Of a stretch of 64,000 bases of DNA, positions 1 through 64,000 are shown one piece after another. Where the stretch lies: assembly GCA_030747785.1 (NCBI GenBank), contig JASLKC010000055.1:1-64000 (forward strand), given 5' to 3'. The notes below the pieces were generated by a model. The model did no database searches. It saw only the letters and a program-made list of their open reading frames with translations, and was not told the DNA's origin. Position 1 is the stretch's first letter. Each line of letters begins with the position of its first letter. The stretch is from Candidatus Poseidoniaceae archaeon. GTDB taxonomy: Archaea > Thermoplasmatota > Poseidoniia > Poseidoniales > Poseidoniaceae. Position numbers and translations under genes: made by a program.

Positions 1-11
1 AAGGCAATGGT

Positions 12-3000
12 TTGAAAAATTGGGAAACAACATCTTTTGAATATGAATATACAACTGGGCCCCCTACAATAAATTCGAGAGCTATATCGTTCTTAGGTCC
101 CGGAGCATTTGATGAAGGAGTATTGGCAGACAGATATTCTGCAAATATAATTTATGATATGGGCGAATGGTCTTCTCCAGAAGTTGTTGAGGAGAGAAGA
201 GGAGTATTCCTTCCATCAGACCTAGCTAGTGATGCTGGAGCTGCTGTCGGAGATGAAATTGACAAATTGACATTCTTGTACACTACAGTAAGTGCCGAAC
301 CTGGTGGACTGGAAGAGGATGATTGTGATGGCGAGATATTTGTTAGTGCAGAAAATGGATTTATGCATTGTCAAAAGCCTATGATGATTACAAATCTAAC
401 CGTTCTAGGAATCTATGAACCATGGCCTCAAGGAAACCCATCTCTCCCCGCAAATCCGATTTATACAACTTGGACTGTTTTGGATGAAGAAGATAAAATC
501 AAGCTAATGGATAGTGACCACTTCTACCTAGGTGTCACAATAGACCGTTCGCTGCTACCAACAACCTCGACAGATGATGCTGCTGAGTGGCTTGAAGGAT
601 TGAGGTCAGATGTAGAGGGACAATCTTATGCTGATGGTGAAATTGAATTGTATTATGTTGATATTATCAGTGGAACTATTCTATTCTTGAACATCTTCCT
701 TGCATTAATTCAAACATTTGATTATATCATCATGATTCCAATCGTTGTTCTTTCTCTATCAGTATTGGTTTACGGATTGATATTATCATTGGAACAAAGA
801 CGTAGAGAGATATCTATTCATCGAGTCATTGGTGCGACATCTAAAGGTTTACGCGGTATGATCCTAATGGAATTAGGCGTAATTTCATTTGTTGCTTGGT
901 TGATTGGTTATCTGTTAGCTATGGCTGCTGTACCCGTAGTTTTGGCAAGTGTAGGATTCATGCAATTTAGTTCACTCGGATATAGTGTAGATCCTCGTTT
1001 AAGTTTAGGTTCTACCATATTCACCGCCTTGACCACATTAGGTCTTGCGCTAATATTTGGTAGAACGAAAGCTAAGGATTTCATGGAGATTGAAATAGAT
1101 GAAGGCGTAAGTAGGGTTCAAATCAAGAATAAGCCGAAAGTTTGGCTACATTGGACCATGCTATTTATTGGAATGTTAGCCGTAATGGACACCTGGCTAG
1201 AGATGAATGGTAGTGAAGATGGACTTTACTCCAACTTCTTCCTCGAGGGATTATTCGGGATATTCGGGCCATTCTTCTTGTGGATTGGCGGTGCATTATT
1301 GCTTGGTAGAATAGGCGCAGCTGGACCCAAAATCATGCAGTTTTTCTTTGGTCGTTCCAGTCTATTATCAGATGTTAAGCGTGGCCTAAAAGGCAGTGGT
1401 TCAACTGAATCAGTAAACCGTTTAGCAGTAATTATGTTGCTCACATTATCGATTGTAACCTTGGCTGCAGTTCAAGGCTATACAGGCACTGTTGTAGATG
1501 AAAAGACAGCATCTGCAACTGTTGGTAGCGATTTACAGGTCGTTTCGATTGACAATCTCACCGCAGAACAAATCGAGTCGGCGATTGTAGAAATTAGTGG
1601 GGATGATATTACTGCAAATGCAGTAAGTGTACCTCTTGTTCTTTTGAAACCCGAAGATGGTGATTCTTTACCGGTTTATGTCTTGATGAATGAAACAGTA
1701 AATGTCATGGATTGGGATGCCCAAGCAGTACCTGGTGATTCTACAAGTGATGCATTGAAGGCTTACAGTGAAGGTGGATTTTCTGCAGGCGTAGACGCTG
1801 CATATGCGTTAGACCTGTGGGGTTCAGGTCGTGAAGGTGATAGTGATAGAGGAGATGAATTACTTTCAGCAAACGATGATAGAAGTGAAAACAAAATCCT
1901 AATTTGGGAAGAATATAATTTTAGTTTCGTTGAAGCAGATGATGGTGAAAATGAAAGTTTCTTTGAAACCATGCAGAATGCATTTGAAACATATGGTGAA
2001 TCTACAATCACAGACCTCTCAGAGACTGACTTAAGCGGTCAAGATCTTTCCCAAAGAGATTTCAATTTGGCCGACCTTAGCGGTGCAAACCTTAGTGGTG
2101 CAAACCTTAGCGGTGCTAATTTATCACAGGCGTTATTAGTGGGTACTAATCTAAATGGTGCCAATTTAACAGGTGCAAATTTAACCAATGCAATAATCTG
2201 GGAATTCTCACCATCAATGGTTGGAACACAATTAGATGGAGCAAAGTTGACTGGTGCATGGGGAGAATTTACTCTAAACCAATCCAATATCTCAGACACA
2301 ACAATTTGCCCCGATAATAGTTTAGGAAACGACACCTCTTGTATAGAAGGCCCAGCGCAAACACCTCCTCCATTGGCAGCAGCAGCTTTGTCATCAGGAG
2401 TCAAATTACAATATACGATTATTGAGCATAATTCTACAATGCGCTATATTGGCACTCATGAGTTCATACCTGGTATTTCGACAGAGTTTATGGAAGGAAG
2501 CCTCATAATTGGCGAGACCTCATTTAGAGAATTAGTCGGAGACGATTATGTTGACAATTTGACTACTACAACTTGGATTGTTCGTGTTGAAGGTGTTAGT
2601 GGAGATGATCTTTCAGCACTCCGTGCTAATATTGAAGCAGACTCCCGATTCGATAGTGCTCAAGACTGGGAAACCGCTCATGAGTTGGTAGAGAGAAATG
2701 GCGGACTAATTTTTGGTACTCCCGGGTTACTGAGTTTACAATTCGTAGTCGCTAGTATCGCTGCTGTTGCTTCTGCTTTCGTATTCCTTTCACTAGTTCT
2801 TAATCAGCGTCAAAAGGAATTAGCAGTATTACAAGCGATTGGGGCAAGCCCTAACCAAATTATCAGATTGGTATTATTCGAGATTCTGTCAATCGTCATA
2901 GTATCGATGGCATTAGGCATGTTCTTGGGAATGGGATTAGCATTATCCTTCAATGGATTATTCGATGTATTCGGATATATTTTCCAGTTATTCGGTGGTT

Positions 3001-3152
3001 CAAGTACGCCGATTGGACGTGAATTAGTGTGGCCATGGACTCAGTTAGGAATCGTCGCCTTGGCGGTGTTCTCTGCTGTTGTATTCGCACTATTATTGAC
3101 AACACGCAAAGCACTGCGTTCAGATTTGTCTAGTGTGCTAAAGGGGGAGTGA
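12..3152 (+). CDS. FtsX/MacB-like ABC transporter permease with internal pentapeptide repeats; 5' end probably lies upstream of the window
   Basis: TM clusters typical of FtsX permeases ('LSLSVLVYGLILSLEQRRREISIHRVIGA', 'VFLSLVLNQRQKELAVLQAIGASPNQI'); followed by an ABC ATPase overlapping by 4 nt; N-terminus lacks the expected first TM helix. Confidence 0.85.
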   Translation: MKNWETTSFEYEYTTGPPTINSRAISFLGPGAFDEGVLADRYSANIIYDMGEWSSPEVVEERRGVFLPSDLASDAGAAVGDEIDKLTFLYTTVSAEPGGLEEDDCDGEIFVSAENGFMHCQKPMMITNLTVLGIYEPWPQGNPSLPANPIYTTWTVLDEEDKIKLMDSDHFYLGVTIDRSLLPTTSTDDAAEWLEGLRSDVEGQSYADGEIELYYVDIISGTILFLNIFLALIQTFDYIIMIPIVVLSLSVLVYGLILSLEQRRREISIHRVIGATSKGLRGMILMELGVISFVAWLIGYLLAMAAVPVVLASVGFMQFSSLGYSVDPRLSLGSTIFTALTTLGLALIFGRTKAKDFMEIEIDEGVSRVQIKNKPKVWLHWTMLFIGMLAVMDTWLEMNGSEDGLYSNFFLEGLFGIFGPFFLWIGGALLLGRIGAAGPKIMQFFFGRSSLLSDVKRGLKGSGSTESVNRLAVIMLLTLSIVTLAAVQGYTGTVVDEKTASATVGSDLQVVSIDNLTAEQIESAIVEISGDDITANAVSVPLVLLKPEDGDSLPVYVLMNETVNVMDWDAQAVPGDSTSDALKAYSEGGFSAGVDAAYALDLWGSGREGDSDRGDELLSANDDRSENKILIWEEYNFSFVEADDGENESFFETMQNAFETYGESTITDLSETDLSGQDLSQRDFNLADLSGANLSGANLSGANLSQALLVGTNLNGANLTGANLTNAIIWEFSPSMVGTQLDGAKLTGAWGEFTLNQSNISDTTICPDNSLGNDTSCIEGPAQTPPPLAAAALSSGVKLQYTIIEHNSTMRYIGTHEFIPGISTEFMEGSLIIGETSFRELVGDDYVDNLTTTTWIVRVEGVSGDDLSALRANIEADSRFDSAQDWETAHELVERNGGLIFGTPGLLSLQFVVASIAAVASAFVFLSLVLNQRQKELAVLQAIGASPNQIIRLVLFEILSIVIVSMALGMFLGMGLALSFNGLFDVFGYIFQLFGGSSTPIGRELVWPWTQLGIVALAVFSAVVFALLLTTRKALRSDLSSVLKGE
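2010..2260 (+). repeat. Pentapeptide-repeat segment (A(D/N)LSG-type) inside the permease extracytoplasmic region
   Basis: 'TDLSGQDLSQRDFNLADLSGANLSGANLSGANLSQALLVGTNLNGANLTGANLTNA'; near-identical 15-bp tandem units 'ggtgcaaaccttagc'. Confidence 0.9.
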
Positions 3153-4138
3153 ATATGGTTGAAAATAAGGACTCAATCCTAAGTGCAAATGCACTTTATC
3201 ATGTTTATACTTCTAAGGCAGAAGACGGCAACGTAGTCGCTTTACGAGGCTTGCATGTCGATGTAAAGAAAGGAGAGGCTGTAGCCGTAGTAGGGCCTTC
3301 AGGATCGGGTAAATCTACATTGTTGAAGTGCCTTGGTGGATTGATGAAACCAAGCGCTGGTAATGTTTCACTAGATGGTAAAAATATGACTAGACTAACC
3401 GGACAAGAATTGGTTGAATTACGGCAAAAGACGGTATCATTCATCTTCCAAGAAGGTAACCTATTGCCACATCTTTCTGCAAGAGACAACATTGCTCAGC
3501 CGCTACGCAATCAGGGAGTTGCTCCAAAGGTTGCCCTGAAGGCTGCTGATGAAATGATGGAGAGATTAGGAATACTTTCCAGAGCAAAGGCGGTTCCAGC
3601 AAAACTTAGTGGTGGAGAACAACAAAGAGTTGCAATTGCCCGTGCTTTAATCACCAATCCACGATTGATTCTAGCCGATGAGCCAACAGGTGCTCTCGAC
3701 CCAATTACTTCTAGAGAAGTACTAAAATTGTTCAAGGAATTACACCAAGACGATGGCGTTTCATTCCTGATTGTTACCCACTCAAAGGAAGTAGCAGCAT
3801 TCGCTAATCGCTCTCTTGAACTCCGTGATGGACGGTTCGTAGCAGAACACGGTGATGATGTTGAGATCACAAATCTCAGTAAGGGCCGAGAACTACTCGT
3901 CGACGAAATGGGAATGGTAACATTCCCACCAGACTTGCTCACAAGGATGGGTGGACCAGGTCGATATTCGGTTGATGATGTCTCAAGTGGTGCTTTGAAA
4001 TTGGTTGGAGAATCGGTTTCTGATATCGGTGAAATGGTTCTTGCTACCAAGTGCCCTGCTTGCAAGTTCGACTACGAGTCGAGCGATGAGCAAGAGTGTC
4101 CGTCATGTGGTTCAAGCAGGCCAATGGTCGAAGCTTGA
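3149..4138 (+). CDS. ABC transporter ATP-binding protein (LolD/MacB class) with C-terminal zinc ribbon
   Basis: Walker A GPSGSGKST, signature LSGGEQQRVAIARAL, Walker B LILADEPTGALD; C-terminal CPAC-x(10)-CPSC. Confidence 0.92.
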   Translation: MNMVENKDSILSANALYHVYTSKAEDGNVVALRGLHVDVKKGEAVAVVGPSGSGKSTLLKCLGGLMKPSAGNVSLDGKNMTRLTGQELVELRQKTVSFIFQEGNLLPHLSARDNIAQPLRNQGVAPKVALKAADEMMERLGILSRAKAVPAKLSGGEQQRVAIARALITNPRLILADEPTGALDPITSREVLKLFKELHQDDGVSFLIVTHSKEVAAFANRSLELRDGRFVAEHGDDVEITNLSKGRELLVDEMGMVTFPPDLLTRMGGPGRYSVDDVSSGALKLVGESVSDIGEMVLATKCPACKFDYESSDEQECPSCGSSRPMVEA

Positions 4139-4158
4139 ACAGAGCATCTGACGGGTTA

Positions 4159-4174
4159 ATTTGGAATTCCAAAT
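4159..4174. promoter_or_regulatory. 16-bp perfect palindrome ATTTGGAATTCCAAAT in the intergenic region
   Basis: Read directly; lies between the ABC ATPase stop and the start of the 104-aa ORF. Confidence 0.4.
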
Positions 4175-4204
4175 GTTCAAAAGGAAGGACACAAATCTAA
4201 TTTT

Positions 4205-4519
4205 ATGACTGAAATTAAGACAGTTCCAGCAACCGAAGAAAGTCTGATTGTACAAAATGATACACACGGATTTGATCAGAATCCAAATACAGAACCCCCG
4301 GTAATGCATGATGTATTGATCGATGGCCAGCCAGCGAAAGCTGGAGTGGGTTCCTTTGGAGCATACAGTACACGAATAGTATTGTTATTCGACCCACCTC
4401 ATCCAGAATGGGGAGATGAATTTGCTACCAAGTATTTCATTTTCGATGAAAAAAACCCAGGCGTATTAAATTGGGGACATGATGGAAAAAGTTTCCAAAT
4501 TGAAAAGATAGCAGAATAA
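4205..4519 (+). CDS. Conserved-looking hypothetical protein, 104 aa
   Basis: Intact ORF in an intergenic slot between assigned genes. Confidence 0.6.
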   Translation: MTEIKTVPATEESLIVQNDTHGFDQNPNTEPPVMHDVLIDGQPAKAGVGSFGAYSTRIVLLFDPPHPEWGDEFATKYFIFDEKNPGVLNWGHDGKSFQIEKIAE

Positions 4520-4610
4520 TCTCTCTGAGACTACCTTTTCAAGAACATTCACATGTAAACAGCGCTTGGCCATGCTAAGTAGAGAACTAGATTCTCAATG
4601 TGGTGTTGTA

Positions 4611-6485
4611 ATGTCTGACGAATATAGTGGATGGGACCCGGGACGACCAGGCCACGACCTCCTAGATATTCTGAAGGATGAAATACGTACAAAGGGTCAA
4701 CCAAGCGCTGAAAGAGTGCGTGAAATTGCCAACTTAACCGGAACAACTGCGGCAAAAGTACGCGGCGTAATCGGATATTATACCGAATTAAAGCCTGATA
4801 ATTCCACTGTTCGAGTCTGTATGGGTGAATCTTGTAGAGCTCGCGGTTCAGAATTGGTTGCAGAATTTCTTGCGAAAGAAGGCGATACCGTAGGGATATT
4901 GCATTGTGCAGGTTTGTGCACTAGTGGCCCTGCGGTTTTGCGTGATGAAACGGTAGTTCCAATGGGTAGCACAGGTACTGGGCTGCAATTATTCGTTAGC
5001 ATGGACAGTATTAGCCAGAAATTAGGTTCAGAGGAAGTCGTACAATCACTAATTCAAGAATTAGATGAGAATGTGTCAATCACTCGAACCGGTAGCAGAG
5101 GACTATTCCACCTTGAGCCAATGGTCGAAGTTGATATCGACGGCACTCGTCATGCATTTGGGCCAATCCAGTCCGGAGATGTTTCCTCTTTGGTGAGTGC
5201 GATTACCAATGGTTCTGCAAGTGAGCACCCCGCAGCCCTTGGCCCAATTGATTCACTTCCGGGATTGAGTTCTCAAACTCGATTTGCCTTGGCAAGAATG
5301 GGTATCGGAAATCCACTTGACCTTGAAGCACAGCAAGGCCTGGGGGCATATTCAGGTTTGAATAAAGCGAGAGATGGTGGGGCTGAATTGGTATTACAAG
5401 AACTCGAAGCAGCAGGTCTCCGCGGAAGAGGCGGTGCTGGATTCCCTACACATTTCAAATGGAAATCAGCGATGGAACAAGGCGATCCAGTCAAGCACGT
5501 CGTTGCTAATGCAGACGAAGGAGACGCCGGCACTTTCATCGACAGGATGTTGATGGAAGGAGACCCACATTCACTGATTGAGGGAATGCTGATTTGTGCA
5601 GAAACGATTGGCGCATCACAAGGCTGGGTCTACTTACGAAGTGAATACCCTCAAGCAAAGAGAATTTTGCAATCCGCAATAGATAGCGCTCGAGAAGCAG
5701 GTATTCTTGGTGAGAATTTTGATATCACAATCGCCCTTGGTGCTGGCTCATATGTTTGCGGCGAGGAAACCGCATTACTCGAGAGCCTAGAAGGGCGTAG
5801 AGGCGAGGTAAGAGCACGACCACCTTATCCAACAGAACAGGGATTATTTGGTCATCCAACAATCGTGAATAATGTTCTGACATTTTCAATGGCTGCAGCA
5901 ATTATGCGTGAAGGCGGCAGTGTGGTTGGAAGTATTGGAACGGAACGAAGTAAGGGCACAGTAGTTGCTCAAATTTCTGGTGATGTTGGAATTCCAACTT
6001 GCGTCGAGGTGCCATTTGGTGGCAGTGTTGCCGACCTATTCAGGGACCATTCATCGCTCGATGAAGTCGTTGCAGTACAGGTAGGAGGACCTCTTGGTGG
6101 TGTCTTTGCCGCCGAAGAATTAGAAAATATTGAACTCTCATTTGAAGGGCTATCTGCTGCAGATGGCTTACTTGGCCACGGTGGTTTTGTTTGCTATGGC
6201 AATAAGTTCAATCCGCGTTCCGAAGTTCTTGGTTGGATGCGTTTCTTCCGTGACGAGAGTTGTGGTAAGTGCACACCGTGCCGAATTGGTACTCAAAGAG
6301 CTCTCGAATTGCTTCAAAGGATTGGAACTGATTCGGAAAAAGAGGGTGACCGCACCTTATTGGCAGATCTCGATGAAGTAATGACTGAAACATCATTATG
6401 TGCACTTGGAGGCCTTGCAATGAATCCAGTGCGCTCTACAATGAAACGCTGGCCAGCCTCTTTCGGAGGTGAAAATAATGAGTGA
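4611..6485 (+). CDS. NuoE-NuoF fusion (diaphorase subunit of an NAD-dependent formate dehydrogenase / complex I-like module)
   Basis: NuoE-type Cys motif 'VCMGESC...HCAGLC'; NuoF motifs 'GLRGRGGAGFPTHFKW', 'NADEGDAGTF', 'GAGSYVCGEETALLESLEG', 'ESCGKCTPCRIGT'. Provided ORF starts at 4566 (TTG); ATG at 4611 preferred. Confidence 0.9.
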   Translation: MSDEYSGWDPGRPGHDLLDILKDEIRTKGQPSAERVREIANLTGTTAAKVRGVIGYYTELKPDNSTVRVCMGESCRARGSELVAEFLAKEGDTVGILHCAGLCTSGPAVLRDETVVPMGSTGTGLQLFVSMDSISQKLGSEEVVQSLIQELDENVSITRTGSRGLFHLEPMVEVDIDGTRHAFGPIQSGDVSSLVSAITNGSASEHPAALGPIDSLPGLSSQTRFALARMGIGNPLDLEAQQGLGAYSGLNKARDGGAELVLQELEAAGLRGRGGAGFPTHFKWKSAMEQGDPVKHVVANADEGDAGTFIDRMLMEGDPHSLIEGMLICAETIGASQGWVYLRSEYPQAKRILQSAIDSAREAGILGENFDITIALGAGSYVCGEETALLESLEGRRGEVRARPPYPTEQGLFGHPTIVNNVLTFSMAAAIMREGGSVVGSIGTERSKGTVVAQISGDVGIPTCVEVPFGGSVADLFRDHSSLDEVVAVQVGGPLGGVFAAEELENIELSFEGLSAADGLLGHGGFVCYGNKFNPRSEVLGWMRFFRDESCGKCTPCRIGTQRALELLQRIGTDSEKEGDRTLLADLDEVMTETSLCALGGLAMNPVRSTMKRWPASFGGENNE

Positions 6486-9174
6486 ATTCTCAGTAACTAT
6501 CGATGGTCAAGAGTTCTCAGGCCAACCTGGTCAAACTATCATGGAGGTTGCCAGAGATAATGGCATCAATATTCCAAGCCTTTGCGATTCACCACATCTC
6601 GACTCATTTGGTTCGTGTAGAATGTGTATTGTAGAAATTGATGGTCGCCGAGGAACTCCTTCCTCATGTACAACTCCAGCCGATAATGGCATGGTAGTTT
6701 CGACGGTTTCCGATAAATTGTGGAGACTGAGAAAAGGCATCACTGAACTCTATGTTAGCGAGCATCCTCTCGATTGTCTAACCTGCACTGCAAATGGCGA
6801 TTGTGAATTGCAAGATGTAGCTGCAGATGTTGGTTTGAGAGAATTACGTTATGATAACGAACCTGCATGTGAGACCATTCCAATCGATGAATCAAATCCC
6901 TTTTTCACCTTCGATGCAAGCAAGTGCATTGTGTGTTCACGCTGTATTAGGGCGTGTGACGAAACACAAGTTACGCACGCTCTTTCCATTGATGGACGTG
7001 GTTTTGACAGCCGAATTATCGCAGGTGTAGACGAGTCATTCATGGACTCGGATTGCGTATCCTGTGGTGCTTGTGTGAACGAGTGCCCGGTCGGTGCGCT
7101 TGAAGACCGTGTTGAGCGTTCATCTGGAATTCCAGACAAGTGGGTACGAACTACCTGTGCCTTCTGTGGTGTCGGCTGCCAATTCGATGCTGGAATCAAG
7201 GGCGGAAAATTGGTGACAATGGTTCCAGTAGCAGATTCTCCCGTCAATCAAGGTCATGCCTGTGTCAAGGGTCGGTTCGCATCGGCGTATATTCATCATG
7301 CAGACCGACTAAAATACCCGATGATCCGTGACTCCATCGATGATGAATTCCGACAAGTTTCCTGGGATGAAGTCTATTCATTCATCGCACAACGCTGGAA
7401 GCAAATCAAGGCTGAATCAGGCCCGAATGCTATTGGTTCAATCACTTCTTCACGCTCGACAAATGAATTGAATTACCTTGGCTCGAAACTAATGCGAGCT
7501 GTTATTGGAACCAATAATATCGATAATTGCGCAAGAGTTTGCCATTCTGCAACCGTCAAGGGAATGATGACGGTATTTGGTGCAGGAGCGGGAACAAATA
7601 GTCTGGATGACATTGATCATACAGATTTGCTATTGATCTCGGGATGCAACCCTATGCACGGACACCCAGTTACAGGCTCACGAATTCGCCGTGCACGCAT
7701 GCGTGGAATGAAGATGATAGTAGCAGACCCTAAGGCTACTGAATTGGCTCAAATGGCCGATATCCACCTACAATTGCGCCCTGGAACCAATGTTGCACTC
7801 TACCAAGGATTGGCTCACATTATCCTGCGAGAGAATATGCAAGCAGATTCAGAATGGCTCAATACACGAACAGAAAACCTCGAACCATTCAGAGCAATGG
7901 TTCAGGACATGACTCCTGAAGTATGTTCAGAAATCACTACAGTACCTGTGGAGACCCTAGAAGCAGCAGCGATTTACTATGCATCTGTACCCTCAGCAAT
8001 GTCGGTTCACGGCCTTGGAATGACAGAGCATAGCCATGGGTCTGAAGGGGTAATGGCGCTATCAAGTCTTGCACTTCTTACTGGAAACGTGGGACGCAAA
8101 GGCACTGGAATTAATCCTCTACGTGGACAAAACAATGTTCAGGGCTCTTGTGATATGGGGGCATTGCCAAATGTGTACACGAATTATCAATTGGTTTCAG
8201 ACCCTGATAACCGTGCAGCATTTTCCAAGGTCTGGGGAGTCGAAGCACCGGCAGAGCCAGGGCTAACATATCCCGAAATGCTTCGACAAGTCGAGTCCGG
8301 AAATGTTCGTTCACTATACTTGATAGGTTCAGATATTGCTCACACAGATCCGGATAACCTAGCGGTGAAGAAGGCACTCAGTGGCCTTGATTTACTAATT
8401 GTTCAAGATATTTTCATGTGTGAAACTGCAAAACTTGCACACGTGATTCTCCCAGCAGCTTCCTTCCTTGAATCAGATGGAACATATACCAATGGCGAGC
8501 GCCGAATTCAGCGAGTTAGAAAGGCGGTTGAGGCACCAGGTCAAGCAAAACAAGATTGGATAATCGTATCCGAATTGGCAGAAGCACTTGGGCACCCAAT
8601 CATTTCATCAAATGATGTGTCAGATATTTGGGATGAATTAGCTAGCCTGACTCCGAATTTCAGAGGCATCGATTATTCAAATCTTGATAATTCAGTTTCA
8701 GTACAATGGCCAAAGCCGACTGCAGACCACCCCGGAACCAGTGTTATGCACGTTGACAAATTCTCACGTGGATTAGGCAATTTCGCAGCACCAGCTTATG
8801 CTGAACCAAATGAGCAAGCATCGGATGAGTATCCGTTTATCCTAGTCACAGGAAGAAATCTCTTCCACTATAATGCTGGAACTCAAACCCGTCGAACAGG
8901 GCTAACAGAATTCCGTGGTACCGATCTATTGGAGATGCATCCAGTAGATGCTAGTGCTATGGGAATTAGCGATGGCGATATCGTCTGGTTATCGAGCCCA
9001 CGTAACCGTGTTGAGATGCAAGTTGAAGTCACAAATAATGTGCGAAAAGGCAATCTATTCACGACATTCCATTTCCCAGATGTTGGGGTAAATACCGTGT
9101 TAAGTGCTTCTGCAGATGGATATACGCACTGTCCTGAGTACAAGGTCCAAGCTGTTGCAATCGAAGTACAGTGA
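6478..9174 (+). CDS. Formate dehydrogenase alpha subunit, molybdopterin-dependent, Cys form
   Basis: N-terminal NuoG-like [2Fe-2S] and two 4Fe-4S motifs (CIVCSRCIRACD, CVSCGACVNECP), 'CAFCGVGCQFD', active-site 'NCARVCHSATV', C-terminal molydopterin-dinucleotide-binding region; start overlaps the previous stop. Confidence 0.92.
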   Translation: MSEFSVTIDGQEFSGQPGQTIMEVARDNGINIPSLCDSPHLDSFGSCRMCIVEIDGRRGTPSSCTTPADNGMVVSTVSDKLWRLRKGITELYVSEHPLDCLTCTANGDCELQDVAADVGLRELRYDNEPACETIPIDESNPFFTFDASKCIVCSRCIRACDETQVTHALSIDGRGFDSRIIAGVDESFMDSDCVSCGACVNECPVGALEDRVERSSGIPDKWVRTTCAFCGVGCQFDAGIKGGKLVTMVPVADSPVNQGHACVKGRFASAYIHHADRLKYPMIRDSIDDEFRQVSWDEVYSFIAQRWKQIKAESGPNAIGSITSSRSTNELNYLGSKLMRAVIGTNNIDNCARVCHSATVKGMMTVFGAGAGTNSLDDIDHTDLLLISGCNPMHGHPVTGSRIRRARMRGMKMIVADPKATELAQMADIHLQLRPGTNVALYQGLAHIILRENMQADSEWLNTRTENLEPFRAMVQDMTPEVCSEITTVPVETLEAAAIYYASVPSAMSVHGLGMTEHSHGSEGVMALSSLALLTGNVGRKGTGINPLRGQNNVQGSCDMGALPNVYTNYQLVSDPDNRAAFSKVWGVEAPAEPGLTYPEMLRQVESGNVRSLYLIGSDIAHTDPDNLAVKKALSGLDLLIVQDIFMCETAKLAHVILPAASFLESDGTYTNGERRIQRVRKAVEAPGQAKQDWIIVSELAEALGHPIISSNDVSDIWDELASLTPNFRGIDYSNLDNSVSVQWPKPTADHPGTSVMHVDKFSRGLGNFAAPAYAEPNEQASDEYPFILVTGRNLFHYNAGTQTRRTGLTEFRGTDLLEMHPVDASAMGISDGDIVWLSSPRNRVEMQVEVTNNVRKGNLFTTFHFPDVGVNTVLSASADGYTHCPEYKVQAVAIEVQ

Positions 9175-9180
9175 GCCTGC

Positions 9181-9996
9181 TCAATGGGTACCCTCGATAC
9201 AGTAGGGGCAGGAAACCCCTTGAACGAAAGCGGGATTCTTCTGCTCTTCAACTGTGAGAGGTTCTCTACAAGCCCAACAAACTTCAGTTGCGGTTTCAGT
9301 GAGGTCACCTGCTACTCCGACCCTTCTGTCGAAGACGAAGCATTCTCCATTCCAGTGCGCACCTCCAGTTTGCTCGAAGTAATTGAGAATTCCACCATGT
9401 ATTTGGTAGACCTCTTCGAATCCTTCGTTGAGCATTACTACGCTTGCTTTTTCGCAGCGAATTCCACCAGTACAGAACATTACGACTGGCTTATCTTTGG
9501 GTATTTCGCATTCAGCAACTGCCTTTGGGAATGCTCGGAAAGACTGGATGTCGAAGTCCACAGCCCCCTCAAAAGTACCCATTCGTATTTCGTAATCATT
9601 TCGAGTATCGAGAATTGTTACTTCTTTTCCATCATCGAGCCAACGCTTGAATTCAGCAGGTTCGATGGAATCGCCGGTAAATTCGTGCGGCTTTACACTT
9701 GGAACTCCCATGGAGATAATTTCCTTCTTTAGGCGGACATTCATTTTACGGAATGCACATTCCTCGGATTCGGAATATTTGACCCAGATGTCATCAAAGC
9801 GTTCGTCTTCTTTGAGGAACTCAACGAAAGCATCGATTTGTTCACGTTCAGCTGAGAGGAAGATGTTGATTCCTTCTGGAGAGAGGAGGATTGTTCCTTT
9901 GATGCCTTGTGAATAACAGAAATGCTGTAATGGAGCCCTCATTTCCTCAAAGTCATGCATGTCGAGGAATTTGTAAGCCGAGATATTTGTTAGCAT
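9181..9996 (-). CDS. trhO: Rhodanese-domain tRNA uridine(34) hydroxylase, TrhO/YceA family
   Basis: 'QGIKGTILLSPEGINIFLSAER', rhodanese active site 'VVMFCTGGIRCEKAS'; C-terminal Cys motifs CWAC and CPYC. Confidence 0.88.
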   Translation of the reverse strand: MLTNISAYKFLDMHDFEEMRAPLQHFCYSQGIKGTILLSPEGINIFLSAEREQIDAFVEFLKEDERFDDIWVKYSESEECAFRKMNVRLKKEIISMGVPSVKPHEFTGDSIEPAEFKRWLDDGKEVTILDTRNDYEIRMGTFEGAVDFDIQSFRAFPKAVAECEIPKDKPVVMFCTGGIRCEKASVVMLNEGFEEVYQIHGGILNYFEQTGGAHWNGECFVFDRRVGVAGDLTETATEVCWACREPLTVEEQKNPAFVQGVSCPYCIEGTH

Positions 9997-10005
9997 GAAA
10001 TCACC

Positions 10006-10332
10006 TCAATTGACCTTTACACCCTCGGGCCAAAGTACCAGAATCAGAGTTTGACCTCGAGTACGTGGATTGTGTGTAGTCTCCCTGTCCATCCAAACAA
10101 TCGAGCCCTGTGGATAAGTTCCATCATCATCCCAAACTTCTCCTTCAAGGACGATGTAAACCTCGCCTCCAGGATGTGTGTGTGGCATGAATGCATCAAT
10201 GTCAACATCGCTCACAACATCATACAGTACCAGAGAGGTTGCATCCTCTCGGTGTAGCCTTCCCAAGCGTACACCTGTGCCGAAATCTTTCCAGCGAACA
10301 TTCTCATCGATCCATGCGCGGTCAACGCTCAT
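10006..10332 (-). CDS. Cupin-domain protein
   Basis: 'HTHPGGEVYIVLEGEVWDDDGTYPQGSIVWMDRETTHNPRT'; ATG at 10332 chosen over the longer ORF start at 10452, which would run into the opposite gene. Confidence 0.75.
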   Translation of the reverse strand: MSVDRAWIDENVRWKDFGTGVRLGRLHREDATSLVLYDVVSDVDIDAFMPHTHPGGEVYIVLEGEVWDDDGTYPQGSIVWMDRETTHNPRTRGQTLILVLWPEGVKVN

Positions 10333-10443
10333 GCTAAGCCAATCGGAGAGGCCGTGCCAGAAGGGCATGACACGGCGAAGTGCAAGGATGGCATGAACCC
10401 TGCGGCCTTGGATTGAAATGGGAGATAGTGGCATCGGACATTT

Positions 10444-11244
10444 GTGGTCCAACCAATTTCCATCCCAGCATTCCCGCCCGAGGAAGTGTGGGGCACATAC
10501 ATTTGGCTCCTGTTAATCCCATTCACGCTACGCGTTTTGCTACTCACTGGGCCATTTACTCGTGTTACCAAACAGTTGTCACCTCATAGTGGTTGGATTC
10601 TGAAACGATTCCGAGAATTGCCGATAAAGGGATTTGGAATGCTCGCATTCAATGAAATCCTTGCATTTTTCATCCCGATGCTTGTGGTATTCATTTTCCG
10701 AATGACCAGAGATCCACTTGGTTGGGATGACTGGGCATCTTCCAATTCAACTGGACTTGCAGTACTAATGATTATTACAATGGGCTGGATAGTATTTGAT
10801 TTATTCAGAATTGCAAGAGTGCGTAGAATGCTAAGTGCAGTAGAGAAGCAGAATATCGAGCGCCTAAAACTAATGGCTGATGCTGGAATGGGCGTCAGAG
10901 GATTGTTGAGGAAATTCGCAGGTAAGGATGACCCTGAACCTGAAACTGATACTAAGAAAAAAATCGCAAAAAGCGCTCTTACAACCTGGGGACTTCTTGC
11001 TCTTAAAGCACGCAAATTCACCCCTGCTGGTTTGGTCAGTGCGGTGGCAACGAGTGCAGCAATCGAACTTGCAAGAAAAGGCGCGTCTAAAATCAGTGAT
11101 AAAATCGATGAGCACCTCCAATACGAGTTTGAGAAAATTGCTGAAGCCAATACTAAGACACTAATTCTCTTCTTCCTCAGAGATTTAGCAATGGGATTAT
11201 TCCCACTATTTGCAATCTGGATAGTTTCTGATGCCTTCCCCTGA
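10444..11244 (+). CDS. Hypothetical membrane protein
   Basis: Long ORF with several hydrophobic segments; start uncertain. Confidence 0.65.
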   Translation: MVQPISIPAFPPEEVWGTYIWLLLIPFTLRVLLLTGPFTRVTKQLSPHSGWILKRFRELPIKGFGMLAFNEILAFFIPMLVVFIFRMTRDPLGWDDWASSNSTGLAVLMIITMGWIVFDLFRIARVRRMLSAVEKQNIERLKLMADAGMGVRGLLRKFAGKDDPEPETDTKKKIAKSALTTWGLLALKARKFTPAGLVSAVATSAAIELARKGASKISDKIDEHLQYEFEKIAEANTKTLILFFLRDLAMGLFPLFAIWIVSDAFP

Positions 11245-11274
11245 TGTTCAAGTACCGGGGGCTTCGCCCATAGG

Positions 11275-11982
11275 ATGAGGAACATGTCTCTTCTCATCCT
11301 CATGCGCCACGGCCAATCCATGTGGAATGCGGCAAATTTGTTTACTGGGTGGGTAGATGTTCCACTTACCAATAAGGGCATTGAAGAGGCTATTGCTGGT
11401 GGTAAAGAGATCTCCGAACTCCCAATCGATGAGGTCCATGTTTCCACATTAATTAGGGCTCAAATGACTGCAATGCTCGCTCTCGCACAGCGAGGAGATG
11501 GGTGTGTGCCGGTTTTCCAATATTCTGCAAATGATGAATCGATGAGTGAAAACGAATCGAGAATGGTAGAATGGGCTCAATCCAATGATAGTGGAGAGGG
11601 AACACTTCCAGTCTATGTGTCATGGCAATTGAATGAGCGGATGTATGGAGACCTCCAAGGCCTTGACAAGCAGGAAACTAGAGACAAGTATGGCGATGAG
11701 CAGGTGCATATTTGGCGTCGCTCATTTGACGTACCACCTCCGGGCGGAGAATCGCTTGAACTCACAGCTGCTCGCACAATTCCCTATCTCGATTCTGAGA
11801 TTGTTCCATCTCTTGAAAAAGGCCGTAATGTATTCGTTGCCGCCCATGGAAATAGCCTTCGAAGTATAGTGATGAGCATTGAAGGCTTGTCTCGTGAAGA
11901 AGTCCTCGGATTAGAGATTCCAACCGGAAAGCCACTTGTTTACGAGTGGATAGGTGGAAATTGGTCGCAAAAATCCATTTGA
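11275..11982 (+). CDS. gpmA: 2,3-bisphosphoglycerate-dependent phosphoglycerate mutase
   Basis: 'LILMRHGQSMWNAANLFTGWVDVPLTNKG', 'LNERMYGDLQGLDKQET', 'AAHGNSLRSIVMSIEGLS'; start may be 11284. Confidence 0.92.
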   Translation: MRNMSLLILMRHGQSMWNAANLFTGWVDVPLTNKGIEEAIAGGKEISELPIDEVHVSTLIRAQMTAMLALAQRGDGCVPVFQYSANDESMSENESRMVEWAQSNDSGEGTLPVYVSWQLNERMYGDLQGLDKQETRDKYGDEQVHIWRRSFDVPPPGGESLELTAARTIPYLDSEIVPSLEKGRNVFVAAHGNSLRSIVMSIEGLSREEVLGLEIPTGKPLVYEWIGGNWSQKSI

Positions 11983-11991
11983 GGATTCAGG

Positions 11992-12420
11992 ATGAATGAA
12001 GAATTACGCAAAGCCATAAAATGGGTACCTACATTTTGGGCGGGTGTCCTGCTCTTTATTCAGATGATTAGTATGCCATATTCGCTTGATGAAATGCCAG
12101 ATGCATGTCCTAAAGATTCGCAAAACTGCGCTAGAATGACTCTAGAGCTCAATGTTAGCGATGATGAACTTCACGAGGCGATGATGGCTTGGGAGGATAC
12201 TAGAATTTGGACATCAAATTTTGAGCCCGGACACATTGTCGACCGGACTCTGTTTATGCAGTTCTCGGATGATTTACTCTACGAGAATCAATGCGGAACA
12301 GTGAACTTCCACAGCGAGTCACGGCTAGGAGTGGGCGATTTAGGAGTAAATCAAGAAAGACTCGATGACCTCAATTCCTTTTTATCCGAATGGGAATTTA
12401 GCGGCGAAGGATGTCAATAG
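11992..12420 (+). CDS. Hypothetical membrane-anchored protein
   Basis: N-terminal TM 'WVPTFWAGVLLFIQMISM'. Confidence 0.6.
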   Translation: MNEELRKAIKWVPTFWAGVLLFIQMISMPYSLDEMPDACPKDSQNCARMTLELNVSDDELHEAMMAWEDTRIWTSNFEPGHIVDRTLFMQFSDDLLYENQCGTVNFHSESRLGVGDLGVNQERLDDLNSFLSEWEFSGEGCQ

Positions 12421-13106
12421 GGCTGCCCTTCTTCATTTACGAAGACGACATTTACTCCAAGACCGGCCTTATGGAAGGCGATTAATTCCAGCGAATGTAT
12501 GTGATGACCAGTCACAGATCTACCTAATATCGGGCGCTTATCTTTGCGCTTGAACCAGGATTTCTTTTCACCAATTACTCTTCGTTCACCTTCAACATCA
12601 TCCCACCAAGGTAGTGGACCTTCAGGCGAGAATTCTATGCCGAGGATTAGGTCAACACCGTCAGTAGATTGGGCAGCATCAGCATCTGGGCCACTTGGGA
12701 TAGCAGGGCAATTTGGGTGAGTGTGAAGCCAATGGGTAAAACGTCCGGCCCTTGGCCCACGATCTGAACCGAATACCTCATCAGTCCATTCTTCAGGTAA
12801 ATGGTGAACAGAGAAGGAGTCACCTCTGTTGACCATCTTCGCCTCATTGATACGGTAGCCTTGACCGGCGAATAAGTTGTGTTTACTATTTTCACCTTGA
12901 AAGTCAACTTCAACATCTGGTAGATTTCTATCTTCTGAAACATCAAGTCCAACGAGAATTTCATCGGGTAATGCCTTGAAGGCCCATTCTAGAATATCCT
13001 CCAGAATATTTGATGGAAAGTGCACTTGAGCGACATATTCTTCCCGGCGCTGATGAGATTCATCATTGTAAATGGCCATCGCTTCGGCCAACCATTCACT
13101 CACCAT
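12414..13106 (-). CDS. JAB1/MPN/JAMM-domain putative metalloprotease
   Basis: JAMM signature H-x-H-x7-S-x2-D: 'HTHPNCPAIPSGPD'. Confidence 0.72.
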   Translation of the reverse strand: MVSEWLAEAMAIYNDESHQRREEYVAQVHFPSNILEDILEWAFKALPDEILVGLDVSEDRNLPDVEVDFQGENSKHNLFAGQGYRINEAKMVNRGDSFSVHHLPEEWTDEVFGSDRGPRAGRFTHWLHTHPNCPAIPSGPDADAAQSTDGVDLILGIEFSPEGPLPWWDDVEGERRVIGEKKSWFKRKDKRPILGRSVTGHHIHSLELIAFHKAGLGVNVVFVNEEGQPY

Positions 13107-13197
13107 AGCAGTGCCAACAGGTTCGTGGACATGAAGGGCGCGTTGATTGGCTCATTTTTTGCGAATCCTTGAATACTCAAGCACCACTCATTGCAAC

Positions 13198-13884
13198 ATG
13201 GCGAAGAAGAAGGGCGGATTCGGTCGTTTCCTCGGAGCAATTACTGGAAGCCCATATGAGCGTCTGGTAAAGCAGATTGACAAGACTGTCGACGAATCAT
13301 CTGGAGACAAAGCTCTCGCTAAGGCCTTGAATAAATTGGTTAAGGTTGTTCAACAGCAGTACGAAGAAGGTACAATTGATGACGAGGAACACGATTTGCT
13401 TATCGAAGCAATCGAAGATGTGGACCCAAAAGAGCGAACTTTCCCCAAGTTGGATGATTCAGTAGATTCATTCTATGCTGGAGATGCCCCTGATGCTCCA
13501 GAACTCAATCTCGGTAAGCGCAAGAATCTTGACGACTTGATGAAATCTCAGGGCGATGAGTTCACAGGTTCGTTCGGAAGAGATGAATTTGAAGAATTCA
13601 GACAATCGATGTCTGCAGACTTTTTGGCAGACTCAGATGAAGCGATTGCCGCAGGCGACCACCAGAAGGAAATTATCACCCAGCACCGCGTTTTTGCTGA
13701 TGCCGAAGAAGGGATTTCTAATCTTAAGAAGCAAATGGCAGAAGAGAGTGGTCTTGATGATCCTACTGCAACTCAAGATGAGGATTACTACACCGATGAC
13801 GACGGAGTCGAATGGTGGAAGGATGACGATGGTTACTGGTGGTATCGTGAGCCAGGACAAGAGGACTGGCAACCTCATGAGTGA
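13198..13884 (+). CDS. Hypothetical acidic protein with Trp-rich C-terminal motif
   Basis: Start 'MAKKKGGFGRFLGAITGSPYERLVKQID'; C-term 'YYTDDDGVEWWKDDDGYWWYREPGQEDWQPHE'. Confidence 0.7.
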   Translation: MAKKKGGFGRFLGAITGSPYERLVKQIDKTVDESSGDKALAKALNKLVKVVQQQYEEGTIDDEEHDLLIEAIEDVDPKERTFPKLDDSVDSFYAGDAPDAPELNLGKRKNLDDLMKSQGDEFTGSFGRDEFEEFRQSMSADFLADSDEAIAAGDHQKEIITQHRVFADAEEGISNLKKQMAEESGLDDPTATQDEDYYTDDDGVEWWKDDDGYWWYREPGQEDWQPHE

Positions 13885-14222
13885 CGTGGCCAGAATTCCA
13901 ATTTTGCTAGTTTGGATTTGATGATTCCCTCATCAGCGCCAGCTTCAAGCATTGCTTGGTTTGCCATATTCGCTGAACTCATTGCAATAATTCGAGTAGG
14001 TCTAGCAATATTGCTTGCTAACAAGTTTATCAGGACCTGCAAGCCCCTAGTTGGTGGAATATAGTGGTCGAGAAGTAGAACATCTGGGGCGCATTCTTCA
14101 ATAATCTCTAGATGGCCTGCAGTATTCCAATGTTGTAATATTTCTAAAGAATCACAATCGACTTTACCACTACGAAGCAAGGATTCGATATCAACTGTAT
14201 CTTCAAATGCGAGAATTTTCAT
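13875..14222 (-). CDS. Stand-alone response-regulator receiver-like domain
   Basis: 'MKILAFEDT', phosphoacceptor-like 'PDVLLLDHYIPPTRG', 'IIAMSSAN', 'GADEGIIKSKL'. Confidence 0.7.
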   Translation of the reverse strand: MKILAFEDTVDIESLLRSGKVDCDSLEILQHWNTAGHLEIIEECAPDVLLLDHYIPPTRGLQVLINLLASNIARPTRIIAMSSANMANQAMLEAGADEGIIKSKLAKLEFWPRHS

Positions 14223-16069
14223 TCTACCATCTCCCACCAGGCCGGAACTTCAAACCATTCGGGCGCATTATCGGAGCGATAGATTAGCGGTAGACCAAGT
14301 GTGCTCGAAGAATCGATGTTGACATTCAATCCAACTGCTTGGCACGGGCTGGGCAGGTAATCCTCCCCAGTCTCGGTCAATACGATTTCAATTTCATGAC
14401 CAGCAGGGATAATTGCATCAATAGGGTTGAATTCCATTTTCATTGTATATGATGCGAAGGGAACTACGGGTTTTGCAGTATACCCTCCATCTCGGTATCT
14501 CAAATCCATAGTGGCGTGGCCAATTCGCAATCCATCTGTTTTATCGAACATAGTAGCAAAAATTTGACCACCATTACAAGAACTAGCCTGTACAGAAAGA
14601 TGCAATGTTGCTAGACCAGAGATGTGCATGTCATCAACCTGGCCGGGTAAAGTGATTGTAGTAGTCGAAGTTGCAGAAACTCTAGACCCTTGCGAGGTCG
14701 CGATATCGAGCGGAATTTCCCACATCGACATATCTGCAGGAGGCCAAGTCTCTTCTACGTGCCAGCGTCCATCATTACGTTGGATTTGGACATGAGATTC
14801 AGGCTCATCCCCAATTCCTTTGAGCCAATAATTGAACCAGCCATAGAGTTCTACCGCCCAATCCATTCGGCTCATTGAAGGGTATGCCTCTGCTCCATAG
14901 CCACTCTCAAGTGCGCCGTGTCTATCGGGTTGGTCGGGATAATTGTGAGCCCATTGGCCCATGATGCCACGAGCGGGAATTCCAGCATCTCGCATCAACT
15001 GATAGGTAGGGAATGCATGGTATGGATCGACATTCCAATCCTGCATTCCCCAGACGAGATAGACGCTACCTAGGTAGATTTCGAGTACATCTGGAATATG
15101 TCGACTCTCTTCCCAATAATCATTCCATTGGGCTCCGCCAAACTCAGCCCATCCCCAAGTAGACCAAGGGTTGAGTGGACCGATTAAGTCATCACTACAC
15201 ATTCTCAATTCATCGGTAGTAAGGTCACTAGTTGCAGCCTGATAAGCTGCATCATATCCAAGCGCACGTGCTTCAGATGAACCATTGCGGTAGAACATTT
15301 CCTGCACTCCTATTGAGCCGGAGATCGGTACGATTGTTTTGAGATATTCACTCGGTTGTTGGGCTGCTTCCCAATTGGTAGTTCCCGCGTATGATTTACC
15401 CATCAGGCCTACTTTGCCATTCGACCATTCTTGTTCACCAAGCCACTGAACAACCGCTTGAATTCCCGTTTGTTCACCGAGACCTTTCACATCCTGGCAA
15501 TGAGTACTCTTGCCAGTGCCAAAAGTTGAGGATTGAGCGAGTGCATATCCGTGAGAAATGAAATTATCATATACCCATTTTCCGATACCGCCATCAGGAA
15601 CGGTATTCGGACTTGAATCATCACCAACACCTGGCATTCCTTCACCGCCAAAGTCGTAATATGGATGGATTGTCATGATGACTGGCACTGTTGTTCCTTC
15701 TGGCACATCTGGTAACCAAAGTGCAACGTGCATCACATCTTCTTCTGGGAAACCAGCATCTTCTTCTGATATTGGAAGGTCTACTGAAACGAAGTGTTCG
15801 GTATATGTTAGAACTTCATAGGTTCCATTTTCAGGCAAGATAGAACGTTCTTGAGTCAAATCCAAATCCATTTTGTAACGGTCGTGCAATGGTATTTGCC
15901 ACCATTCTAATGAATCATCAGAATTTGAATCTCCTAGGACATCAGTACCGAAACCCATGGCGAGAATAAGGAAGGCTACAGCCACTGCAAAAGTGCCTGC
16001 GAGAGTAATATTGAGCCCTCGAACATCCCCTTCGGGGATGAGTTCGGCCTCGTAGGTCTCCTCCTCCAT
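14219..16069 (-). CDS. CocE/NonD-family (X-Pro dipeptidyl-peptidase-like) hydrolase with N-terminal membrane anchor
   Basis: 'GLMGKSYAGTTNWEAAQQ' nucleophile elbow, 'AQSSTFGTGKSTHCQD', C-terminal jelly-roll; start at 16069 inferred from leader alignment (ORF opens at 16096). Confidence 0.82.
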   Translation of the reverse strand: MEEETYEAELIPEGDVRGLNITLAGTFAVAVAFLILAMGFGTDVLGDSNSDDSLEWWQIPLHDRYKMDLDLTQERSILPENGTYEVLTYTEHFVSVDLPISEEDAGFPEEDVMHVALWLPDVPEGTTVPVIMTIHPYYDFGGEGMPGVGDDSSPNTVPDGGIGKWVYDNFISHGYALAQSSTFGTGKSTHCQDVKGLGEQTGIQAVVQWLGEQEWSNGKVGLMGKSYAGTTNWEAAQQPSEYLKTIVPISGSIGVQEMFYRNGSSEARALGYDAAYQAATSDLTTDELRMCSDDLIGPLNPWSTWGWAEFGGAQWNDYWEESRHIPDVLEIYLGSVYLVWGMQDWNVDPYHAFPTYQLMRDAGIPARGIMGQWAHNYPDQPDRHGALESGYGAEAYPSMSRMDWAVELYGWFNYWLKGIGDEPESHVQIQRNDGRWHVEETWPPADMSMWEIPLDIATSQGSRVSATSTTTITLPGQVDDMHISGLATLHLSVQASSCNGGQIFATMFDKTDGLRIGHATMDLRYRDGGYTAKPVVPFASYTMKMEFNPIDAIIPAGHEIEIVLTETGEDYLPSPCQAVGLNVNIDSSSTLGLPLIYRSDNAPEWFEVPAWWEMVE

Positions 16070-16115
16070 CAGGAGGCGCTGTCCTCCATTGCTCAAGAGG
16101 ATTCGCTTACTCGGA

Positions 16116-16526
16116 TTACTCGGATGGGAATGCCTTTACCATCATCCAGAGCCTCATGAACATCAATACTCCAATTGGCGCATGTAACATCGAAAGGTGA
16201 TGCATTCCACTTGCAGACATCTCTCCAAGTCCGAACATGATGACCCACATTGTAGCGGCTTCAAATCCGAATCCTTTCAATTTACTATCATCGGTTTTAC
16301 TTATCATAATCGCTGCAACAGTGAGTATTGAAAGACCAAGTCCGAGATATGCACTATATTTGTGAGATGCTGCCAAGTCAAGTTCGGTGGTAAAATTACC
16401 CACTCCGGTCATTGATTGACCTAGAACTAGAACTAGCATTCCATATGTTGCGTATTTTGCTGCCTTCAGCAGATTTGCATTGGTCTCTACAACTTCTTCC
16501 GTCATGAGCCTGCCTTTTTCACTCAA
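16116..16526 (-). CDS. Small integral membrane protein
   Basis: Four hydrophobic segments. Confidence 0.6.
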   Translation of the reverse strand: MSEKGRLMTEEVVETNANLLKAAKYATYGMLVLVLGQSMTGVGNFTTELDLAASHKYSAYLGLGLSILTVAAIMISKTDDSKLKGFGFEAATMWVIMFGLGEMSASGMHHLSMLHAPIGVLMFMRLWMMVKAFPSE

Positions 16527-16529
16527 GGG

Positions 16530-17519
16530 ATGAAACCATCGCTAATTAGGTGGAGGATTGATGGCATATGGCACCTTCCCAGTGTTATGCGAGGCATCGC
16601 GATAACTCTCGTCCTCCTCATGCTAATGCCGCATGTTGGAGCTGCAGGAGAGGGCGATGAAGCATGGCGCGGTATTGATGTGGACATGTCTGAATGGGAC
16701 GATGGTCCTGAATTTGAGGACACTCCGATGAATCAAACACGACCGGGCGATGCAGTATTGATGATTGAGGTCGATTACAAGCCAAGTCATACCGGCGCTA
16801 GAGTACAAGGTGAAATCATCATTGAATTATTCGAAGAGTGGGCTCCCCTTACTACTGCGAACATGATAATGCATGTTGAAAGTGACATTTACGATGGCAT
16901 ATTTTTCCACAGAGTAATCGATGATTTCGTTACACAAGGAGGGGATCCTACTTGTACGACGGTTGGGTTTTACCCTGTAACAAATGCAGAATGCGGCGGT
17001 GGCGGTGATGGACATACTCTGGTTATGGAGCATCACGAGAACCTTTCACATGTTGACGGAGCGATTGGAATGGCGCGCTCCCAAGACCCTGATAGTGCCG
17101 ATACGCAGTGGTATATCGCTGAAACTGAAGCTCACAACCTAGACCCAGAAAATCGTGATGATGAAGGATATGTTACCTTTGGAATCGTACGAAATGGAAT
17201 GAGTCACGTAAGAGCAATCGCACTCACACCAACTTCTGATGACCCTACTGGTGAAGAGATAATCGTGAACCCTGCTTCTTCGGCCGGCCGACCACTCTAT
17301 GAAGCGAAAATTATCAACATCGATATGATCGGTGTAATCCCAACCCCAGAGAGCCCCAAGGATGTAGAGGAACAGTCATTCTTCACTACTGCACTTGGAA
17401 TTACGACAATTGGTGGGTTAGGATTGATTATGGCAGTCGTTTTGCTTAAGAGAGTAAGAATTGAGTCAGATGAAGAGCAACACAAAGATGCGATTCTTCT
17501 TGAAAACGAGGATTTGTGA
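16530..17519 (+). CDS. Exported, membrane-anchored cyclophilin-type peptidyl-prolyl isomerase
   Basis: 'IIIELFEEWAPLTTANM...YDGIFFHRVIDDFVTQGGDPT', 'IGMARSQDPDSADTQWYI'; N-terminal signal and C-terminal TM. Confidence 0.9.
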   Translation: MKPSLIRWRIDGIWHLPSVMRGIAITLVLLMLMPHVGAAGEGDEAWRGIDVDMSEWDDGPEFEDTPMNQTRPGDAVLMIEVDYKPSHTGARVQGEIIIELFEEWAPLTTANMIMHVESDIYDGIFFHRVIDDFVTQGGDPTCTTVGFYPVTNAECGGGGDGHTLVMEHHENLSHVDGAIGMARSQDPDSADTQWYIAETEAHNLDPENRDDEGYVTFGIVRNGMSHVRAIALTPTSDDPTGEEIIVNPASSAGRPLYEAKIINIDMIGVIPTPESPKDVEEQSFFTTALGITTIGGLGLIMAVVLLKRVRIESDEEQHKDAILLENEDL

Positions 17520-20500
17520 TGTCGGGTAAGACGAATGCAATTGCTGCAATTCTTCTCGCAATTATGGTTGCAAGTGGCTCATATTGGGTAGTAATGAACA
17601 GAATGGTCACTGAGCCTAGCGACCAAGAACCAGAAACTGAACCCGACCCTGAGAATAACCATCGCGTTGACCCAACTCCTGATGATTGTACAATGTTACA
17701 GGTATGGCGCGATAATGCTTGTGTAGACTTGACGCCGGTTAGTGCACTCTCCTATGCATCTAGTAGCATAGAATGGAATTTAGGGCAATATATGGAACTC
17801 ATCCCTTCATTTTCTGGCGATGCACCCGATTCCTGGGCGGTAACACCCGAATTACCAATGGGCGTTTATCTATCGCAATCTGGAATAATTTCAGGGATTC
17901 CTTTGGAGTACGATGCAACTTCGAAAAATTATTCCATAACAGCATCTAATGTGATGGGTTCTTCGACTTTTGAAGTTGAAATCATTCTTTTTGACCTCGC
18001 ACCAAGTGAATTATTTTATGCAGGCTCACCTTATGCTTTCACTCTTGGAGAAATTCTCTTCAATGAGGTGCCAGATGTCCTTGGAGGAGAGGTAAATTCA
18101 TTTTCTTCATACCCGGCATTGCCTGAGGGGATATACCTTTCAGCAGATGGAATAGTTTCAGGACAGGCCTTATCACTTGGCATGAGTAATCATACAATTT
18201 TTGCCAATAATAGTGGAGGCTATACTACTGCAGAAATCACAATTCTAGTTGTTGATCATCCAACGTCTAATTTGAGATATTCCTACTCTCCACTTTCTTG
18301 CTTTGTCAATGAAACGATGTACACCCTCCAACCGAGTATGGGAGGTGGTCAGATTTCAGAATGGGGTGTTGAAGGATTACCCTCAGGCTTGTTATTTTCC
18401 GATGGCGAAATTTCTGGAATTCCAGATGAACTTGGTACTCATTCATTCCAAGTATTTGCTAATAATTCAGGTGGAACGACTTCTACAGTAGTGCAGATAC
18501 ATGTCGTAGACCGTCCAGTAACTGGAATCGATTATGGTGGCGATTTGAATTTGGTATGGAATCTTCATTACGATATTTTACCAGTCACAACAGGTGGGCC
18601 CGTTGTAGACTGGGGCATCATCCCCATATTGCCAACGGGGTTGTATTTCGAGAATGGTAGGATTCATGGAAATGCTACAGAACTTTATCCACAAACAGTT
18701 CACACAATATGGGCCAATAACTCCGGAGGGCCATTTTCTATTCCATTGAATATCGCCGTGACCGATATGACTCCTGGAAATATTTCATGGCAAGAATCGG
18801 TTATCGCCATTGCATCAAATCAATCTGCTCATATTGCTGTAATCAATGTAGGACCTGCGATTGAAACTTGGGAGATAGAACCGGCATTACCTGTAGGGAT
18901 GACTATCGATGAAGGAAATATCACAGGAACCCCACTCGGTAGAATGCATTGGACGACCTATTCGATTTGGGCAAATAATTCCGGAGGCTCCTTCCAAACT
19001 AGTTTGAAGATAGCCGTACATGACCTTGATGCGGATTCAAGTGATTTGAGCGCGGGAGTCGGAGTTCTCGATTATGGTTCATCATGGCCAAGTATGATTG
19101 TCCCTCATGGAGAATGGTCGTTCCCAATTGGAGTGGATTGGGATGAGAGGCCGCTGATAACGGCTTCACATGCAGGTCAGGGAAGAATGGTAGGTTTTGG
19201 ACATGAATCCCTTGCAACACGTAATACTGGCAATGAATCGATAATGTCGATGAATGCGGTTAATTGGGTCTGTCATGGCATAAATATCGGCGTCGTTTAT
19301 GGGTACAACCACTATGAGGACGAATTAACTGCAGCAGGATATTCCGTCACTACTTCAATCGACGTTAACACTCTCGGCAATTATGATTGCATCATGGCTG
19401 AATTTTGGAATTCTTATGGCGATATTGGAAATGATGCAATCGAATCATTCCTTCTCTCTGGGGGTGGAGTTGTAATGGGTGGCCATGCTTGGTATTGGTC
19501 ATATTCGAATATCGACGTTGCCAATAATTACCCCGGAAATCATTTTGCCAAATCCAGTGGCATGTTCGTTTCCTCTCAGAACATTGGAACAGGAGCGGAC
19601 CTCACCACGCCTCTAAGCGACTTACATCGCCCAGCAAGAGCGCTTGAAGCCGTTGAAGACCACATCTTAACCGGTCCGCTATTGAATGATGAAGGCAAAG
19701 GTGATGCTGGAGGATGTATCAAGCGGATTGCAGCGAATATTCCATTAGATTGGCCTGGTTTCTGGCCAGATATTCGCACATTGGTCAATACGACAGGATG
19801 GATAGAGATTTCTCCATCAAACACTTTTGATCTCGGTGCTGACGGTATCGATGACATGTTTCTCTCTATTCAGGAGAGCCTGATGCTTCAACTTCCTCCC
19901 GGCGAATTAGGAATTCACCCCAGCGCTAAGGATTTCCCCGGCCCAGTGCCAGCAAATGCATCGCGAATCACCCGTACCATCTCTATCGATGGAGATTACA
20001 ACGGCCTTCCTTCTAATTTCGGATATTCAGGTGCTAGAAGCGATGGGCGTTTCAGCACAGGCTTGTATGCAGCTCCCGGCGAATTGGTGAATATTACTAT
20101 TCCAACTTCAATAGTAAACACCGGAGTAAATATTCTGATAGGTGCTCATAGCGATTCACTATGGAGCAAGGATGTTCTTAGTCGTCATCCAAGAATCGTC
20201 CGAGCCTATCAGGCTGAAAGTACGAACTTCCAGGTTGCGAATTCTTTCGGCGGACCAATCTATGTGCGAGTACCTGCTGGAAGCAGTCTTGGTGTGTTCA
20301 ACATCACAATAGAGGGAGGAGTAGCAGCCCCTCTCTACATTCACAATCAAACAACAATGGCCGAATGGAATAATACAGAGAGAAACCACCCTGCTCCTTG
20401 GGCGGAATTGGTTTCTGGAGCCTTCATTTTGACCGTCCCAAGTAGTGAGATACGAACTCTAAACAATTCTGATGATTTGATGGATTGGTGGGAAACTGCA

Positions 20501-21463
20501 TTACAGATGGAACACGACCTTGCAGGAATGTCGGATTGGCCAAGGGTTGAGCGAGCGGTTTTCGATGTGCAAATTAGTGCTGGATGGATGCATTCAGGCT
20601 ACCCATTCATGGCGCATCTTGCTAGTGTGCCAAATGTAGTGGATTTAGACCACATGAGTACAAGTGGCGATTGGGGTATGTTCCACGAATTAGGACACAA
20701 CCATCAGTGGATGCCTTCAACACTCCCTGGTACAACTGAGGCAACTTGTAATCTATTCAGCGTTCGTTTGATGGAAGACCTCGTAGGAGTTAATCTAAGC
20801 CAAGGCCATTCTGCTCTACAATCTAGTTCGAGAGAAAGCCGCCGTGATAATTACTTCAATGGCGGTTCGCAAATTTCACAATGGAGCGTATGGACTGCTC
20901 TTGAAACTTATTTACAAATAAAGGAAGAGTTTGGTTGGGAACCAATCACTTTTGCCCTTTCTGAGTATTATACAATGAGTAATCAACCAAGTGGTGATAG
21001 TGCAGAATTCAATGAATGGACAATCCGGATTTCAAATGCTACGGGTTACAATCTAGCTCCATTCCATGAAGCGTGGGGCTTCCCTTTAACTCCGGAAACG
21101 CATGCTGCCTTAGATCACTTACCAGTTTGGACAACAGACCCTCAAAGAAATGGCGTCTATGAATATGACATCATTACTCAGAATCATACCGCTGCAAACA
21201 TCTCTGCTGGGACCGCCGATTTGGAATGGAGTATCTATGATAATGGCACCAATACCAATGTCACGATTTGTTGGGGTTGGGCCGATGGCGGACAGATTGC
21301 ATCCGCTTGGGCGAACTGCGCTTCAAAAGGAGCTAGCAGTGTTGGAGAAATGCAACATTGGGTTAGCGGATTGACGTCAGGCGTCACCTATCATTGGAGA
21401 ATAATGGGTGAGAACTCAAACGGAGAGACTTGGTCGGATGACCACACCTTTGTTGCAAGTTGA
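17516..21463 (+). CDS. Large exported protein: putative Ig-like repeats, amidotransferase-like domain and M60-like metallopeptidase
   Basis: Repeated 'WANNSGG' Ig-like units, 'ESFLLSGGGVVMGGHAWYWSY', zinc motif 'MFHELGHNHQW', FN3-like C-terminus. Confidence 0.85.
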   Translation: MMSGKTNAIAAILLAIMVASGSYWVVMNRMVTEPSDQEPETEPDPENNHRVDPTPDDCTMLQVWRDNACVDLTPVSALSYASSSIEWNLGQYMELIPSFSGDAPDSWAVTPELPMGVYLSQSGIISGIPLEYDATSKNYSITASNVMGSSTFEVEIILFDLAPSELFYAGSPYAFTLGEILFNEVPDVLGGEVNSFSSYPALPEGIYLSADGIVSGQALSLGMSNHTIFANNSGGYTTAEITILVVDHPTSNLRYSYSPLSCFVNETMYTLQPSMGGGQISEWGVEGLPSGLLFSDGEISGIPDELGTHSFQVFANNSGGTTSTVVQIHVVDRPVTGIDYGGDLNLVWNLHYDILPVTTGGPVVDWGIIPILPTGLYFENGRIHGNATELYPQTVHTIWANNSGGPFSIPLNIAVTDMTPGNISWQESVIAIASNQSAHIAVINVGPAIETWEIEPALPVGMTIDEGNITGTPLGRMHWTTYSIWANNSGGSFQTSLKIAVHDLDADSSDLSAGVGVLDYGSSWPSMIVPHGEWSFPIGVDWDERPLITASHAGQGRMVGFGHESLATRNTGNESIMSMNAVNWVCHGINIGVVYGYNHYEDELTAAGYSVTTSIDVNTLGNYDCIMAEFWNSYGDIGNDAIESFLLSGGGVVMGGHAWYWSYSNIDVANNYPGNHFAKSSGMFVSSQNIGTGADLTTPLSDLHRPARALEAVEDHILTGPLLNDEGKGDAGGCIKRIAANIPLDWPGFWPDIRTLVNTTGWIEISPSNTFDLGADGIDDMFLSIQESLMLQLPPGELGIHPSAKDFPGPVPANASRITRTISIDGDYNGLPSNFGYSGARSDGRFSTGLYAAPGELVNITIPTSIVNTGVNILIGAHSDSLWSKDVLSRHPRIVRAYQAESTNFQVANSFGGPIYVRVPAGSSLGVFNITIEGGVAAPLYIHNQTTMAEWNNTERNHPAPWAELVSGAFILTVPSSEIRTLNNSDDLMDWWETALQMEHDLAGMSDWPRVERAVFDVQISAGWMHSGYPFMAHLASVPNVVDLDHMSTSGDWGMFHELGHNHQWMPSTLPGTTEATCNLFSVRLMEDLVGVNLSQGHSALQSSSRESRRDNYFNGGSQISQWSVWTALETYLQIKEEFGWEPITFALSEYYTMSNQPSGDSAEFNEWTIRISNATGYNLAPFHEAWGFPLTPETHAALDHLPVWTTDPQRNGVYEYDIITQNHTAANISAGTADLEWSIYDNGTNTNVTICWGWADGGQIASAWANCASKGASSVGEMQHWVSGLTSGVTYHWRIMGENSNGETWSDDHTFVAS

Positions 21464-21466
21464 AAT

Positions 21467-22483
21467 TTATGAAATCTCGATGTCTAATACGACATGACGA
21501 ATGTGCGGACAATACCATTTAACTTTCTCGAAATGACTCGCAGTAGCATCTTTTCCTGAGACTGTGGAAAACCATTCGAGAGTTTTTTCAATCCACTCTT
21601 CGATTTCATTTTCTTCCACATTCATGTGGACATGAATTATTCCACCAGCGGGCTTGAGACATTTGATTGCTGATGCCCACGTTGCTTGAGATGAAGGGAT
21701 TAATCCAAGGATTACCCTGTCAGCAATTCCCCATAGATTCTGAAATGTATCACGATTATCACCATGGTATATTGTACATCTATGTGAGACTCCATTCCTT
21801 GCAAGTCCCTTCTGTAATGCAGTGATACTGTCTGGATTTATCTCACAGGCATGAACATGGGCAGCATTTGATCTTGCAAGCATTGGGATAGTGTAGTATC
21901 CAATTCCACAATATGCATCGACAATTGTTTCTCCTGACATGTCAAATTCGCCCATTCTCCTTCTTTCAGTGACATTACCCGAAGAGAACATTACTTTGGT
22001 AATATCAAATTCGTAATCTACAAAATTTTCCTTGTGAACTACCCAGCCATTATCGCCATGAATGAGTTCTAAATTCGACTTGCGCATAATTCCAGAATCA
22101 ATCTCTGCTTGTATTGCAACTCGTGTGCAACCCAGTGCTTCTGCTACTGAAGCGAGATTACCATCGCCTAGTTTCGAGTCTTCGGGGAATACAACGACAT
22201 CTCCTAGAATTTCCCATTTCAAAGGGGGGTCATCTAGTAACTGGGATAATTTTGAGTGTGGATTCTCATTTTCAACCGATTCAAAATTCAATTCTAAATC
22301 TCCTTTCCTTACGGGAAAGGCAATCTTATCGCCATACGGCATTGGTTTGAGTTCGGTAATCAATAGCCCATTTGCTTTCAAATCAGCATGGACACCACTA
22401 GCATCATCTCTCGATGAAATGAAAGCGAATGCCGGTGTCATCATGATTGCGATGAGGCAAACCATGTTAAATGTCCTAGACAC
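21467..22483 (-). CDS. TYW2/Trm5-family tRNA methyltransferase-like protein
   Basis: 'GETIVDAYCGIGYYTIPMLARSNAAHVHACEINPDSITALQKGLARNGV'; N-terminal start uncertain. Confidence 0.75.
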   Translation of the reverse strand: MSRTFNMVCLIAIMMTPAFAFISSRDDASGVHADLKANGLLITELKPMPYGDKIAFPVRKGDLELNFESVENENPHSKLSQLLDDPPLKWEILGDVVVFPEDSKLGDGNLASVAEALGCTRVAIQAEIDSGIMRKSNLELIHGDNGWVVHKENFVDYEFDITKVMFSSGNVTERRRMGEFDMSGETIVDAYCGIGYYTIPMLARSNAAHVHACEINPDSITALQKGLARNGVSHRCTIYHGDNRDTFQNLWGIADRVILGLIPSSQATWASAIKCLKPAGGIIHVHMNVEENEIEEWIEKTLEWFSTVSGKDATASHFEKVKWYCPHIRHVVLDIEIS

Positions 22484-25400
22484 ATGGATAATACGAGCAT
22501 GAAGAAAAGTCTGACCCCCCTCCTACTCGCTATGTTTCTATTGCCAGCAGCAATGCCGTTCGCTAGCGCTGCTGGTATGGTTGCCTGCACATTGAATGGA
22601 GGCGAATGTGATACTTGGGATAAGGGCGATGATGGCACTGCAAATCAGCAAGATTGGATTGAAGGCGTATACACATTTGACTTGGTTGATACCGCAACAA
22701 TAAATCTTGAAATGAATTGGGCTTTACATGAATTCAATCGTACGGTTTTAGGATTAAACCAACCAGTAATTGAGGCAGCTCTTGCAACCGAGGGACTTAC
22801 TCCACAAGACGGAGCCCCTGCAGACTTGATTCGGAATTATTTCGATGAAAATCCAGGTGGCCCCGGCACTCCTACAGTAAAGGAAAAATTAGCGCTAGAG
22901 GTTAATGACACAATCGAGGAATTATTGGGTAGTGGTTTTGGTCAAGTGGACTTTATTTCAACAACTTATGTCAATTCATTCACCGATGCTGGAATTACTA
23001 CCAGTTGCAGTGACGATCCAACGCTTGATACCGCATCTGAGGCAGGATTGGATGACAATGTGTTCTACCCACCGATTTGCTTCTCAGTTACAGCCTCAGT
23101 TTCCCTTTCAACTTCCACTTTCAATATGGGCACAGTAGACCCATTGGTATTGGAAAGAGTATATCGAGGCATGCTTGCAATGGGTAGTGATGTCACTTCG
23201 GGATTCCAATTATTTTCAGAGCCTGGGCATTCATCTTCTTTCATAATCAATCCTCCTGACTATGCTACTATTCTTTCAACAGACCCTTCGGGAACTATTG
23301 CAGCAAGAACCGGCCCTCCTGCTTTTATGGCAGCCGAGTGGAATATCGATAACCGCGATGCTCCATTAACGGGGGGGCGTATTTCCAGCGATGTCAGTGT
23401 AATGATCGGCCATCGAAACTCCACACAAACGAGCAGTGTCGTAATCGGTGATACCGATAAGGGTCTTGACCTTCGTGTTACACTCGATTTATCTAACGAA
23501 GACCAAACATGGATTGAAGTGGTAGCATCAGTACATCATCTCGATGAGCAAACGATGCAGGAATGGGGTATTTCTCTTGTCGATGTTACAGAAAATGCGA
23601 CAATACCATGGGTAACATCTGATGGTATTAGATTAGCATATCATAATGGATTAGTAGACTTAGATTCCTTCACTTCAAATTTCCCAATGGGATTGATTGG
23701 CGACGCCATAGAAGGTGCAGTACCAAGTGTGGGTACAGTTGTGATGAATGATATGGAATGGGTTTCAGATTCACAAAATATCGGACTTCCCGGCCCAGGT
23801 GGAGGTTTGAATTTCAGCCATCCTGATTGTCCTGAAACACTCCCAATTGGTATGGATGCATACTATTGTGTCGAAGGGGCGACTGCTATGGATGGAAGCC
23901 ATCCAATTATTCTTAGGTCATATTCTGAACCATTCTCCCTCAAATTGCTAGATATTGCAAAGAGTGAGATAAATGACCCATCCGGGCTTCTCGATGCGAT
24001 TGTTGAAGACGATCTGAGGAATATACTCGAATCAGGATTAACCATTGAAACCGTTCTAGATTCAACAATGATGTCTGCTATGATTCCTGCTGATATGCCC
24101 CCCACAGAATTGACGTTGGAGATAATCCTACCCAGCTGGGTAACTAGCGCAACGGGGGAAAACTCGATTGTATTAATCGACAGAATACAGGGAACTGACC
24201 AACTCGATGTATCGCTAGGTAGTGTAGATGGATATGACCCTAGGCATTCGATTATAGGTTCTGATGGCGAAGAGATATGTACTGCAATTGAAGCGGATTG
24301 GTCATGCATCGAGTTGGATGTTGATGCTGATATTTACGAGATAAACTTCCACGAATGGGGGCCATCAATCGATGCAACCGTTTCCCTTACTGCAACAATT
24401 GACATTTATCGAATCAAGGTCCCTAATAGCCTTCGAGAAAACATGAGTAGTGGCGAAACTTCAGTCGATATTGAAGTAATCCCTTCGGATCTACTTCGCC
24501 TCATTATCGATATCTCTAGTAGGATGGATTCTCCAATTTCGAGGGAGGTTGACCCTGGGGGCGAAAACGAAATTCAAAACGTGTCGTTCACCAAGAATGG
24601 CATTGAGTCCTTCGTTGAAGATTTCGGGAAAATGGCCACAGATGCTCTTCATGAAAAGGGATTGGAAATTAGCGAAGAAGACCCAGCAAGCACAATCGAT
24701 TTTTCAGGAATTCAAATAGTAACCGAAGTTGAAAATCTTGATGGAATGGGAACCACAATTGGTGATGATATTCCAATTAGGCTCAAATTGACAATTCCAA
24801 AATTCACTGCGGACTTAGGCGTTCTAAATGGATGGGGTGGCTTGAAAAGTGGCAATCCTGAAATTGGGCTTAATACTGCATTCCAACCAGTTATTACCCA
24901 ATATCTTGTCGCTTTTTCTGACCTATTAGTTGGGAGCACAAGCCAATTCCTTACGATGAGTGGCGATGGAATCATTTTGGATGAAGATGGTGCTCCAATT
25001 AGAATGCCAGTTGGGCCACAAAACATGACATTCACAGCCCACCTCTTCTCTGATGAATTTGATGCAAAATTGCGAGGGGATGTAACCTTCACAATGCCTA
25101 GTGGAATCCTTCTGAAGGATTTCACTAGTCAGAATGGCTGGGAAGAAGTGAAGATGGTAGATGGAAGGCAACAAATCACGGTTACTCTTGAATCGTGGGA
25201 AGTTGGAGACGAATTCCAATTCAGTCTCCAAGTTACTTGGTGGTGGATATTTGGTCAAATATGGATATATCCTGCCTTATTGGCTGCACTAATCGTCTGG
25301 AGAGTTCGTGCTCGTAGAGCGAAGAAAAAGAGGAAACGAGAAGCCAAATTGAACATGCAAAAGCCATCGATATCCAAAGGAGGACTATCCAATCATGACT

Positions 25401-25531
25401 TTGCTTCACTTGCCAGCGGCTTTGAATCCACACCCGCGGGGAGCGGTATGGATTTCATGGATGATGATTTTGATATTCCTGAATCCAAGACAGATGTGGA
25501 TTTGTATCAAGAAATCTACGGCGATGATTGA
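22484..25531 (+). CDS. Exported surface protein with C-terminal TM anchor
   Basis: N-terminal signal 'MKKSLTPLLLAMFLLPAAMPFASA'; C-terminal 'WWWIFGQIWIYPALLAALIVWRVRARRAKKKRKRE'. Confidence 0.7.
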   Translation: MDNTSMKKSLTPLLLAMFLLPAAMPFASAAGMVACTLNGGECDTWDKGDDGTANQQDWIEGVYTFDLVDTATINLEMNWALHEFNRTVLGLNQPVIEAALATEGLTPQDGAPADLIRNYFDENPGGPGTPTVKEKLALEVNDTIEELLGSGFGQVDFISTTYVNSFTDAGITTSCSDDPTLDTASEAGLDDNVFYPPICFSVTASVSLSTSTFNMGTVDPLVLERVYRGMLAMGSDVTSGFQLFSEPGHSSSFIINPPDYATILSTDPSGTIAARTGPPAFMAAEWNIDNRDAPLTGGRISSDVSVMIGHRNSTQTSSVVIGDTDKGLDLRVTLDLSNEDQTWIEVVASVHHLDEQTMQEWGISLVDVTENATIPWVTSDGIRLAYHNGLVDLDSFTSNFPMGLIGDAIEGAVPSVGTVVMNDMEWVSDSQNIGLPGPGGGLNFSHPDCPETLPIGMDAYYCVEGATAMDGSHPIILRSYSEPFSLKLLDIAKSEINDPSGLLDAIVEDDLRNILESGLTIETVLDSTMMSAMIPADMPPTELTLEIILPSWVTSATGENSIVLIDRIQGTDQLDVSLGSVDGYDPRHSIIGSDGEEICTAIEADWSCIELDVDADIYEINFHEWGPSIDATVSLTATIDIYRIKVPNSLRENMSSGETSVDIEVIPSDLLRLIIDISSRMDSPISREVDPGGENEIQNVSFTKNGIESFVEDFGKMATDALHEKGLEISEEDPASTIDFSGIQIVTEVENLDGMGTTIGDDIPIRLKLTIPKFTADLGVLNGWGGLKSGNPEIGLNTAFQPVITQYLVAFSDLLVGSTSQFLTMSGDGIILDEDGAPIRMPVGPQNMTFTAHLFSDEFDAKLRGDVTFTMPSGILLKDFTSQNGWEEVKMVDGRQQITVTLESWEVGDEFQFSLQVTWWWIFGQIWIYPALLAALIVWRVRARRAKKKRKREAKLNMQKPSISKGGLSNHDFASLASGFESTPAGSGMDFMDDDFDIPESKTDVDLYQEIYGDD

Positions 25532-27256
25532 TCAATGAAGCGATTCATGAATCCTTGTCGCAAGAGAGGGTCCTATGCCAGGGACAGATTTCAAATCGGC
25601 AATACTGGCATGCACTATTCCTTTTCGACCCCCGAAATGACGAATTAGCGATTGCAATTTCTTAGCACCAAGTCCTTGTACAGATTCAAGTGGGTCAGAC
25701 AGTCTTGCTCTAGATCTCGATTTCCGATGAAATCGGTTGACAAAACGGTGTGCTTCATCCCTTGCATGCACGAGAACTCTTCCTCTTCTGTCCAAGATTA
25801 AATCGGGTTTTCCATCGCGATGAAGAGTTTCTTCTCTTTTTGCGAGACTTGCTAGAACCATTCGATCCCTTATTCCATGTGATATGAGCAATTTTGAGAT
25901 GATTGATAGGTGGGTTTCTCCACCATCGATTAGCAAGAGGTCTGGCCACTCATCTTGCCGCTTTAGCCATCTTTCAACCACTTCACTCATCATTCTCAAA
26001 TCATCCATTGCATCACCTTTCACAGTGAAGGTTCGATACTCTTTTTTTGCAGGCCTACCATTGCGCATGCAAATGCTTGCTCCGACTCTTTGATCTCCAA
26101 GGAGTTGGGCCATATCGAAGCAAATAATATGGTCGAGAGATTCCATTCCAAGTAGAATTGCTCCATCATCTGCTGCTCTTTGCTCAAGACTTCCACTCGC
26201 TTTCTGGGATAAACGTTCGACTTGCATCTCTGCATTCTGTCGTGCGAGAGTTGACAAGGTCTGAAGGTCGCCACGAATTGGTGTTCTGACCTCAACACGT
26301 GCTCCTCTACGCGTAGATAGCCATTCAGATACGGTATCTGGTAATGGGATGGGGGTCAATAACAGCCGGGGTGGTCTACGAGTGGAATAGTGGTCGCTCA
26401 CAAATATTGAGATAGATTCTCCAATGTCACCTCGATGAATCAATGGCCAAGTCTCTTGTCCTCTAACGACTCCTCCATCGGCATGTAGTACTACAATTGC
26501 AGCCAAATCTCCTTTGATTCCAATGCCGATGGCATCACAGTCACGATAAACAGTTGAAGAAATCACTTGTTGACTGGTAACAGTTCTAATCGACTTGATC
26601 ATATCACGATGAACTGCGGCATTTTCGTATTGTTGAAGTTTGGATGCTGCATCCATCTCTAGGGCTAGTTCATCGATTAACTCTGCAGCATCACCATCGA
26701 GCAGCCGTCGAGCTGCATCGACTTGTTTGGAATAATCTCCTGGCTCGATACATGGGCCAGAGCACAAACCAATATGCATTGCCAAGCAGCCTTGTGGTAA
26801 CAATTCCTTGCAATCTCTTATGCCGAAATGTCTGCGTAGTAATTGCACTACTTGTTTTACGGCCCCAGCATTTGGAAAAGGACCCCAGCGCCACGAATCA
26901 GCAGGTGGATTACGAGTGTAAATTATTCGAGGAATTTCTTCTTTGGTTAGAACGAGATAAGGGAATGATTTGTCGTCCTTGAGCATTGAATTATAGCGCG
27001 GCCTATGCTGGTGAATCAACTGTCGTTCCAGAACCAATGCCTCTTGGGGTGAGTTTGTGATAATGCATTCCACTTCATCGGCACTTTCGATGAGAATAGG
27101 AATCATTGCACGGTCGGGATTGCTTGCAAAGTAGGCTCTAATTCTATCTCTGAGTACAGTCGCTTTGCCGACATATAGTACCCGCCCTGCCTCGGTTCTA
27201 AACATGTAGACGCCCGGCGAAGCCGGCAGGTCAACACTAGCGGCATCGACGGGCAT
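25532..27256 (-). CDS. uvrC: UvrABC system protein C (excinuclease subunit C)
   Basis: GIY-YIG domain 'SPGVYMFRTEAGRVLYVGKATVLRDRIRAYF', UvrC RNase-H-like domain, C-terminal HhH; start at 27256 (the longer ORF overlaps the divergent gene). Confidence 0.92.
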   Translation of the reverse strand: MPVDAASVDLPASPGVYMFRTEAGRVLYVGKATVLRDRIRAYFASNPDRAMIPILIESADEVECIITNSPQEALVLERQLIHQHRPRYNSMLKDDKSFPYLVLTKEEIPRIIYTRNPPADSWRWGPFPNAGAVKQVVQLLRRHFGIRDCKELLPQGCLAMHIGLCSGPCIEPGDYSKQVDAARRLLDGDAAELIDELALEMDAASKLQQYENAAVHRDMIKSIRTVTSQQVISSTVYRDCDAIGIGIKGDLAAIVVLHADGGVVRGQETWPLIHRGDIGESISIFVSDHYSTRRPPRLLLTPIPLPDTVSEWLSTRRGARVEVRTPIRGDLQTLSTLARQNAEMQVERLSQKASGSLEQRAADDGAILLGMESLDHIICFDMAQLLGDQRVGASICMRNGRPAKKEYRTFTVKGDAMDDLRMMSEVVERWLKRQDEWPDLLLIDGGETHLSIISKLLISHGIRDRMVLASLAKREETLHRDGKPDLILDRRGRVLVHARDEAHRFVNRFHRKSRSRARLSDPLESVQGLGAKKLQSLIRHFGGRKGIVHASIADLKSVPGIGPSLATRIHESLH

Positions 27257-27342
27257 GAAACCATTGCATCGTCCATCGATGAAGAATACATCGCTAAACG
27301 AAGAGGGGGAAGGAACTTGGGTGGGTAGTAGTTCCAACGTAC

Positions 27343-29388
27343 ATGGTGAGTGGGCCTCAAGGTAGGATTTTGCAATTGCTCTCCACTTATTCACCAAGTA
27401 TCGAAACCGCTTGGGATGTTCCACGTGACATCTGTTTACCAGGACTTGCCGAATTCATTGGAGTAGTTCGTTCTGCTCTTCATCAGCCGATAAACGACCT
27501 CCTGGAAAAGGGTTTGATTTCTGAAAGAAAGGCCCATGTTATCGGCGGCGGAAGCAGACGTCGTAAGGTCTACCATATTACCGAAGAAGGAAGAAAAGCC
27601 TGTTCTGAAATCGTTACACCAGATCGTAAGGTAGAGGTTGGAGAATTATTTGGTAATCCCCCGCCTGCGACTCAAATTACGGGTCGAGATAATCTTGTCA
27701 GTACACTTCTCGATGCCAAGAAAGTCATTCTCACCGGCTTACCGGGAATTGGAAAGACGGCAATTCTTCGTGCGCTTGCTGATGCGATGGTAGCAAATGG
27801 AGAACAGGTCAGATTCGCTCGAATGGAGTCGTTCAAAGATATTACAGCAATCCTTGAAGAATGGGAGATAGGGTTCACTTCTGAGTCAGCAGCTCTGAAT
27901 TCATCCAAAGGTGATGTTCTGATTCTAGATGAGTTACAGGAATTAAGTCAAAGACATTCAGGTAGAATAGAGGAATTTGTTGGAAAGGCGGAGCGTCTGA
28001 TTATTGCTAGTAGGGCACCTTTGCCCTTCCAAGAAGGATTCGAAGTACTGGAAGTACCCCCTCTTGAGGTAGAAGATGCAGCGAAATTATTGCCTGACCA
28101 TCTTGAAAATCGTGAACTTGTAGCCGAAAGACTCGGCGGCCATCCCCTTGCATTACAATTACATGACGAAGGAGCAGATTTGCCTGAATCGAGCGCAGAT
28201 ATCCAAAATTGGATTGAGGATATAGTACTGGCTGGACTCGGTGAGGAGATAATCGCCCTTGACGAATTAGCACTTCTTCCAGTTCCAGTTCCCGCAGAGC
28301 ACTTACTGCATGAGGAGATGCTAGGAGAACTCGATGACCACGCATTGCTCCGTTGGCATTTGAACGGTGTTGAGTTACATCATCTTGTTAGAAATGTCCG
28401 TTCTACGATGTTGGGAACAAAGCATCATGCTGCTGCTGCCGAGCATTGGTCTCAAAAGAAAGGTGATCTCGCCCGACTGGTTGAAATGCATCATATCTTG
28501 GAATCCGATGGTGATATTGAAGCACATCTTATCGCCAATTCCGAGGCACTAATGGTTCGCTCAAATGCGGGACTTGCCACACTCATCGGCGATGCTCTAT
28601 CAAGAACGCCTACCCCCAAATTGCATCGACTTGCTGCGATGGTGGCAATTGAGCGAGGAGAAGCCGATATTGCCGCAATCCATTTGGAGGAATGCGATTC
28701 ACCAGACCTTATGTTTTCACTTGGGTTATTGGAGGGTAGAATCGAAGAAATCTCTCTTGAAGGTTCTGATGCAACCTTCATCATTTCTGAGGCTACACGT
28801 CGCCTTGATGACAGGATGCCAAATGAGCAACCAATTGACGGTATAGATGAATTGTTAGACGACATCGACATGTCTGAAGTTACTCCTGAAATGCGTCGTT
28901 TAATGCTGGTTGCAATAGCTCATATCAGGCATGCTCTTGCCATTGTAAAATCGGATGAAAAATCCGCACGTAATATCAGAGAGAATTTGTGCGCTCTATC
29001 TCATGTCGATGACCCTCAAGTTTTGGCACTTGAAATCAGGGCTGAAATCGCAGAAACTCCAATCACTTCGCCTTCGTTCAAGCGATTGATTGAACGTGTA
29101 TTTGCAATGAATGGATTGAGGGCTACAATGCTACAATTGGCAATTATTGAAAGGGTAGAGGAAGACGATGCAAAGAACTTGATTGAACGCATCATGCTAC
29201 CGGATATTGAAAGCCAAGCAAATCTATCTTCTGCTAGAAGAATAGCTGCAAAAATATGGTATTGGCGTAGTAGACTTGGAACTCACAATAGATTTTCATC
29301 GTTAGCAGAAGCATTAGCGCTTTGGAAACAATCGATGTGTCCAAGGGCTGCAGCAAGCGCTGCAGAATTGATGCACAAGATACTCTGA
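27343..29388 (+). CDS. Winged-helix / STAND-type P-loop ATPase with helical repeat C-terminus
   Basis: N-terminal wHTH 'ALHQPINDLLEKGLISERKAHV...RRKVYHITEEGRKA', Walker A 'LTGLPGIGKTAI', Walker B 'DVLILDELQEL'. Confidence 0.8.
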   Translation: MVSGPQGRILQLLSTYSPSIETAWDVPRDICLPGLAEFIGVVRSALHQPINDLLEKGLISERKAHVIGGGSRRRKVYHITEEGRKACSEIVTPDRKVEVGELFGNPPPATQITGRDNLVSTLLDAKKVILTGLPGIGKTAILRALADAMVANGEQVRFARMESFKDITAILEEWEIGFTSESAALNSSKGDVLILDELQELSQRHSGRIEEFVGKAERLIIASRAPLPFQEGFEVLEVPPLEVEDAAKLLPDHLENRELVAERLGGHPLALQLHDEGADLPESSADIQNWIEDIVLAGLGEEIIALDELALLPVPVPAEHLLHEEMLGELDDHALLRWHLNGVELHHLVRNVRSTMLGTKHHAAAAEHWSQKKGDLARLVEMHHILESDGDIEAHLIANSEALMVRSNAGLATLIGDALSRTPTPKLHRLAAMVAIERGEADIAAIHLEECDSPDLMFSLGLLEGRIEEISLEGSDATFIISEATRRLDDRMPNEQPIDGIDELLDDIDMSEVTPEMRRLMLVAIAHIRHALAIVKSDEKSARNIRENLCALSHVDDPQVLALEIRAEIAETPITSPSFKRLIERVFAMNGLRATMLQLAIIERVEEDDAKNLIERIMLPDIESQANLSSARRIAAKIWYWRSRLGTHNRFSSLAEALALWKQSMCPRAAASAAELMHKIL

Positions 29389-29389
29389 T

Positions 29390-29623
29390 TCAGAGTTCTG
29401 CGCCGATTAGCGTTTTGGTATTGGTAATACCTGAAATTGATCGAATTTCTTCGACGATAACTCGAGTAAGGGTGAATTCATCATCTGCTTGAACTTTGGC
29501 GATGAGGTCATACTCGCCAAATAGCATCCAGCGACTAGCTACATGTTCCACTGAATCAAGCGAATTGCGAACATCGTGTTCTGAGCCAGGTGCGGTGGTA
29601 ATTAGTACGAATCCTGTTGCCAT
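29390..29623 (-). CDS. Stand-alone Lrp/AsnC ligand-binding (RAM) domain protein
   Basis: 77 aa, 'GEYDLIAKVQADDEFTLTRVIVEEIRSISGITNTKTLI'. Confidence 0.8.
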   Translation of the reverse strand: MATGFVLITTAPGSEHDVRNSLDSVEHVASRWMLFGEYDLIAKVQADDEFTLTRVIVEEIRSISGITNTKTLIGAEL

Positions 29624-29632
29624 CTTTTCACC

Positions 29633-29866
29633 TCAGTAATCTACTGCAATCAGAGTTTGCGTTTCTCGAACTCCCGATATTGCACGGAATTCTCGCATTA
29701 ACATACTTGTCAAATCCTTTGAATTTTCAGCTGAAACTCGTACCAGGAGGTCAAATTCACCATAAAGTGCGTGAACTTCAGCAACCGCGGAATTTTCAGA
29801 TAGTGCAACATATACCGCACGCTCTTGAGAGGGTTCGGTCTTGAACAGGACAAATGCCTCGGGCAT
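29633..29866 (-). CDS. Stand-alone Lrp/AsnC ligand-binding (RAM) domain protein, paralogue of previous
   Basis: 'GEFDLLVRVSAENSKDLTSMLMREFRAISGVRETQTLI'. Confidence 0.8.
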   Translation of the reverse strand: MPEAFVLFKTEPSQERAVYVALSENSAVAEVHALYGEFDLLVRVSAENSKDLTSMLMREFRAISGVRETQTLIAVDY

Positions 29867-29944
29867 CGACCCGGCCACCTATCTGGCCCTCTTGACTGTA
29901 CCGATGCTCCCCAATTGGATTGAATCGCGAAGGGGAACAGTCTA

Positions 29945-32900
29945 ATGAGACCCGGCTGCCGACCTCAAAACATGCAGGGCAGTGGACGGATTCGACCCTT
30001 TGCCATGCTGACCTTGCTCCTACTTTCCTCACTGTCGCCTATTATCTCAAGTGCAGAGGTTGCTGGTAGGGCTCAGACCACTTGGTCAGGCACTGTGGTT
30101 CTCACAAGTGATTACTACATTCCCGTGACTGATGAATTGGTAATTTCATCCTGTACCAATGTCACTATGGATTCCGGAGTTAGAATCGTTGTTGAGGGTA
30201 GAATTACGGTTGAAGGTACTAGTAATTGCCCAGTTTACCTAGATTATCTCGGCAACGGTGACCACATGGGAATAGTCTTCAATAGTACTTCAAACGGCCG
30301 TGGAAGTCAGATTGACAATTTGACAATTGTTCATTCAGTATATGGAATAACGGTATACGGCAGCGACCCCGTAATTTCAAATCTGACGGTATTCAATCCT
30401 GATGATGTTGGAGTTGACCTCTTCTCTGGTGCAACTCCAACGATCAGGAATCTAATCGTGAATGAGGCAGGACAGGATTGGGTATTTCCTCAATATTGGA
30501 GATATGGAATTGGTCTTTCAGTGGGTTCAGGCTCAGCACCGAATGTAGATGGTGTAATTCTGGATGGACTGGTGACTCGTGGAATCAATTATTGGCATAA
30601 TTCTGGAGGAGTAATTCGAAACATCACCATCACCAATGTTTCAGGGGCAACTCTTGCTACTGCAGCGGGAATTTGGGTAGAGGATAGTGTACCGTTAATC
30701 GAACATGTTAGTATTGATAGAGCCGACCATGGGGTACTTGTTCAACATACAAATGATACACTTCGAACCCGTGCAGTAATCAGAGACGTATCGATTTCAA
30801 ATTCGATGTACAAAGGATTGTATATCGACAAAACAGACCACACCAATTACACAAATTATCAGGCGGCAATCATCGAGGGAATCACGGTTACAGGAACTGG
30901 AGGTGCGGGAGCAAAGACAGCGGGTCTTGCAACAGCAGCAATCGAAGTAAATGCCTCTGGCGCATGGATCGAAGATGCAATTATCGAGGATAATGATGCA
31001 GTTGGAATCAAATTATATTTTGTAGATTCCACTTCGACTTTCACCAATGTTAGCATCAATTCTTCTGGTGGGCTGGGTTCTGGAGCAAATGGTGCTGGAG
31101 TATCCATTTTCGCCTCATATTTTGCTGCTAGTTTCGATGGTCTCGAGATTTCCAATTCAACCGGGCCAGGTGTTCATGCCTCTAGCGGAGGTGCCATTCA
31201 GGGTAGTGATTGGAATCTTCATGATAATGGTGCACAAGGTTTCTGGCTCGATAGTGCAGCTACAATTGTCGATGGTCTAGTTCTAACCGAAAATGGAGAT
31301 GATGGAGTTCACATCAATGATGCAAGGTATGTCTATCTCTCCAATTTGAGTTCTAGTGGTAACTCAGATGCTGGAATGAGTTTCTATAAGGCAAATGACA
31401 TTGAGACCACATCTGGTGATGTGAGTTGTCTTCATTGTACAACTACAGGAGACGGAAGAGGTATTGTCGTATCGGATTCTGTTGACTTATGGTTGACCGA
31501 TGTCGAAATCCATGACCCGATAGTCGGTCCAGCTATTTCCGTAGATAATTCAGGTCTGGACTTAGGAGTTCAAGGGGGTTCTTTCCACTTCATCCAGACT
31601 GAAATTTGGACAAATCACAGCACAGAATACGCAATCAATATCACTTCTGCAGAAGGGGAAATTGACGGCCTTGATATTCATGGCTCTCATCAAGGGATTT
31701 ACTGGGATGCAAATCACAATGTCGAAAGGACAAGTATTCTTTCAAATGCACGATTATCTGGCACGGATTGTTTGAAATTATTGAATCACGATCAGATGAC
31801 TGGAATGGGATCAACGATCACAACCGCATGTACTGGCGACATAGAATTCACCGATTCTGAAGTAAATTGGTCCAATTTGGAAGACCAAACTAACCACGTT
31901 CTCAATTTAGATGCAGATACCCACCTTCACCTTCATCAACCAATTTCGATTGATTTCTCTGCAGCAATAATGGCAAGTGGTGCGTGGATTGATGTGGCTT
32001 GGGACATCGATGTGTGGGTGGTAAACAATTACTCCAATGGCGTACCAAATGCAGTCATTGATGTTTCATTTGACCAATTGGAGCCCGCATTCACTGAAAG
32101 CACCAATGATTTCGGTCTGAAGATTATTCCAGACCTAGTAGGTAAGCGTTATACCTACAATGGAGAGACTCCATTTTCGAACGTTACTGTTGACTGTTCT
32201 TATGATGGCGTTAGCAATTCAACATCATCTATTCTAGACCAAGATATCTCGGTATGGTGCCACCTTCCCTTAGACAACCAAGCTCCATTCCTAATCTGGG
32301 AAGTACCTGTCGACGAGGATGTATTCCCAAGCCACGCAATGATACAATTCAATGCTAGTCAATCTTGGGATTTAGACGATGATCCAATGACGTTCAATTG
32401 GACATCTTCTATTGTTGGAACCTTCGGAAGCAGTGATAATTTCTATGTCAATGATGGTGGCCCATCTGAAATCATTCTTCCCGATGGCATCCACGATATC
32501 ACTCTTGAAATATGCGATGATAAGGGAAATTGTGTAGATGAGACTAGGACGATAGAATTGGCTAATCAACCGCCTGAAATCATAGTAAATACCGACCCTG
32601 CTCTTACGGCATGGGGTGAACTACATTCGCCGCTTACAAAGCCAGTTGCATGGTGGTTGAATGGAACTAATGACCCCGAAAACGACTCGATGTCGTGTTC
32701 GTGGTCATGGCCTGGGCATAGTGAAACAATTTCCGATTGTATCGAAGGTTCAGGAAATCTTAGTTTTGCAGATATGTCGATAACAATGTTTGACCTTACT
32801 CTAAGTGTGAGCGATGGAATCAATACTCCAAGTACTTTGGTAGTTTCAGTGGAGTTATTCAATGAAATGCCAAATGCTTCTTTCACAATTGATAGAGCCG

Positions 32901-34525
32901 ATAATTTCTCAGAAAATGAAGTAGTATTGACCAGCACATCCTTAGATCCTGAGAGTGACCCAATCGAATATTTGTGGTCGAGCAATCTCGATGGAAATCT
33001 AGGAAACCAGAGTGTATGGACCGGCCACCTATCTCGAGGTTCACATGTGATTTCCTTATCTGTGACCGATGGTAGAATGGAACATGTCAATTTGACATCG
33101 ATCAATACTCAAATCATAATTGTAGAAAATAGTCCACCACGGGCAGTAATTGGCGGACCAGATGCAAATGGAATTTATGATTCAAGCCATCTATTCGAAT
33201 TCAATTCTAGTGGTTCTGGCGATTGGGATAGTGCTTGTACGACCTTCCCGACTGGAATCGATTGGCATTGTGCTCCTGTTGAGCCGGCTTCGGGCTCGGA
33301 ATGGCTGGTTTATTCGTGGGTGAGCGATGTCGATGGCATTCTCCAAGAGGATGGTCAGGATTGGTTAATTTTTGAGACGCACCTTAGCTCTGGTCAACAC
33401 AATATCACCCTCTCAATGGATGATGGAATCAACAATCCAGTCGTTTCAACCATCCAACTCAATGTCACCCCTTCAGCTCCGGTATTGGGCCTCGTTTCAC
33501 CCGACCTCAGCGTTGGATACCATTCAAGTGAAACAATTACTCTTGATATCTCAGATTCAGTTGATTATGATGGAGATGAATTCACATTTAGTTTGAGTAG
33601 CGACCTAATGACAGAAACTATCCTAGAAGATGAGGATCCGATGGCGATTCATTTACTCAATTTACCTGCTGGAGATCACACATTGACCTTCACATTGACC
33701 GATGAAACTGGAGAATCAAGAGATGAAGGAATCTTCATCGAAGTCGTAGAATCTGACCCAATGGCAATTATTTTCACTCCAAACGATGGACAATATTTCG
33801 CTCCAGGCTCAGAAATTCTTCTAGATTCTGAAGGCACCTATGATGCAGATGATGACATTACCAAGCGCGAGTGGCGCCATTACATTCCCGGAGCACCATA
33901 CCCCACAATTGTGTCAAATGATGCAGTATACTCTCTTTCATTATCTCCCGGAGCCCACCATCTCTCGCTCTATGTAGAAGATCGCAGAGGCGGCTGGGAT
34001 GAGAATCACATCAACATCACGGCTGGCTCAAGTCCACCCGATTTATCCAACCTTACCGTTAGTTCAGATTCGTTAATTGTGAACAAACTCACTACCCTGG
34101 TCGTAGAGGTAGAACTGGATGACCCCGATGGAACCACAAATTTGGTTACGGGAATAATTTCCCATGATATGCAAAAATGGGAATTCAATCTAAGTGATGA
34201 GGATGGAGATGGAATCTGGATTGGTTCTGTGGACGTTATGCCCGGTATTGAAGGTAGAGCTGCTCTCAAAGTAACCGCTCATGATGGCGGAGTAATAGAC
34301 TCCCAAAGTATGGATTTGAAGTTTAGAAATCAAGTGGAAGATACTTCCTCAATTGTCGCGATAGGGGGCGGAATTGGAATCTTTATCTTACTCTCTCTAG
34401 CTATCGCCATGTTTGTGATTAGACGAAGAAAGAAGTTTGCAGACCTTGAATTAATTGATAATTGGGGTGTATTTGGTTCAGAAACAAAAGAATACCTCCA
34501 AGAGGAAATCGATGAACTGAAGTGA
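29945..34525 (+). CDS. 1526-aa exported parallel beta-helix plus PKD-like repeat surface protein, C-terminal TM
   Basis: Signal 'FAMLTLLLLSSLSPIISSAEV'; right-handed beta-helix-like region; PKD-like 'SLDPESDPIEYLWSSNLDG', 'DSEGTYDADDDITKREW'; TM 'GGIGIFILLSLAIAMFVIRRRKKF'. Confidence 0.82.
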   Translation: MRPGCRPQNMQGSGRIRPFAMLTLLLLSSLSPIISSAEVAGRAQTTWSGTVVLTSDYYIPVTDELVISSCTNVTMDSGVRIVVEGRITVEGTSNCPVYLDYLGNGDHMGIVFNSTSNGRGSQIDNLTIVHSVYGITVYGSDPVISNLTVFNPDDVGVDLFSGATPTIRNLIVNEAGQDWVFPQYWRYGIGLSVGSGSAPNVDGVILDGLVTRGINYWHNSGGVIRNITITNVSGATLATAAGIWVEDSVPLIEHVSIDRADHGVLVQHTNDTLRTRAVIRDVSISNSMYKGLYIDKTDHTNYTNYQAAIIEGITVTGTGGAGAKTAGLATAAIEVNASGAWIEDAIIEDNDAVGIKLYFVDSTSTFTNVSINSSGGLGSGANGAGVSIFASYFAASFDGLEISNSTGPGVHASSGGAIQGSDWNLHDNGAQGFWLDSAATIVDGLVLTENGDDGVHINDARYVYLSNLSSSGNSDAGMSFYKANDIETTSGDVSCLHCTTTGDGRGIVVSDSVDLWLTDVEIHDPIVGPAISVDNSGLDLGVQGGSFHFIQTEIWTNHSTEYAINITSAEGEIDGLDIHGSHQGIYWDANHNVERTSILSNARLSGTDCLKLLNHDQMTGMGSTITTACTGDIEFTDSEVNWSNLEDQTNHVLNLDADTHLHLHQPISIDFSAAIMASGAWIDVAWDIDVWVVNNYSNGVPNAVIDVSFDQLEPAFTESTNDFGLKIIPDLVGKRYTYNGETPFSNVTVDCSYDGVSNSTSSILDQDISVWCHLPLDNQAPFLIWEVPVDEDVFPSHAMIQFNASQSWDLDDDPMTFNWTSSIVGTFGSSDNFYVNDGGPSEIILPDGIHDITLEICDDKGNCVDETRTIELANQPPEIIVNTDPALTAWGELHSPLTKPVAWWLNGTNDPENDSMSCSWSWPGHSETISDCIEGSGNLSFADMSITMFDLTLSVSDGINTPSTLVVSVELFNEMPNASFTIDRADNFSENEVVLTSTSLDPESDPIEYLWSSNLDGNLGNQSVWTGHLSRGSHVISLSVTDGRMEHVNLTSINTQIIIVENSPPRAVIGGPDANGIYDSSHLFEFNSSGSGDWDSACTTFPTGIDWHCAPVEPASGSEWLVYSWVSDVDGILQEDGQDWLIFETHLSSGQHNITLSMDDGINNPVVSTIQLNVTPSAPVLGLVSPDLSVGYHSSETITLDISDSVDYDGDEFTFSLSSDLMTETILEDEDPMAIHLLNLPAGDHTLTFTLTDETGESRDEGIFIEVVESDPMAIIFTPNDGQYFAPGSEILLDSEGTYDADDDITKREWRHYIPGAPYPTIVSNDAVYSLSLSPGAHHLSLYVEDRRGGWDENHINITAGSSPPDLSNLTVSSDSLIVNKLTTLVVEVELDDPDGTTNLVTGIISHDMQKWEFNLSDEDGDGIWIGSVDVMPGIEGRAALKVTAHDGGVIDSQSMDLKFRNQVEDTSSIVAIGGGIGIFILLSLAIAMFVIRRRKKFADLELIDNWGVFGSETKEYLQEEIDELK

Positions 34526-34537
34526 AACGCCTTTGAT

Positions 34538-35311
34538 TCACTTTTGCTCAGGTATGTCACCATTCAAAGAATCCGGATTATCATCTAGAGGACCCCATGG
34601 TGTGCGTGTACGGTTTAAGCCGAAACGCTTAGCCCAGATAAATCGAAGATTTTTCCAACCATCTCCCCAGGTATGAATTTCAGCATCCCCAACACGTGGA
34701 CGATATGGTACTGAGATTTCGATGGCCTTCTTTTTGCCAAGCACCTTTCGAGCGAGAATCTTCATCTCTTCTGAAAGAGGCATTCCGTCATTTGTCGGTC
34801 GCATCTTTTCATTCTCGAAAATAGACTTGCGGAAGACCCACATTCCGGACTGAGAATCCTTTATTCCATATCCAAATGCCAAACGGGCATTGAATGAAAG
34901 CATCCAGTTCCCAAATCCATGAAGTCCAGACATTGAACCATCTTCAGCTAATGATAGACGGTCACAAGTGATGAAGTCTAATTCATCGTCGATAAGCCTC
35001 TTGACGAGTTCTGGAACTAATTCAGCAGGGTAAGTGCAATCAGCATCCATTGTGATGATGATATCACCTTTGGCTACAACAAATCCAGTTCGGTAGGCAC
35101 GTCCGTACCCTTTTCGTGGCTCAAGATGGACTCTCACGCCCTTTTCCAAAGCGATTTCACGGGTGCGGTCAGTCGAATTACCATCGACGATCATGATTTC
35201 TAATTCATCACACCAATCACGAGGAATGGCATCAACGGTTGGACCAAGAGCCTCCTCTTCATTGCGAGTTGGTAGAATCACCGTCACCGAGACCGGGAGT
35301 CTGTCCGCCAT
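34538..35311 (-). CDS. Family 2 glycosyltransferase (dolichyl-phosphate mannosyl/glucosyltransferase-like)
   Basis: 'VTVILPTRNEEEALGPTVDAIP', 'GDIIITMDADCTYPAELVPELVKRL'. Confidence 0.88.
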   Translation of the reverse strand: MADRLPVSVTVILPTRNEEEALGPTVDAIPRDWCDELEIMIVDGNSTDRTREIALEKGVRVHLEPRKGYGRAYRTGFVVAKGDIIITMDADCTYPAELVPELVKRLIDDELDFITCDRLSLAEDGSMSGLHGFGNWMLSFNARLAFGYGIKDSQSGMWVFRKSIFENEKMRPTNDGMPLSEEMKILARKVLGKKKAIEISVPYRPRVGDAEIHTWGDGWKNLRFIWAKRFGLNRTRTPWGPLDDNPDSLNGDIPEQK

Positions 35312-35388
35312 GACCGCTCGACCGAGGAATCAGACTTGAAGGCACCTATCCAGCGATTATTTAGAGAACTAGCAGTTGGGTGGCATGA

Positions 35389-36681
35389 ATGACCATGCAC
35401 ATAGCCATCGTCTCAGGTGAATATCCTCCTCGTTGGGGGGGAATCGGCTCGGTGGTATTCCATCTGGCCGGCCATCTGGTTTCATTGGGTCATGAGGTGT
35501 CGATTATCACTCGTTCTCATAATGGGAGTACGCCCACTCAAGAAGGTGTAGAAGTAATTCCCGTGAGATGGGCCCGACTGCCGATGGCTTTCACTAGATC
35601 ATACGGTAAAAGCGCGTTAAGAGCATTGAAGAAACTGCATGCTAAAAAGCCAATTGATGTCATTAATGCCCACCTTCCTTTAGTCTCGTGGAAAAGAAGA
35701 GAATTTCGTAGTCTCGAAAATAATATTGCTCCGGTAGTCTCGTGCTTACATGGCTCTTGGCTTGGCGAAAAAGAGGGTGTAAAGAGAGCAGCCGCTGCAG
35801 GAGAGTCTGCTATTTGGCGAAATCCGAATGACCTAGCAATTCTCACCACTGGCGGTTGGTATTCTCGATATGAGAGAGCTGGTGTATTAGAATCGAGCAT
35901 TTGTGTTTCCAATTCCCAATCAACCCTCAAGGAATTCAAGCGTTGGTACAAGCCCGCTACTGATTTCGATTGTGAAGTCATTCTTTGGGGGTGTGACCAC
36001 AAGGTGTTCAGACCACCAAATATCGATAATGAGGCTGAGCAATTGGAGCATGAGCGAATACGCACTCAATATGGGTGTGGAGATGAATCAGCACTATCAC
36101 ATTCCCCTGATACCAAAACTCCAATGTTACTTGCAGTCGGACGATTAGTAGCACGAAAGGGATACATGACACTCCTTAGAGCCATGCCGGCCATTATTGC
36201 AGAGAACCCGGGTGCTAAACTGGTTATTGTGGGACGAGGTCATATGCGAAAAAGCCTTGAGAAGACCGCAAAGAAATTCGGTCTTGAAAATTCAATACAT
36301 ATCAAGAGTAGTTTGTCATTCGATGAATTAGCACAACATTTCCGTTCAGCCGACCTCGTCATATATCCCTCATATTATGAGGGTCAAGGCCTAATTCCTC
36401 TGGAATCTTTAGCGAGCGGCACTCCTGTTGCTACTGTTAATCAAGAGCCGCTGACAGAAATGGTTGATGAAACGGTTGGAGGCTTATTCAAAAGAGGTGA
36501 TCCTATTGATCTCGCACGTGTTGTAAATGAGATGCTGTCTTCCGAACAGAGGCTCGAAAAGGCCAACTTAGGACGAGAAAGAGTTCTCTCAAATTTCACC
36601 TATGAGCACAATGCTGAGGCCTATGAATCTGTGTTTTTGCGTGCTATTAGCAAAAAGAACGCTGAGCCGAAGTCCTCTTGA
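35389..36681 (+). CDS. Family 4 glycosyltransferase
   Basis: 'GEYPPRWGGIGSVVFHLAGHLVSLGHEVSIITR', 'LLAVGRLVARKGYMTLLRAMP', 'YPSYYEGQGLIPLESLASGTPVA'. Confidence 0.9.
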   Translation: MTMHIAIVSGEYPPRWGGIGSVVFHLAGHLVSLGHEVSIITRSHNGSTPTQEGVEVIPVRWARLPMAFTRSYGKSALRALKKLHAKKPIDVINAHLPLVSWKRREFRSLENNIAPVVSCLHGSWLGEKEGVKRAAAAGESAIWRNPNDLAILTTGGWYSRYERAGVLESSICVSNSQSTLKEFKRWYKPATDFDCEVILWGCDHKVFRPPNIDNEAEQLEHERIRTQYGCGDESALSHSPDTKTPMLLAVGRLVARKGYMTLLRAMPAIIAENPGAKLVIVGRGHMRKSLEKTAKKFGLENSIHIKSSLSFDELAQHFRSADLVIYPSYYEGQGLIPLESLASGTPVATVNQEPLTEMVDETVGGLFKRGDPIDLARVVNEMLSSEQRLEKANLGRERVLSNFTYEHNAEAYESVFLRAISKKNAEPKSS

Positions 36682-36704
36682 TGTTGGTGCTACCACCTAT
36701 GTCT

Positions 36705-38405
36705 ATGGAAGAGGGTTTCTTCGACGCTGAATTGGTCGAGAATTCTGATACTAGTATCCTGAATGGCTTATTGGCAGCCACAGGTGCAGTCAGCATCGTT
36801 TTCCTTCTGGTTGCCATGATGATGGGCGAAGTTCTTGATGGAATTGGCAATCAAAATAGTCCACCTCTTCAACCAGGTGACCAAGTAGAACTTGAATGGG
36901 GAGAGCCGATTTACATGCCTCGTCACGAAGAGTGCATCGACCCGGGTAATGGTCAGGATGAAGATTACATTGCATACGGAATTGGCTATGAGCCATCCTT
37001 GTCGATTGATTCGATGGGAAATATGCAGGTCACTGCTCATAAGGACTTGAGATGGGGTGGAGAAGATGCACCAATTCCAATTTTCCTCGACCCTGATGAC
37101 CCAGGATTGTGGTACGCATGTTCAGAAGGAGACCAAACCAGTTGGGATTATTGGGCTTCTTGGTTCTGGATCTCCACCGATAATGGCTCCACATGGGGCC
37201 ATGGCGATGGTTTTGAGCCAACGCCTGGTAATATGCTCAGTTCCATTCCCGGCTCGGTAACAGGCGGTGGTTCGGAATGCCTTGGAGATGAAGGCGATAT
37301 TGCAGTTGATGCAAATGATGTAGTCTACTATCTTGATACCACTCTAGAGGATAATTGGTGGCACCGATTTACCGGTGGTGGCTCCACATATGAGATGGGT
37401 TCAGTTTGCCAACGCATGAATACTATGGCTGCTGATGATAGGCCATGGGTTGCAGCTCAAGGTGATGGAATAATCCACTATCTTGGTAATTCCGGGGTGA
37501 GCCCTCCAGAATGTACTGCCGATACTGGCCGATATTGGTATTATCACTCTGAGAATGGAGGTAATTCTTTCTCCCAATGTTACTCAATGCCAGGAGGCTG
37601 GTCTACAATTTCTTCACAGAAGAACGGCTCTTACGTTTTTGTTGCTCAAGAGGATGCAGATACTGACTCAGGTTCGGTGCAGGTCCGAATCAGTGATGAT
37701 TATGGCCGAGGAACAGGACCGGGACCTTCTGATGGAAGTTGGGAAAGCCCGGTTATGGTTGGACCAAGGAATGGTAATTGCCCTGAGGGATACCCGGTAG
37801 TCAACAATAACGAAGGCGGAACTGTCGTTGTAGTTTGGGCGGATTGCCCAGGTGGTAATCTCGGAGCTTGGGATATTTACATGGCTATTTCCTACGATAA
37901 TGGAACCAATTGGGAGGAGTCTTGGACCATTACACCATATTGGGGAGAAGCGGGTGGAATTACGATGTATCCATTCGTTTCCATAAGCGAAAGCGATGTT
38001 GTTTCAGTTTCATTTTATGGCTTAGAATTCGGCGCTGATGGTTCTTATTCACAAGGTGATGAGTGGTATCTGTACGCTGGTGCGGTATACCAACCACACG
38101 GCAATGATTCCTTTGATTGGTACATTGCAGATCCTACTCCACTACACATCGTTACCGCCTATGAGGAGGCCGAAGGGGATGTGCATGCTCTGCACGATTT
38201 CTTTGAGACGGTTCTTTCACCGGAAGGAGATTGGATGGGAATAGCATATCAGCAGAATATCGGAGAGCATCCTTTCGAGGAATACGAGGAACAGCGTTAC
38301 ATTAAATTCGTTAGAGGGGATGTGACGAGCAACGTTCCAGAACCCGAAAGTGAGCCGGAAATAGAGGAGATTAGAACCTCCCCATTGATTGCAACTGACC
38401 TCTAA
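36705..38405 (+). CDS. Membrane-anchored sialidase-like (BNR) beta-propeller protein
   Basis: N-terminal leader plus TM; Asp-box-like 'ISTDNGSTWGHGDG', 'SYDNGTNWEESW'; start at 36705 inferred from leader alignment (ORF opens at 36678). Confidence 0.7.
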   Translation: MEEGFFDAELVENSDTSILNGLLAATGAVSIVFLLVAMMMGEVLDGIGNQNSPPLQPGDQVELEWGEPIYMPRHEECIDPGNGQDEDYIAYGIGYEPSLSIDSMGNMQVTAHKDLRWGGEDAPIPIFLDPDDPGLWYACSEGDQTSWDYWASWFWISTDNGSTWGHGDGFEPTPGNMLSSIPGSVTGGGSECLGDEGDIAVDANDVVYYLDTTLEDNWWHRFTGGGSTYEMGSVCQRMNTMAADDRPWVAAQGDGIIHYLGNSGVSPPECTADTGRYWYYHSENGGNSFSQCYSMPGGWSTISSQKNGSYVFVAQEDADTDSGSVQVRISDDYGRGTGPGPSDGSWESPVMVGPRNGNCPEGYPVVNNNEGGTVVVVWADCPGGNLGAWDIYMAISYDNGTNWEESWTITPYWGEAGGITMYPFVSISESDVVSVSFYGLEFGADGSYSQGDEWYLYAGAVYQPHGNDSFDWYIADPTPLHIVTAYEEAEGDVHALHDFFETVLSPEGDWMGIAYQQNIGEHPFEEYEEQRYIKFVRGDVTSNVPEPESEPEIEEIRTSPLIATDL

Positions 38406-38449
38406 AGTGCCGGCGACCCATTGAAAACCCCCTCCTCGCATGCAGGTAC

Positions 38450-40906
38450 ATGCGCGCGAGAGCATGGCTGGCGTTTTGTCTGGCCGCGTGCATGGTGACT
38501 TTTCTTCCACCAGTCGCTGCTGATGATGATATTACCAATGCCAATCCAATGACAAATGGCGTTTCCTCAAATGGCTATGTTTGCTATGATGATGGCTGTT
38601 CACCAAACGATGAAATCGACTGGTGGAAAATGTATGCTTACAAAGGCGACATAGTCCAAGTTTCATTTTCAGGTTCAATGAATAATGGAGCTTGGTGGTG
38701 CCCAGGTGATGGTTGGGAAGCCGATTTTTCTATGCATGACGGGGCAGGGTCACAAGTTGCAAGTCAGGCAATGTCTGATGCAGGTTCATCGACGACTCTG
38801 TCGACGACGATGCCAACTGCGGGATGGGTTTACGCCAAAATCAAGGGCAAGGATAGTTGGTGCAATGATGGAGTCGATTATACTCTAACTCCAAGCATCA
38901 ATCAGGATAGTAGAGATACAGATGAGGATGGTTTCATCGACACTGAAGATGATTGTGATCTTACTGCAGGAACCTCAACCAATGACCGTCAAGGATGCCC
39001 AGATGAGGATTCAGATGGATGGTCGGACCCCGATGGGGGATGGGGCCCAAATAATGGTGCAGATGCATTCCGATCCGAGCCAAGTCAATGGATGGATTCA
39101 GATAACGATGGTTATGGCGATAATTTAGATGGATTCCAAGGAGATCATTGCCCTTATCGACGTGGATACTCTGCCGAGGACCGCTTCGGTTGCCTTGATT
39201 CAGATGGTGATGGCTGGTCTGATGCAGACCCTGGCGGCCTAGATGGCGTAACCGAATGGTACGCACATCCTCAGGGCTTAGGCGATTCTTTCCCATTTGA
39301 AGCCAGCCAATGGCAAGATACCGATGAGGATGGCTTCGGCGATAATTGGGCTGACCCTGAATGGAATGATACCAGAGTCAATTGGTCGATTGGAATTTGG
39401 TATGATAATGCCAGTACACCAGATGCTTGTCCTTTCGTAACAGGATATTCAATTCAAGATAGGTATGGTTGTCCAGACGAAGATTCCGATGGATGGTCAG
39501 ATCCAGATGGAAATTGGACAGCAGCCGATGGCGCAGATGCATTCCCTACCATTCCAAGCCAGTGGTCTGACCGCGATGGCGATGGTTGGGGTGATAATCA
39601 GAGCCTAGATGCCGAACAAGTCGATGACTTCCCTGATAATCCAAGCCAGTGGTTGGATACCGATGGCGATGGCTGGGGAGACAATCAATCATATGGTGCA
39701 TCTCAAGTAGACGATTTCCCACTAATACCTTCGCAGCACCTCGATTCCGATGGAGATGGCTATGGGGATAATCTAACGGGATTCGAAGCTGATGTTTGCC
39801 CTCTTTCAACAGTTGAAGAAGTTGAAAGTGGTTGGATTAGTTGGGCTGACCGCTTTGGTTGCTTTGACTCAGATATGGATGGATATTCCAATCCCGATGA
39901 TTGGTGGATTTCGCACCCCGACGGCTTTGCAGATGCCTTCCCAGACGACGAGAGCCAATGGCACGATACCGATGACGATGGCTATGGCGACAATTCCGAA
40001 TATTTTGACGGAGAGACTTGGCGAGAAGCATGGAGAGGAGATGGCTGCGTTTCTACAGAAGGCAACTCCACCATGGACCGTTGGGGCTGCCCTGACTATG
40101 ATGGCGACGGCTATTCCGACCCTACTGCGCACTGGTTATCTAGCCCAGGAGGGCAAGGAGATGCTTGGCCTGCTGACCCAACTCAGTGGCACGATAGAGA
40201 TGGCGATGGTAGAGGTGATAATCCACGTGGAACCACTGCAGACGTTTGTCCAGACGTTCCCGGTACCTCAGTCGGACCAATACAAGGTGGAGATCGATGG
40301 GGTTGTCACGATACCGATGGTGATGGTTGGTCAGACCTCGGAGATACTTTCCCGCATGAGCCAACTCAGTGGCGTGATTCTGATAGTGATGGTTTCGGCG
40401 ATGATCCAAATGGGCATGAAGGCGATGCTTGTCCTAGTGAGAGAGGTCAATCATTCTTTGACCGCTTAGGTTGCCGTGATTCAGACGGTGATGGATGGTC
40501 AGACCCTTCACAGGATTGGCCGGCATCACCGTGGGGTACTGCAGATGCTTTCCCTACAGACAGAATGCAATGGGAAGACCTTGATGAAGATGGCTTTGGC
40601 GATGTTCAGATGGGCGCTCTAAGAGATGACTGCCCAGATGTTTCTGGCACTTCGTATAGAGATGTACAAGGTTGCCCAGACCGCGACGGTGACGGATGGT
40701 CTGACGAATACGGCGGCTGGAATGCAGCGATTTCAATCATGGGTGAAGACCCAGCAGCGAGTTGGTTATCATATCTCATTCTTGGGAGCACGATGATTTT
40801 CGCATCGATGATAGCCCATCTTACCAAAATGAGTAGATCGGCTGAAGCACTTGAGAGAGGACTTTCCAATCCAGAGAAAGAACAAGGAGGTGAATTCGAT
40901 GCGTGA
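38450..40906 (+). CDS. Exported thrombospondin type-3 / calcium-binding repeat protein
   Basis: Signal peptide and many 'D(S/T)DGDGWGDN' units; C-terminal TM. Confidence 0.88.
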   Translation: MRARAWLAFCLAACMVTFLPPVAADDDITNANPMTNGVSSNGYVCYDDGCSPNDEIDWWKMYAYKGDIVQVSFSGSMNNGAWWCPGDGWEADFSMHDGAGSQVASQAMSDAGSSTTLSTTMPTAGWVYAKIKGKDSWCNDGVDYTLTPSINQDSRDTDEDGFIDTEDDCDLTAGTSTNDRQGCPDEDSDGWSDPDGGWGPNNGADAFRSEPSQWMDSDNDGYGDNLDGFQGDHCPYRRGYSAEDRFGCLDSDGDGWSDADPGGLDGVTEWYAHPQGLGDSFPFEASQWQDTDEDGFGDNWADPEWNDTRVNWSIGIWYDNASTPDACPFVTGYSIQDRYGCPDEDSDGWSDPDGNWTAADGADAFPTIPSQWSDRDGDGWGDNQSLDAEQVDDFPDNPSQWLDTDGDGWGDNQSYGASQVDDFPLIPSQHLDSDGDGYGDNLTGFEADVCPLSTVEEVESGWISWADRFGCFDSDMDGYSNPDDWWISHPDGFADAFPDDESQWHDTDDDGYGDNSEYFDGETWREAWRGDGCVSTEGNSTMDRWGCPDYDGDGYSDPTAHWLSSPGGQGDAWPADPTQWHDRDGDGRGDNPRGTTADVCPDVPGTSVGPIQGGDRWGCHDTDGDGWSDLGDTFPHEPTQWRDSDSDGFGDDPNGHEGDACPSERGQSFFDRLGCRDSDGDGWSDPSQDWPASPWGTADAFPTDRMQWEDLDEDGFGDVQMGALRDDCPDVSGTSYRDVQGCPDRDGDGWSDEYGGWNAAISIMGEDPAASWLSYLILGSTMIFASMIAHLTKMSRSAEALERGLSNPEKEQGGEFDA

Positions 40907-42161
40907 GTTCTTCCTTGCTCTGCTAATTATCACCTCGTGTTTCATCCAACCGGTTTCTGCTGAGGAGGTAGACCCATTCGAAGAAGCTGGACTGACACTC
41001 GTCGCTCTAAGAAACGATAGTTTGGATGTAGACCAAGACGGTATTATTGATTCTATCCGGGTAGTAATCGTTCTTAATTCAACAAATTCTTGGGTGGATT
41101 TGACACTTACATTATACGGAGAATATGCCGGTAGAATCGTGGATGATGAAATTACTATGTCCTTTGATATGCAGGCCAATGCATCGATTACATACGATTC
41201 TTGGGCCGAAGGAGAACATATGCTATATCTCGATATTACAGATGTTGAAGGGCGATTATTATCGCAGATTGCCATAGGTAGTTTTGACCTAACACCTGCA
41301 CTCTTGACGCCTTCTATTGACTTGCAACTATCCGGCTCGGAAATAATGGAGACCGGGGACGATTGCCAAATTGAGAGAAAATTCATCGACGAAACAGGTC
41401 CACGATATGGAATGGATGGAACCCGTTCAATCAGTGGAACCCCATTCAAGGTTCTCGATGACCAGAACTTCTTAGATTGCAGCGATTGGCCTGCAGGCGA
41501 ATACATTATTCGCGAAACATATCAAAACGGACTTGGCCAAACATCGATGGATGAATTGGAGATTGTTATTGTTAACAAGCCACCTCCAGCATTTGAGTTG
41601 GCTGTATCAGGAAATGAAGTGGCAGTCGGCGGTCCATGCTCAATCGACCATGTCCCTGCACCCGGAGAGGACCATCTGCTCTATACCAAAACATGGACAA
41701 TTACTCCACAAAGTGGTCTTGATTCCAACAGTAGTCGAGTTGATTGTAAAGACTGGTCACCAGGAGTCTACAAGGTTCTTCTGACAGTTACAAATTTCGA
41801 GGGCATAAAGGCTACTGAAGGAGTGATGTTGGTCCGACTTCCACCGCCAGTCGTACAAGATGTTCCCCAAGATGATGCCCTACCATTACAGTCACGCGGT
41901 GAGGATACTCAAACTTCATCTGTAGGATGGTATGGTATTGGTTTACTTTCGATTTTCCTTGGAATTGCGGTATTTGTATTGATGTCTCGAAATTCTGAAG
42001 ACGAAGATATTCTGATGTCCATCAACCTAGATTCAGATGGGAAACCAGATTCTGATGGCTTACCAACCCATGTCGATGATGAGGGAATTCTTTGGCGTCG
42101 TCATGAAGATGGTCAAGTAGATTGGTGGGATCAATCAATGATGATGTGGTCAAGGTGGTAG
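40899..42161 (+). CDS. Exported membrane-anchored protein with Trp-rich cytosolic C-terminal motif
   Basis: Signal 'MREFFLALLIITSCFIQPVSA', TM 'GWYGIGLLSIFLGIAVFVLM', tail 'VDDEGILWRRHEDGQVDWWDQSMMMWSRW'; SD-like AGGAGGTG upstream of 40899. Confidence 0.75.
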   Translation: MREFFLALLIITSCFIQPVSAEEVDPFEEAGLTLVALRNDSLDVDQDGIIDSIRVVIVLNSTNSWVDLTLTLYGEYAGRIVDDEITMSFDMQANASITYDSWAEGEHMLYLDITDVEGRLLSQIAIGSFDLTPALLTPSIDLQLSGSEIMETGDDCQIERKFIDETGPRYGMDGTRSISGTPFKVLDDQNFLDCSDWPAGEYIIRETYQNGLGQTSMDELEIVIVNKPPPAFELAVSGNEVAVGGPCSIDHVPAPGEDHLLYTKTWTITPQSGLDSNSSRVDCKDWSPGVYKVLLTVTNFEGIKATEGVMLVRLPPPVVQDVPQDDALPLQSRGEDTQTSSVGWYGIGLLSIFLGIAVFVLMSRNSEDEDILMSINLDSDGKPDSDGLPTHVDDEGILWRRHEDGQVDWWDQSMMMWSRW

Positions 42162-42162
42162 T

Positions 42163-43032
42163 ATGGAATGGGGAATCATACTAAAATGGACATTATATCT
42201 TGTCTGTGTATTAGCCATTATTTTTGCTTCAAGGCTAATGTGGATATGGTGGACCCGAGTAAGAACAGAGGCTCCACAACTCAATAGAGAATGGGTTGCA
42301 GATTGCAGGGGATTGGGTACAGCAACGATAGATGGACCGGAAATTGTAATCAAAGATGTCAGAGATTTCAAATGGCGGACTAGTAGGGATTTTGATGAGA
42401 AATGGATAGAAGTTTCAGTAAATGCAGATTCGATAAAGGATGTGTGGTTTGTCATCGATCACTTCCACAAAATCAAAGGATTAGCTCACACCATGATTTC
42501 ATTTGAATTCGAAGATGGACAAGTAATCACATTCTCATTTGAGACAAGGCGAGAAATCGGCGAAAGATATCACCCATGGGATGGGATGTGGAGAGCATAC
42601 GAACTCTATCTTCTCGTAGCTACCGAGAGAGATGCTCTGCATCTCAGAACAAATGTCAGACATCACAAGGTTCACTTATTCAGGGCACAGACGCCTCCGG
42701 GTAAAGACAAGGCCTTGCTATTGGCCTTGCTGGCTCGCCTAAATCAGATTGCAGAACGTCCGGAATGGTATCACACCCTATTCAGTACATGTACTACCTC
42801 GATTGTCGACCAAGTGAATTTGATTACTCCCGGAAGAATTCCAAAGATGTGGCGCACATTACTTCCTGGCCATTCTGGCAAGGCCGCATGGAAATTGAAG
42901 TTGATCGAAGATTGGGGCGGATTTGAAGGAACAATGATTGCGAGCCGTATCGATGAAAAGGCTTGTGACTGGGATGAAAAAGAGGAATATTCTCTTCACA
43001 TCAGACGCCATCTACCTCCGCGTTCAAGTTGA
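42163..43032 (+). CDS. Hypothetical membrane-anchored protein
   Basis: N-terminal TM 'LKWTLYLVCVLAIIFASRLMWIWW'. Confidence 0.65.
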   Translation: MEWGIILKWTLYLVCVLAIIFASRLMWIWWTRVRTEAPQLNREWVADCRGLGTATIDGPEIVIKDVRDFKWRTSRDFDEKWIEVSVNADSIKDVWFVIDHFHKIKGLAHTMISFEFEDGQVITFSFETRREIGERYHPWDGMWRAYELYLLVATERDALHLRTNVRHHKVHLFRAQTPPGKDKALLLALLARLNQIAERPEWYHTLFSTCTTSIVDQVNLITPGRIPKMWRTLLPGHSGKAAWKLKLIEDWGGFEGTMIASRIDEKACDWDEKEEYSLHIRRHLPPRSS

Positions 43033-43593
43033 CCAGACGAAGAGTAAATCTCCTGTCGCATGGGAGATTTCTACAGCCCCACCTTTTGCGGTGTTTCCTA
43101 CTCCCTTTGTTCCGGTGTTCAAGTTCTCATTATTCATTTCAAATTCACAACCACTTAGGGTGACCGACTCGACGGGACCGAGTGCAAATAGAGCGCAAAT
43201 AGAGCTGCTTTCCAACTCGATACTTAGCCCATCATCTGGGACTCTACATGCTCTCCAGCCATCGAGATATAGAATTGCATCAGAGTTGGATTCCACAAGT
43301 GAAGTATATGCTTGAAGTTGGTGATCTAACCTTCCTCCAGCAATTCCTACTACTGCATCAACATCATATTTCTTCAGTGCTTTTGCAAGGTCTGAATCAT
43401 CTTGATTATCCGTGGTTTCAAGGCCTTCACGACTCTTAATTGAATCGAGATCGCCAATCACCACATCCCATCCTTCAAAACGGTCGGCAGCACCATCGAG
43501 TGCAATGGTGAAATCCGCTTGCTCAATTAATGCTTCAAATAGCTCATCTGAAGGAAACTCACCATTGGCCACTACGAGGACAAATTCCGCCAT
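43024..43593 (-). CDS. Thiamine pyrophosphokinase-like protein
   Basis: 'ALDGAADRF', 'VVIGDLDSIKS', 'DNQDDSDLAKALKKY', 'GIAGGRLDHQLQAYTSL'. Confidence 0.85.
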   Translation of the reverse strand: MAEFVLVVANGEFPSDELFEALIEQADFTIALDGAADRFEGWDVVIGDLDSIKSREGLETTDNQDDSDLAKALKKYDVDAVVGIAGGRLDHQLQAYTSLVESNSDAILYLDGWRACRVPDDGLSIELESSSICALFALGPVESVTLSGCEFEMNNENLNTGTKGVGNTAKGGAVEISHATGDLLFVWST

Positions 43594-43628
43594 GAACAGC
43601 CCATCAAGTACACCGATTCAAGCCGTTC

Positions 43629-43667
43629 GCTCCAAAGGAGCCAAACCGGCCCCCTACAAGGGGGCCG
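43629..43667. promoter_or_regulatory. Two adjacent stem-loops (GCTCC-AAA-GGAGC and CGGCCCCC-TACAA-GGGGGCCG) in a divergent intergenic region
   Basis: Read directly: 43629-43641 and 43647-43667, perfect arms. Confidence 0.5.
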
Positions 43668-43710
43668 TACGCACTTGTCTTGGCAAAGGTGATGAAGGAA
43701 GGGAATTCTG

Positions 43711-46700
43711 ATGGATAGCATGTCATGGCGCGGCAAGGCTCTGCCAATCGCGATTCTTGTGTTATTTGTCATGCAATCCGCTTCGCCATTCATTGGCAAC
43801 CAGCCTGTTCTCGTAGAGGATGAAGTAGTCCATAATACGGCAACTGTGCCCTTTTCCAACGGAAGTGGGCATGATTTAGCAGGCACCACGTTGACCTTGG
43901 ATGGAGTGGATTGGACCGTTCGACCAGAATCGAATTTGGACCTCTGGAATAGTTATCCATTACTCAATAAATCGGATAGCAAGGATTTGCTTGTATTGCC
44001 TAATGGAGAAGTAATGGCTTGCTCATTGAATGCTGGCCAACCCAGTTTGATTATTTTACATCTCAATGACTCTTTGTCAGAAATAGAATTCGACTCCCCT
44101 TCAGTCACACCGATATTTGAGCAGTCTTGTTCAATCGCAGTAAATGATCTGGGTCGCATTCACATCGCATACACGATGGACAATAATCTCAAGGTCGCAA
44201 GATTAGCGGTAGAAAATGCAGTATACTCTGAACCAACTTGGCATATCAGAACAATTGAGAATGAATCACAACCACTCGGCCTTGAGATGGTTATCGATTC
44301 TGATGAGAGAATGCATATCCTCTATGTAACGGATGTCGGATTGGAAAAGATGTCTTTTAACAAGGCATTCTGGGACCATAACATTCTAGAAAAAGGTGAC
44401 ATTGGCACTGATTTGGAAGTCGAGATAGATGATTCAGATATGTTACATATCGTCTATGTTGAAGAGACAGAAGGCGAGGTAAGGCTACTTAGAACCGATG
44501 GTTTGCAGACTACAAAGCAGGTATTGGCAAGAGGTACTGAGATAATGTCGCATGTTGCGATGGACCTCGATTCTAATTCTATCGAACAACTTGTTTATTC
44601 ATCGGGTAACGATGTCAATAACACTTCACTTTCTTTGGTTCGGAGCCTTGTCGGAGAAGATGAGGGGCGAATCAATCCCAATGCAAAATGGAGTTTGAGT
44701 CTTGATGATGATAGTGAAGAAGGAGTCATTGCAAGTGGTGACCTCAACGGCGATGGTCGTGATGACCTCGTCTATACAATCCCTGATGGAAATGGTACAG
44801 TTTCGATTCACTATGGCTCACCCGATGGGCCAAGTGACTATCCCGACAAGGTTCTGGTTGGAGAGAATGCAGATTCTTCTTTGGGAACTGGATTAGCAAT
44901 CGGAGATTGGAATTGTGATGGATATGATGATATTGCAGTTTCAGAACCTGGTCTGGCAAATAATTCCTCAGGATACGTATGGGCAATTCTCGGAGGAGAA
45001 GATGGGCTCGAGAATTCATCTTGGTGGAATATGACCGGCGAGGATGACGATGGACTGGGATGGTCCATGACCTCGATGGGAGATGTTGAGAATGATGGCT
45101 GTGATGATTTAGCTATCGTCGCTTACGGTACTGTTTCAGTAGATGAAGAAGGAGTGGTGGTCGCCAAAGGCAAGGTCGTCTTGCTACGTGGAAATTCCTC
45201 TGGTCTTCAGAATTACCAAAATATTACTCAAACACTCGATGGGCCACAATTTGGTAGAGTTGTAGTCGGTGGAGGAGATTACGATGGTGATGGTCATCCA
45301 GACCTCGCAATCTCAAATACCGGTACAGTTGATTCACCTACTGGATACAGTTCTCTCGAAGTATTTGCAGGCGGAACTGGAGGAATCGATCCACTCCCTA
45401 TTCAATCTGAACAAATTCTACTACAAGGCAAATTATTCGGTGCAGCAATGGCATGTGTTGGAGATATTGATGGTGATGGAAATGATGACCTCTTACTATC
45501 CGAACTCTATGCTGATGGTGGATTGTACCACTCTGGGAAAATACATCTCTGGACAGGTAGTTCTAACGGGCCCACATCGACTTGGAGTCTCAAAGGAAGT
45601 TATGCTAATGCTAACTTTGGAACAAATCTCGCATCTGCTGGCGATGTGAATGAGGACGGGTACGATGATTTCCTAGTAATGCAACTCCCCAATTCCAATA
45701 GTGGCAAGGTCGAACTATTCCTTGGTGGGCCAAATGGTGTACGCACCGATGTGCAATTATTCGCAGAAGGTGCAACAAATGAGCACCTTGGGCTCAGACT
45801 GCTAACAGGCATGGACCTAGATGGAGATGGAATGGGAGACTTGGCCTATTCAACTAGAGATTTGACACGTGGAGATGCTTTCGGCCCAGAGATTGTCATT
45901 TTGACCGAGCGTGACTGGGAGTTCATCGACTTTTCAATCAATGCAGAGATTTCTGATGTCTCAATGGGAACAAGCGCTCGTGGAACGCCCTCGATACTTG
46001 TCGACATTACCGGCCAAGACAATCTGTTAATCGAACATATTCTTGACGGTACCCCTGGTGGTAAATGGTCGATGCTTTCAATGCAAGATATCAGAGATGG
46101 CTTAATCGATGTTAGTTCGGCTGGTAAACCCTATATTTTCAATAATTGTAATTGGGAAATATGTGTAGAAGGCGCGAAAATAACTACACCAATAGGCCAA
46201 ACAATGTTGGAGAAAGAATTGGTATCAAGCGGTAGCATGGGGCAGATGTTAGGTGGAATTACAGATGATGCTGGAAAGCAGCGTCTCGCTTTTGCTAGTG
46301 CACCTATGTCCCAGATTCTCTACTCTGAAGAAGGAGTTAGCAGTTGGTCTTCTAGTTTGGTCAGGGGTTCTATTGATCTCCGACATCCAATCGATGTCCA
46401 TCTCGATTCTGATGGATATAGTAACCTAATCTATGTGAACGACGATGGTGGTCAAATTGAAATTGCAACACTAAATAGCACCTGGTCACTTTCACAACTC
46501 ACTAATACAACAGTTGGAAATGATTTCGATTCACTCTGGCTCGACGATGATAGAATAATAATTCTGCAAGTCGGAATGGTAGAGAATGATAGCTGGTTAC
46601 AATTCTTAGAATTCAGTGCAGAAAATGAAACTGGAGTGCGAAATCATACAGTGACAGATATCGCTCAGGTCAATACTACTGCCCTATTTGAAATCGACAT

Positions 46701-49700
46701 TATTCGTGATGACCAACTTGCCCTCGTTTACATGGATGGCGATACCATGCAAATCGACGTACGTAATCTCAGCGGTGGTAATTGGACCAACGAGCAAAAT
46801 ATTTGGTTAGGCAATCATGATACTAATCGTATACTTGCAATGGATGGTGGAGCAATCCTCCATGATTCAAATGGCAGTAGCCATGGGACTCTTATCGAAA
46901 GTAATGGTTCATGGAATAGCATTACTCACGATGTACCTACATCCGCTTCAGGCATCGAATATACCAGTATGGCCAATCATTGGTATGCAACAACAATCGA
47001 TACCAATGGTAACCTTGTGTTGACATTTGGTGCAAATGATGGCGAAATCCAATTTTCTCATGCAATGGAATCGATTTTTGCATCTGGCCCTGCTCCAATT
47101 TCTGAAGGGTTGAATGAGAGTGCGCACATCGTATACTTTGAGAGTATAAATGAAGATGTAATTCTTCTACGCACCCTTCGTGATAAAGACCGTGATATGA
47201 TTCCTAATCTAATTGATGATATGGCCCGAATTGGCGATCAATGGTCCGATTCTGATGGTGATGGGTATGGAGATAATGACCTCGGACCATCGGCTGATAA
47301 TTGCCCGAATACGAATGGGCCCTCTTCAATTCAAGTATTGGGCTGCAATGACTATGATTTGGATGGTTGGACAGATGCTGAAGATGATTGTGTCAATGAT
47401 GACGGAATGTCATGGTGGGGTCGATTCGGTTGTGCAGACCTTGACCAAGATGGCTGGTCTGACAATGATGCGACGTGGATTGGTGGCGACCGTTTTGGAA
47501 CAAATTGGAAGCAGGCTTTAGACACCGATTTGGATGGATACGGGGATAACCATGGACCGGATTGTTGTAATACAGAATTCGATAACAAGATGCCAGACCT
47601 TTTCCCATACAATAGCAAACAGTGGGAAGATCTTGATGGTGATGGTTATGGGGACAACTCATCCGATTTCGTGACTGGAGACCAATGCCCTTGGGAAGCA
47701 GGATATTCGTGGAGAGACCGCCTTGGTTGCTATGATTCGGATGGCGACGGAGCATCGGACCCTTCGAATATTGGCAAAGTAACCGAATGGAATGAGAGTC
47801 ATGGTGCCGATTGGTGGCCATCTGATGGGACCCAATGGGCAGATTCAGATGGTGATGGATTTGGAGATAATGATTCAGAGGGCGCTACGACTCCAGATAA
47901 ATTCCCAACTAATGAAGCAGCTGCAAATGATACTGATGGCGACGGATACCCAAATAATTGGACCAGCCTGAAAAATGCAAATAATACTCAAGGACTCGAA
48001 TTAGATTCTTGTCCTAATATGTGGGGGAATTCTACCAATCCACAGTGGGGCTGTGTTGACAGTGATGGCGATGGAATGATGGACGCCGCAGATCATTTCC
48101 CATACGATTCAACTCAGGTCCAGGATTCCGATGGCGACGGATGGGGCGATAATCAACAAGGAACAGACCCGGACAAGTGTCCTTTCGATATTGGAGTTTG
48201 GAATGGTACGCTTGGTCTAGGTTGTCCGCTAATCAACGATGATGATGACGATGCTGATTTGGTTCCAAATGAATACGATGAGTGCCCTGATACTGAAGCA
48301 GATTTAGAAGTAGATTCAGTCGGATGTGCAAATAATCAGAAGGATGATGACCAAGATGGTGTTAACAACCATCTCGACCTTTGTCCAAATTCGGAATTCG
48401 AGGCCGTGGTAGATGCAGATGGTTGTACTCTAACCCAATCAGAAACCGACTCAGATAATGACGGTGTAATGGATCCAGAAGATTTGTGTCCTGATTCAGA
48501 CTCAGAAATTGAGGTAGATGATGTAGGTTGTAACCCTGCTCAAAGAGATGATGATGGTGATGGAATCAGCAATGCAGAGGATATGCAATGTCCAGAAACC
48601 CCTGAAGGTTATCCAATTTATGAGGATGGCCCAGATATCGGATGTACCGATGAAACTCAACTAGAAGTTGACTTCGATGGCGATGGTTGGCTAGGAGATT
48701 ACTCCTATGACCCGATTAATGACATTCACACCGGCGATGCATTCCCTGCAGATCCTACTCAATGGCAAGACCGTGATGGTGATGGCTATGGCGATAATGC
48801 AAACGGAAATCTCGCAGATGATTGCCCAGACCAATGGGGTAATTCCACAGAGAGAGATACGCTTGGTTGCACAGATACAGATGGGGACGGATTCCAAGAT
48901 GCAATGGGTCATGATGCATTCCCGAATGATTCAACACAGTGGCTAGACGAAGATTTCGATGGATATGGTGACAATTCTTCTGGGAATTTACCTGATTTAT
49001 GTCCAGGTACAAATCCGTCATTAAAACACGAGGCAGATGGGTTTTCAGGCTGTTCACAAGAACAAAGAGATTCAGATGGCGATGGTGTAAATGACAGATT
49101 AGATACTTGCCCTGATACTCCACTCGGCAAGGAAGTCTACACCGATGGCTGTCCAGTACCTTCTACCGAAGGCCCAAATGGTGATTCTGACCTAATCATG
49201 GGAATGGAGCCAATGATATTCTACGCCGCAGCAGGCGGTGGTGCACTATTGATACTCGTCATATTGATTTTGATAATCAGAAGACTTGGGGGAGGAGATT
49301 ACGACCTCGATGATGATGAAGATGATGAGGATTGGTTCGATGACGATGATGATGAAGATGATTTCATGTCGAATTTACTCGGTGGTAGCGGTCCAACACG
49401 AGGTCCTGCCGGTCCAAACCCAGCACGAGGCCCCGGTGGTCCAACAAGAGGTCCAGGAGGTCCAACTCGAGGCCCTAGTGGCCCAGCAGGAGGTCCAACC
49501 CGAGGTCCCGGCGGTCCAATAGGAGGTCCAGGAGGCCCAACTCGAGGCCCCGGCGGTCCAGCAAGAGGCCCAGGAGGTCCAACACGAGGCCCCGGTGGTC
49601 CAGCAAGCGGTCCAGAAGGCTCAAAACCAGTAACTAAGAAAAAAGCAGTTAGTGGAAAAAAGGTCAGGAAGACTAAGGTAAATATCCCTTCAGATTTGTT

Positions 49701-49857
49701 TTCGCAGGATGAACTTGCAGACCGTAAGGCAGCAATAGATTGGGCAAAGCAAGCAATCTCAGATGGTGATGCAGAAAGGAGCATTATGATGCAACTACAG
49801 AGCACTGGTTGGACAGCTCCTCAGTCTCGAGCAATCCATGACCTTGCGAAGCGTTAA
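43711..49857 (+). CDS. 2048-aa exported protein: seven FG-GAP repeats (integrin-alpha-like propeller), thrombospondin type-3 repeats, TM, acidic patch, Gly-Pro-rich cytosolic tail
   Basis: DLNGDGRDD, DWNCDGYDD, DVENDGCDD, DYDGDGHPD, DIDGDGNDD, DVNEDGYDD, DLDGDGMGD; many DSDGDGxGDN; TM 'MIFYAAAGGGALLILVILILIIRRL'. Confidence 0.88.
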   Translation: MDSMSWRGKALPIAILVLFVMQSASPFIGNQPVLVEDEVVHNTATVPFSNGSGHDLAGTTLTLDGVDWTVRPESNLDLWNSYPLLNKSDSKDLLVLPNGEVMACSLNAGQPSLIILHLNDSLSEIEFDSPSVTPIFEQSCSIAVNDLGRIHIAYTMDNNLKVARLAVENAVYSEPTWHIRTIENESQPLGLEMVIDSDERMHILYVTDVGLEKMSFNKAFWDHNILEKGDIGTDLEVEIDDSDMLHIVYVEETEGEVRLLRTDGLQTTKQVLARGTEIMSHVAMDLDSNSIEQLVYSSGNDVNNTSLSLVRSLVGEDEGRINPNAKWSLSLDDDSEEGVIASGDLNGDGRDDLVYTIPDGNGTVSIHYGSPDGPSDYPDKVLVGENADSSLGTGLAIGDWNCDGYDDIAVSEPGLANNSSGYVWAILGGEDGLENSSWWNMTGEDDDGLGWSMTSMGDVENDGCDDLAIVAYGTVSVDEEGVVVAKGKVVLLRGNSSGLQNYQNITQTLDGPQFGRVVVGGGDYDGDGHPDLAISNTGTVDSPTGYSSLEVFAGGTGGIDPLPIQSEQILLQGKLFGAAMACVGDIDGDGNDDLLLSELYADGGLYHSGKIHLWTGSSNGPTSTWSLKGSYANANFGTNLASAGDVNEDGYDDFLVMQLPNSNSGKVELFLGGPNGVRTDVQLFAEGATNEHLGLRLLTGMDLDGDGMGDLAYSTRDLTRGDAFGPEIVILTERDWEFIDFSINAEISDVSMGTSARGTPSILVDITGQDNLLIEHILDGTPGGKWSMLSMQDIRDGLIDVSSAGKPYIFNNCNWEICVEGAKITTPIGQTMLEKELVSSGSMGQMLGGITDDAGKQRLAFASAPMSQILYSEEGVSSWSSSLVRGSIDLRHPIDVHLDSDGYSNLIYVNDDGGQIEIATLNSTWSLSQLTNTTVGNDFDSLWLDDDRIIILQVGMVENDSWLQFLEFSAENETGVRNHTVTDIAQVNTTALFEIDIIRDDQLALVYMDGDTMQIDVRNLSGGNWTNEQNIWLGNHDTNRILAMDGGAILHDSNGSSHGTLIESNGSWNSITHDVPTSASGIEYTSMANHWYATTIDTNGNLVLTFGANDGEIQFSHAMESIFASGPAPISEGLNESAHIVYFESINEDVILLRTLRDKDRDMIPNLIDDMARIGDQWSDSDGDGYGDNDLGPSADNCPNTNGPSSIQVLGCNDYDLDGWTDAEDDCVNDDGMSWWGRFGCADLDQDGWSDNDATWIGGDRFGTNWKQALDTDLDGYGDNHGPDCCNTEFDNKMPDLFPYNSKQWEDLDGDGYGDNSSDFVTGDQCPWEAGYSWRDRLGCYDSDGDGASDPSNIGKVTEWNESHGADWWPSDGTQWADSDGDGFGDNDSEGATTPDKFPTNEAAANDTDGDGYPNNWTSLKNANNTQGLELDSCPNMWGNSTNPQWGCVDSDGDGMMDAADHFPYDSTQVQDSDGDGWGDNQQGTDPDKCPFDIGVWNGTLGLGCPLINDDDDDADLVPNEYDECPDTEADLEVDSVGCANNQKDDDQDGVNNHLDLCPNSEFEAVVDADGCTLTQSETDSDNDGVMDPEDLCPDSDSEIEVDDVGCNPAQRDDDGDGISNAEDMQCPETPEGYPIYEDGPDIGCTDETQLEVDFDGDGWLGDYSYDPINDIHTGDAFPADPTQWQDRDGDGYGDNANGNLADDCPDQWGNSTERDTLGCTDTDGDGFQDAMGHDAFPNDSTQWLDEDFDGYGDNSSGNLPDLCPGTNPSLKHEADGFSGCSQEQRDSDGDGVNDRLDTCPDTPLGKEVYTDGCPVPSTEGPNGDSDLIMGMEPMIFYAAAGGGALLILVILILIIRRLGGGDYDLDDDEDDEDWFDDDDDEDDFMSNLLGGSGPTRGPAGPNPARGPGGPTRGPGGPTRGPSGPAGGPTRGPGGPIGGPGGPTRGPGGPARGPGGPTRGPGGPASGPEGSKPVTKKKAVSGKKVRKTKVNIPSDLFSQDELADRKAAIDWAKQAISDGDAERSIMMQLQSTGWTAPQSRAIHDLAKR
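49388..49620 (+). repeat. Gly/Pro/Arg-rich low-complexity repeat (RGPGGPTRGPGGP...) in the cytosolic tail
   Basis: Imperfect tandem 'ggtccaacacgaggccccggt' type units. Confidence 0.9.
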
Positions 49858-49914
49858 GGGTCTCCATCAGAATCAATAAGTGCATGCGGTTGGCCATGAA
49901 AAGGAGGAGTTAGG

Positions 49915-51369
49915 ATGAGCACTGAAGGTGAAGGCGCAATGATGCCAGATGGCATCGAGGTCGATGAGGCCGCTGCTTACTTTGGTGTGGTTGCATCTTC
50001 CGATAGTCTTCATCAGATGATGGCCTTACCTCGCAAAGAATCAATGCAACGTTTCTTTGTTCTATTATCTGATTTGGTTCTCAAGCCTGGGGATTTTGAT
50101 TTTGAAGAAGCGAGCGAACGTTTGCAGTGCGAAGGTGGCGAAATCTACTATCTGGTCGCAGGACATCTTGGAATAATGTCGATGCCACTTCCATTATTGG
50201 CTGCTATTGAGGCGGGTAATTTTTCTGGAGAAGATATGGTCTTAGCAACCGAAATGTCAGATCCAATGAGAATTCTCAAACTCTTTGCTATTGCCCAGCA
50301 GACCGGAGGAGAGGCAGAGGTCGCAAATTATCTTTCAATTATGGATACGATAATGAGTGACCCAGTCTCAAATTCAGATAAATTACTTGCTGTTGCTCGA
50401 GATTTACGTGCTTCATTCGATGTATCAGGCCATGTAATGCCAGTTTCTAGTCTGGCAACTTCTGGAGCGAATGCATCTGAACTTGAAGCAGCAAATGTGG
50501 CGAATGTTGCAGCATTACCTGCACTCGAAAAGACACCTTCTGTTCCAGTAACAATCCCTAAGCCTGAAGTCATTGCAAGTGTGCCTTTGCCAAAAGAAGT
50601 TGCAAGTGTTCCTATTCCAACAGCAGAGCCAATACCACTTCCAGAGGTAGAGGAGCCAAAGATAGCAGTCGATGAGCGCAAGGATGCTGAAAAGACCGAT
50701 GATGCATTTGCTGGCGCATTTGGTATGCAAGAACCCGAACCTGAGCCAGAACCTGAGCCAGAACCCGAACCTGAGCCAGAGCCAGAACCAGAACCCGAGC
50801 CTGAGCCAGAGCCAGAACCCGAGCCTGAGCCTGAGCCAGAACCCGAACCTGAGCCCACTCTCGAAGAGAAGTTTGCTGCTGCAGATACAGATGATAGCGG
50901 TTCCCTTTCGGTTGAGGAAGTAGCTGAAGTAACGGGATTAGATATCGAAGCAGCAACAACACTCCATGCAGCAGCAGATGCTGATGGTGATGGAGAAGTC
51001 ACTCTTGAAGAGCTTAAAGCAGCTCCAAAGGTTGCGGAAAAGATACTCCCCAAGCCAGTCAAACCGGTTAGAAGTAAGATTCAGCCCCAGCCGCCTCAAG
51101 CACCTCAAGCACCACAAGGAACGCCACAGTGGGGCCAGCAACAACCAGTGCAGCAGCCAACGCAGCAACCAGTGCAGCAACCAATGCAGCAATGGCCGCA
51201 ACAAAATCCTCCTTTAGGCCAGCAAATTGGCCAGCAACAGCAGCAATGGAATCAGCCAGTACAACCAATGCAACCTACTATTAGATCTGGAATTCATTGT
51301 AGAGGTTGTAGAATTGGTGTTGATCCCAACTGGAGATTTTGTCCGGTATGCGGAACACAAAATCGTTGA
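49915..51369 (+). CDS. Cytosolic-looking modular protein: helical N-term, (EP)n linker, EF-hand pair, Pro/Gln-rich segment, C-terminal zinc ribbon
   Basis: '[13 protein letters not shown]' and '[13 protein letters not shown]' EF loops; '[22 protein letters not shown]'. Confidence 0.82.
50731..50856 (+). repeat. (Glu-Pro)21 coding repeat
   Basis: 126 nt of gaRccN hexamers, read directly. Confidence 0.92.
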
Positions 51370-52497
51370 TCACGGCATGAAAATTCCATCATCAAGAATT
51401 TGTGTGTCATCGAGCCACACAGAAGGTTTAGTGATTACTCCTGGAATGTGAATTCCCACATTGGAATTCCCACCAAGGCTTGAGTTATCTCCAATTGAGA
51501 AGTAACAGGTTCCCAGCATTTTTTCATCTTCTAGAACATGCCCGGTCAATTTGGCTTCCGGGTTCATGCCAAATCCAAATTCTGCAACAGTCCAAACGAG
51601 TTCCCTATCTCTAGATTTCAGTCGCGTAGCAGCCTCGCCGAATTGTTGACGAATCTGTGCCGCAACAGCATCTCCTTTGAGATCAATTACTATTCCATCC
51701 TCAACGATTAATTCTAATGGTTCTTCCAAGAGTGTGGCTTCCCATGTACCATCAATCACGATTGTTCCATTCATCGTACCTTCTTTTGGCAAAACGAATA
51801 CTTTACCGGCTGGAAGATTAGTAATCATTCTTGGTCGATTACAAATTCCATTATCATCAAGTTTCCAATCACGCCAATTTACTTCAAATTCCACATCGGT
51901 TCCATTAGAATCTTTGACATGTATCAAGCGCTTTCTCCTAAAGATACTCGAAAGGCCAGAAATTCTATTTTTTATTTCTGAAAAATCAGCAGTCATGCCG
52001 CCTTGAGTGAACATTTCAATGGTCATTCCCGGCATTGTAGCCACCCTTGCCCCTTCTCGAATAGCTGTTCTAATCGCTCTGGTATGAGTAAGTGAATATC
52101 TGGTAGGTGCGATGACAATTTGTTGTTGTTTCATTAGATTAGCAACTGGAGCAGGTGGCTCTTCACCATGGTGGCGGCCCTTTGGCATGACCACAAGTAG
52201 AACACGGTCTGACCTCTCACAAGCGGCTGTATGGAGGGCTTGACCAATTTCCCCTGTAGTGGGGTCACACACGATGAGGACATTCTCTCCTCTTCGAATA
52301 TCCATACAGGTTTGGATCACCGCTTTAGCCGATTCAATAAGAGTCTTGGAAATGTCCAATTCCACATTGGAATCATCGTTTGATACAATTTCTTCTTCAG
52401 GAACTTCTGCATCGATTATCTCTTCGAGATCCTGGTCTAATTCTAAATCAACGGGCGCTTCCTCATCCTTCGCACGACGGCGGAATGGAGGGGCCAT
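51370..52497 (-). CDS. M29-like aminopeptidase (leucyl aminopeptidase type)
   Basis: 'LPKEGTMNGTIVIDGTWE', 'LGTCYFSIGDNSSLGGNSNVGIHIPGVI'; start set at ATG 52497. Confidence 0.75.
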   Translation of the reverse strand: MAPPFRRRAKDEEAPVDLELDQDLEEIIDAEVPEEEIVSNDDSNVELDISKTLIESAKAVIQTCMDIRRGENVLIVCDPTTGEIGQALHTAACERSDRVLLVVMPKGRHHGEEPPAPVANLMKQQQIVIAPTRYSLTHTRAIRTAIREGARVATMPGMTIEMFTQGGMTADFSEIKNRISGLSSIFRRKRLIHVKDSNGTDVEFEVNWRDWKLDDNGICNRPRMITNLPAGKVFVLPKEGTMNGTIVIDGTWEATLLEEPLELIVEDGIVIDLKGDAVAAQIRQQFGEAATRLKSRDRELVWTVAEFGFGMNPEAKLTGHVLEDEKMLGTCYFSIGDNSSLGGNSNVGIHIPGVITKPSVWLDDTQILDDGIFMP

Positions 52498-52581
52498 GAA
52501 AAGCGCAATCGCCCAACTGACTTCAAGGTGTGCCAAGACAAAGTGGGAGTGTTCAAGGACGAGATACAACCCCCAGAGCCT

Positions 52582-54069
52582 ATGGACGCCAAAGAGGAAT
52601 TTCTCAACCTGGTCCGCGATATGCACCGACTGACATCGCTTCAAGGTCATCTCGGTTGGGACCAAGAGACCAAAATGCCTCCAAAAGGTGCGGCTGCACG
52701 CGGTGATATCTTAGCGTGGTTAGCAAGTGAAGCGCATGGCCGTTTAACCGACGCCAGAATGGGTGAATTGCTTGCTGAATTAGAAGTGGGTAGTTTGGAT
52801 GCCGACCTCGGTGCGAATGTTCGTGAGATGAGGAGAAAGTACGACGAGGCCGTAAAAATCCCAAGTGAATTCATTCATGAATTTACCAAAACTCGTAGTT
52901 CTGCATTAGTAGCATGGCAACAAGCACGTTCCGAAGATAATTGGTCTCACTTTGCTCCACATCTTGAGAAGTTGGTAGCATTGACACGCCAGAAAATCGA
53001 ATTGCTTGGAAATGAAGGCACTCCTTACGATACTTTACTCGATGAATACGAAGTAGGTATGACCGTCGCAGATTATGACCCATTATTTGCTGGATTGAAA
53101 GATCGTCTTGTTCCTTTACTCAAGTCAATCATGGATTCTGGAGTAATGATTCCCCGTTTGCCTGAAGGTATGACATTCCCTGCCGATGCTCAAGAAGCAT
53201 TTTGCAATCGTGTTTCAAATGCCATGGGTTTCGATTTTGAAGCGGGTAGAATGGACCGCTCCACTCATCCCTTCTGTGCTGGATTGTGGCCAGGAGATAC
53301 ACGTTTTACCACACGGTTCGATGAAGCAGACCCATTCTCTTGCCTCTATGCGGTTATGCACGAGGCGGGACATGGACTCTATGAGCAAGGTCTTGGAGCC
53401 GAGCATGTATTTACTCCACGAGGACATGCAATTAGCTTAGGCGTTCACGAGAGCCAGAGTAGACTTTGGGAGAATCAGATAGGTAGAACAGCGGCTTTTT
53501 GGAAGGTTGCAATGCCATGGTTCAGAGAGGAATTCCCCGATATGCCTGATTGGAGTCCAGAGAAACTCGACCTCGTCGCAAATGAAGTAAAGCCAGATTT
53601 CATTAGAGTCGAAGCCGATGAAGTTACTTACAATCTACACGTCATGCTTCGCTATGAGATCGAGAAGATGATTTTCAATGAAGGATTAGATGTTGAGGAT
53701 ATTCCAGCCACTTGGAATCGTATGTTTATCGAGTGGTTTGGAATTGAGGTTCCAGACGACACACATGGTTGTTTACAGGATGTTCATTGGTCTATGGCTG
53801 CCTTTGGTTACTTCCCAACCTATACTTTGGGAAATATGTATGCAGCACAACTCTTGCAAGCGATGTCCAAAGATTTGGGTGACATTGATTCGCTAATCGA
53901 AGGCGGGGATTGGACATCAATGTTGGATTGGTTACGTACTAATATTCACGAGAAGGGCTCTGTTATGACGCCGGCTGAATTAATTCAACAAGCGACAGGC
54001 TCACCGCCAGCCCCAGATGCATTCCTCGAGTATGTCGAAGGAAAGTATGGCTCCCTATATGGGATTTGA
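52582..54069 (+). CDS. Carboxypeptidase Taq-type M32 metallopeptidase
   Basis: 'GHLGWDQETKMPPKGAAARGD', zinc motif 'MHEAGHGLYEQGL', 'GVHESQSRLWEN'. Confidence 0.92.
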   Translation: MDAKEEFLNLVRDMHRLTSLQGHLGWDQETKMPPKGAAARGDILAWLASEAHGRLTDARMGELLAELEVGSLDADLGANVREMRRKYDEAVKIPSEFIHEFTKTRSSALVAWQQARSEDNWSHFAPHLEKLVALTRQKIELLGNEGTPYDTLLDEYEVGMTVADYDPLFAGLKDRLVPLLKSIMDSGVMIPRLPEGMTFPADAQEAFCNRVSNAMGFDFEAGRMDRSTHPFCAGLWPGDTRFTTRFDEADPFSCLYAVMHEAGHGLYEQGLGAEHVFTPRGHAISLGVHESQSRLWENQIGRTAAFWKVAMPWFREEFPDMPDWSPEKLDLVANEVKPDFIRVEADEVTYNLHVMLRYEIEKMIFNEGLDVEDIPATWNRMFIEWFGIEVPDDTHGCLQDVHWSMAAFGYFPTYTLGNMYAAQLLQAMSKDLGDIDSLIEGGDWTSMLDWLRTNIHEKGSVMTPAELIQQATGSPPAPDAFLEYVEGKYGSLYGI

Positions 54070-54378
54070 TTACTCTTCGCTATCGTCGTTATTATTGCCC
54101 ATCAATCTCTCTTGAAGGATATTGAACATATCAGTTAGTTCGTTCAACGAGTCCTGGAGATCATTGCTTCTATCCTCAGAATCATCTGTACCAAATGTTG
54201 TTCCAAGAAGAGTTATCATTGCACCAGATAGCATAGTGACAGCAGGCCAATAGACCATTTCTGCCTTCATGCCTTCTCCAGCCGACATACCTCCCCAAAT
54301 CGCTCCAATTGCGAATATAATCAATCCAATGACAATCTGCTGATAGCCCGCTCCAAGTTTTTCTTCAAGGTCACTCAT
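54070..54378 (-). CDS. Small membrane protein
   Basis: Two hydrophobic segments, acidic C-terminus. Confidence 0.6.
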   Translation of the reverse strand: MSDLEEKLGAGYQQIVIGLIIFAIGAIWGGMSAGEGMKAEMVYWPAVTMLSGAMITLLGTTFGTDDSEDRSNDLQDSLNELTDMFNILQERLMGNNNDDSEE

Positions 54379-54451
54379 AGATATTACCAGATGCTAATAA
54401 CAACTACGGGGTTATGAATATGCTGGAACATATCATTCCAGTAATTGGAAA

Positions 54452-55843
54452 TCAATTCCAAGGCATCATTACCAGAGGAGAACCTACGGTTCCTGCTTCA
54501 GCAAGTAGGCGCCCCATATCTCCGCTACTTGCATCTCTGGCAAATACGGGGATACCGTCTACGACTGTAAGATGAGACCATCCAACGAGGCTTCGACCAT
54601 GGAATGGATTCCATCCTACACGAGTCCAAGAATTTTCATCATCAACGACAATTTCTCGGTTCATATCGACCACGACAACGTCACCATCCATGCCAACCTC
54701 TAGTTTTCCTTTACCTACCATTTGGTAAGCTTGTGCAACATTTGTGCTCATCCAAGCAACTACTTGTTCTATTGTGCATCTTCCATCACGTGCATGGGTG
54801 AGCATTACGGCTAGGCTTGTTTCTACACCGGGCATTCCTGAAGGAGCATTAGGCCAACCCTTTGCCTTGTCTTCGAGGAGATGGGGGGCGTGGTCGGTTG
54901 CGATGCATACGATTGTCCCATCATGGAGGCGCTTCCATAATGTCTCACGATCTTGAGAGTACCTAATCGGAGGATTCATTTTGAGCCTCACACCTCTTTC
55001 CTCGACATCATCTTGATTGAATGTGAGGTGTTGTGGTAGAGTTTCAGTAGTGATTTGCATTTTTTCATCAGCACTGAGTTCAGCGAGATAATCTGCTTCA
55101 ATTCCACTGGTAAGGTGTAAGACATGAAGGCGATGCCCGGTTTCTTTTGCCATTTCTACAGCGAGTTGGGTTGCATTTAGAGCAGTAATCTCGTCTCTCC
55201 ATTCTGCGTGCGCAGCAATGTCACTGCGATGCTTGTGGTCTTCAAATCGTGATTTTAGACGATTTTCATCTTCGGCGTGGACTGCAATCAGTCCAGCAGT
55301 ATTTGAGAAAATATTCGAAAGGTGTTCTTTTTCGTGAACGAGGAGGTCTCCAGTCGATGACCCCATGAATATCTTAATTCCACAAATCCCCGGATATGCA
55401 ATTCCTTCTCCCGGTTCACCGACCGCCCTTTGGAGTTCTACGAGATTGTCTGGAGTCGCACCGATAAAGAATCCATAATTGGTGATGCATTTTTGTGATG
55501 CAGAATCAATTTTCGCTTGAATCGATTCTAGTGTAGTGGCCGCTGGGTTGTTATTTGGCATGTCAAGGAAACTGGTGATACCGCCACTTGCAGCAGCGGC
55601 CGAACCAGATTGGAGGTCTTCCTTGAATTCTTGACCCGGTTCTCTGAAATGGACCTGAGGGTCAATTCCTCCGGGGAGGAGGTGCATTCCCGTAGCATCG
55701 TGAAACATCTCTCCATCCTCCGGTTGCAGACCGCCTCCAGGACAGATTTCTGTAATCACGCCATCTGTAATCCGTAGGTCGCCTACTACTATGCCATTTG
55801 GCAGGACCATACTCGCTCCTCTAATCAAAATTCCACCGCTCAT
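54452..55843 (-). CDS. pyrC: Dihydroorotase (amidohydrolase family)
   Basis: 'LLPGGIDPQVHFREPGQEFKEDLQSG', 'HVLHLTSG', 'IATDHAPHLLEDKAKGW'; start set at 55843. Confidence 0.85.
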   Translation of the reverse strand: MSGGILIRGASMVLPNGIVVGDLRITDGVITEICPGGGLQPEDGEMFHDATGMHLLPGGIDPQVHFREPGQEFKEDLQSGSAAAASGGITSFLDMPNNNPAATTLESIQAKIDSASQKCITNYGFFIGATPDNLVELQRAVGEPGEGIAYPGICGIKIFMGSSTGDLLVHEKEHLSNIFSNTAGLIAVHAEDENRLKSRFEDHKHRSDIAAHAEWRDEITALNATQLAVEMAKETGHRLHVLHLTSGIEADYLAELSADEKMQITTETLPQHLTFNQDDVEERGVRLKMNPPIRYSQDRETLWKRLHDGTIVCIATDHAPHLLEDKAKGWPNAPSGMPGVETSLAVMLTHARDGRCTIEQVVAWMSTNVAQAYQMVGKGKLEVGMDGDVVVVDMNREIVVDDENSWTRVGWNPFHGRSLVGWSHLTVVDGIPVFARDASSGDMGRLLAEAGTVGSPLVMMPWN

Positions 55844-55847
55844 AGTT

Positions 55848-56396
55848 TCACCTTCGTCGGGCACTCTTTGGCCTGAATGCATTACATATTCCATCGACCA
55901 TATCGATATATGGTCCTCCGATGAGATCAACGCAGTATGGAACTGCTTTCCAGATTTCATCTAAAGTCTCACGAATTGCTTTGGGTCGTCCGGGTAAATT
56001 GAAAATCAATGATGAACCTCTGATTCCACCTATTTGTCTGGAAAGAATTGCTGTAGGTACATATTGGAGAGAAATAGAGCGCATTTGTTCTCCGAACCCA
56101 TCAAGGATGCGTTCACAAACAGCTACAGTTGCATCAGGAGTAACATCTCTGATGGCGGGCCCTGTACCACCTGTAGTGACTACTACATCACAGCCTTGAT
56201 CGTCGACCATCTCTTTCAAAGCGGCTTCAATCTCATTAGATTCATCAGGAACGATTTGAGAGTGGTGCGACCACTCGCTGGCTATTGCCTCGGTAAAGAA
56301 TCCAAGAATTGCAGGTCCGCCCTCATCCTCATATTCACCTGAAAATGCACGGTCGGAGATTGTGAGTATTCCGAATTTTGCAGGGTCGCCAACCAT
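55848..56396 (-). CDS. MogA/MoaB-family molybdopterin biosynthesis protein
   Basis: 'ILTISDRAFSGEYEDEGGPAI', 'DVVVTTGGTGPAIRDVTPDAT', 'NLPGRPKAIRETL'. Confidence 0.88.
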   Translation of the reverse strand: MVGDPAKFGILTISDRAFSGEYEDEGGPAILGFFTEAIASEWSHHSQIVPDESNEIEAALKEMVDDQGCDVVVTTGGTGPAIRDVTPDATVAVCERILDGFGEQMRSISLQYVPTAILSRQIGGIRGSSLIFNLPGRPKAIRETLDEIWKAVPYCVDLIGGPYIDMVDGICNAFRPKSARRR

Positions 56397-56405
56397 GTAG
56401 TCACC

Positions 56406-58505
56406 TCAGTCATTACCGTATTTATCACGGATATCAGCATGGAATGAATCGAGCAGGGTATCTTCGAATAATTCGGTCTGGCGACGGTTTTTGGTCGAAC
56501 GCATGTGTAAGAATGCCATACCTACGAATGCAATAATTGCAATTGGAATAGCGGCTTCAAGTTTGTATTTGTGCATGACAGTCACGATGCCTTCAGCAGT
56601 ATAAGCCCAAGTTAGAGATGCACCTGCGCCTCCAAGGAAAGTAGCCCAAAGCACGCGCATGAACTTCATTCGAGACAATAATCCCAACATTGCTCCAACT
56701 AGAACACCAGATGCCATGAAAGGAATCCACACGAATACAATTAGTCCCCAGAAGCCCCAACGGTTAATCATCTCACGTTTCTCATTCGCAGTATATTCTA
56801 CTGTTGAAAGGATATTTCCAAAGAGTTTGGTCTGGAGCACTCTGCCACCTAAACCATCTTGTCGTGCAACAGCTGCAACTCGCTCATCTTGAGGGTCGCT
56901 GCTCGCCAATTTCTCAACTCTTCCAGCACCGGAACGATCTGCAAGAGTAGATACAAGGTTACGGCCTTTTACGATTAATTCTTGGCTACCGATTAATTCT
57001 GGGTTTTCACGAGAAATATAGGAGCGCAGGTCTTTTTCAATGTCATAATTTGATTCCTTGAATCTGAAGAAAGCCAACCGCTTAGTAGGCCTGTAAGCCA
57101 CTCTGACGAAAATGATACTATCTTCACTGGTGACGGTCGCCATTTGCAATAAGAGGTCGGTTTTTGAACGGAAGAATCCCTTTACAGATTCCCGAACCTC
57201 GTCTTCAACCTTTGAAAGCATGTGTAGGTCGCGGAAGAATGCCGTGTAATCCTGGTCTTCTTTTTCATCATCATCTACCATTCCACTACCGACTCCGACT
57301 CCGGTTTCGAAATCAATTGCTTGATTATCACCAATCGTACGAACAGTTAATTGTACAGGTTTGAAGACTCTGAAGAGAGCAAATTCATCGAGAACCTCCT
57401 TTAGAACTTCTGAACGTACATCACCTGAATCGGAAAGAGTTCCGTCGGTATTGTGGTAAGGTATCATAATATCAATTGAAAGGTCCCTCACTTCGATTTT
57501 GTAAAGGTCCCAGTCGATATTGATATGGAGCCGTATCTCAGTACTTTGTAGTATATCTGCTACTACCTTTTTGATGTGTGTTCGTGACAACATATCGTCA
57601 GAATCTTGGTGATATAATTTGTACATCACAGGATATGCAAGGAATAGACTGATGACAGAAAGAGATAGCGAAACAAAGGCCATCCACCATGCAGGGATAC
57701 CAGCAGCTCCACCGGTCAACATTGCGGTCTCACGGCCACCGCCTAATTCGGCACCCATCAGAACGAACCCCCAGTTCCCAAGGTCCTGAACAGACCAACA
57801 GGAACGAGGCCCAGTATCAGTAATGTGAGCCTCTCTTTTCACATCGGAATCAACCCACGGTAAGAATGCCAGAGCATTTTCTGAAGTTACAATTTCAAAT
57901 TCGATTACCTTCTCTAGTGTCTCACTACCTTCGGTTCGGTTATCATCGGTTAGATTATTTGGGTCTGAGATGTTTGCATCTTCATTGTATACATCGATAA
58001 ATACGCTAACTTCGTATTTACCTTCAGACCAATCCGAGTAATCAACTAGTGCACTTTTATCTTCTACTTGACCAGTAACAACATCAGGGTCGCTCGTATT
58101 CCCAATACCTTCGACCGTCCAATTCAAAATGACTTGCCCATCATCTAAATTCCGTCCTGAAATTTTAACGGCTTCAACATCATTATCGGGATAAGCGTGT
58201 ATCCAGGGAACATCAGAAATCTCTTCACATTGGTCTCCTCTATCGAGAAAAGTATCAGATGCATAGTGATCAAGCGTGGTCGATTCTCCAAAAACACCAG
58301 TTGACATCCCAAATAGCAGAATAGCGTAAAGAGCACCATAACCGATTCCCAATAGCAGAATCCAATCTTCACGTGCTGCAGGGAAGCGTCTACTCGAATC
58401 ACTAGTACGGCGTTTTCGTATTGCAGCGAGTTCCTTTGCGGCTTTGCTGATGGGTTTACGCTCAGAAGATGTATCCTCTTCTGGAACCTCATCTTCGACC
58501 GTCAT
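56406..58505 (-). CDS. Large multi-pass membrane protein with extracytoplasmic domain; function unknown
   Basis: TM segments near both ends; ORF extends upstream through the tRNA, so a start at 58505 (or 58532) is preferred. Confidence 0.7.
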   Translation of the reverse strand: MTVEDEVPEEDTSSERKPISKAAKELAAIRKRRTSDSSRRFPAAREDWILLLGIGYGALYAILLFGMSTGVFGESTTLDHYASDTFLDRGDQCEEISDVPWIHAYPDNDVEAVKISGRNLDDGQVILNWTVEGIGNTSDPDVVTGQVEDKSALVDYSDWSEGKYEVSVFIDVYNEDANISDPNNLTDDNRTEGSETLEKVIEFEIVTSENALAFLPWVDSDVKREAHITDTGPRSCWSVQDLGNWGFVLMGAELGGGRETAMLTGGAAGIPAWWMAFVSLSLSVISLFLAYPVMYKLYHQDSDDMLSRTHIKKVVADILQSTEIRLHINIDWDLYKIEVRDLSIDIMIPYHNTDGTLSDSGDVRSEVLKEVLDEFALFRVFKPVQLTVRTIGDNQAIDFETGVGVGSGMVDDDEKEDQDYTAFFRDLHMLSKVEDEVRESVKGFFRSKTDLLLQMATVTSEDSIIFVRVAYRPTKRLAFFRFKESNYDIEKDLRSYISRENPELIGSQELIVKGRNLVSTLADRSGAGRVEKLASSDPQDERVAAVARQDGLGGRVLQTKLFGNILSTVEYTANEKREMINRWGFWGLIVFVWIPFMASGVLVGAMLGLLSRMKFMRVLWATFLGGAGASLTWAYTAEGIVTVMHKYKLEAAIPIAIIAFVGMAFLHMRSTKNRRQTELFEDTLLDSFHADIRDKYGND

Positions 58506-58578
58506 ATGTGCCCCTACGGGGCACAGGCTCATGAAGCCTCTGTTAGTACAACTACTACGTCTAGAAGACACTGAAGGT

Positions 58579-58650
58579 GGGTTAGGCCGGACTTGAACCA
58601 GCGACCTCGGCATCTTCAGTGCCGCGCTCTCCCAACTAAGCTACTAACCC
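58579..58650 (-). tRNA. tRNA-Phe (anticodon GAA), no encoded CCA, no intron
   Basis: Minus strand GGGTTAG...CGGCA-CTGAAGA-TGCCG...GCTGG-TTCAAGT-CCGGC-CTAACCC; all stems pair; G37 present. Confidence 0.95.
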
Positions 58651-58698
58651 GGGATGTCATTGCCAGATGCATCTGCATTTCAAGCCTTGCGGCCCGGC

Positions 58699-59535
58699 TC
58701 ATTCGATGTCGCTTAGCACTACGGCCTGCATCTCAGCAAGTTGCGCAAGACCGTTGCGAGCCATGTCTAGTAGCGCCTGTAGTTCATCGTACGAGAATGT
58801 AGATTCTTCACCAGTCCCTTGTACTTCGACAAAGCGACCATCAGAAGTTCCTACGACATTCATATCAACATCAGCATTGGAGTCGAGAATATAGTCAAGG
58901 TCGAGGAAAACATCCTCTCCTAGCAGTCCGACAGAAATCGCTGAAAGATCATTTGGAATCACCTTATTTTCATGGTTTGTAGCCTCGGTTTCTGAAAGTG
59001 TAGGAGCAGTCCATCCAGCCTCTCTTTGGTCACGGGTTGGACGAAGATCAATAGGCAAGCATTCACCCATTGCAATCAGCCTTCGTACCGCCAATCGTAG
59101 TGCAATATTAGCAGCGGTAATCGATGCACATCGGGTGCCTCCATCCGCATTTAGAACATCACAATCGACTGTGAGTGCGATAGGTCCCAGTGCTTCAAGG
59201 TCAATCGCACCGCGCAATGAACGTGCGACTAATCTCTCGATTTCCTGAGTACGGCCCTTTGCACCTCTGCGTTCGCGACGGAATCGGGAATCAGTAGATC
59301 CAGGGAGAAGGGAATATTCTGCATGAACCCAACCCTTTGTAGCATCACGAGGGAACCAGCCTGGCAGGCGTGATTCTTTGGTAACACAACACAAAATGTG
59401 TGTTTCTCCCTGACGGTATAGTATACTTGCAAGAGCATTTGGAGTAAAGTCGATTTCGACTTCGATATTCCTCATCTCATCCTTTGCGCGGTCACTAGCA
59501 ACATCGGTCTTGAACTTAGCCATGAATCCGCCCAT
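58699..59535 (-). CDS. rph: RNase PH, bacterial-type
   Basis: 'GWVHAEYSLLPGSTDSRFRRERRGAKGRTQEIERLVARSLRGAIDLEALG', 'DCDVLNADGGTRCASITAA', 'DSNADVDMNVVGTSDGRFVEVQGTGE'; start 59535 or 59523. Confidence 0.88.
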   Translation of the reverse strand: MGGFMAKFKTDVASDRAKDEMRNIEVEIDFTPNALASILYRQGETHILCCVTKESRLPGWFPRDATKGWVHAEYSLLPGSTDSRFRRERRGAKGRTQEIERLVARSLRGAIDLEALGPIALTVDCDVLNADGGTRCASITAANIALRLAVRRLIAMGECLPIDLRPTRDQREAGWTAPTLSETEATNHENKVIPNDLSAISVGLLGEDVFLDLDYILDSNADVDMNVVGTSDGRFVEVQGTGEESTFSYDELQALLDMARNGLAQLAEMQAVVLSDIE

Positions 59536-59602
59536 GACCCCTCCCTCAAGAACACTTCTGTTCACGCGCAGGTTGAATAATCGGACCGGATTGCCCCTAA
59601 AC

Positions 59603-60748
59603 ATGGCAAGGGTCGCAATATGTGGAGTTGCGCGCACCCCCATTGGGAAGTTTAGAGGAAGCCTCTCAGGAATGAGTGCGGTTGAACTCGGTACCCGTGC
59701 GGTGAAAGAGTTACTTTCTCGTTGCAATATCGATGCAGCAAGTGGCATAATCGATGAGGTTCTTTTCGGTCAAGTCTTACAGGCAGGTTCGGGTCAAGCG
59801 CCAGCTCGTCAAGTAGCGCTTGGTGCTGGATTACCTTCCTCAATCCCAGCAACTTCCATCAACAAAGTGTGTGGCTCTTCACTAAAATGTGCAATGCTTG
59901 CAGCAAATAGCATCCGTGCAGGAGAATATCGTGCAATCATCGCCGGCGGAATGGAAAGCATGACCAATTCGGTAAAGATCGAAATTCGAAATGGTGGGGA
60001 AAAGGAACTCGTATCATCAATGGTTCATGATGGACTTTGGGATGTTTACAATGATGTTCACATGGGAAGTACCGGTGAAATTGTAGCACGGGAATGCGAT
60101 ATCTCCCGTGAAATGATGGATGAATTCGCCGCCCGCTCACAAAATAGAGCAGCTCAAGCCGAAGCAAATGGCTGGTTTGACTGGGAGCGATTCGACATGC
60201 CTGAACTTTCAACTGATGAAGGAGTAAGAGCTGGAACAACTGCTGAGAAATTAGCAGGACTCAAGGCTGTCTTCGAAGAAGATGGAATGGTCACTGCTGG
60301 CAATGCATCAACTCTCAACGATGGAGCATCTGCTATTCTAGTCGCAGAAGAATCACTTGCACTTGAGCAAGGATGGGAAATTATCGCTTATATCGAAGAC
60401 CACTGCACAAGTGGCGTTGAGCCTCATCGTGTAATGTATGCTCCAGTACCTGCAATACAAACACTTCTCGAGCGTGCAGAAATGGATGTGTTAGACATCG
60501 ATATCTACGAACATAACGAGGCATTTGCAAGTGCATCATGTGCAGTTGCAAAAGGTGTTGGGATTCCTGATGACCGATTCAATCTCCATGGTGGAGCAGT
60601 TGCATTGGGTCACCCCTTAGGTAGCAGTGGAACCCGTTGCCTAATCACCATGCTTGGAATCATGCGACGCCTCGATGCAAAGAGTGGAATTGTCTCGCTT
60701 TGCCTTGGTGGCGGAAACGCAGTAGCAATGCGCGTTTCAAGAACTTGA
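59603..60748 (+). CDS. Acetyl-CoA C-acetyltransferase (thiolase)
   Basis: 'ARTPIGKFRGSLS', 'SINKVCGSSLKCAMLA', 'HGGAVALGHPLGSSGTR', 'SLCLGGGNAVAM'. Confidence 0.93.
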   Translation: MARVAICGVARTPIGKFRGSLSGMSAVELGTRAVKELLSRCNIDAASGIIDEVLFGQVLQAGSGQAPARQVALGAGLPSSIPATSINKVCGSSLKCAMLAANSIRAGEYRAIIAGGMESMTNSVKIEIRNGGEKELVSSMVHDGLWDVYNDVHMGSTGEIVARECDISREMMDEFAARSQNRAAQAEANGWFDWERFDMPELSTDEGVRAGTTAEKLAGLKAVFEEDGMVTAGNASTLNDGASAILVAEESLALEQGWEIIAYIEDHCTSGVEPHRVMYAPVPAIQTLLERAEMDVLDIDIYEHNEAFASASCAVAKGVGIPDDRFNLHGGAVALGHPLGSSGTRCLITMLGIMRRLDAKSGIVSLCLGGGNAVAMRVSRT

Positions 60749-60770
60749 AATTACTACAGTCCAACACTTA

Positions 60771-61877
60771 TCAGTGCGAATGTCCTAATCCCAGAACGTC
60801 TGCCAAAAGCAGTAATGCAATCATTATTACAATCCCTGCAACGACATAGGTCATTGCTTTCTTTCCTGATTCAGCATTGTGAATGTCGGGAAGAGTATCG
60901 ACAGTAGCGACGTAAAGGAAAGTTCCTCCAGAGAATAGCATTGTCAAACCAATTATCGAAGTCTCTAATCCTTCCAATGCAAAATATGCAATCATAATCA
61001 TAACAGGAGTTGCTAAAGAAAAGATTATGACATCTTTGATTGAATCTTTTCTCTCACTTCTTTCATGCATCGAAAATACGCCAAGACTGAATGCAGCAGG
61101 TCCTTTGTGAATCAATACAGCAAAGACTACTGCAGCGGTTAGGGAAATGCTGCCAGTTGCCGCAGCCGCTCCTACTGCAAGACCGTCAGTTGCTGCGTGA
61201 AGTGTTAATCCGAAAACCAACATCCAACCTGATGCACTATGATGCACATGGCCATGACCATGTTCGTGAGAATGCTCGTGATGCTCTTCGTGTACAGCAT
61301 GACCGATCCCTGAACCCTCCAGGATTAACATTAGAACAAATCCCCCTAATATTGCACCTCCAAGCATCAATCCGCTAGCATGTTCTTCATGCTCATCTTC
61401 ATGGGAATGTGCGCCTATTAGTTCGGTGATTTCTAAGATTCCAGTTGAAGCATCAATTTCTTCATGCTCAACTTCCTCGATAACATGTTCAATTTTTGCA
61501 GACAAACCTTCTCCGTGTTCATCAGCATGATCATCATGACCCTCCTCGTCTTCATGGTCATCATGGCCCCCGAGCAAGGCTTCGATTTCCTCGATACCTT
61601 CTTCGGCGGTAATTTCGTCATTGTTAACTTCTAGAATAATCAATGCAGTTGAGCCTGCAAGTCCTTCTTCAGCCGCATGCTCATCGGTCGTAGCCAATTC
61701 GTATCCTTCAGGTATTACAACTAATAATGCAGAGGCAATAATAATTCCAGCAGCTATGCCAGTCAGTATTTTTAGCTTATTTGCATCTTCTTTTATCTTC
61801 GTGAAGATAGGTGCTAAACCGCACACCAAGGCTATGATTAGGGCAATTAGCGCATACATCAATACCGTTGAGGACAT
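60771..61877 (-). CDS. ZIP-family metal transporter with long His/Asp/Glu-rich loops
   Basis: 'HAATDGLAVGAAAATGS', 'AVLIHKGPAAFSLGV', His-rich 'GGHDDHEDEEGHDDHADEHGEG' and 'HEEHHEHSHEHGHGHVHH'. Confidence 0.9.
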   Translation of the reverse strand: MSSTVLMYALIALIIALVCGLAPIFTKIKEDANKLKILTGIAAGIIIASALLVVIPEGYELATTDEHAAEEGLAGSTALIILEVNNDEITAEEGIEEIEALLGGHDDHEDEEGHDDHADEHGEGLSAKIEHVIEEVEHEEIDASTGILEITELIGAHSHEDEHEEHASGLMLGGAILGGFVLMLILEGSGIGHAVHEEHHEHSHEHGHGHVHHSASGWMLVFGLTLHAATDGLAVGAAAATGSISLTAAVVFAVLIHKGPAAFSLGVFSMHERSERKDSIKDVIIFSLATPVMIMIAYFALEGLETSIIGLTMLFSGGTFLYVATVDTLPDIHNAESGKKAMTYVVAGIVIMIALLLLADVLGLGHSH

Positions 61878-61902
61878 AACCTTTCGTCAGATAATAAGTA
61901 TA

Positions 61903-61917
61903 TAATAAATGTTATTA
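61903..61917. promoter_or_regulatory. Inverted repeat TAATAA-ATG-TTATTA overlapping AT-rich promoter-like sequence between divergent ZIP and NikR-like genes
   Basis: Read directly; intergenic 61878-61939. Confidence 0.5.
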
Positions 61918-61939
61918 ATTTCGGATGAGACGGAAAAAT

Positions 61940-62365
61940 ATGTCCAGAATAATGTCCTTTAGTACCGACAATGATTTTGCCAATTTATTGGATGATTTGA
62001 TTGATAGATCGGGCTACAAAAACCGGAGTATGTTTTTGCGAGATGCCAGTCTTTATTTTGCAGAAATAACACAAAAGGGAGATCTATCCACTATGAAAAG
62101 TAGCGATATTGTAGAGGGAACTTTGGTAATTTACTATCAGCACGGAGTAGAGAGTAAACTTGCGGAATTACGGCATTCCCATTCTATTTCAGTTTCTTCT
62201 TATCATCATAACTGTCTCACTGAAAGCCATACTTGCGTAGATACTATGCAAATCAATGGCAAAGTGAAGCCATTGAAAGAAGCGATATCTAGTCTGAGAA
62301 ATACTCAAGATATCGACAGGGTAGTTTTCGTTTCAGCTCCAATGAGACAAGAAGGCTGTTGCTGA
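61940..62365 (+). CDS. NikR-like ribbon-helix-helix metal-responsive regulator
   Basis: RHH 'RIMSFSTDNDFANLLDDLIDRSGYKNRSMFLRDASLYF' plus ACT-like domain with 'LRHSHSISVSSYHHNCLTESHTCVDTM'. Confidence 0.82.
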   Translation: MSRIMSFSTDNDFANLLDDLIDRSGYKNRSMFLRDASLYFAEITQKGDLSTMKSSDIVEGTLVIYYQHGVESKLAELRHSHSISVSSYHHNCLTESHTCVDTMQINGKVKPLKEAISSLRNTQDIDRVVFVSAPMRQEGCC

Positions 62366-62507
62366 ACCGAATGATAATCGATCTGCAAGTGAGAGAGCCT
62401 CCTACAGTCCCTCCAAATCATAGGAAATTTATCGAGTTTCAATATTTCAAGATGAATTGGTTACACCTTTGGAATAATTTTTACACTATCCGTAATAATG
62501 GGTTGGT

Positions 62508-62900
62508 ATGCAGCCACACCCGGACCCGAGTCAATACTATCCTCCACAAGTTGACCCATATGCTCAAACGCAATTCGTTCACCAGAATCCGCAGCCACAA
62601 TATGTTCAACCTCAGATGCAAACAGTCGTGATGCCTACTGCAGGTGCACAGATGGTGATGACCCCTCAAGGTATGGTAATGGTCGGTAAACCTCAGGGTG
62701 ATGGATTGATTACTGCAGCCTACATTCTTGCAATTTGCTCATTAATAATTTCACCATTATTTTGCGGCCTTCCAGCATTTATCTGTGCAGTTATCGCCAT
62801 GTCTCAAGGACATCCAAAGGGCGGAGGCGCACTTGCAGCATCACTTATTTGTCCGGTAATCGGATTCATCATTGCAATGCTGCTGCTCGGGGCGCTTTGA
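62508..62900 (+). CDS. Pro/Gln-rich N-terminus plus DUF4190-like two-TM protein
   Basis: 'GDGLITAAYILAICSLIISPLFCGLPAFICAVIAMSQGHPKGGG'. Confidence 0.7.
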   Translation: MQPHPDPSQYYPPQVDPYAQTQFVHQNPQPQYVQPQMQTVVMPTAGAQMVMTPQGMVMVGKPQGDGLITAAYILAICSLIISPLFCGLPAFICAVIAMSQGHPKGGGALAASLICPVIGFIIAMLLLGAL

Positions 62901-63330
62901 AAACCCACACAATTACTCCAATTAATACACATGTTAATCTGAGGTCTACAGCCATAGGCTCGAGAACGTGGAATTCGATACTTTGTTCGTAGCGAATATT
63001 ATCGGTTTTGTAACTCTTCAATACATATTCACCTTCCTCTAGATGCCATTCTTCATCACAAGGTGCATCTCTGGGTTTATCTTCCGAAGAGGCGATTTCC
63101 ATATTTCCCTTGATCAAAAACCACTCTAAATAGGTACTATTTCCATCCCGAAAAGCCTCGCAGTGGTATGTTACTCTGACAGTATCACCTTTCCAAGGAT
63201 TGATAGTGATAATGACCTCTTCATTGATGGGTTCTTCTTCTACATTGATTACTTGCTCAGGCGGATTTGATAATGACAACTCGAGTATCAATAACAGAAC
63301 TAGAGAGGTCAAGATTGGCGCCTTCATCAT
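62869..63330 (-). CDS. Exported hypothetical protein
   Basis: N-terminal signal 'MMKAPILTSLVLLLILELSLS'; C-terminal hydrophobic segment; overlaps the convergent gene by 32 bp. Confidence 0.6.
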   Translation of the reverse strand: MMKAPILTSLVLLLILELSLSNPPEQVINVEEEPINEEVIITINPWKGDTVRVTYHCEAFRDGNSTYLEWFLIKGNMEIASSEDKPRDAPCDEEWHLEEGEYVLKSYKTDNIRYEQSIEFHVLEPMAVDLRLTCVLIGVIVWVFKAPRAAALQ

Positions 63331-63331
63331 C

Positions 63332-63952
63332 TTAGTTCGACCTCACAAGGTGAATACGCACCACATGTGCCTTTCCTCTATGTAGGTCTGATTCGTCTAG
63401 AATCGTAGTTTCTACAGCAGCATGCAGAACTTCAAACCCATTACCAATGGTGTCCATCACTTCATCAAGTTCCCAAAGGAGGTCAAGTGATTTCGGTCCA
63501 CCACTACTCATTTCCATTTGGCTAGTATGATATCCTTCAGTGATGAAATGACCACCGATTTTTAGAGAATTTAACATCCGGGGATAGTGGATGGTAAACA
63601 TGTCCCAAGGAACATGGAACCATGAACAAGCAATCAGATCGAAATCCTCTTGAGAGAATTCTCTGGTCTCAAGGTCGTCTACTTCATATGAAACTTCTAC
63701 ACCGTTTTCATTTGCAAGAGATTGACATTTATTCTGTCCAACTGGAGAAAGGTCGAACACATGTGCCTCCCAACCCTTTGTTGCAGCCCATACAGCATTT
63801 CTCCCTTCACCATCTGCTGGAAATGATGCCTTTCCAGGAGTCAAAGGCGATATTCTCTCCTCAAGCCAGCGATTAGGTTCTCGACCGTATGCCCAACCTT
63901 TCCCACTGAATCTTGCATCCCAAGCTTCAGCACCTGATTTGACATTACTCAA
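63332..63952 (-). CDS. Class I SAM-dependent methyltransferase (TehB/TPMT-like)
   Basis: 'WDARFSGKGWAYGREPNRWL', 'FPADGEGRNAVWAATKGWEAHVFDLSPVGQNK'. Confidence 0.8.
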   Translation of the reverse strand: MSNVKSGAEAWDARFSGKGWAYGREPNRWLEERISPLTPGKASFPADGEGRNAVWAATKGWEAHVFDLSPVGQNKCQSLANENGVEVSYEVDDLETREFSQEDFDLIACSWFHVPWDMFTIHYPRMLNSLKIGGHFITEGYHTSQMEMSSGGPKSLDLLWELDEVMDTIGNGFEVLHAAVETTILDESDLHRGKAHVVRIHLVRSN

Positions 63953-64000
63953 TTTTTCCCCTCCTTGGAGAATTTGATTAGCCCATGGTCTTCGATAACT

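Follow-up and report, generated by a model that had tools for sequence, protein, structure and literature searches.

The window (the whole 64,000-nucleotide stretch of a Candidatus Poseidoniaceae contig analyzed here) encodes a 2048-residue surface protein in which predicted fold, sequence and Ca sites support an integrin-alpha-type seven-bladed propeller at residues 322-742. The protein is most likely a very large type-I membrane protein at the cell surface, and its sequence supports an extracellular propeller held by a single-pass anchor, the cytosolic end of which is conserved. We consider it moderately probable that it acts as a Ca-stiffened surface adhesin or ligand-capture protein. To our knowledge, there is no well-characterized isolate of the Poseidoniales. 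Among the planktonic archaea of the surface ocean they are the most abundant (PMC6461757). With a defined head, stalk, anchor and tail and a co-inherited cytosolic neighbor, the protein is a family-wide candidate for holding particles or algae.

Domain order, topology and conservation

The gene and the domains of its product are the following.

43711-49857, + strand: FG-GAP surface protein gene, single ORF, 2048 aa
43711-43791, + strand: signal-peptide-like hydrophobic N-terminus (residues 1-27; hydropathy peak at residue 10)
43792-44673, + strand: N-terminal all-beta domain, propeller-like (residues 28-321; AF2 model of residues 28-1165)
44674-45936, + strand: predicted seven-bladed FG-GAP (integrin-type) beta-propeller (residues 322-742; AF2, Foldseek, phmmer)
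45946-47205, + strand: all-beta domain, propeller-like, from propeller to stalk (residues 746-1165; AF2 model)
47206-49200, + strand: thrombospondin-type-3-like Ca-binding stalk (residues 1166-1830; motif and Cys counts)
49213-49281, + strand: transmembrane (TM) helix (residues 1835-1857; hydropathy)
49282-49662, + strand: acidic run and Gly-Pro-Thr-Arg low-complexity linker, cytosolic side (residues 1858-1984; sequence)
49663-49854, + strand: conserved C-terminal tail domain, MQLQxTGWxAxQSRAI (residues 1985-2048)

The AF2 model of residues 28-1165 (mean pLDDT 83) suggests an ectodomain of three tandem beta-rich domains, of which the middle one is the FG-GAP propeller and probably all are propellers. 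A Foldseek search with this three-domain model returned DDB1 and other multi-propeller proteins at low TM-scores, and the flanking domains are not typed by it.

The preliminary description had the propeller followed by a thrombospondin type-3 stalk. A stalk resembling this type is present, but it does not follow directly, and a beta domain of about 420 residues (746-1165) lies between the two. Residues 1166-1834 contain 14 DxDxDGxxD motifs and 26 Cys; we call the stalk TSP3-like because its Pfam TSP_3 (PF02412) score of 16.9 bits is below the cut-off of 25. The only strong hydrophobic stretch apart from the N-terminus is in residues 1835-1857, which agrees with the single TM helix claimed earlier and is compatible with a cytosolic tail. 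N-glycosylation sequons occur outside only, and the tail has none. The single-pass layout, with a signal-like N-terminus, one TM helix and the C-terminal tail inside, is read from hydropathy and sequon distribution only. On the cytosolic side, a 28-residue acidic run is followed by a Gly-Pro-Thr-Arg repeat and then by a conserved end, about 60 residues long. The tail had been described as structured; only this last part looks so, the larger part being acidic or rich in Gly and Pro.

Full-length orthologs were 37-56% identical within the genus and family. Most genomes of the genus have a near-full-length ortholog (mostly 44-56% identity), as do most of the family (37-44%), where the position of the gene is conserved; the second family has more divergent orthologs in part of its genomes. 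The named records among the retrieved relatives were Poseidoniales, including Poseidoniaceae and Poseidonia. Outside the Poseidoniales, the nearest matches, at 27-34% identity, were FG-GAP proteins from a wide range of bacterial phyla and from one Thermoplasmata archaeon.

The least conserved part of the protein is domain 746-1165, and the head domains diverge faster than the stalk and the tail, which is odd for a lattice protein. We therefore regard as improbable that the protein is a structural cell-envelope component (S-layer-like or a spacer) with no specific ligand. The very large, Ca-motif-rich, Cys-rich and conserved stalk would suit such a role, but the protein is missing from one genus of its own family (g5), and the tail and the neighbor gene described below are absent from most genera of the second family.

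The propeller and its likeness to integrins

The search for the pattern D-x-[DNE]-x-[DN]-G-x-x-[DE] revealed exactly seven Ca-blade motifs in residues 28-1165, with none elsewhere in that range, against a mean of 0.05 and a maximum of 2 in 20,000 shuffles of the FG-GAP region. This bears out the seven ordered DxDxDGxxD-type signatures that had been noticed before.

44740-44766, + strand: Ca motif of blade 1, DLNGDGRDD (from residue 344)
44905-44931, + strand: Ca motif of blade 2, DWNCDGYDD (from residue 399)
45082-45108, + strand: Ca motif of blade 3, DVENDGCDD (from residue 458; non-standard, E at the third position)
45277-45303, + strand: Ca motif of blade 4, DYDGDGHPD (from residue 523)
45463-45489, + strand: Ca motif of blade 5, DIDGDGNDD (from residue 585)
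45643-45669, + strand: Ca motif of blade 6, DVNEDGYDD (from residue 645)
45814-45840, + strand: Ca motif of blade 7, DLDGDGMGD (from residue 702)

The motifs are spaced by 55, 59, 65, 62, 60 and 57 residues. The form DxDxDGxxD is found in 3/7 blades and DxNxDGxxD in another 3/7, and blade 3 has the variant given above. Against Pfam FG-GAP (PF01839) the protein scored 39.4 bits (cut-off 22.1), and five blades were significant individually. It is the only gene in the window's genome with above-cut-off FG-GAP matches, and all of its orthologs compared (18/18) match PF01839. All seven motif positions are conserved in the genus orthologs and most of them across the family, and the AB (Ca) loops are the most conserved loops of the propeller (0.84 vs 0.65-0.68 for the others). 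The blades may be occupied by Ca2+.

AF2 prediction of residues 322-742 alone (pLDDT 90.4, pTM 0.90) gave seven four-stranded blades, in line with the propeller proposed in the preliminary description. The count of 7 x 4 strands is reached by assigning the strand at model residues 6-9 to blade 7. In integrins the last blade is completed by the N-terminal strand (PMC3192720), and in the model the fourth strand of blade 7 is best accounted for in the same way. The order of the strands, the high pTM and the matches in Foldseek lead us to infer that the seven blades close. The best 50 PDB matches listed by Foldseek were all integrin alpha chains, with TM-scores of up to 0.69 over the whole domain, and the best solved relative by sequence in phmmer was integrin alpha-5 (E=2e-14). 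The viral fold search returned giant-virus and phage FG-GAP proteins; the fold is therefore widespread.

Like the propeller of metazoan integrin alpha (alpha-5, alpha-V, alpha-IIb), the archaeal one has seven FG-GAP blades with a Ca loop between strands A and B, and its last blade is apparently closed by the strand preceding blade 1. However, identity is about 14-20%, and the Ca motif is in all seven archaeal blades and in 3-4 of those of integrins. Integrin membership fails on the position of the propeller, which is internal and not at the mature N-terminus (it comes after another beta domain of about 295 residues), on the thigh/calf Ig-like leg domains, which were not found in the protein (Pfam gives only FG-GAP and a weak TSP_3), and on the juxtamembrane GFFKR, which is absent, the sequence after the TM helix being RRLGGGDYDLDDDEDD. 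It also fails on the VWA partner and the cage proline. No beta subunit was found: there was no VWA (PF00092) match in the window's genome, which is 86% complete. The B-segment cage proline is missing from most blades: it is in register only in blades 1 and 2, and in blade 6 it is shifted.

Among solved structures, integrin alpha is the closest in fold and in sequence, and the single TM helix, the conserved tail and the neighboring cytosolic EF-hand protein would also fit an archaeal protein truly related to integrin alpha and acting as a heterodimeric adhesion receptor with outside-in signaling. Yet the differences just listed argue against such a receptor, as does the wide distribution of similar propellers in bacteria, and we consider it very unlikely. 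Thus, of the integrin-alpha-like receptor suggested earlier, the propeller fold, the sequence likeness and the Ca sites stand and the integrin-alpha domain order does not. An archaeal origin of integrins is not shown by the finding of this propeller.

Bacterial integrin-type seven-bladed propellers have already been described (PMC3192720). They have seven repeats of similar blade length, each with a Ca motif, which is the criterion for this type; in the archaeal protein the motif is likewise present in each of the seven repeats, with the E variant in blade 3. The published propellers occur without a TM helix and have the full FG-GAP/Cage motif in every blade, whereas the archaeal protein is membrane-anchored with a conserved tail and has this motif only in part: the strict motif of PMC3192720 calls for the FG/Cage glycine and the B-segment proline in every blade, whereas [FL]G is found in 6/7 blades here, FG in three, and the proline as given above. 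The protein adds a membrane-anchored case to the prokaryotic integrin-type propellers, together with a new lineage-specific tail domain. Archaeal calcium-blade proteins are known from Methanosarcina and Archaeoglobus (PMC3123361), and they share the Dx[DN]xDG blade embedding, a likeness at the blade level. The VCBS/PVL lectin-type propellers are in the same propeller supercluster and share the DxDxDG loop; since FG-GAP/VCBS propellers are known from lectins, enzymes and toxins as well (PMC8023676), the fold does not fix the function.

The tail domain and the co-inherited neighbor

The motif MQLQxTGWxAxQSRAI, in the last 64 residues, is nearly invariant across the family. The tail domain had no PDB sequence match at E up to 10, and its Pfam matches were at chance level only, in single members. 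Among 293 genomes sampled across the phylum it occurred only in Poseidoniales. It is found once per genome at the conserved FG-GAP locus, and in the window's genome on the FG-GAP surface protein only.

In genus g12, of the second family, the same tail is found instead on a surface subtilase and on a putative esterase with a TSP3-like stalk. These two carriers lie at L147:1592-5962 and L148:1211-3751; the subtilase has CARDB domains and the other is esterase-like. Because of them, the tail is a reusable cytosolic module and not an adhesin mark, and its use as an adhesin marker was rejected.

The g12 enzymes favor the strongest rival of the adhesin reading, a polymer-capture scaffold of a surface degradation system. 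Here the propellers would hold protein or polysaccharide substrates near surface peptidases and esterases, and the tail would be a shared display or anchoring module. The window encodes a large M60-like peptidase and further peptidases downstream, and Poseidoniales have been described as protein and saccharide degraders (PMC9258230). But the FG-GAP protein has no catalytic domain in the Pfam scan, and the confinement of the tail to this one protein in the window's genome also speaks against a scaffold, which we hold to be possible but rather unlikely.

Three genes of the neighborhood were compared with the FG-GAP gene.

49915-51369, + strand: downstream gene of a 484-aa EF-hand/zinc-ribbon protein, adjoining the FG-GAP gene
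43024-43593, - strand: thiamine pyrophosphokinase gene, a passenger embedded in the block
40851-42161, + strand: gene of a putative single-pass surface protein, 436 aa, with a WW-rich C-terminus

The EF-hand gene starts 57 bases past the FG-GAP stop and is preceded by a GGAGG-type ribosome site. Its product lacks a signal peptide. A Pro-Glu linker joins its conserved N-terminal domain to an EF-hand pair, and a Gln-rich linker leads from there to a C-terminal zinc ribbon. The Pro-Glu repeat is long, and the N-terminal domain (about 168 residues, 60% mean column identity) had no Pfam match in a scan of the whole protein.

Co-occurrence was counted in 165 genomes that were at least 80% complete, by comparing the two lists by hand. 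The tail was present in 100/165 genomes and the EF-hand gene in 99/165; 95 had both, and in 93 of these 95 the two genes were close on one contig. The five genomes with only the tail were all g12, and the four with only the EF-hand gene were all g5. Two g5 loci were inspected, and at both of them the FG-GAP gene was cleanly absent between the thiamine pyrophosphokinase and EF-hand genes. An obligate pairing was rejected because g5 keeps the EF-hand gene without the FG-GAP gene. The thiamine pyrophosphokinase gene was found in 85/88 genomes, including genera without the pair; since this control is present nearly everywhere, general genome loss does not explain why the two genes of the pair are absent together. 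These counts ignore shared descent, and independent losses may be few. Adjacency as proof of a partnership is weakened by the synteny of the whole block.

The tail may contact the EF-hand/zinc-ribbon protein. It seems to us improbable that the two form a transmembrane adhesion-signaling pair, in which ligand binding by the propellers would act through the TM helix and the tail on the EF-hand/zinc-ribbon protein, as an independently assembled counterpart of integrin signaling in planktonic archaea.

The 436-aa surface protein largely tracks the FG-GAP gene by genus, with exceptions in g3 and g8, and its C-terminal end has a conserved WRxHxDGxxDWWD-type motif. An Lnb_N-domain (PF13387) protein at 42163-43032, between the surface genes and the thiamine pyrophosphokinase gene, was not seen in the g5 locus (L155).

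Proposed function and other genes of the window

As a surface adhesin or ligand-capture protein, the FG-GAP protein would work as follows. The Ca-binding, Cys-rich thrombospondin-3-like stalk, of about 670 residues, would hold the heads off the membrane, and Ca2+ of seawater would stiffen the blades and the stalk. The variable head loops would bind an outside ligand (a glycan, a protein or a particle), and the single TM helix and the conserved tail domain would fasten the protein to the cell. To some extent the protein would thus act in the manner of an integrin head. Ligand binding and adhesion are thus its presumed activities, and adhesion is plausible.

Against an adhesin stand the lack of the whole FG-GAP gene in g5 and the tail of the g12 subtilase and esterase. 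An adhesin of an archaellum-linked attachment lifestyle would be expected to co-occur with archaellin, but in the second family the two did not coincide consistently: in g14 and g22 archaellin occurs and the tail does not, and g17, g21 and g12 have the tail with no archaellin among the matches listed. Since the distributions of archaellin (PF01917) and the tail do not agree there, the archaellum link was rejected.

Thrombospondin-repeat genes of Poseidoniales were previously linked to adhesion (PMC6461757). Their surface proteins share the TSP3-like Ca stalk with ours, but that paper, in its main text, says nothing of a propeller or of integrin-like domains. Ca-binding protein families specific to each Poseidoniales family have been reported as well (PMC9258230). 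In the open-access literature we found no paper that combines Marine Group II, adhesion and FG-GAP. The membrane-anchored combination, the Poseidoniales-only tail domain and the co-inherited EF-hand/zinc-ribbon neighbor appear to be new.

Other genes of the window also encode large proteins. The M60-like (enhancin/mucinase-type) peptidase at 17516-21463 (1315 aa) has He_PIG domains and is a candidate large surface peptidase. A 1526-aa protein at 29945-34525, with right-handed beta-helix, NosD-like and PKD domains, is a candidate surface protein adjoining glycosyltransferase genes, and a 1046-aa FtsX-like permease at 12-3152 also has pentapeptide repeats. The start of a 735-aa ORF (56406-58613) is overlapped by a minus-strand tRNA-Phe (gaa) at 58576-58650, and the true start of this ORF is probably further in.
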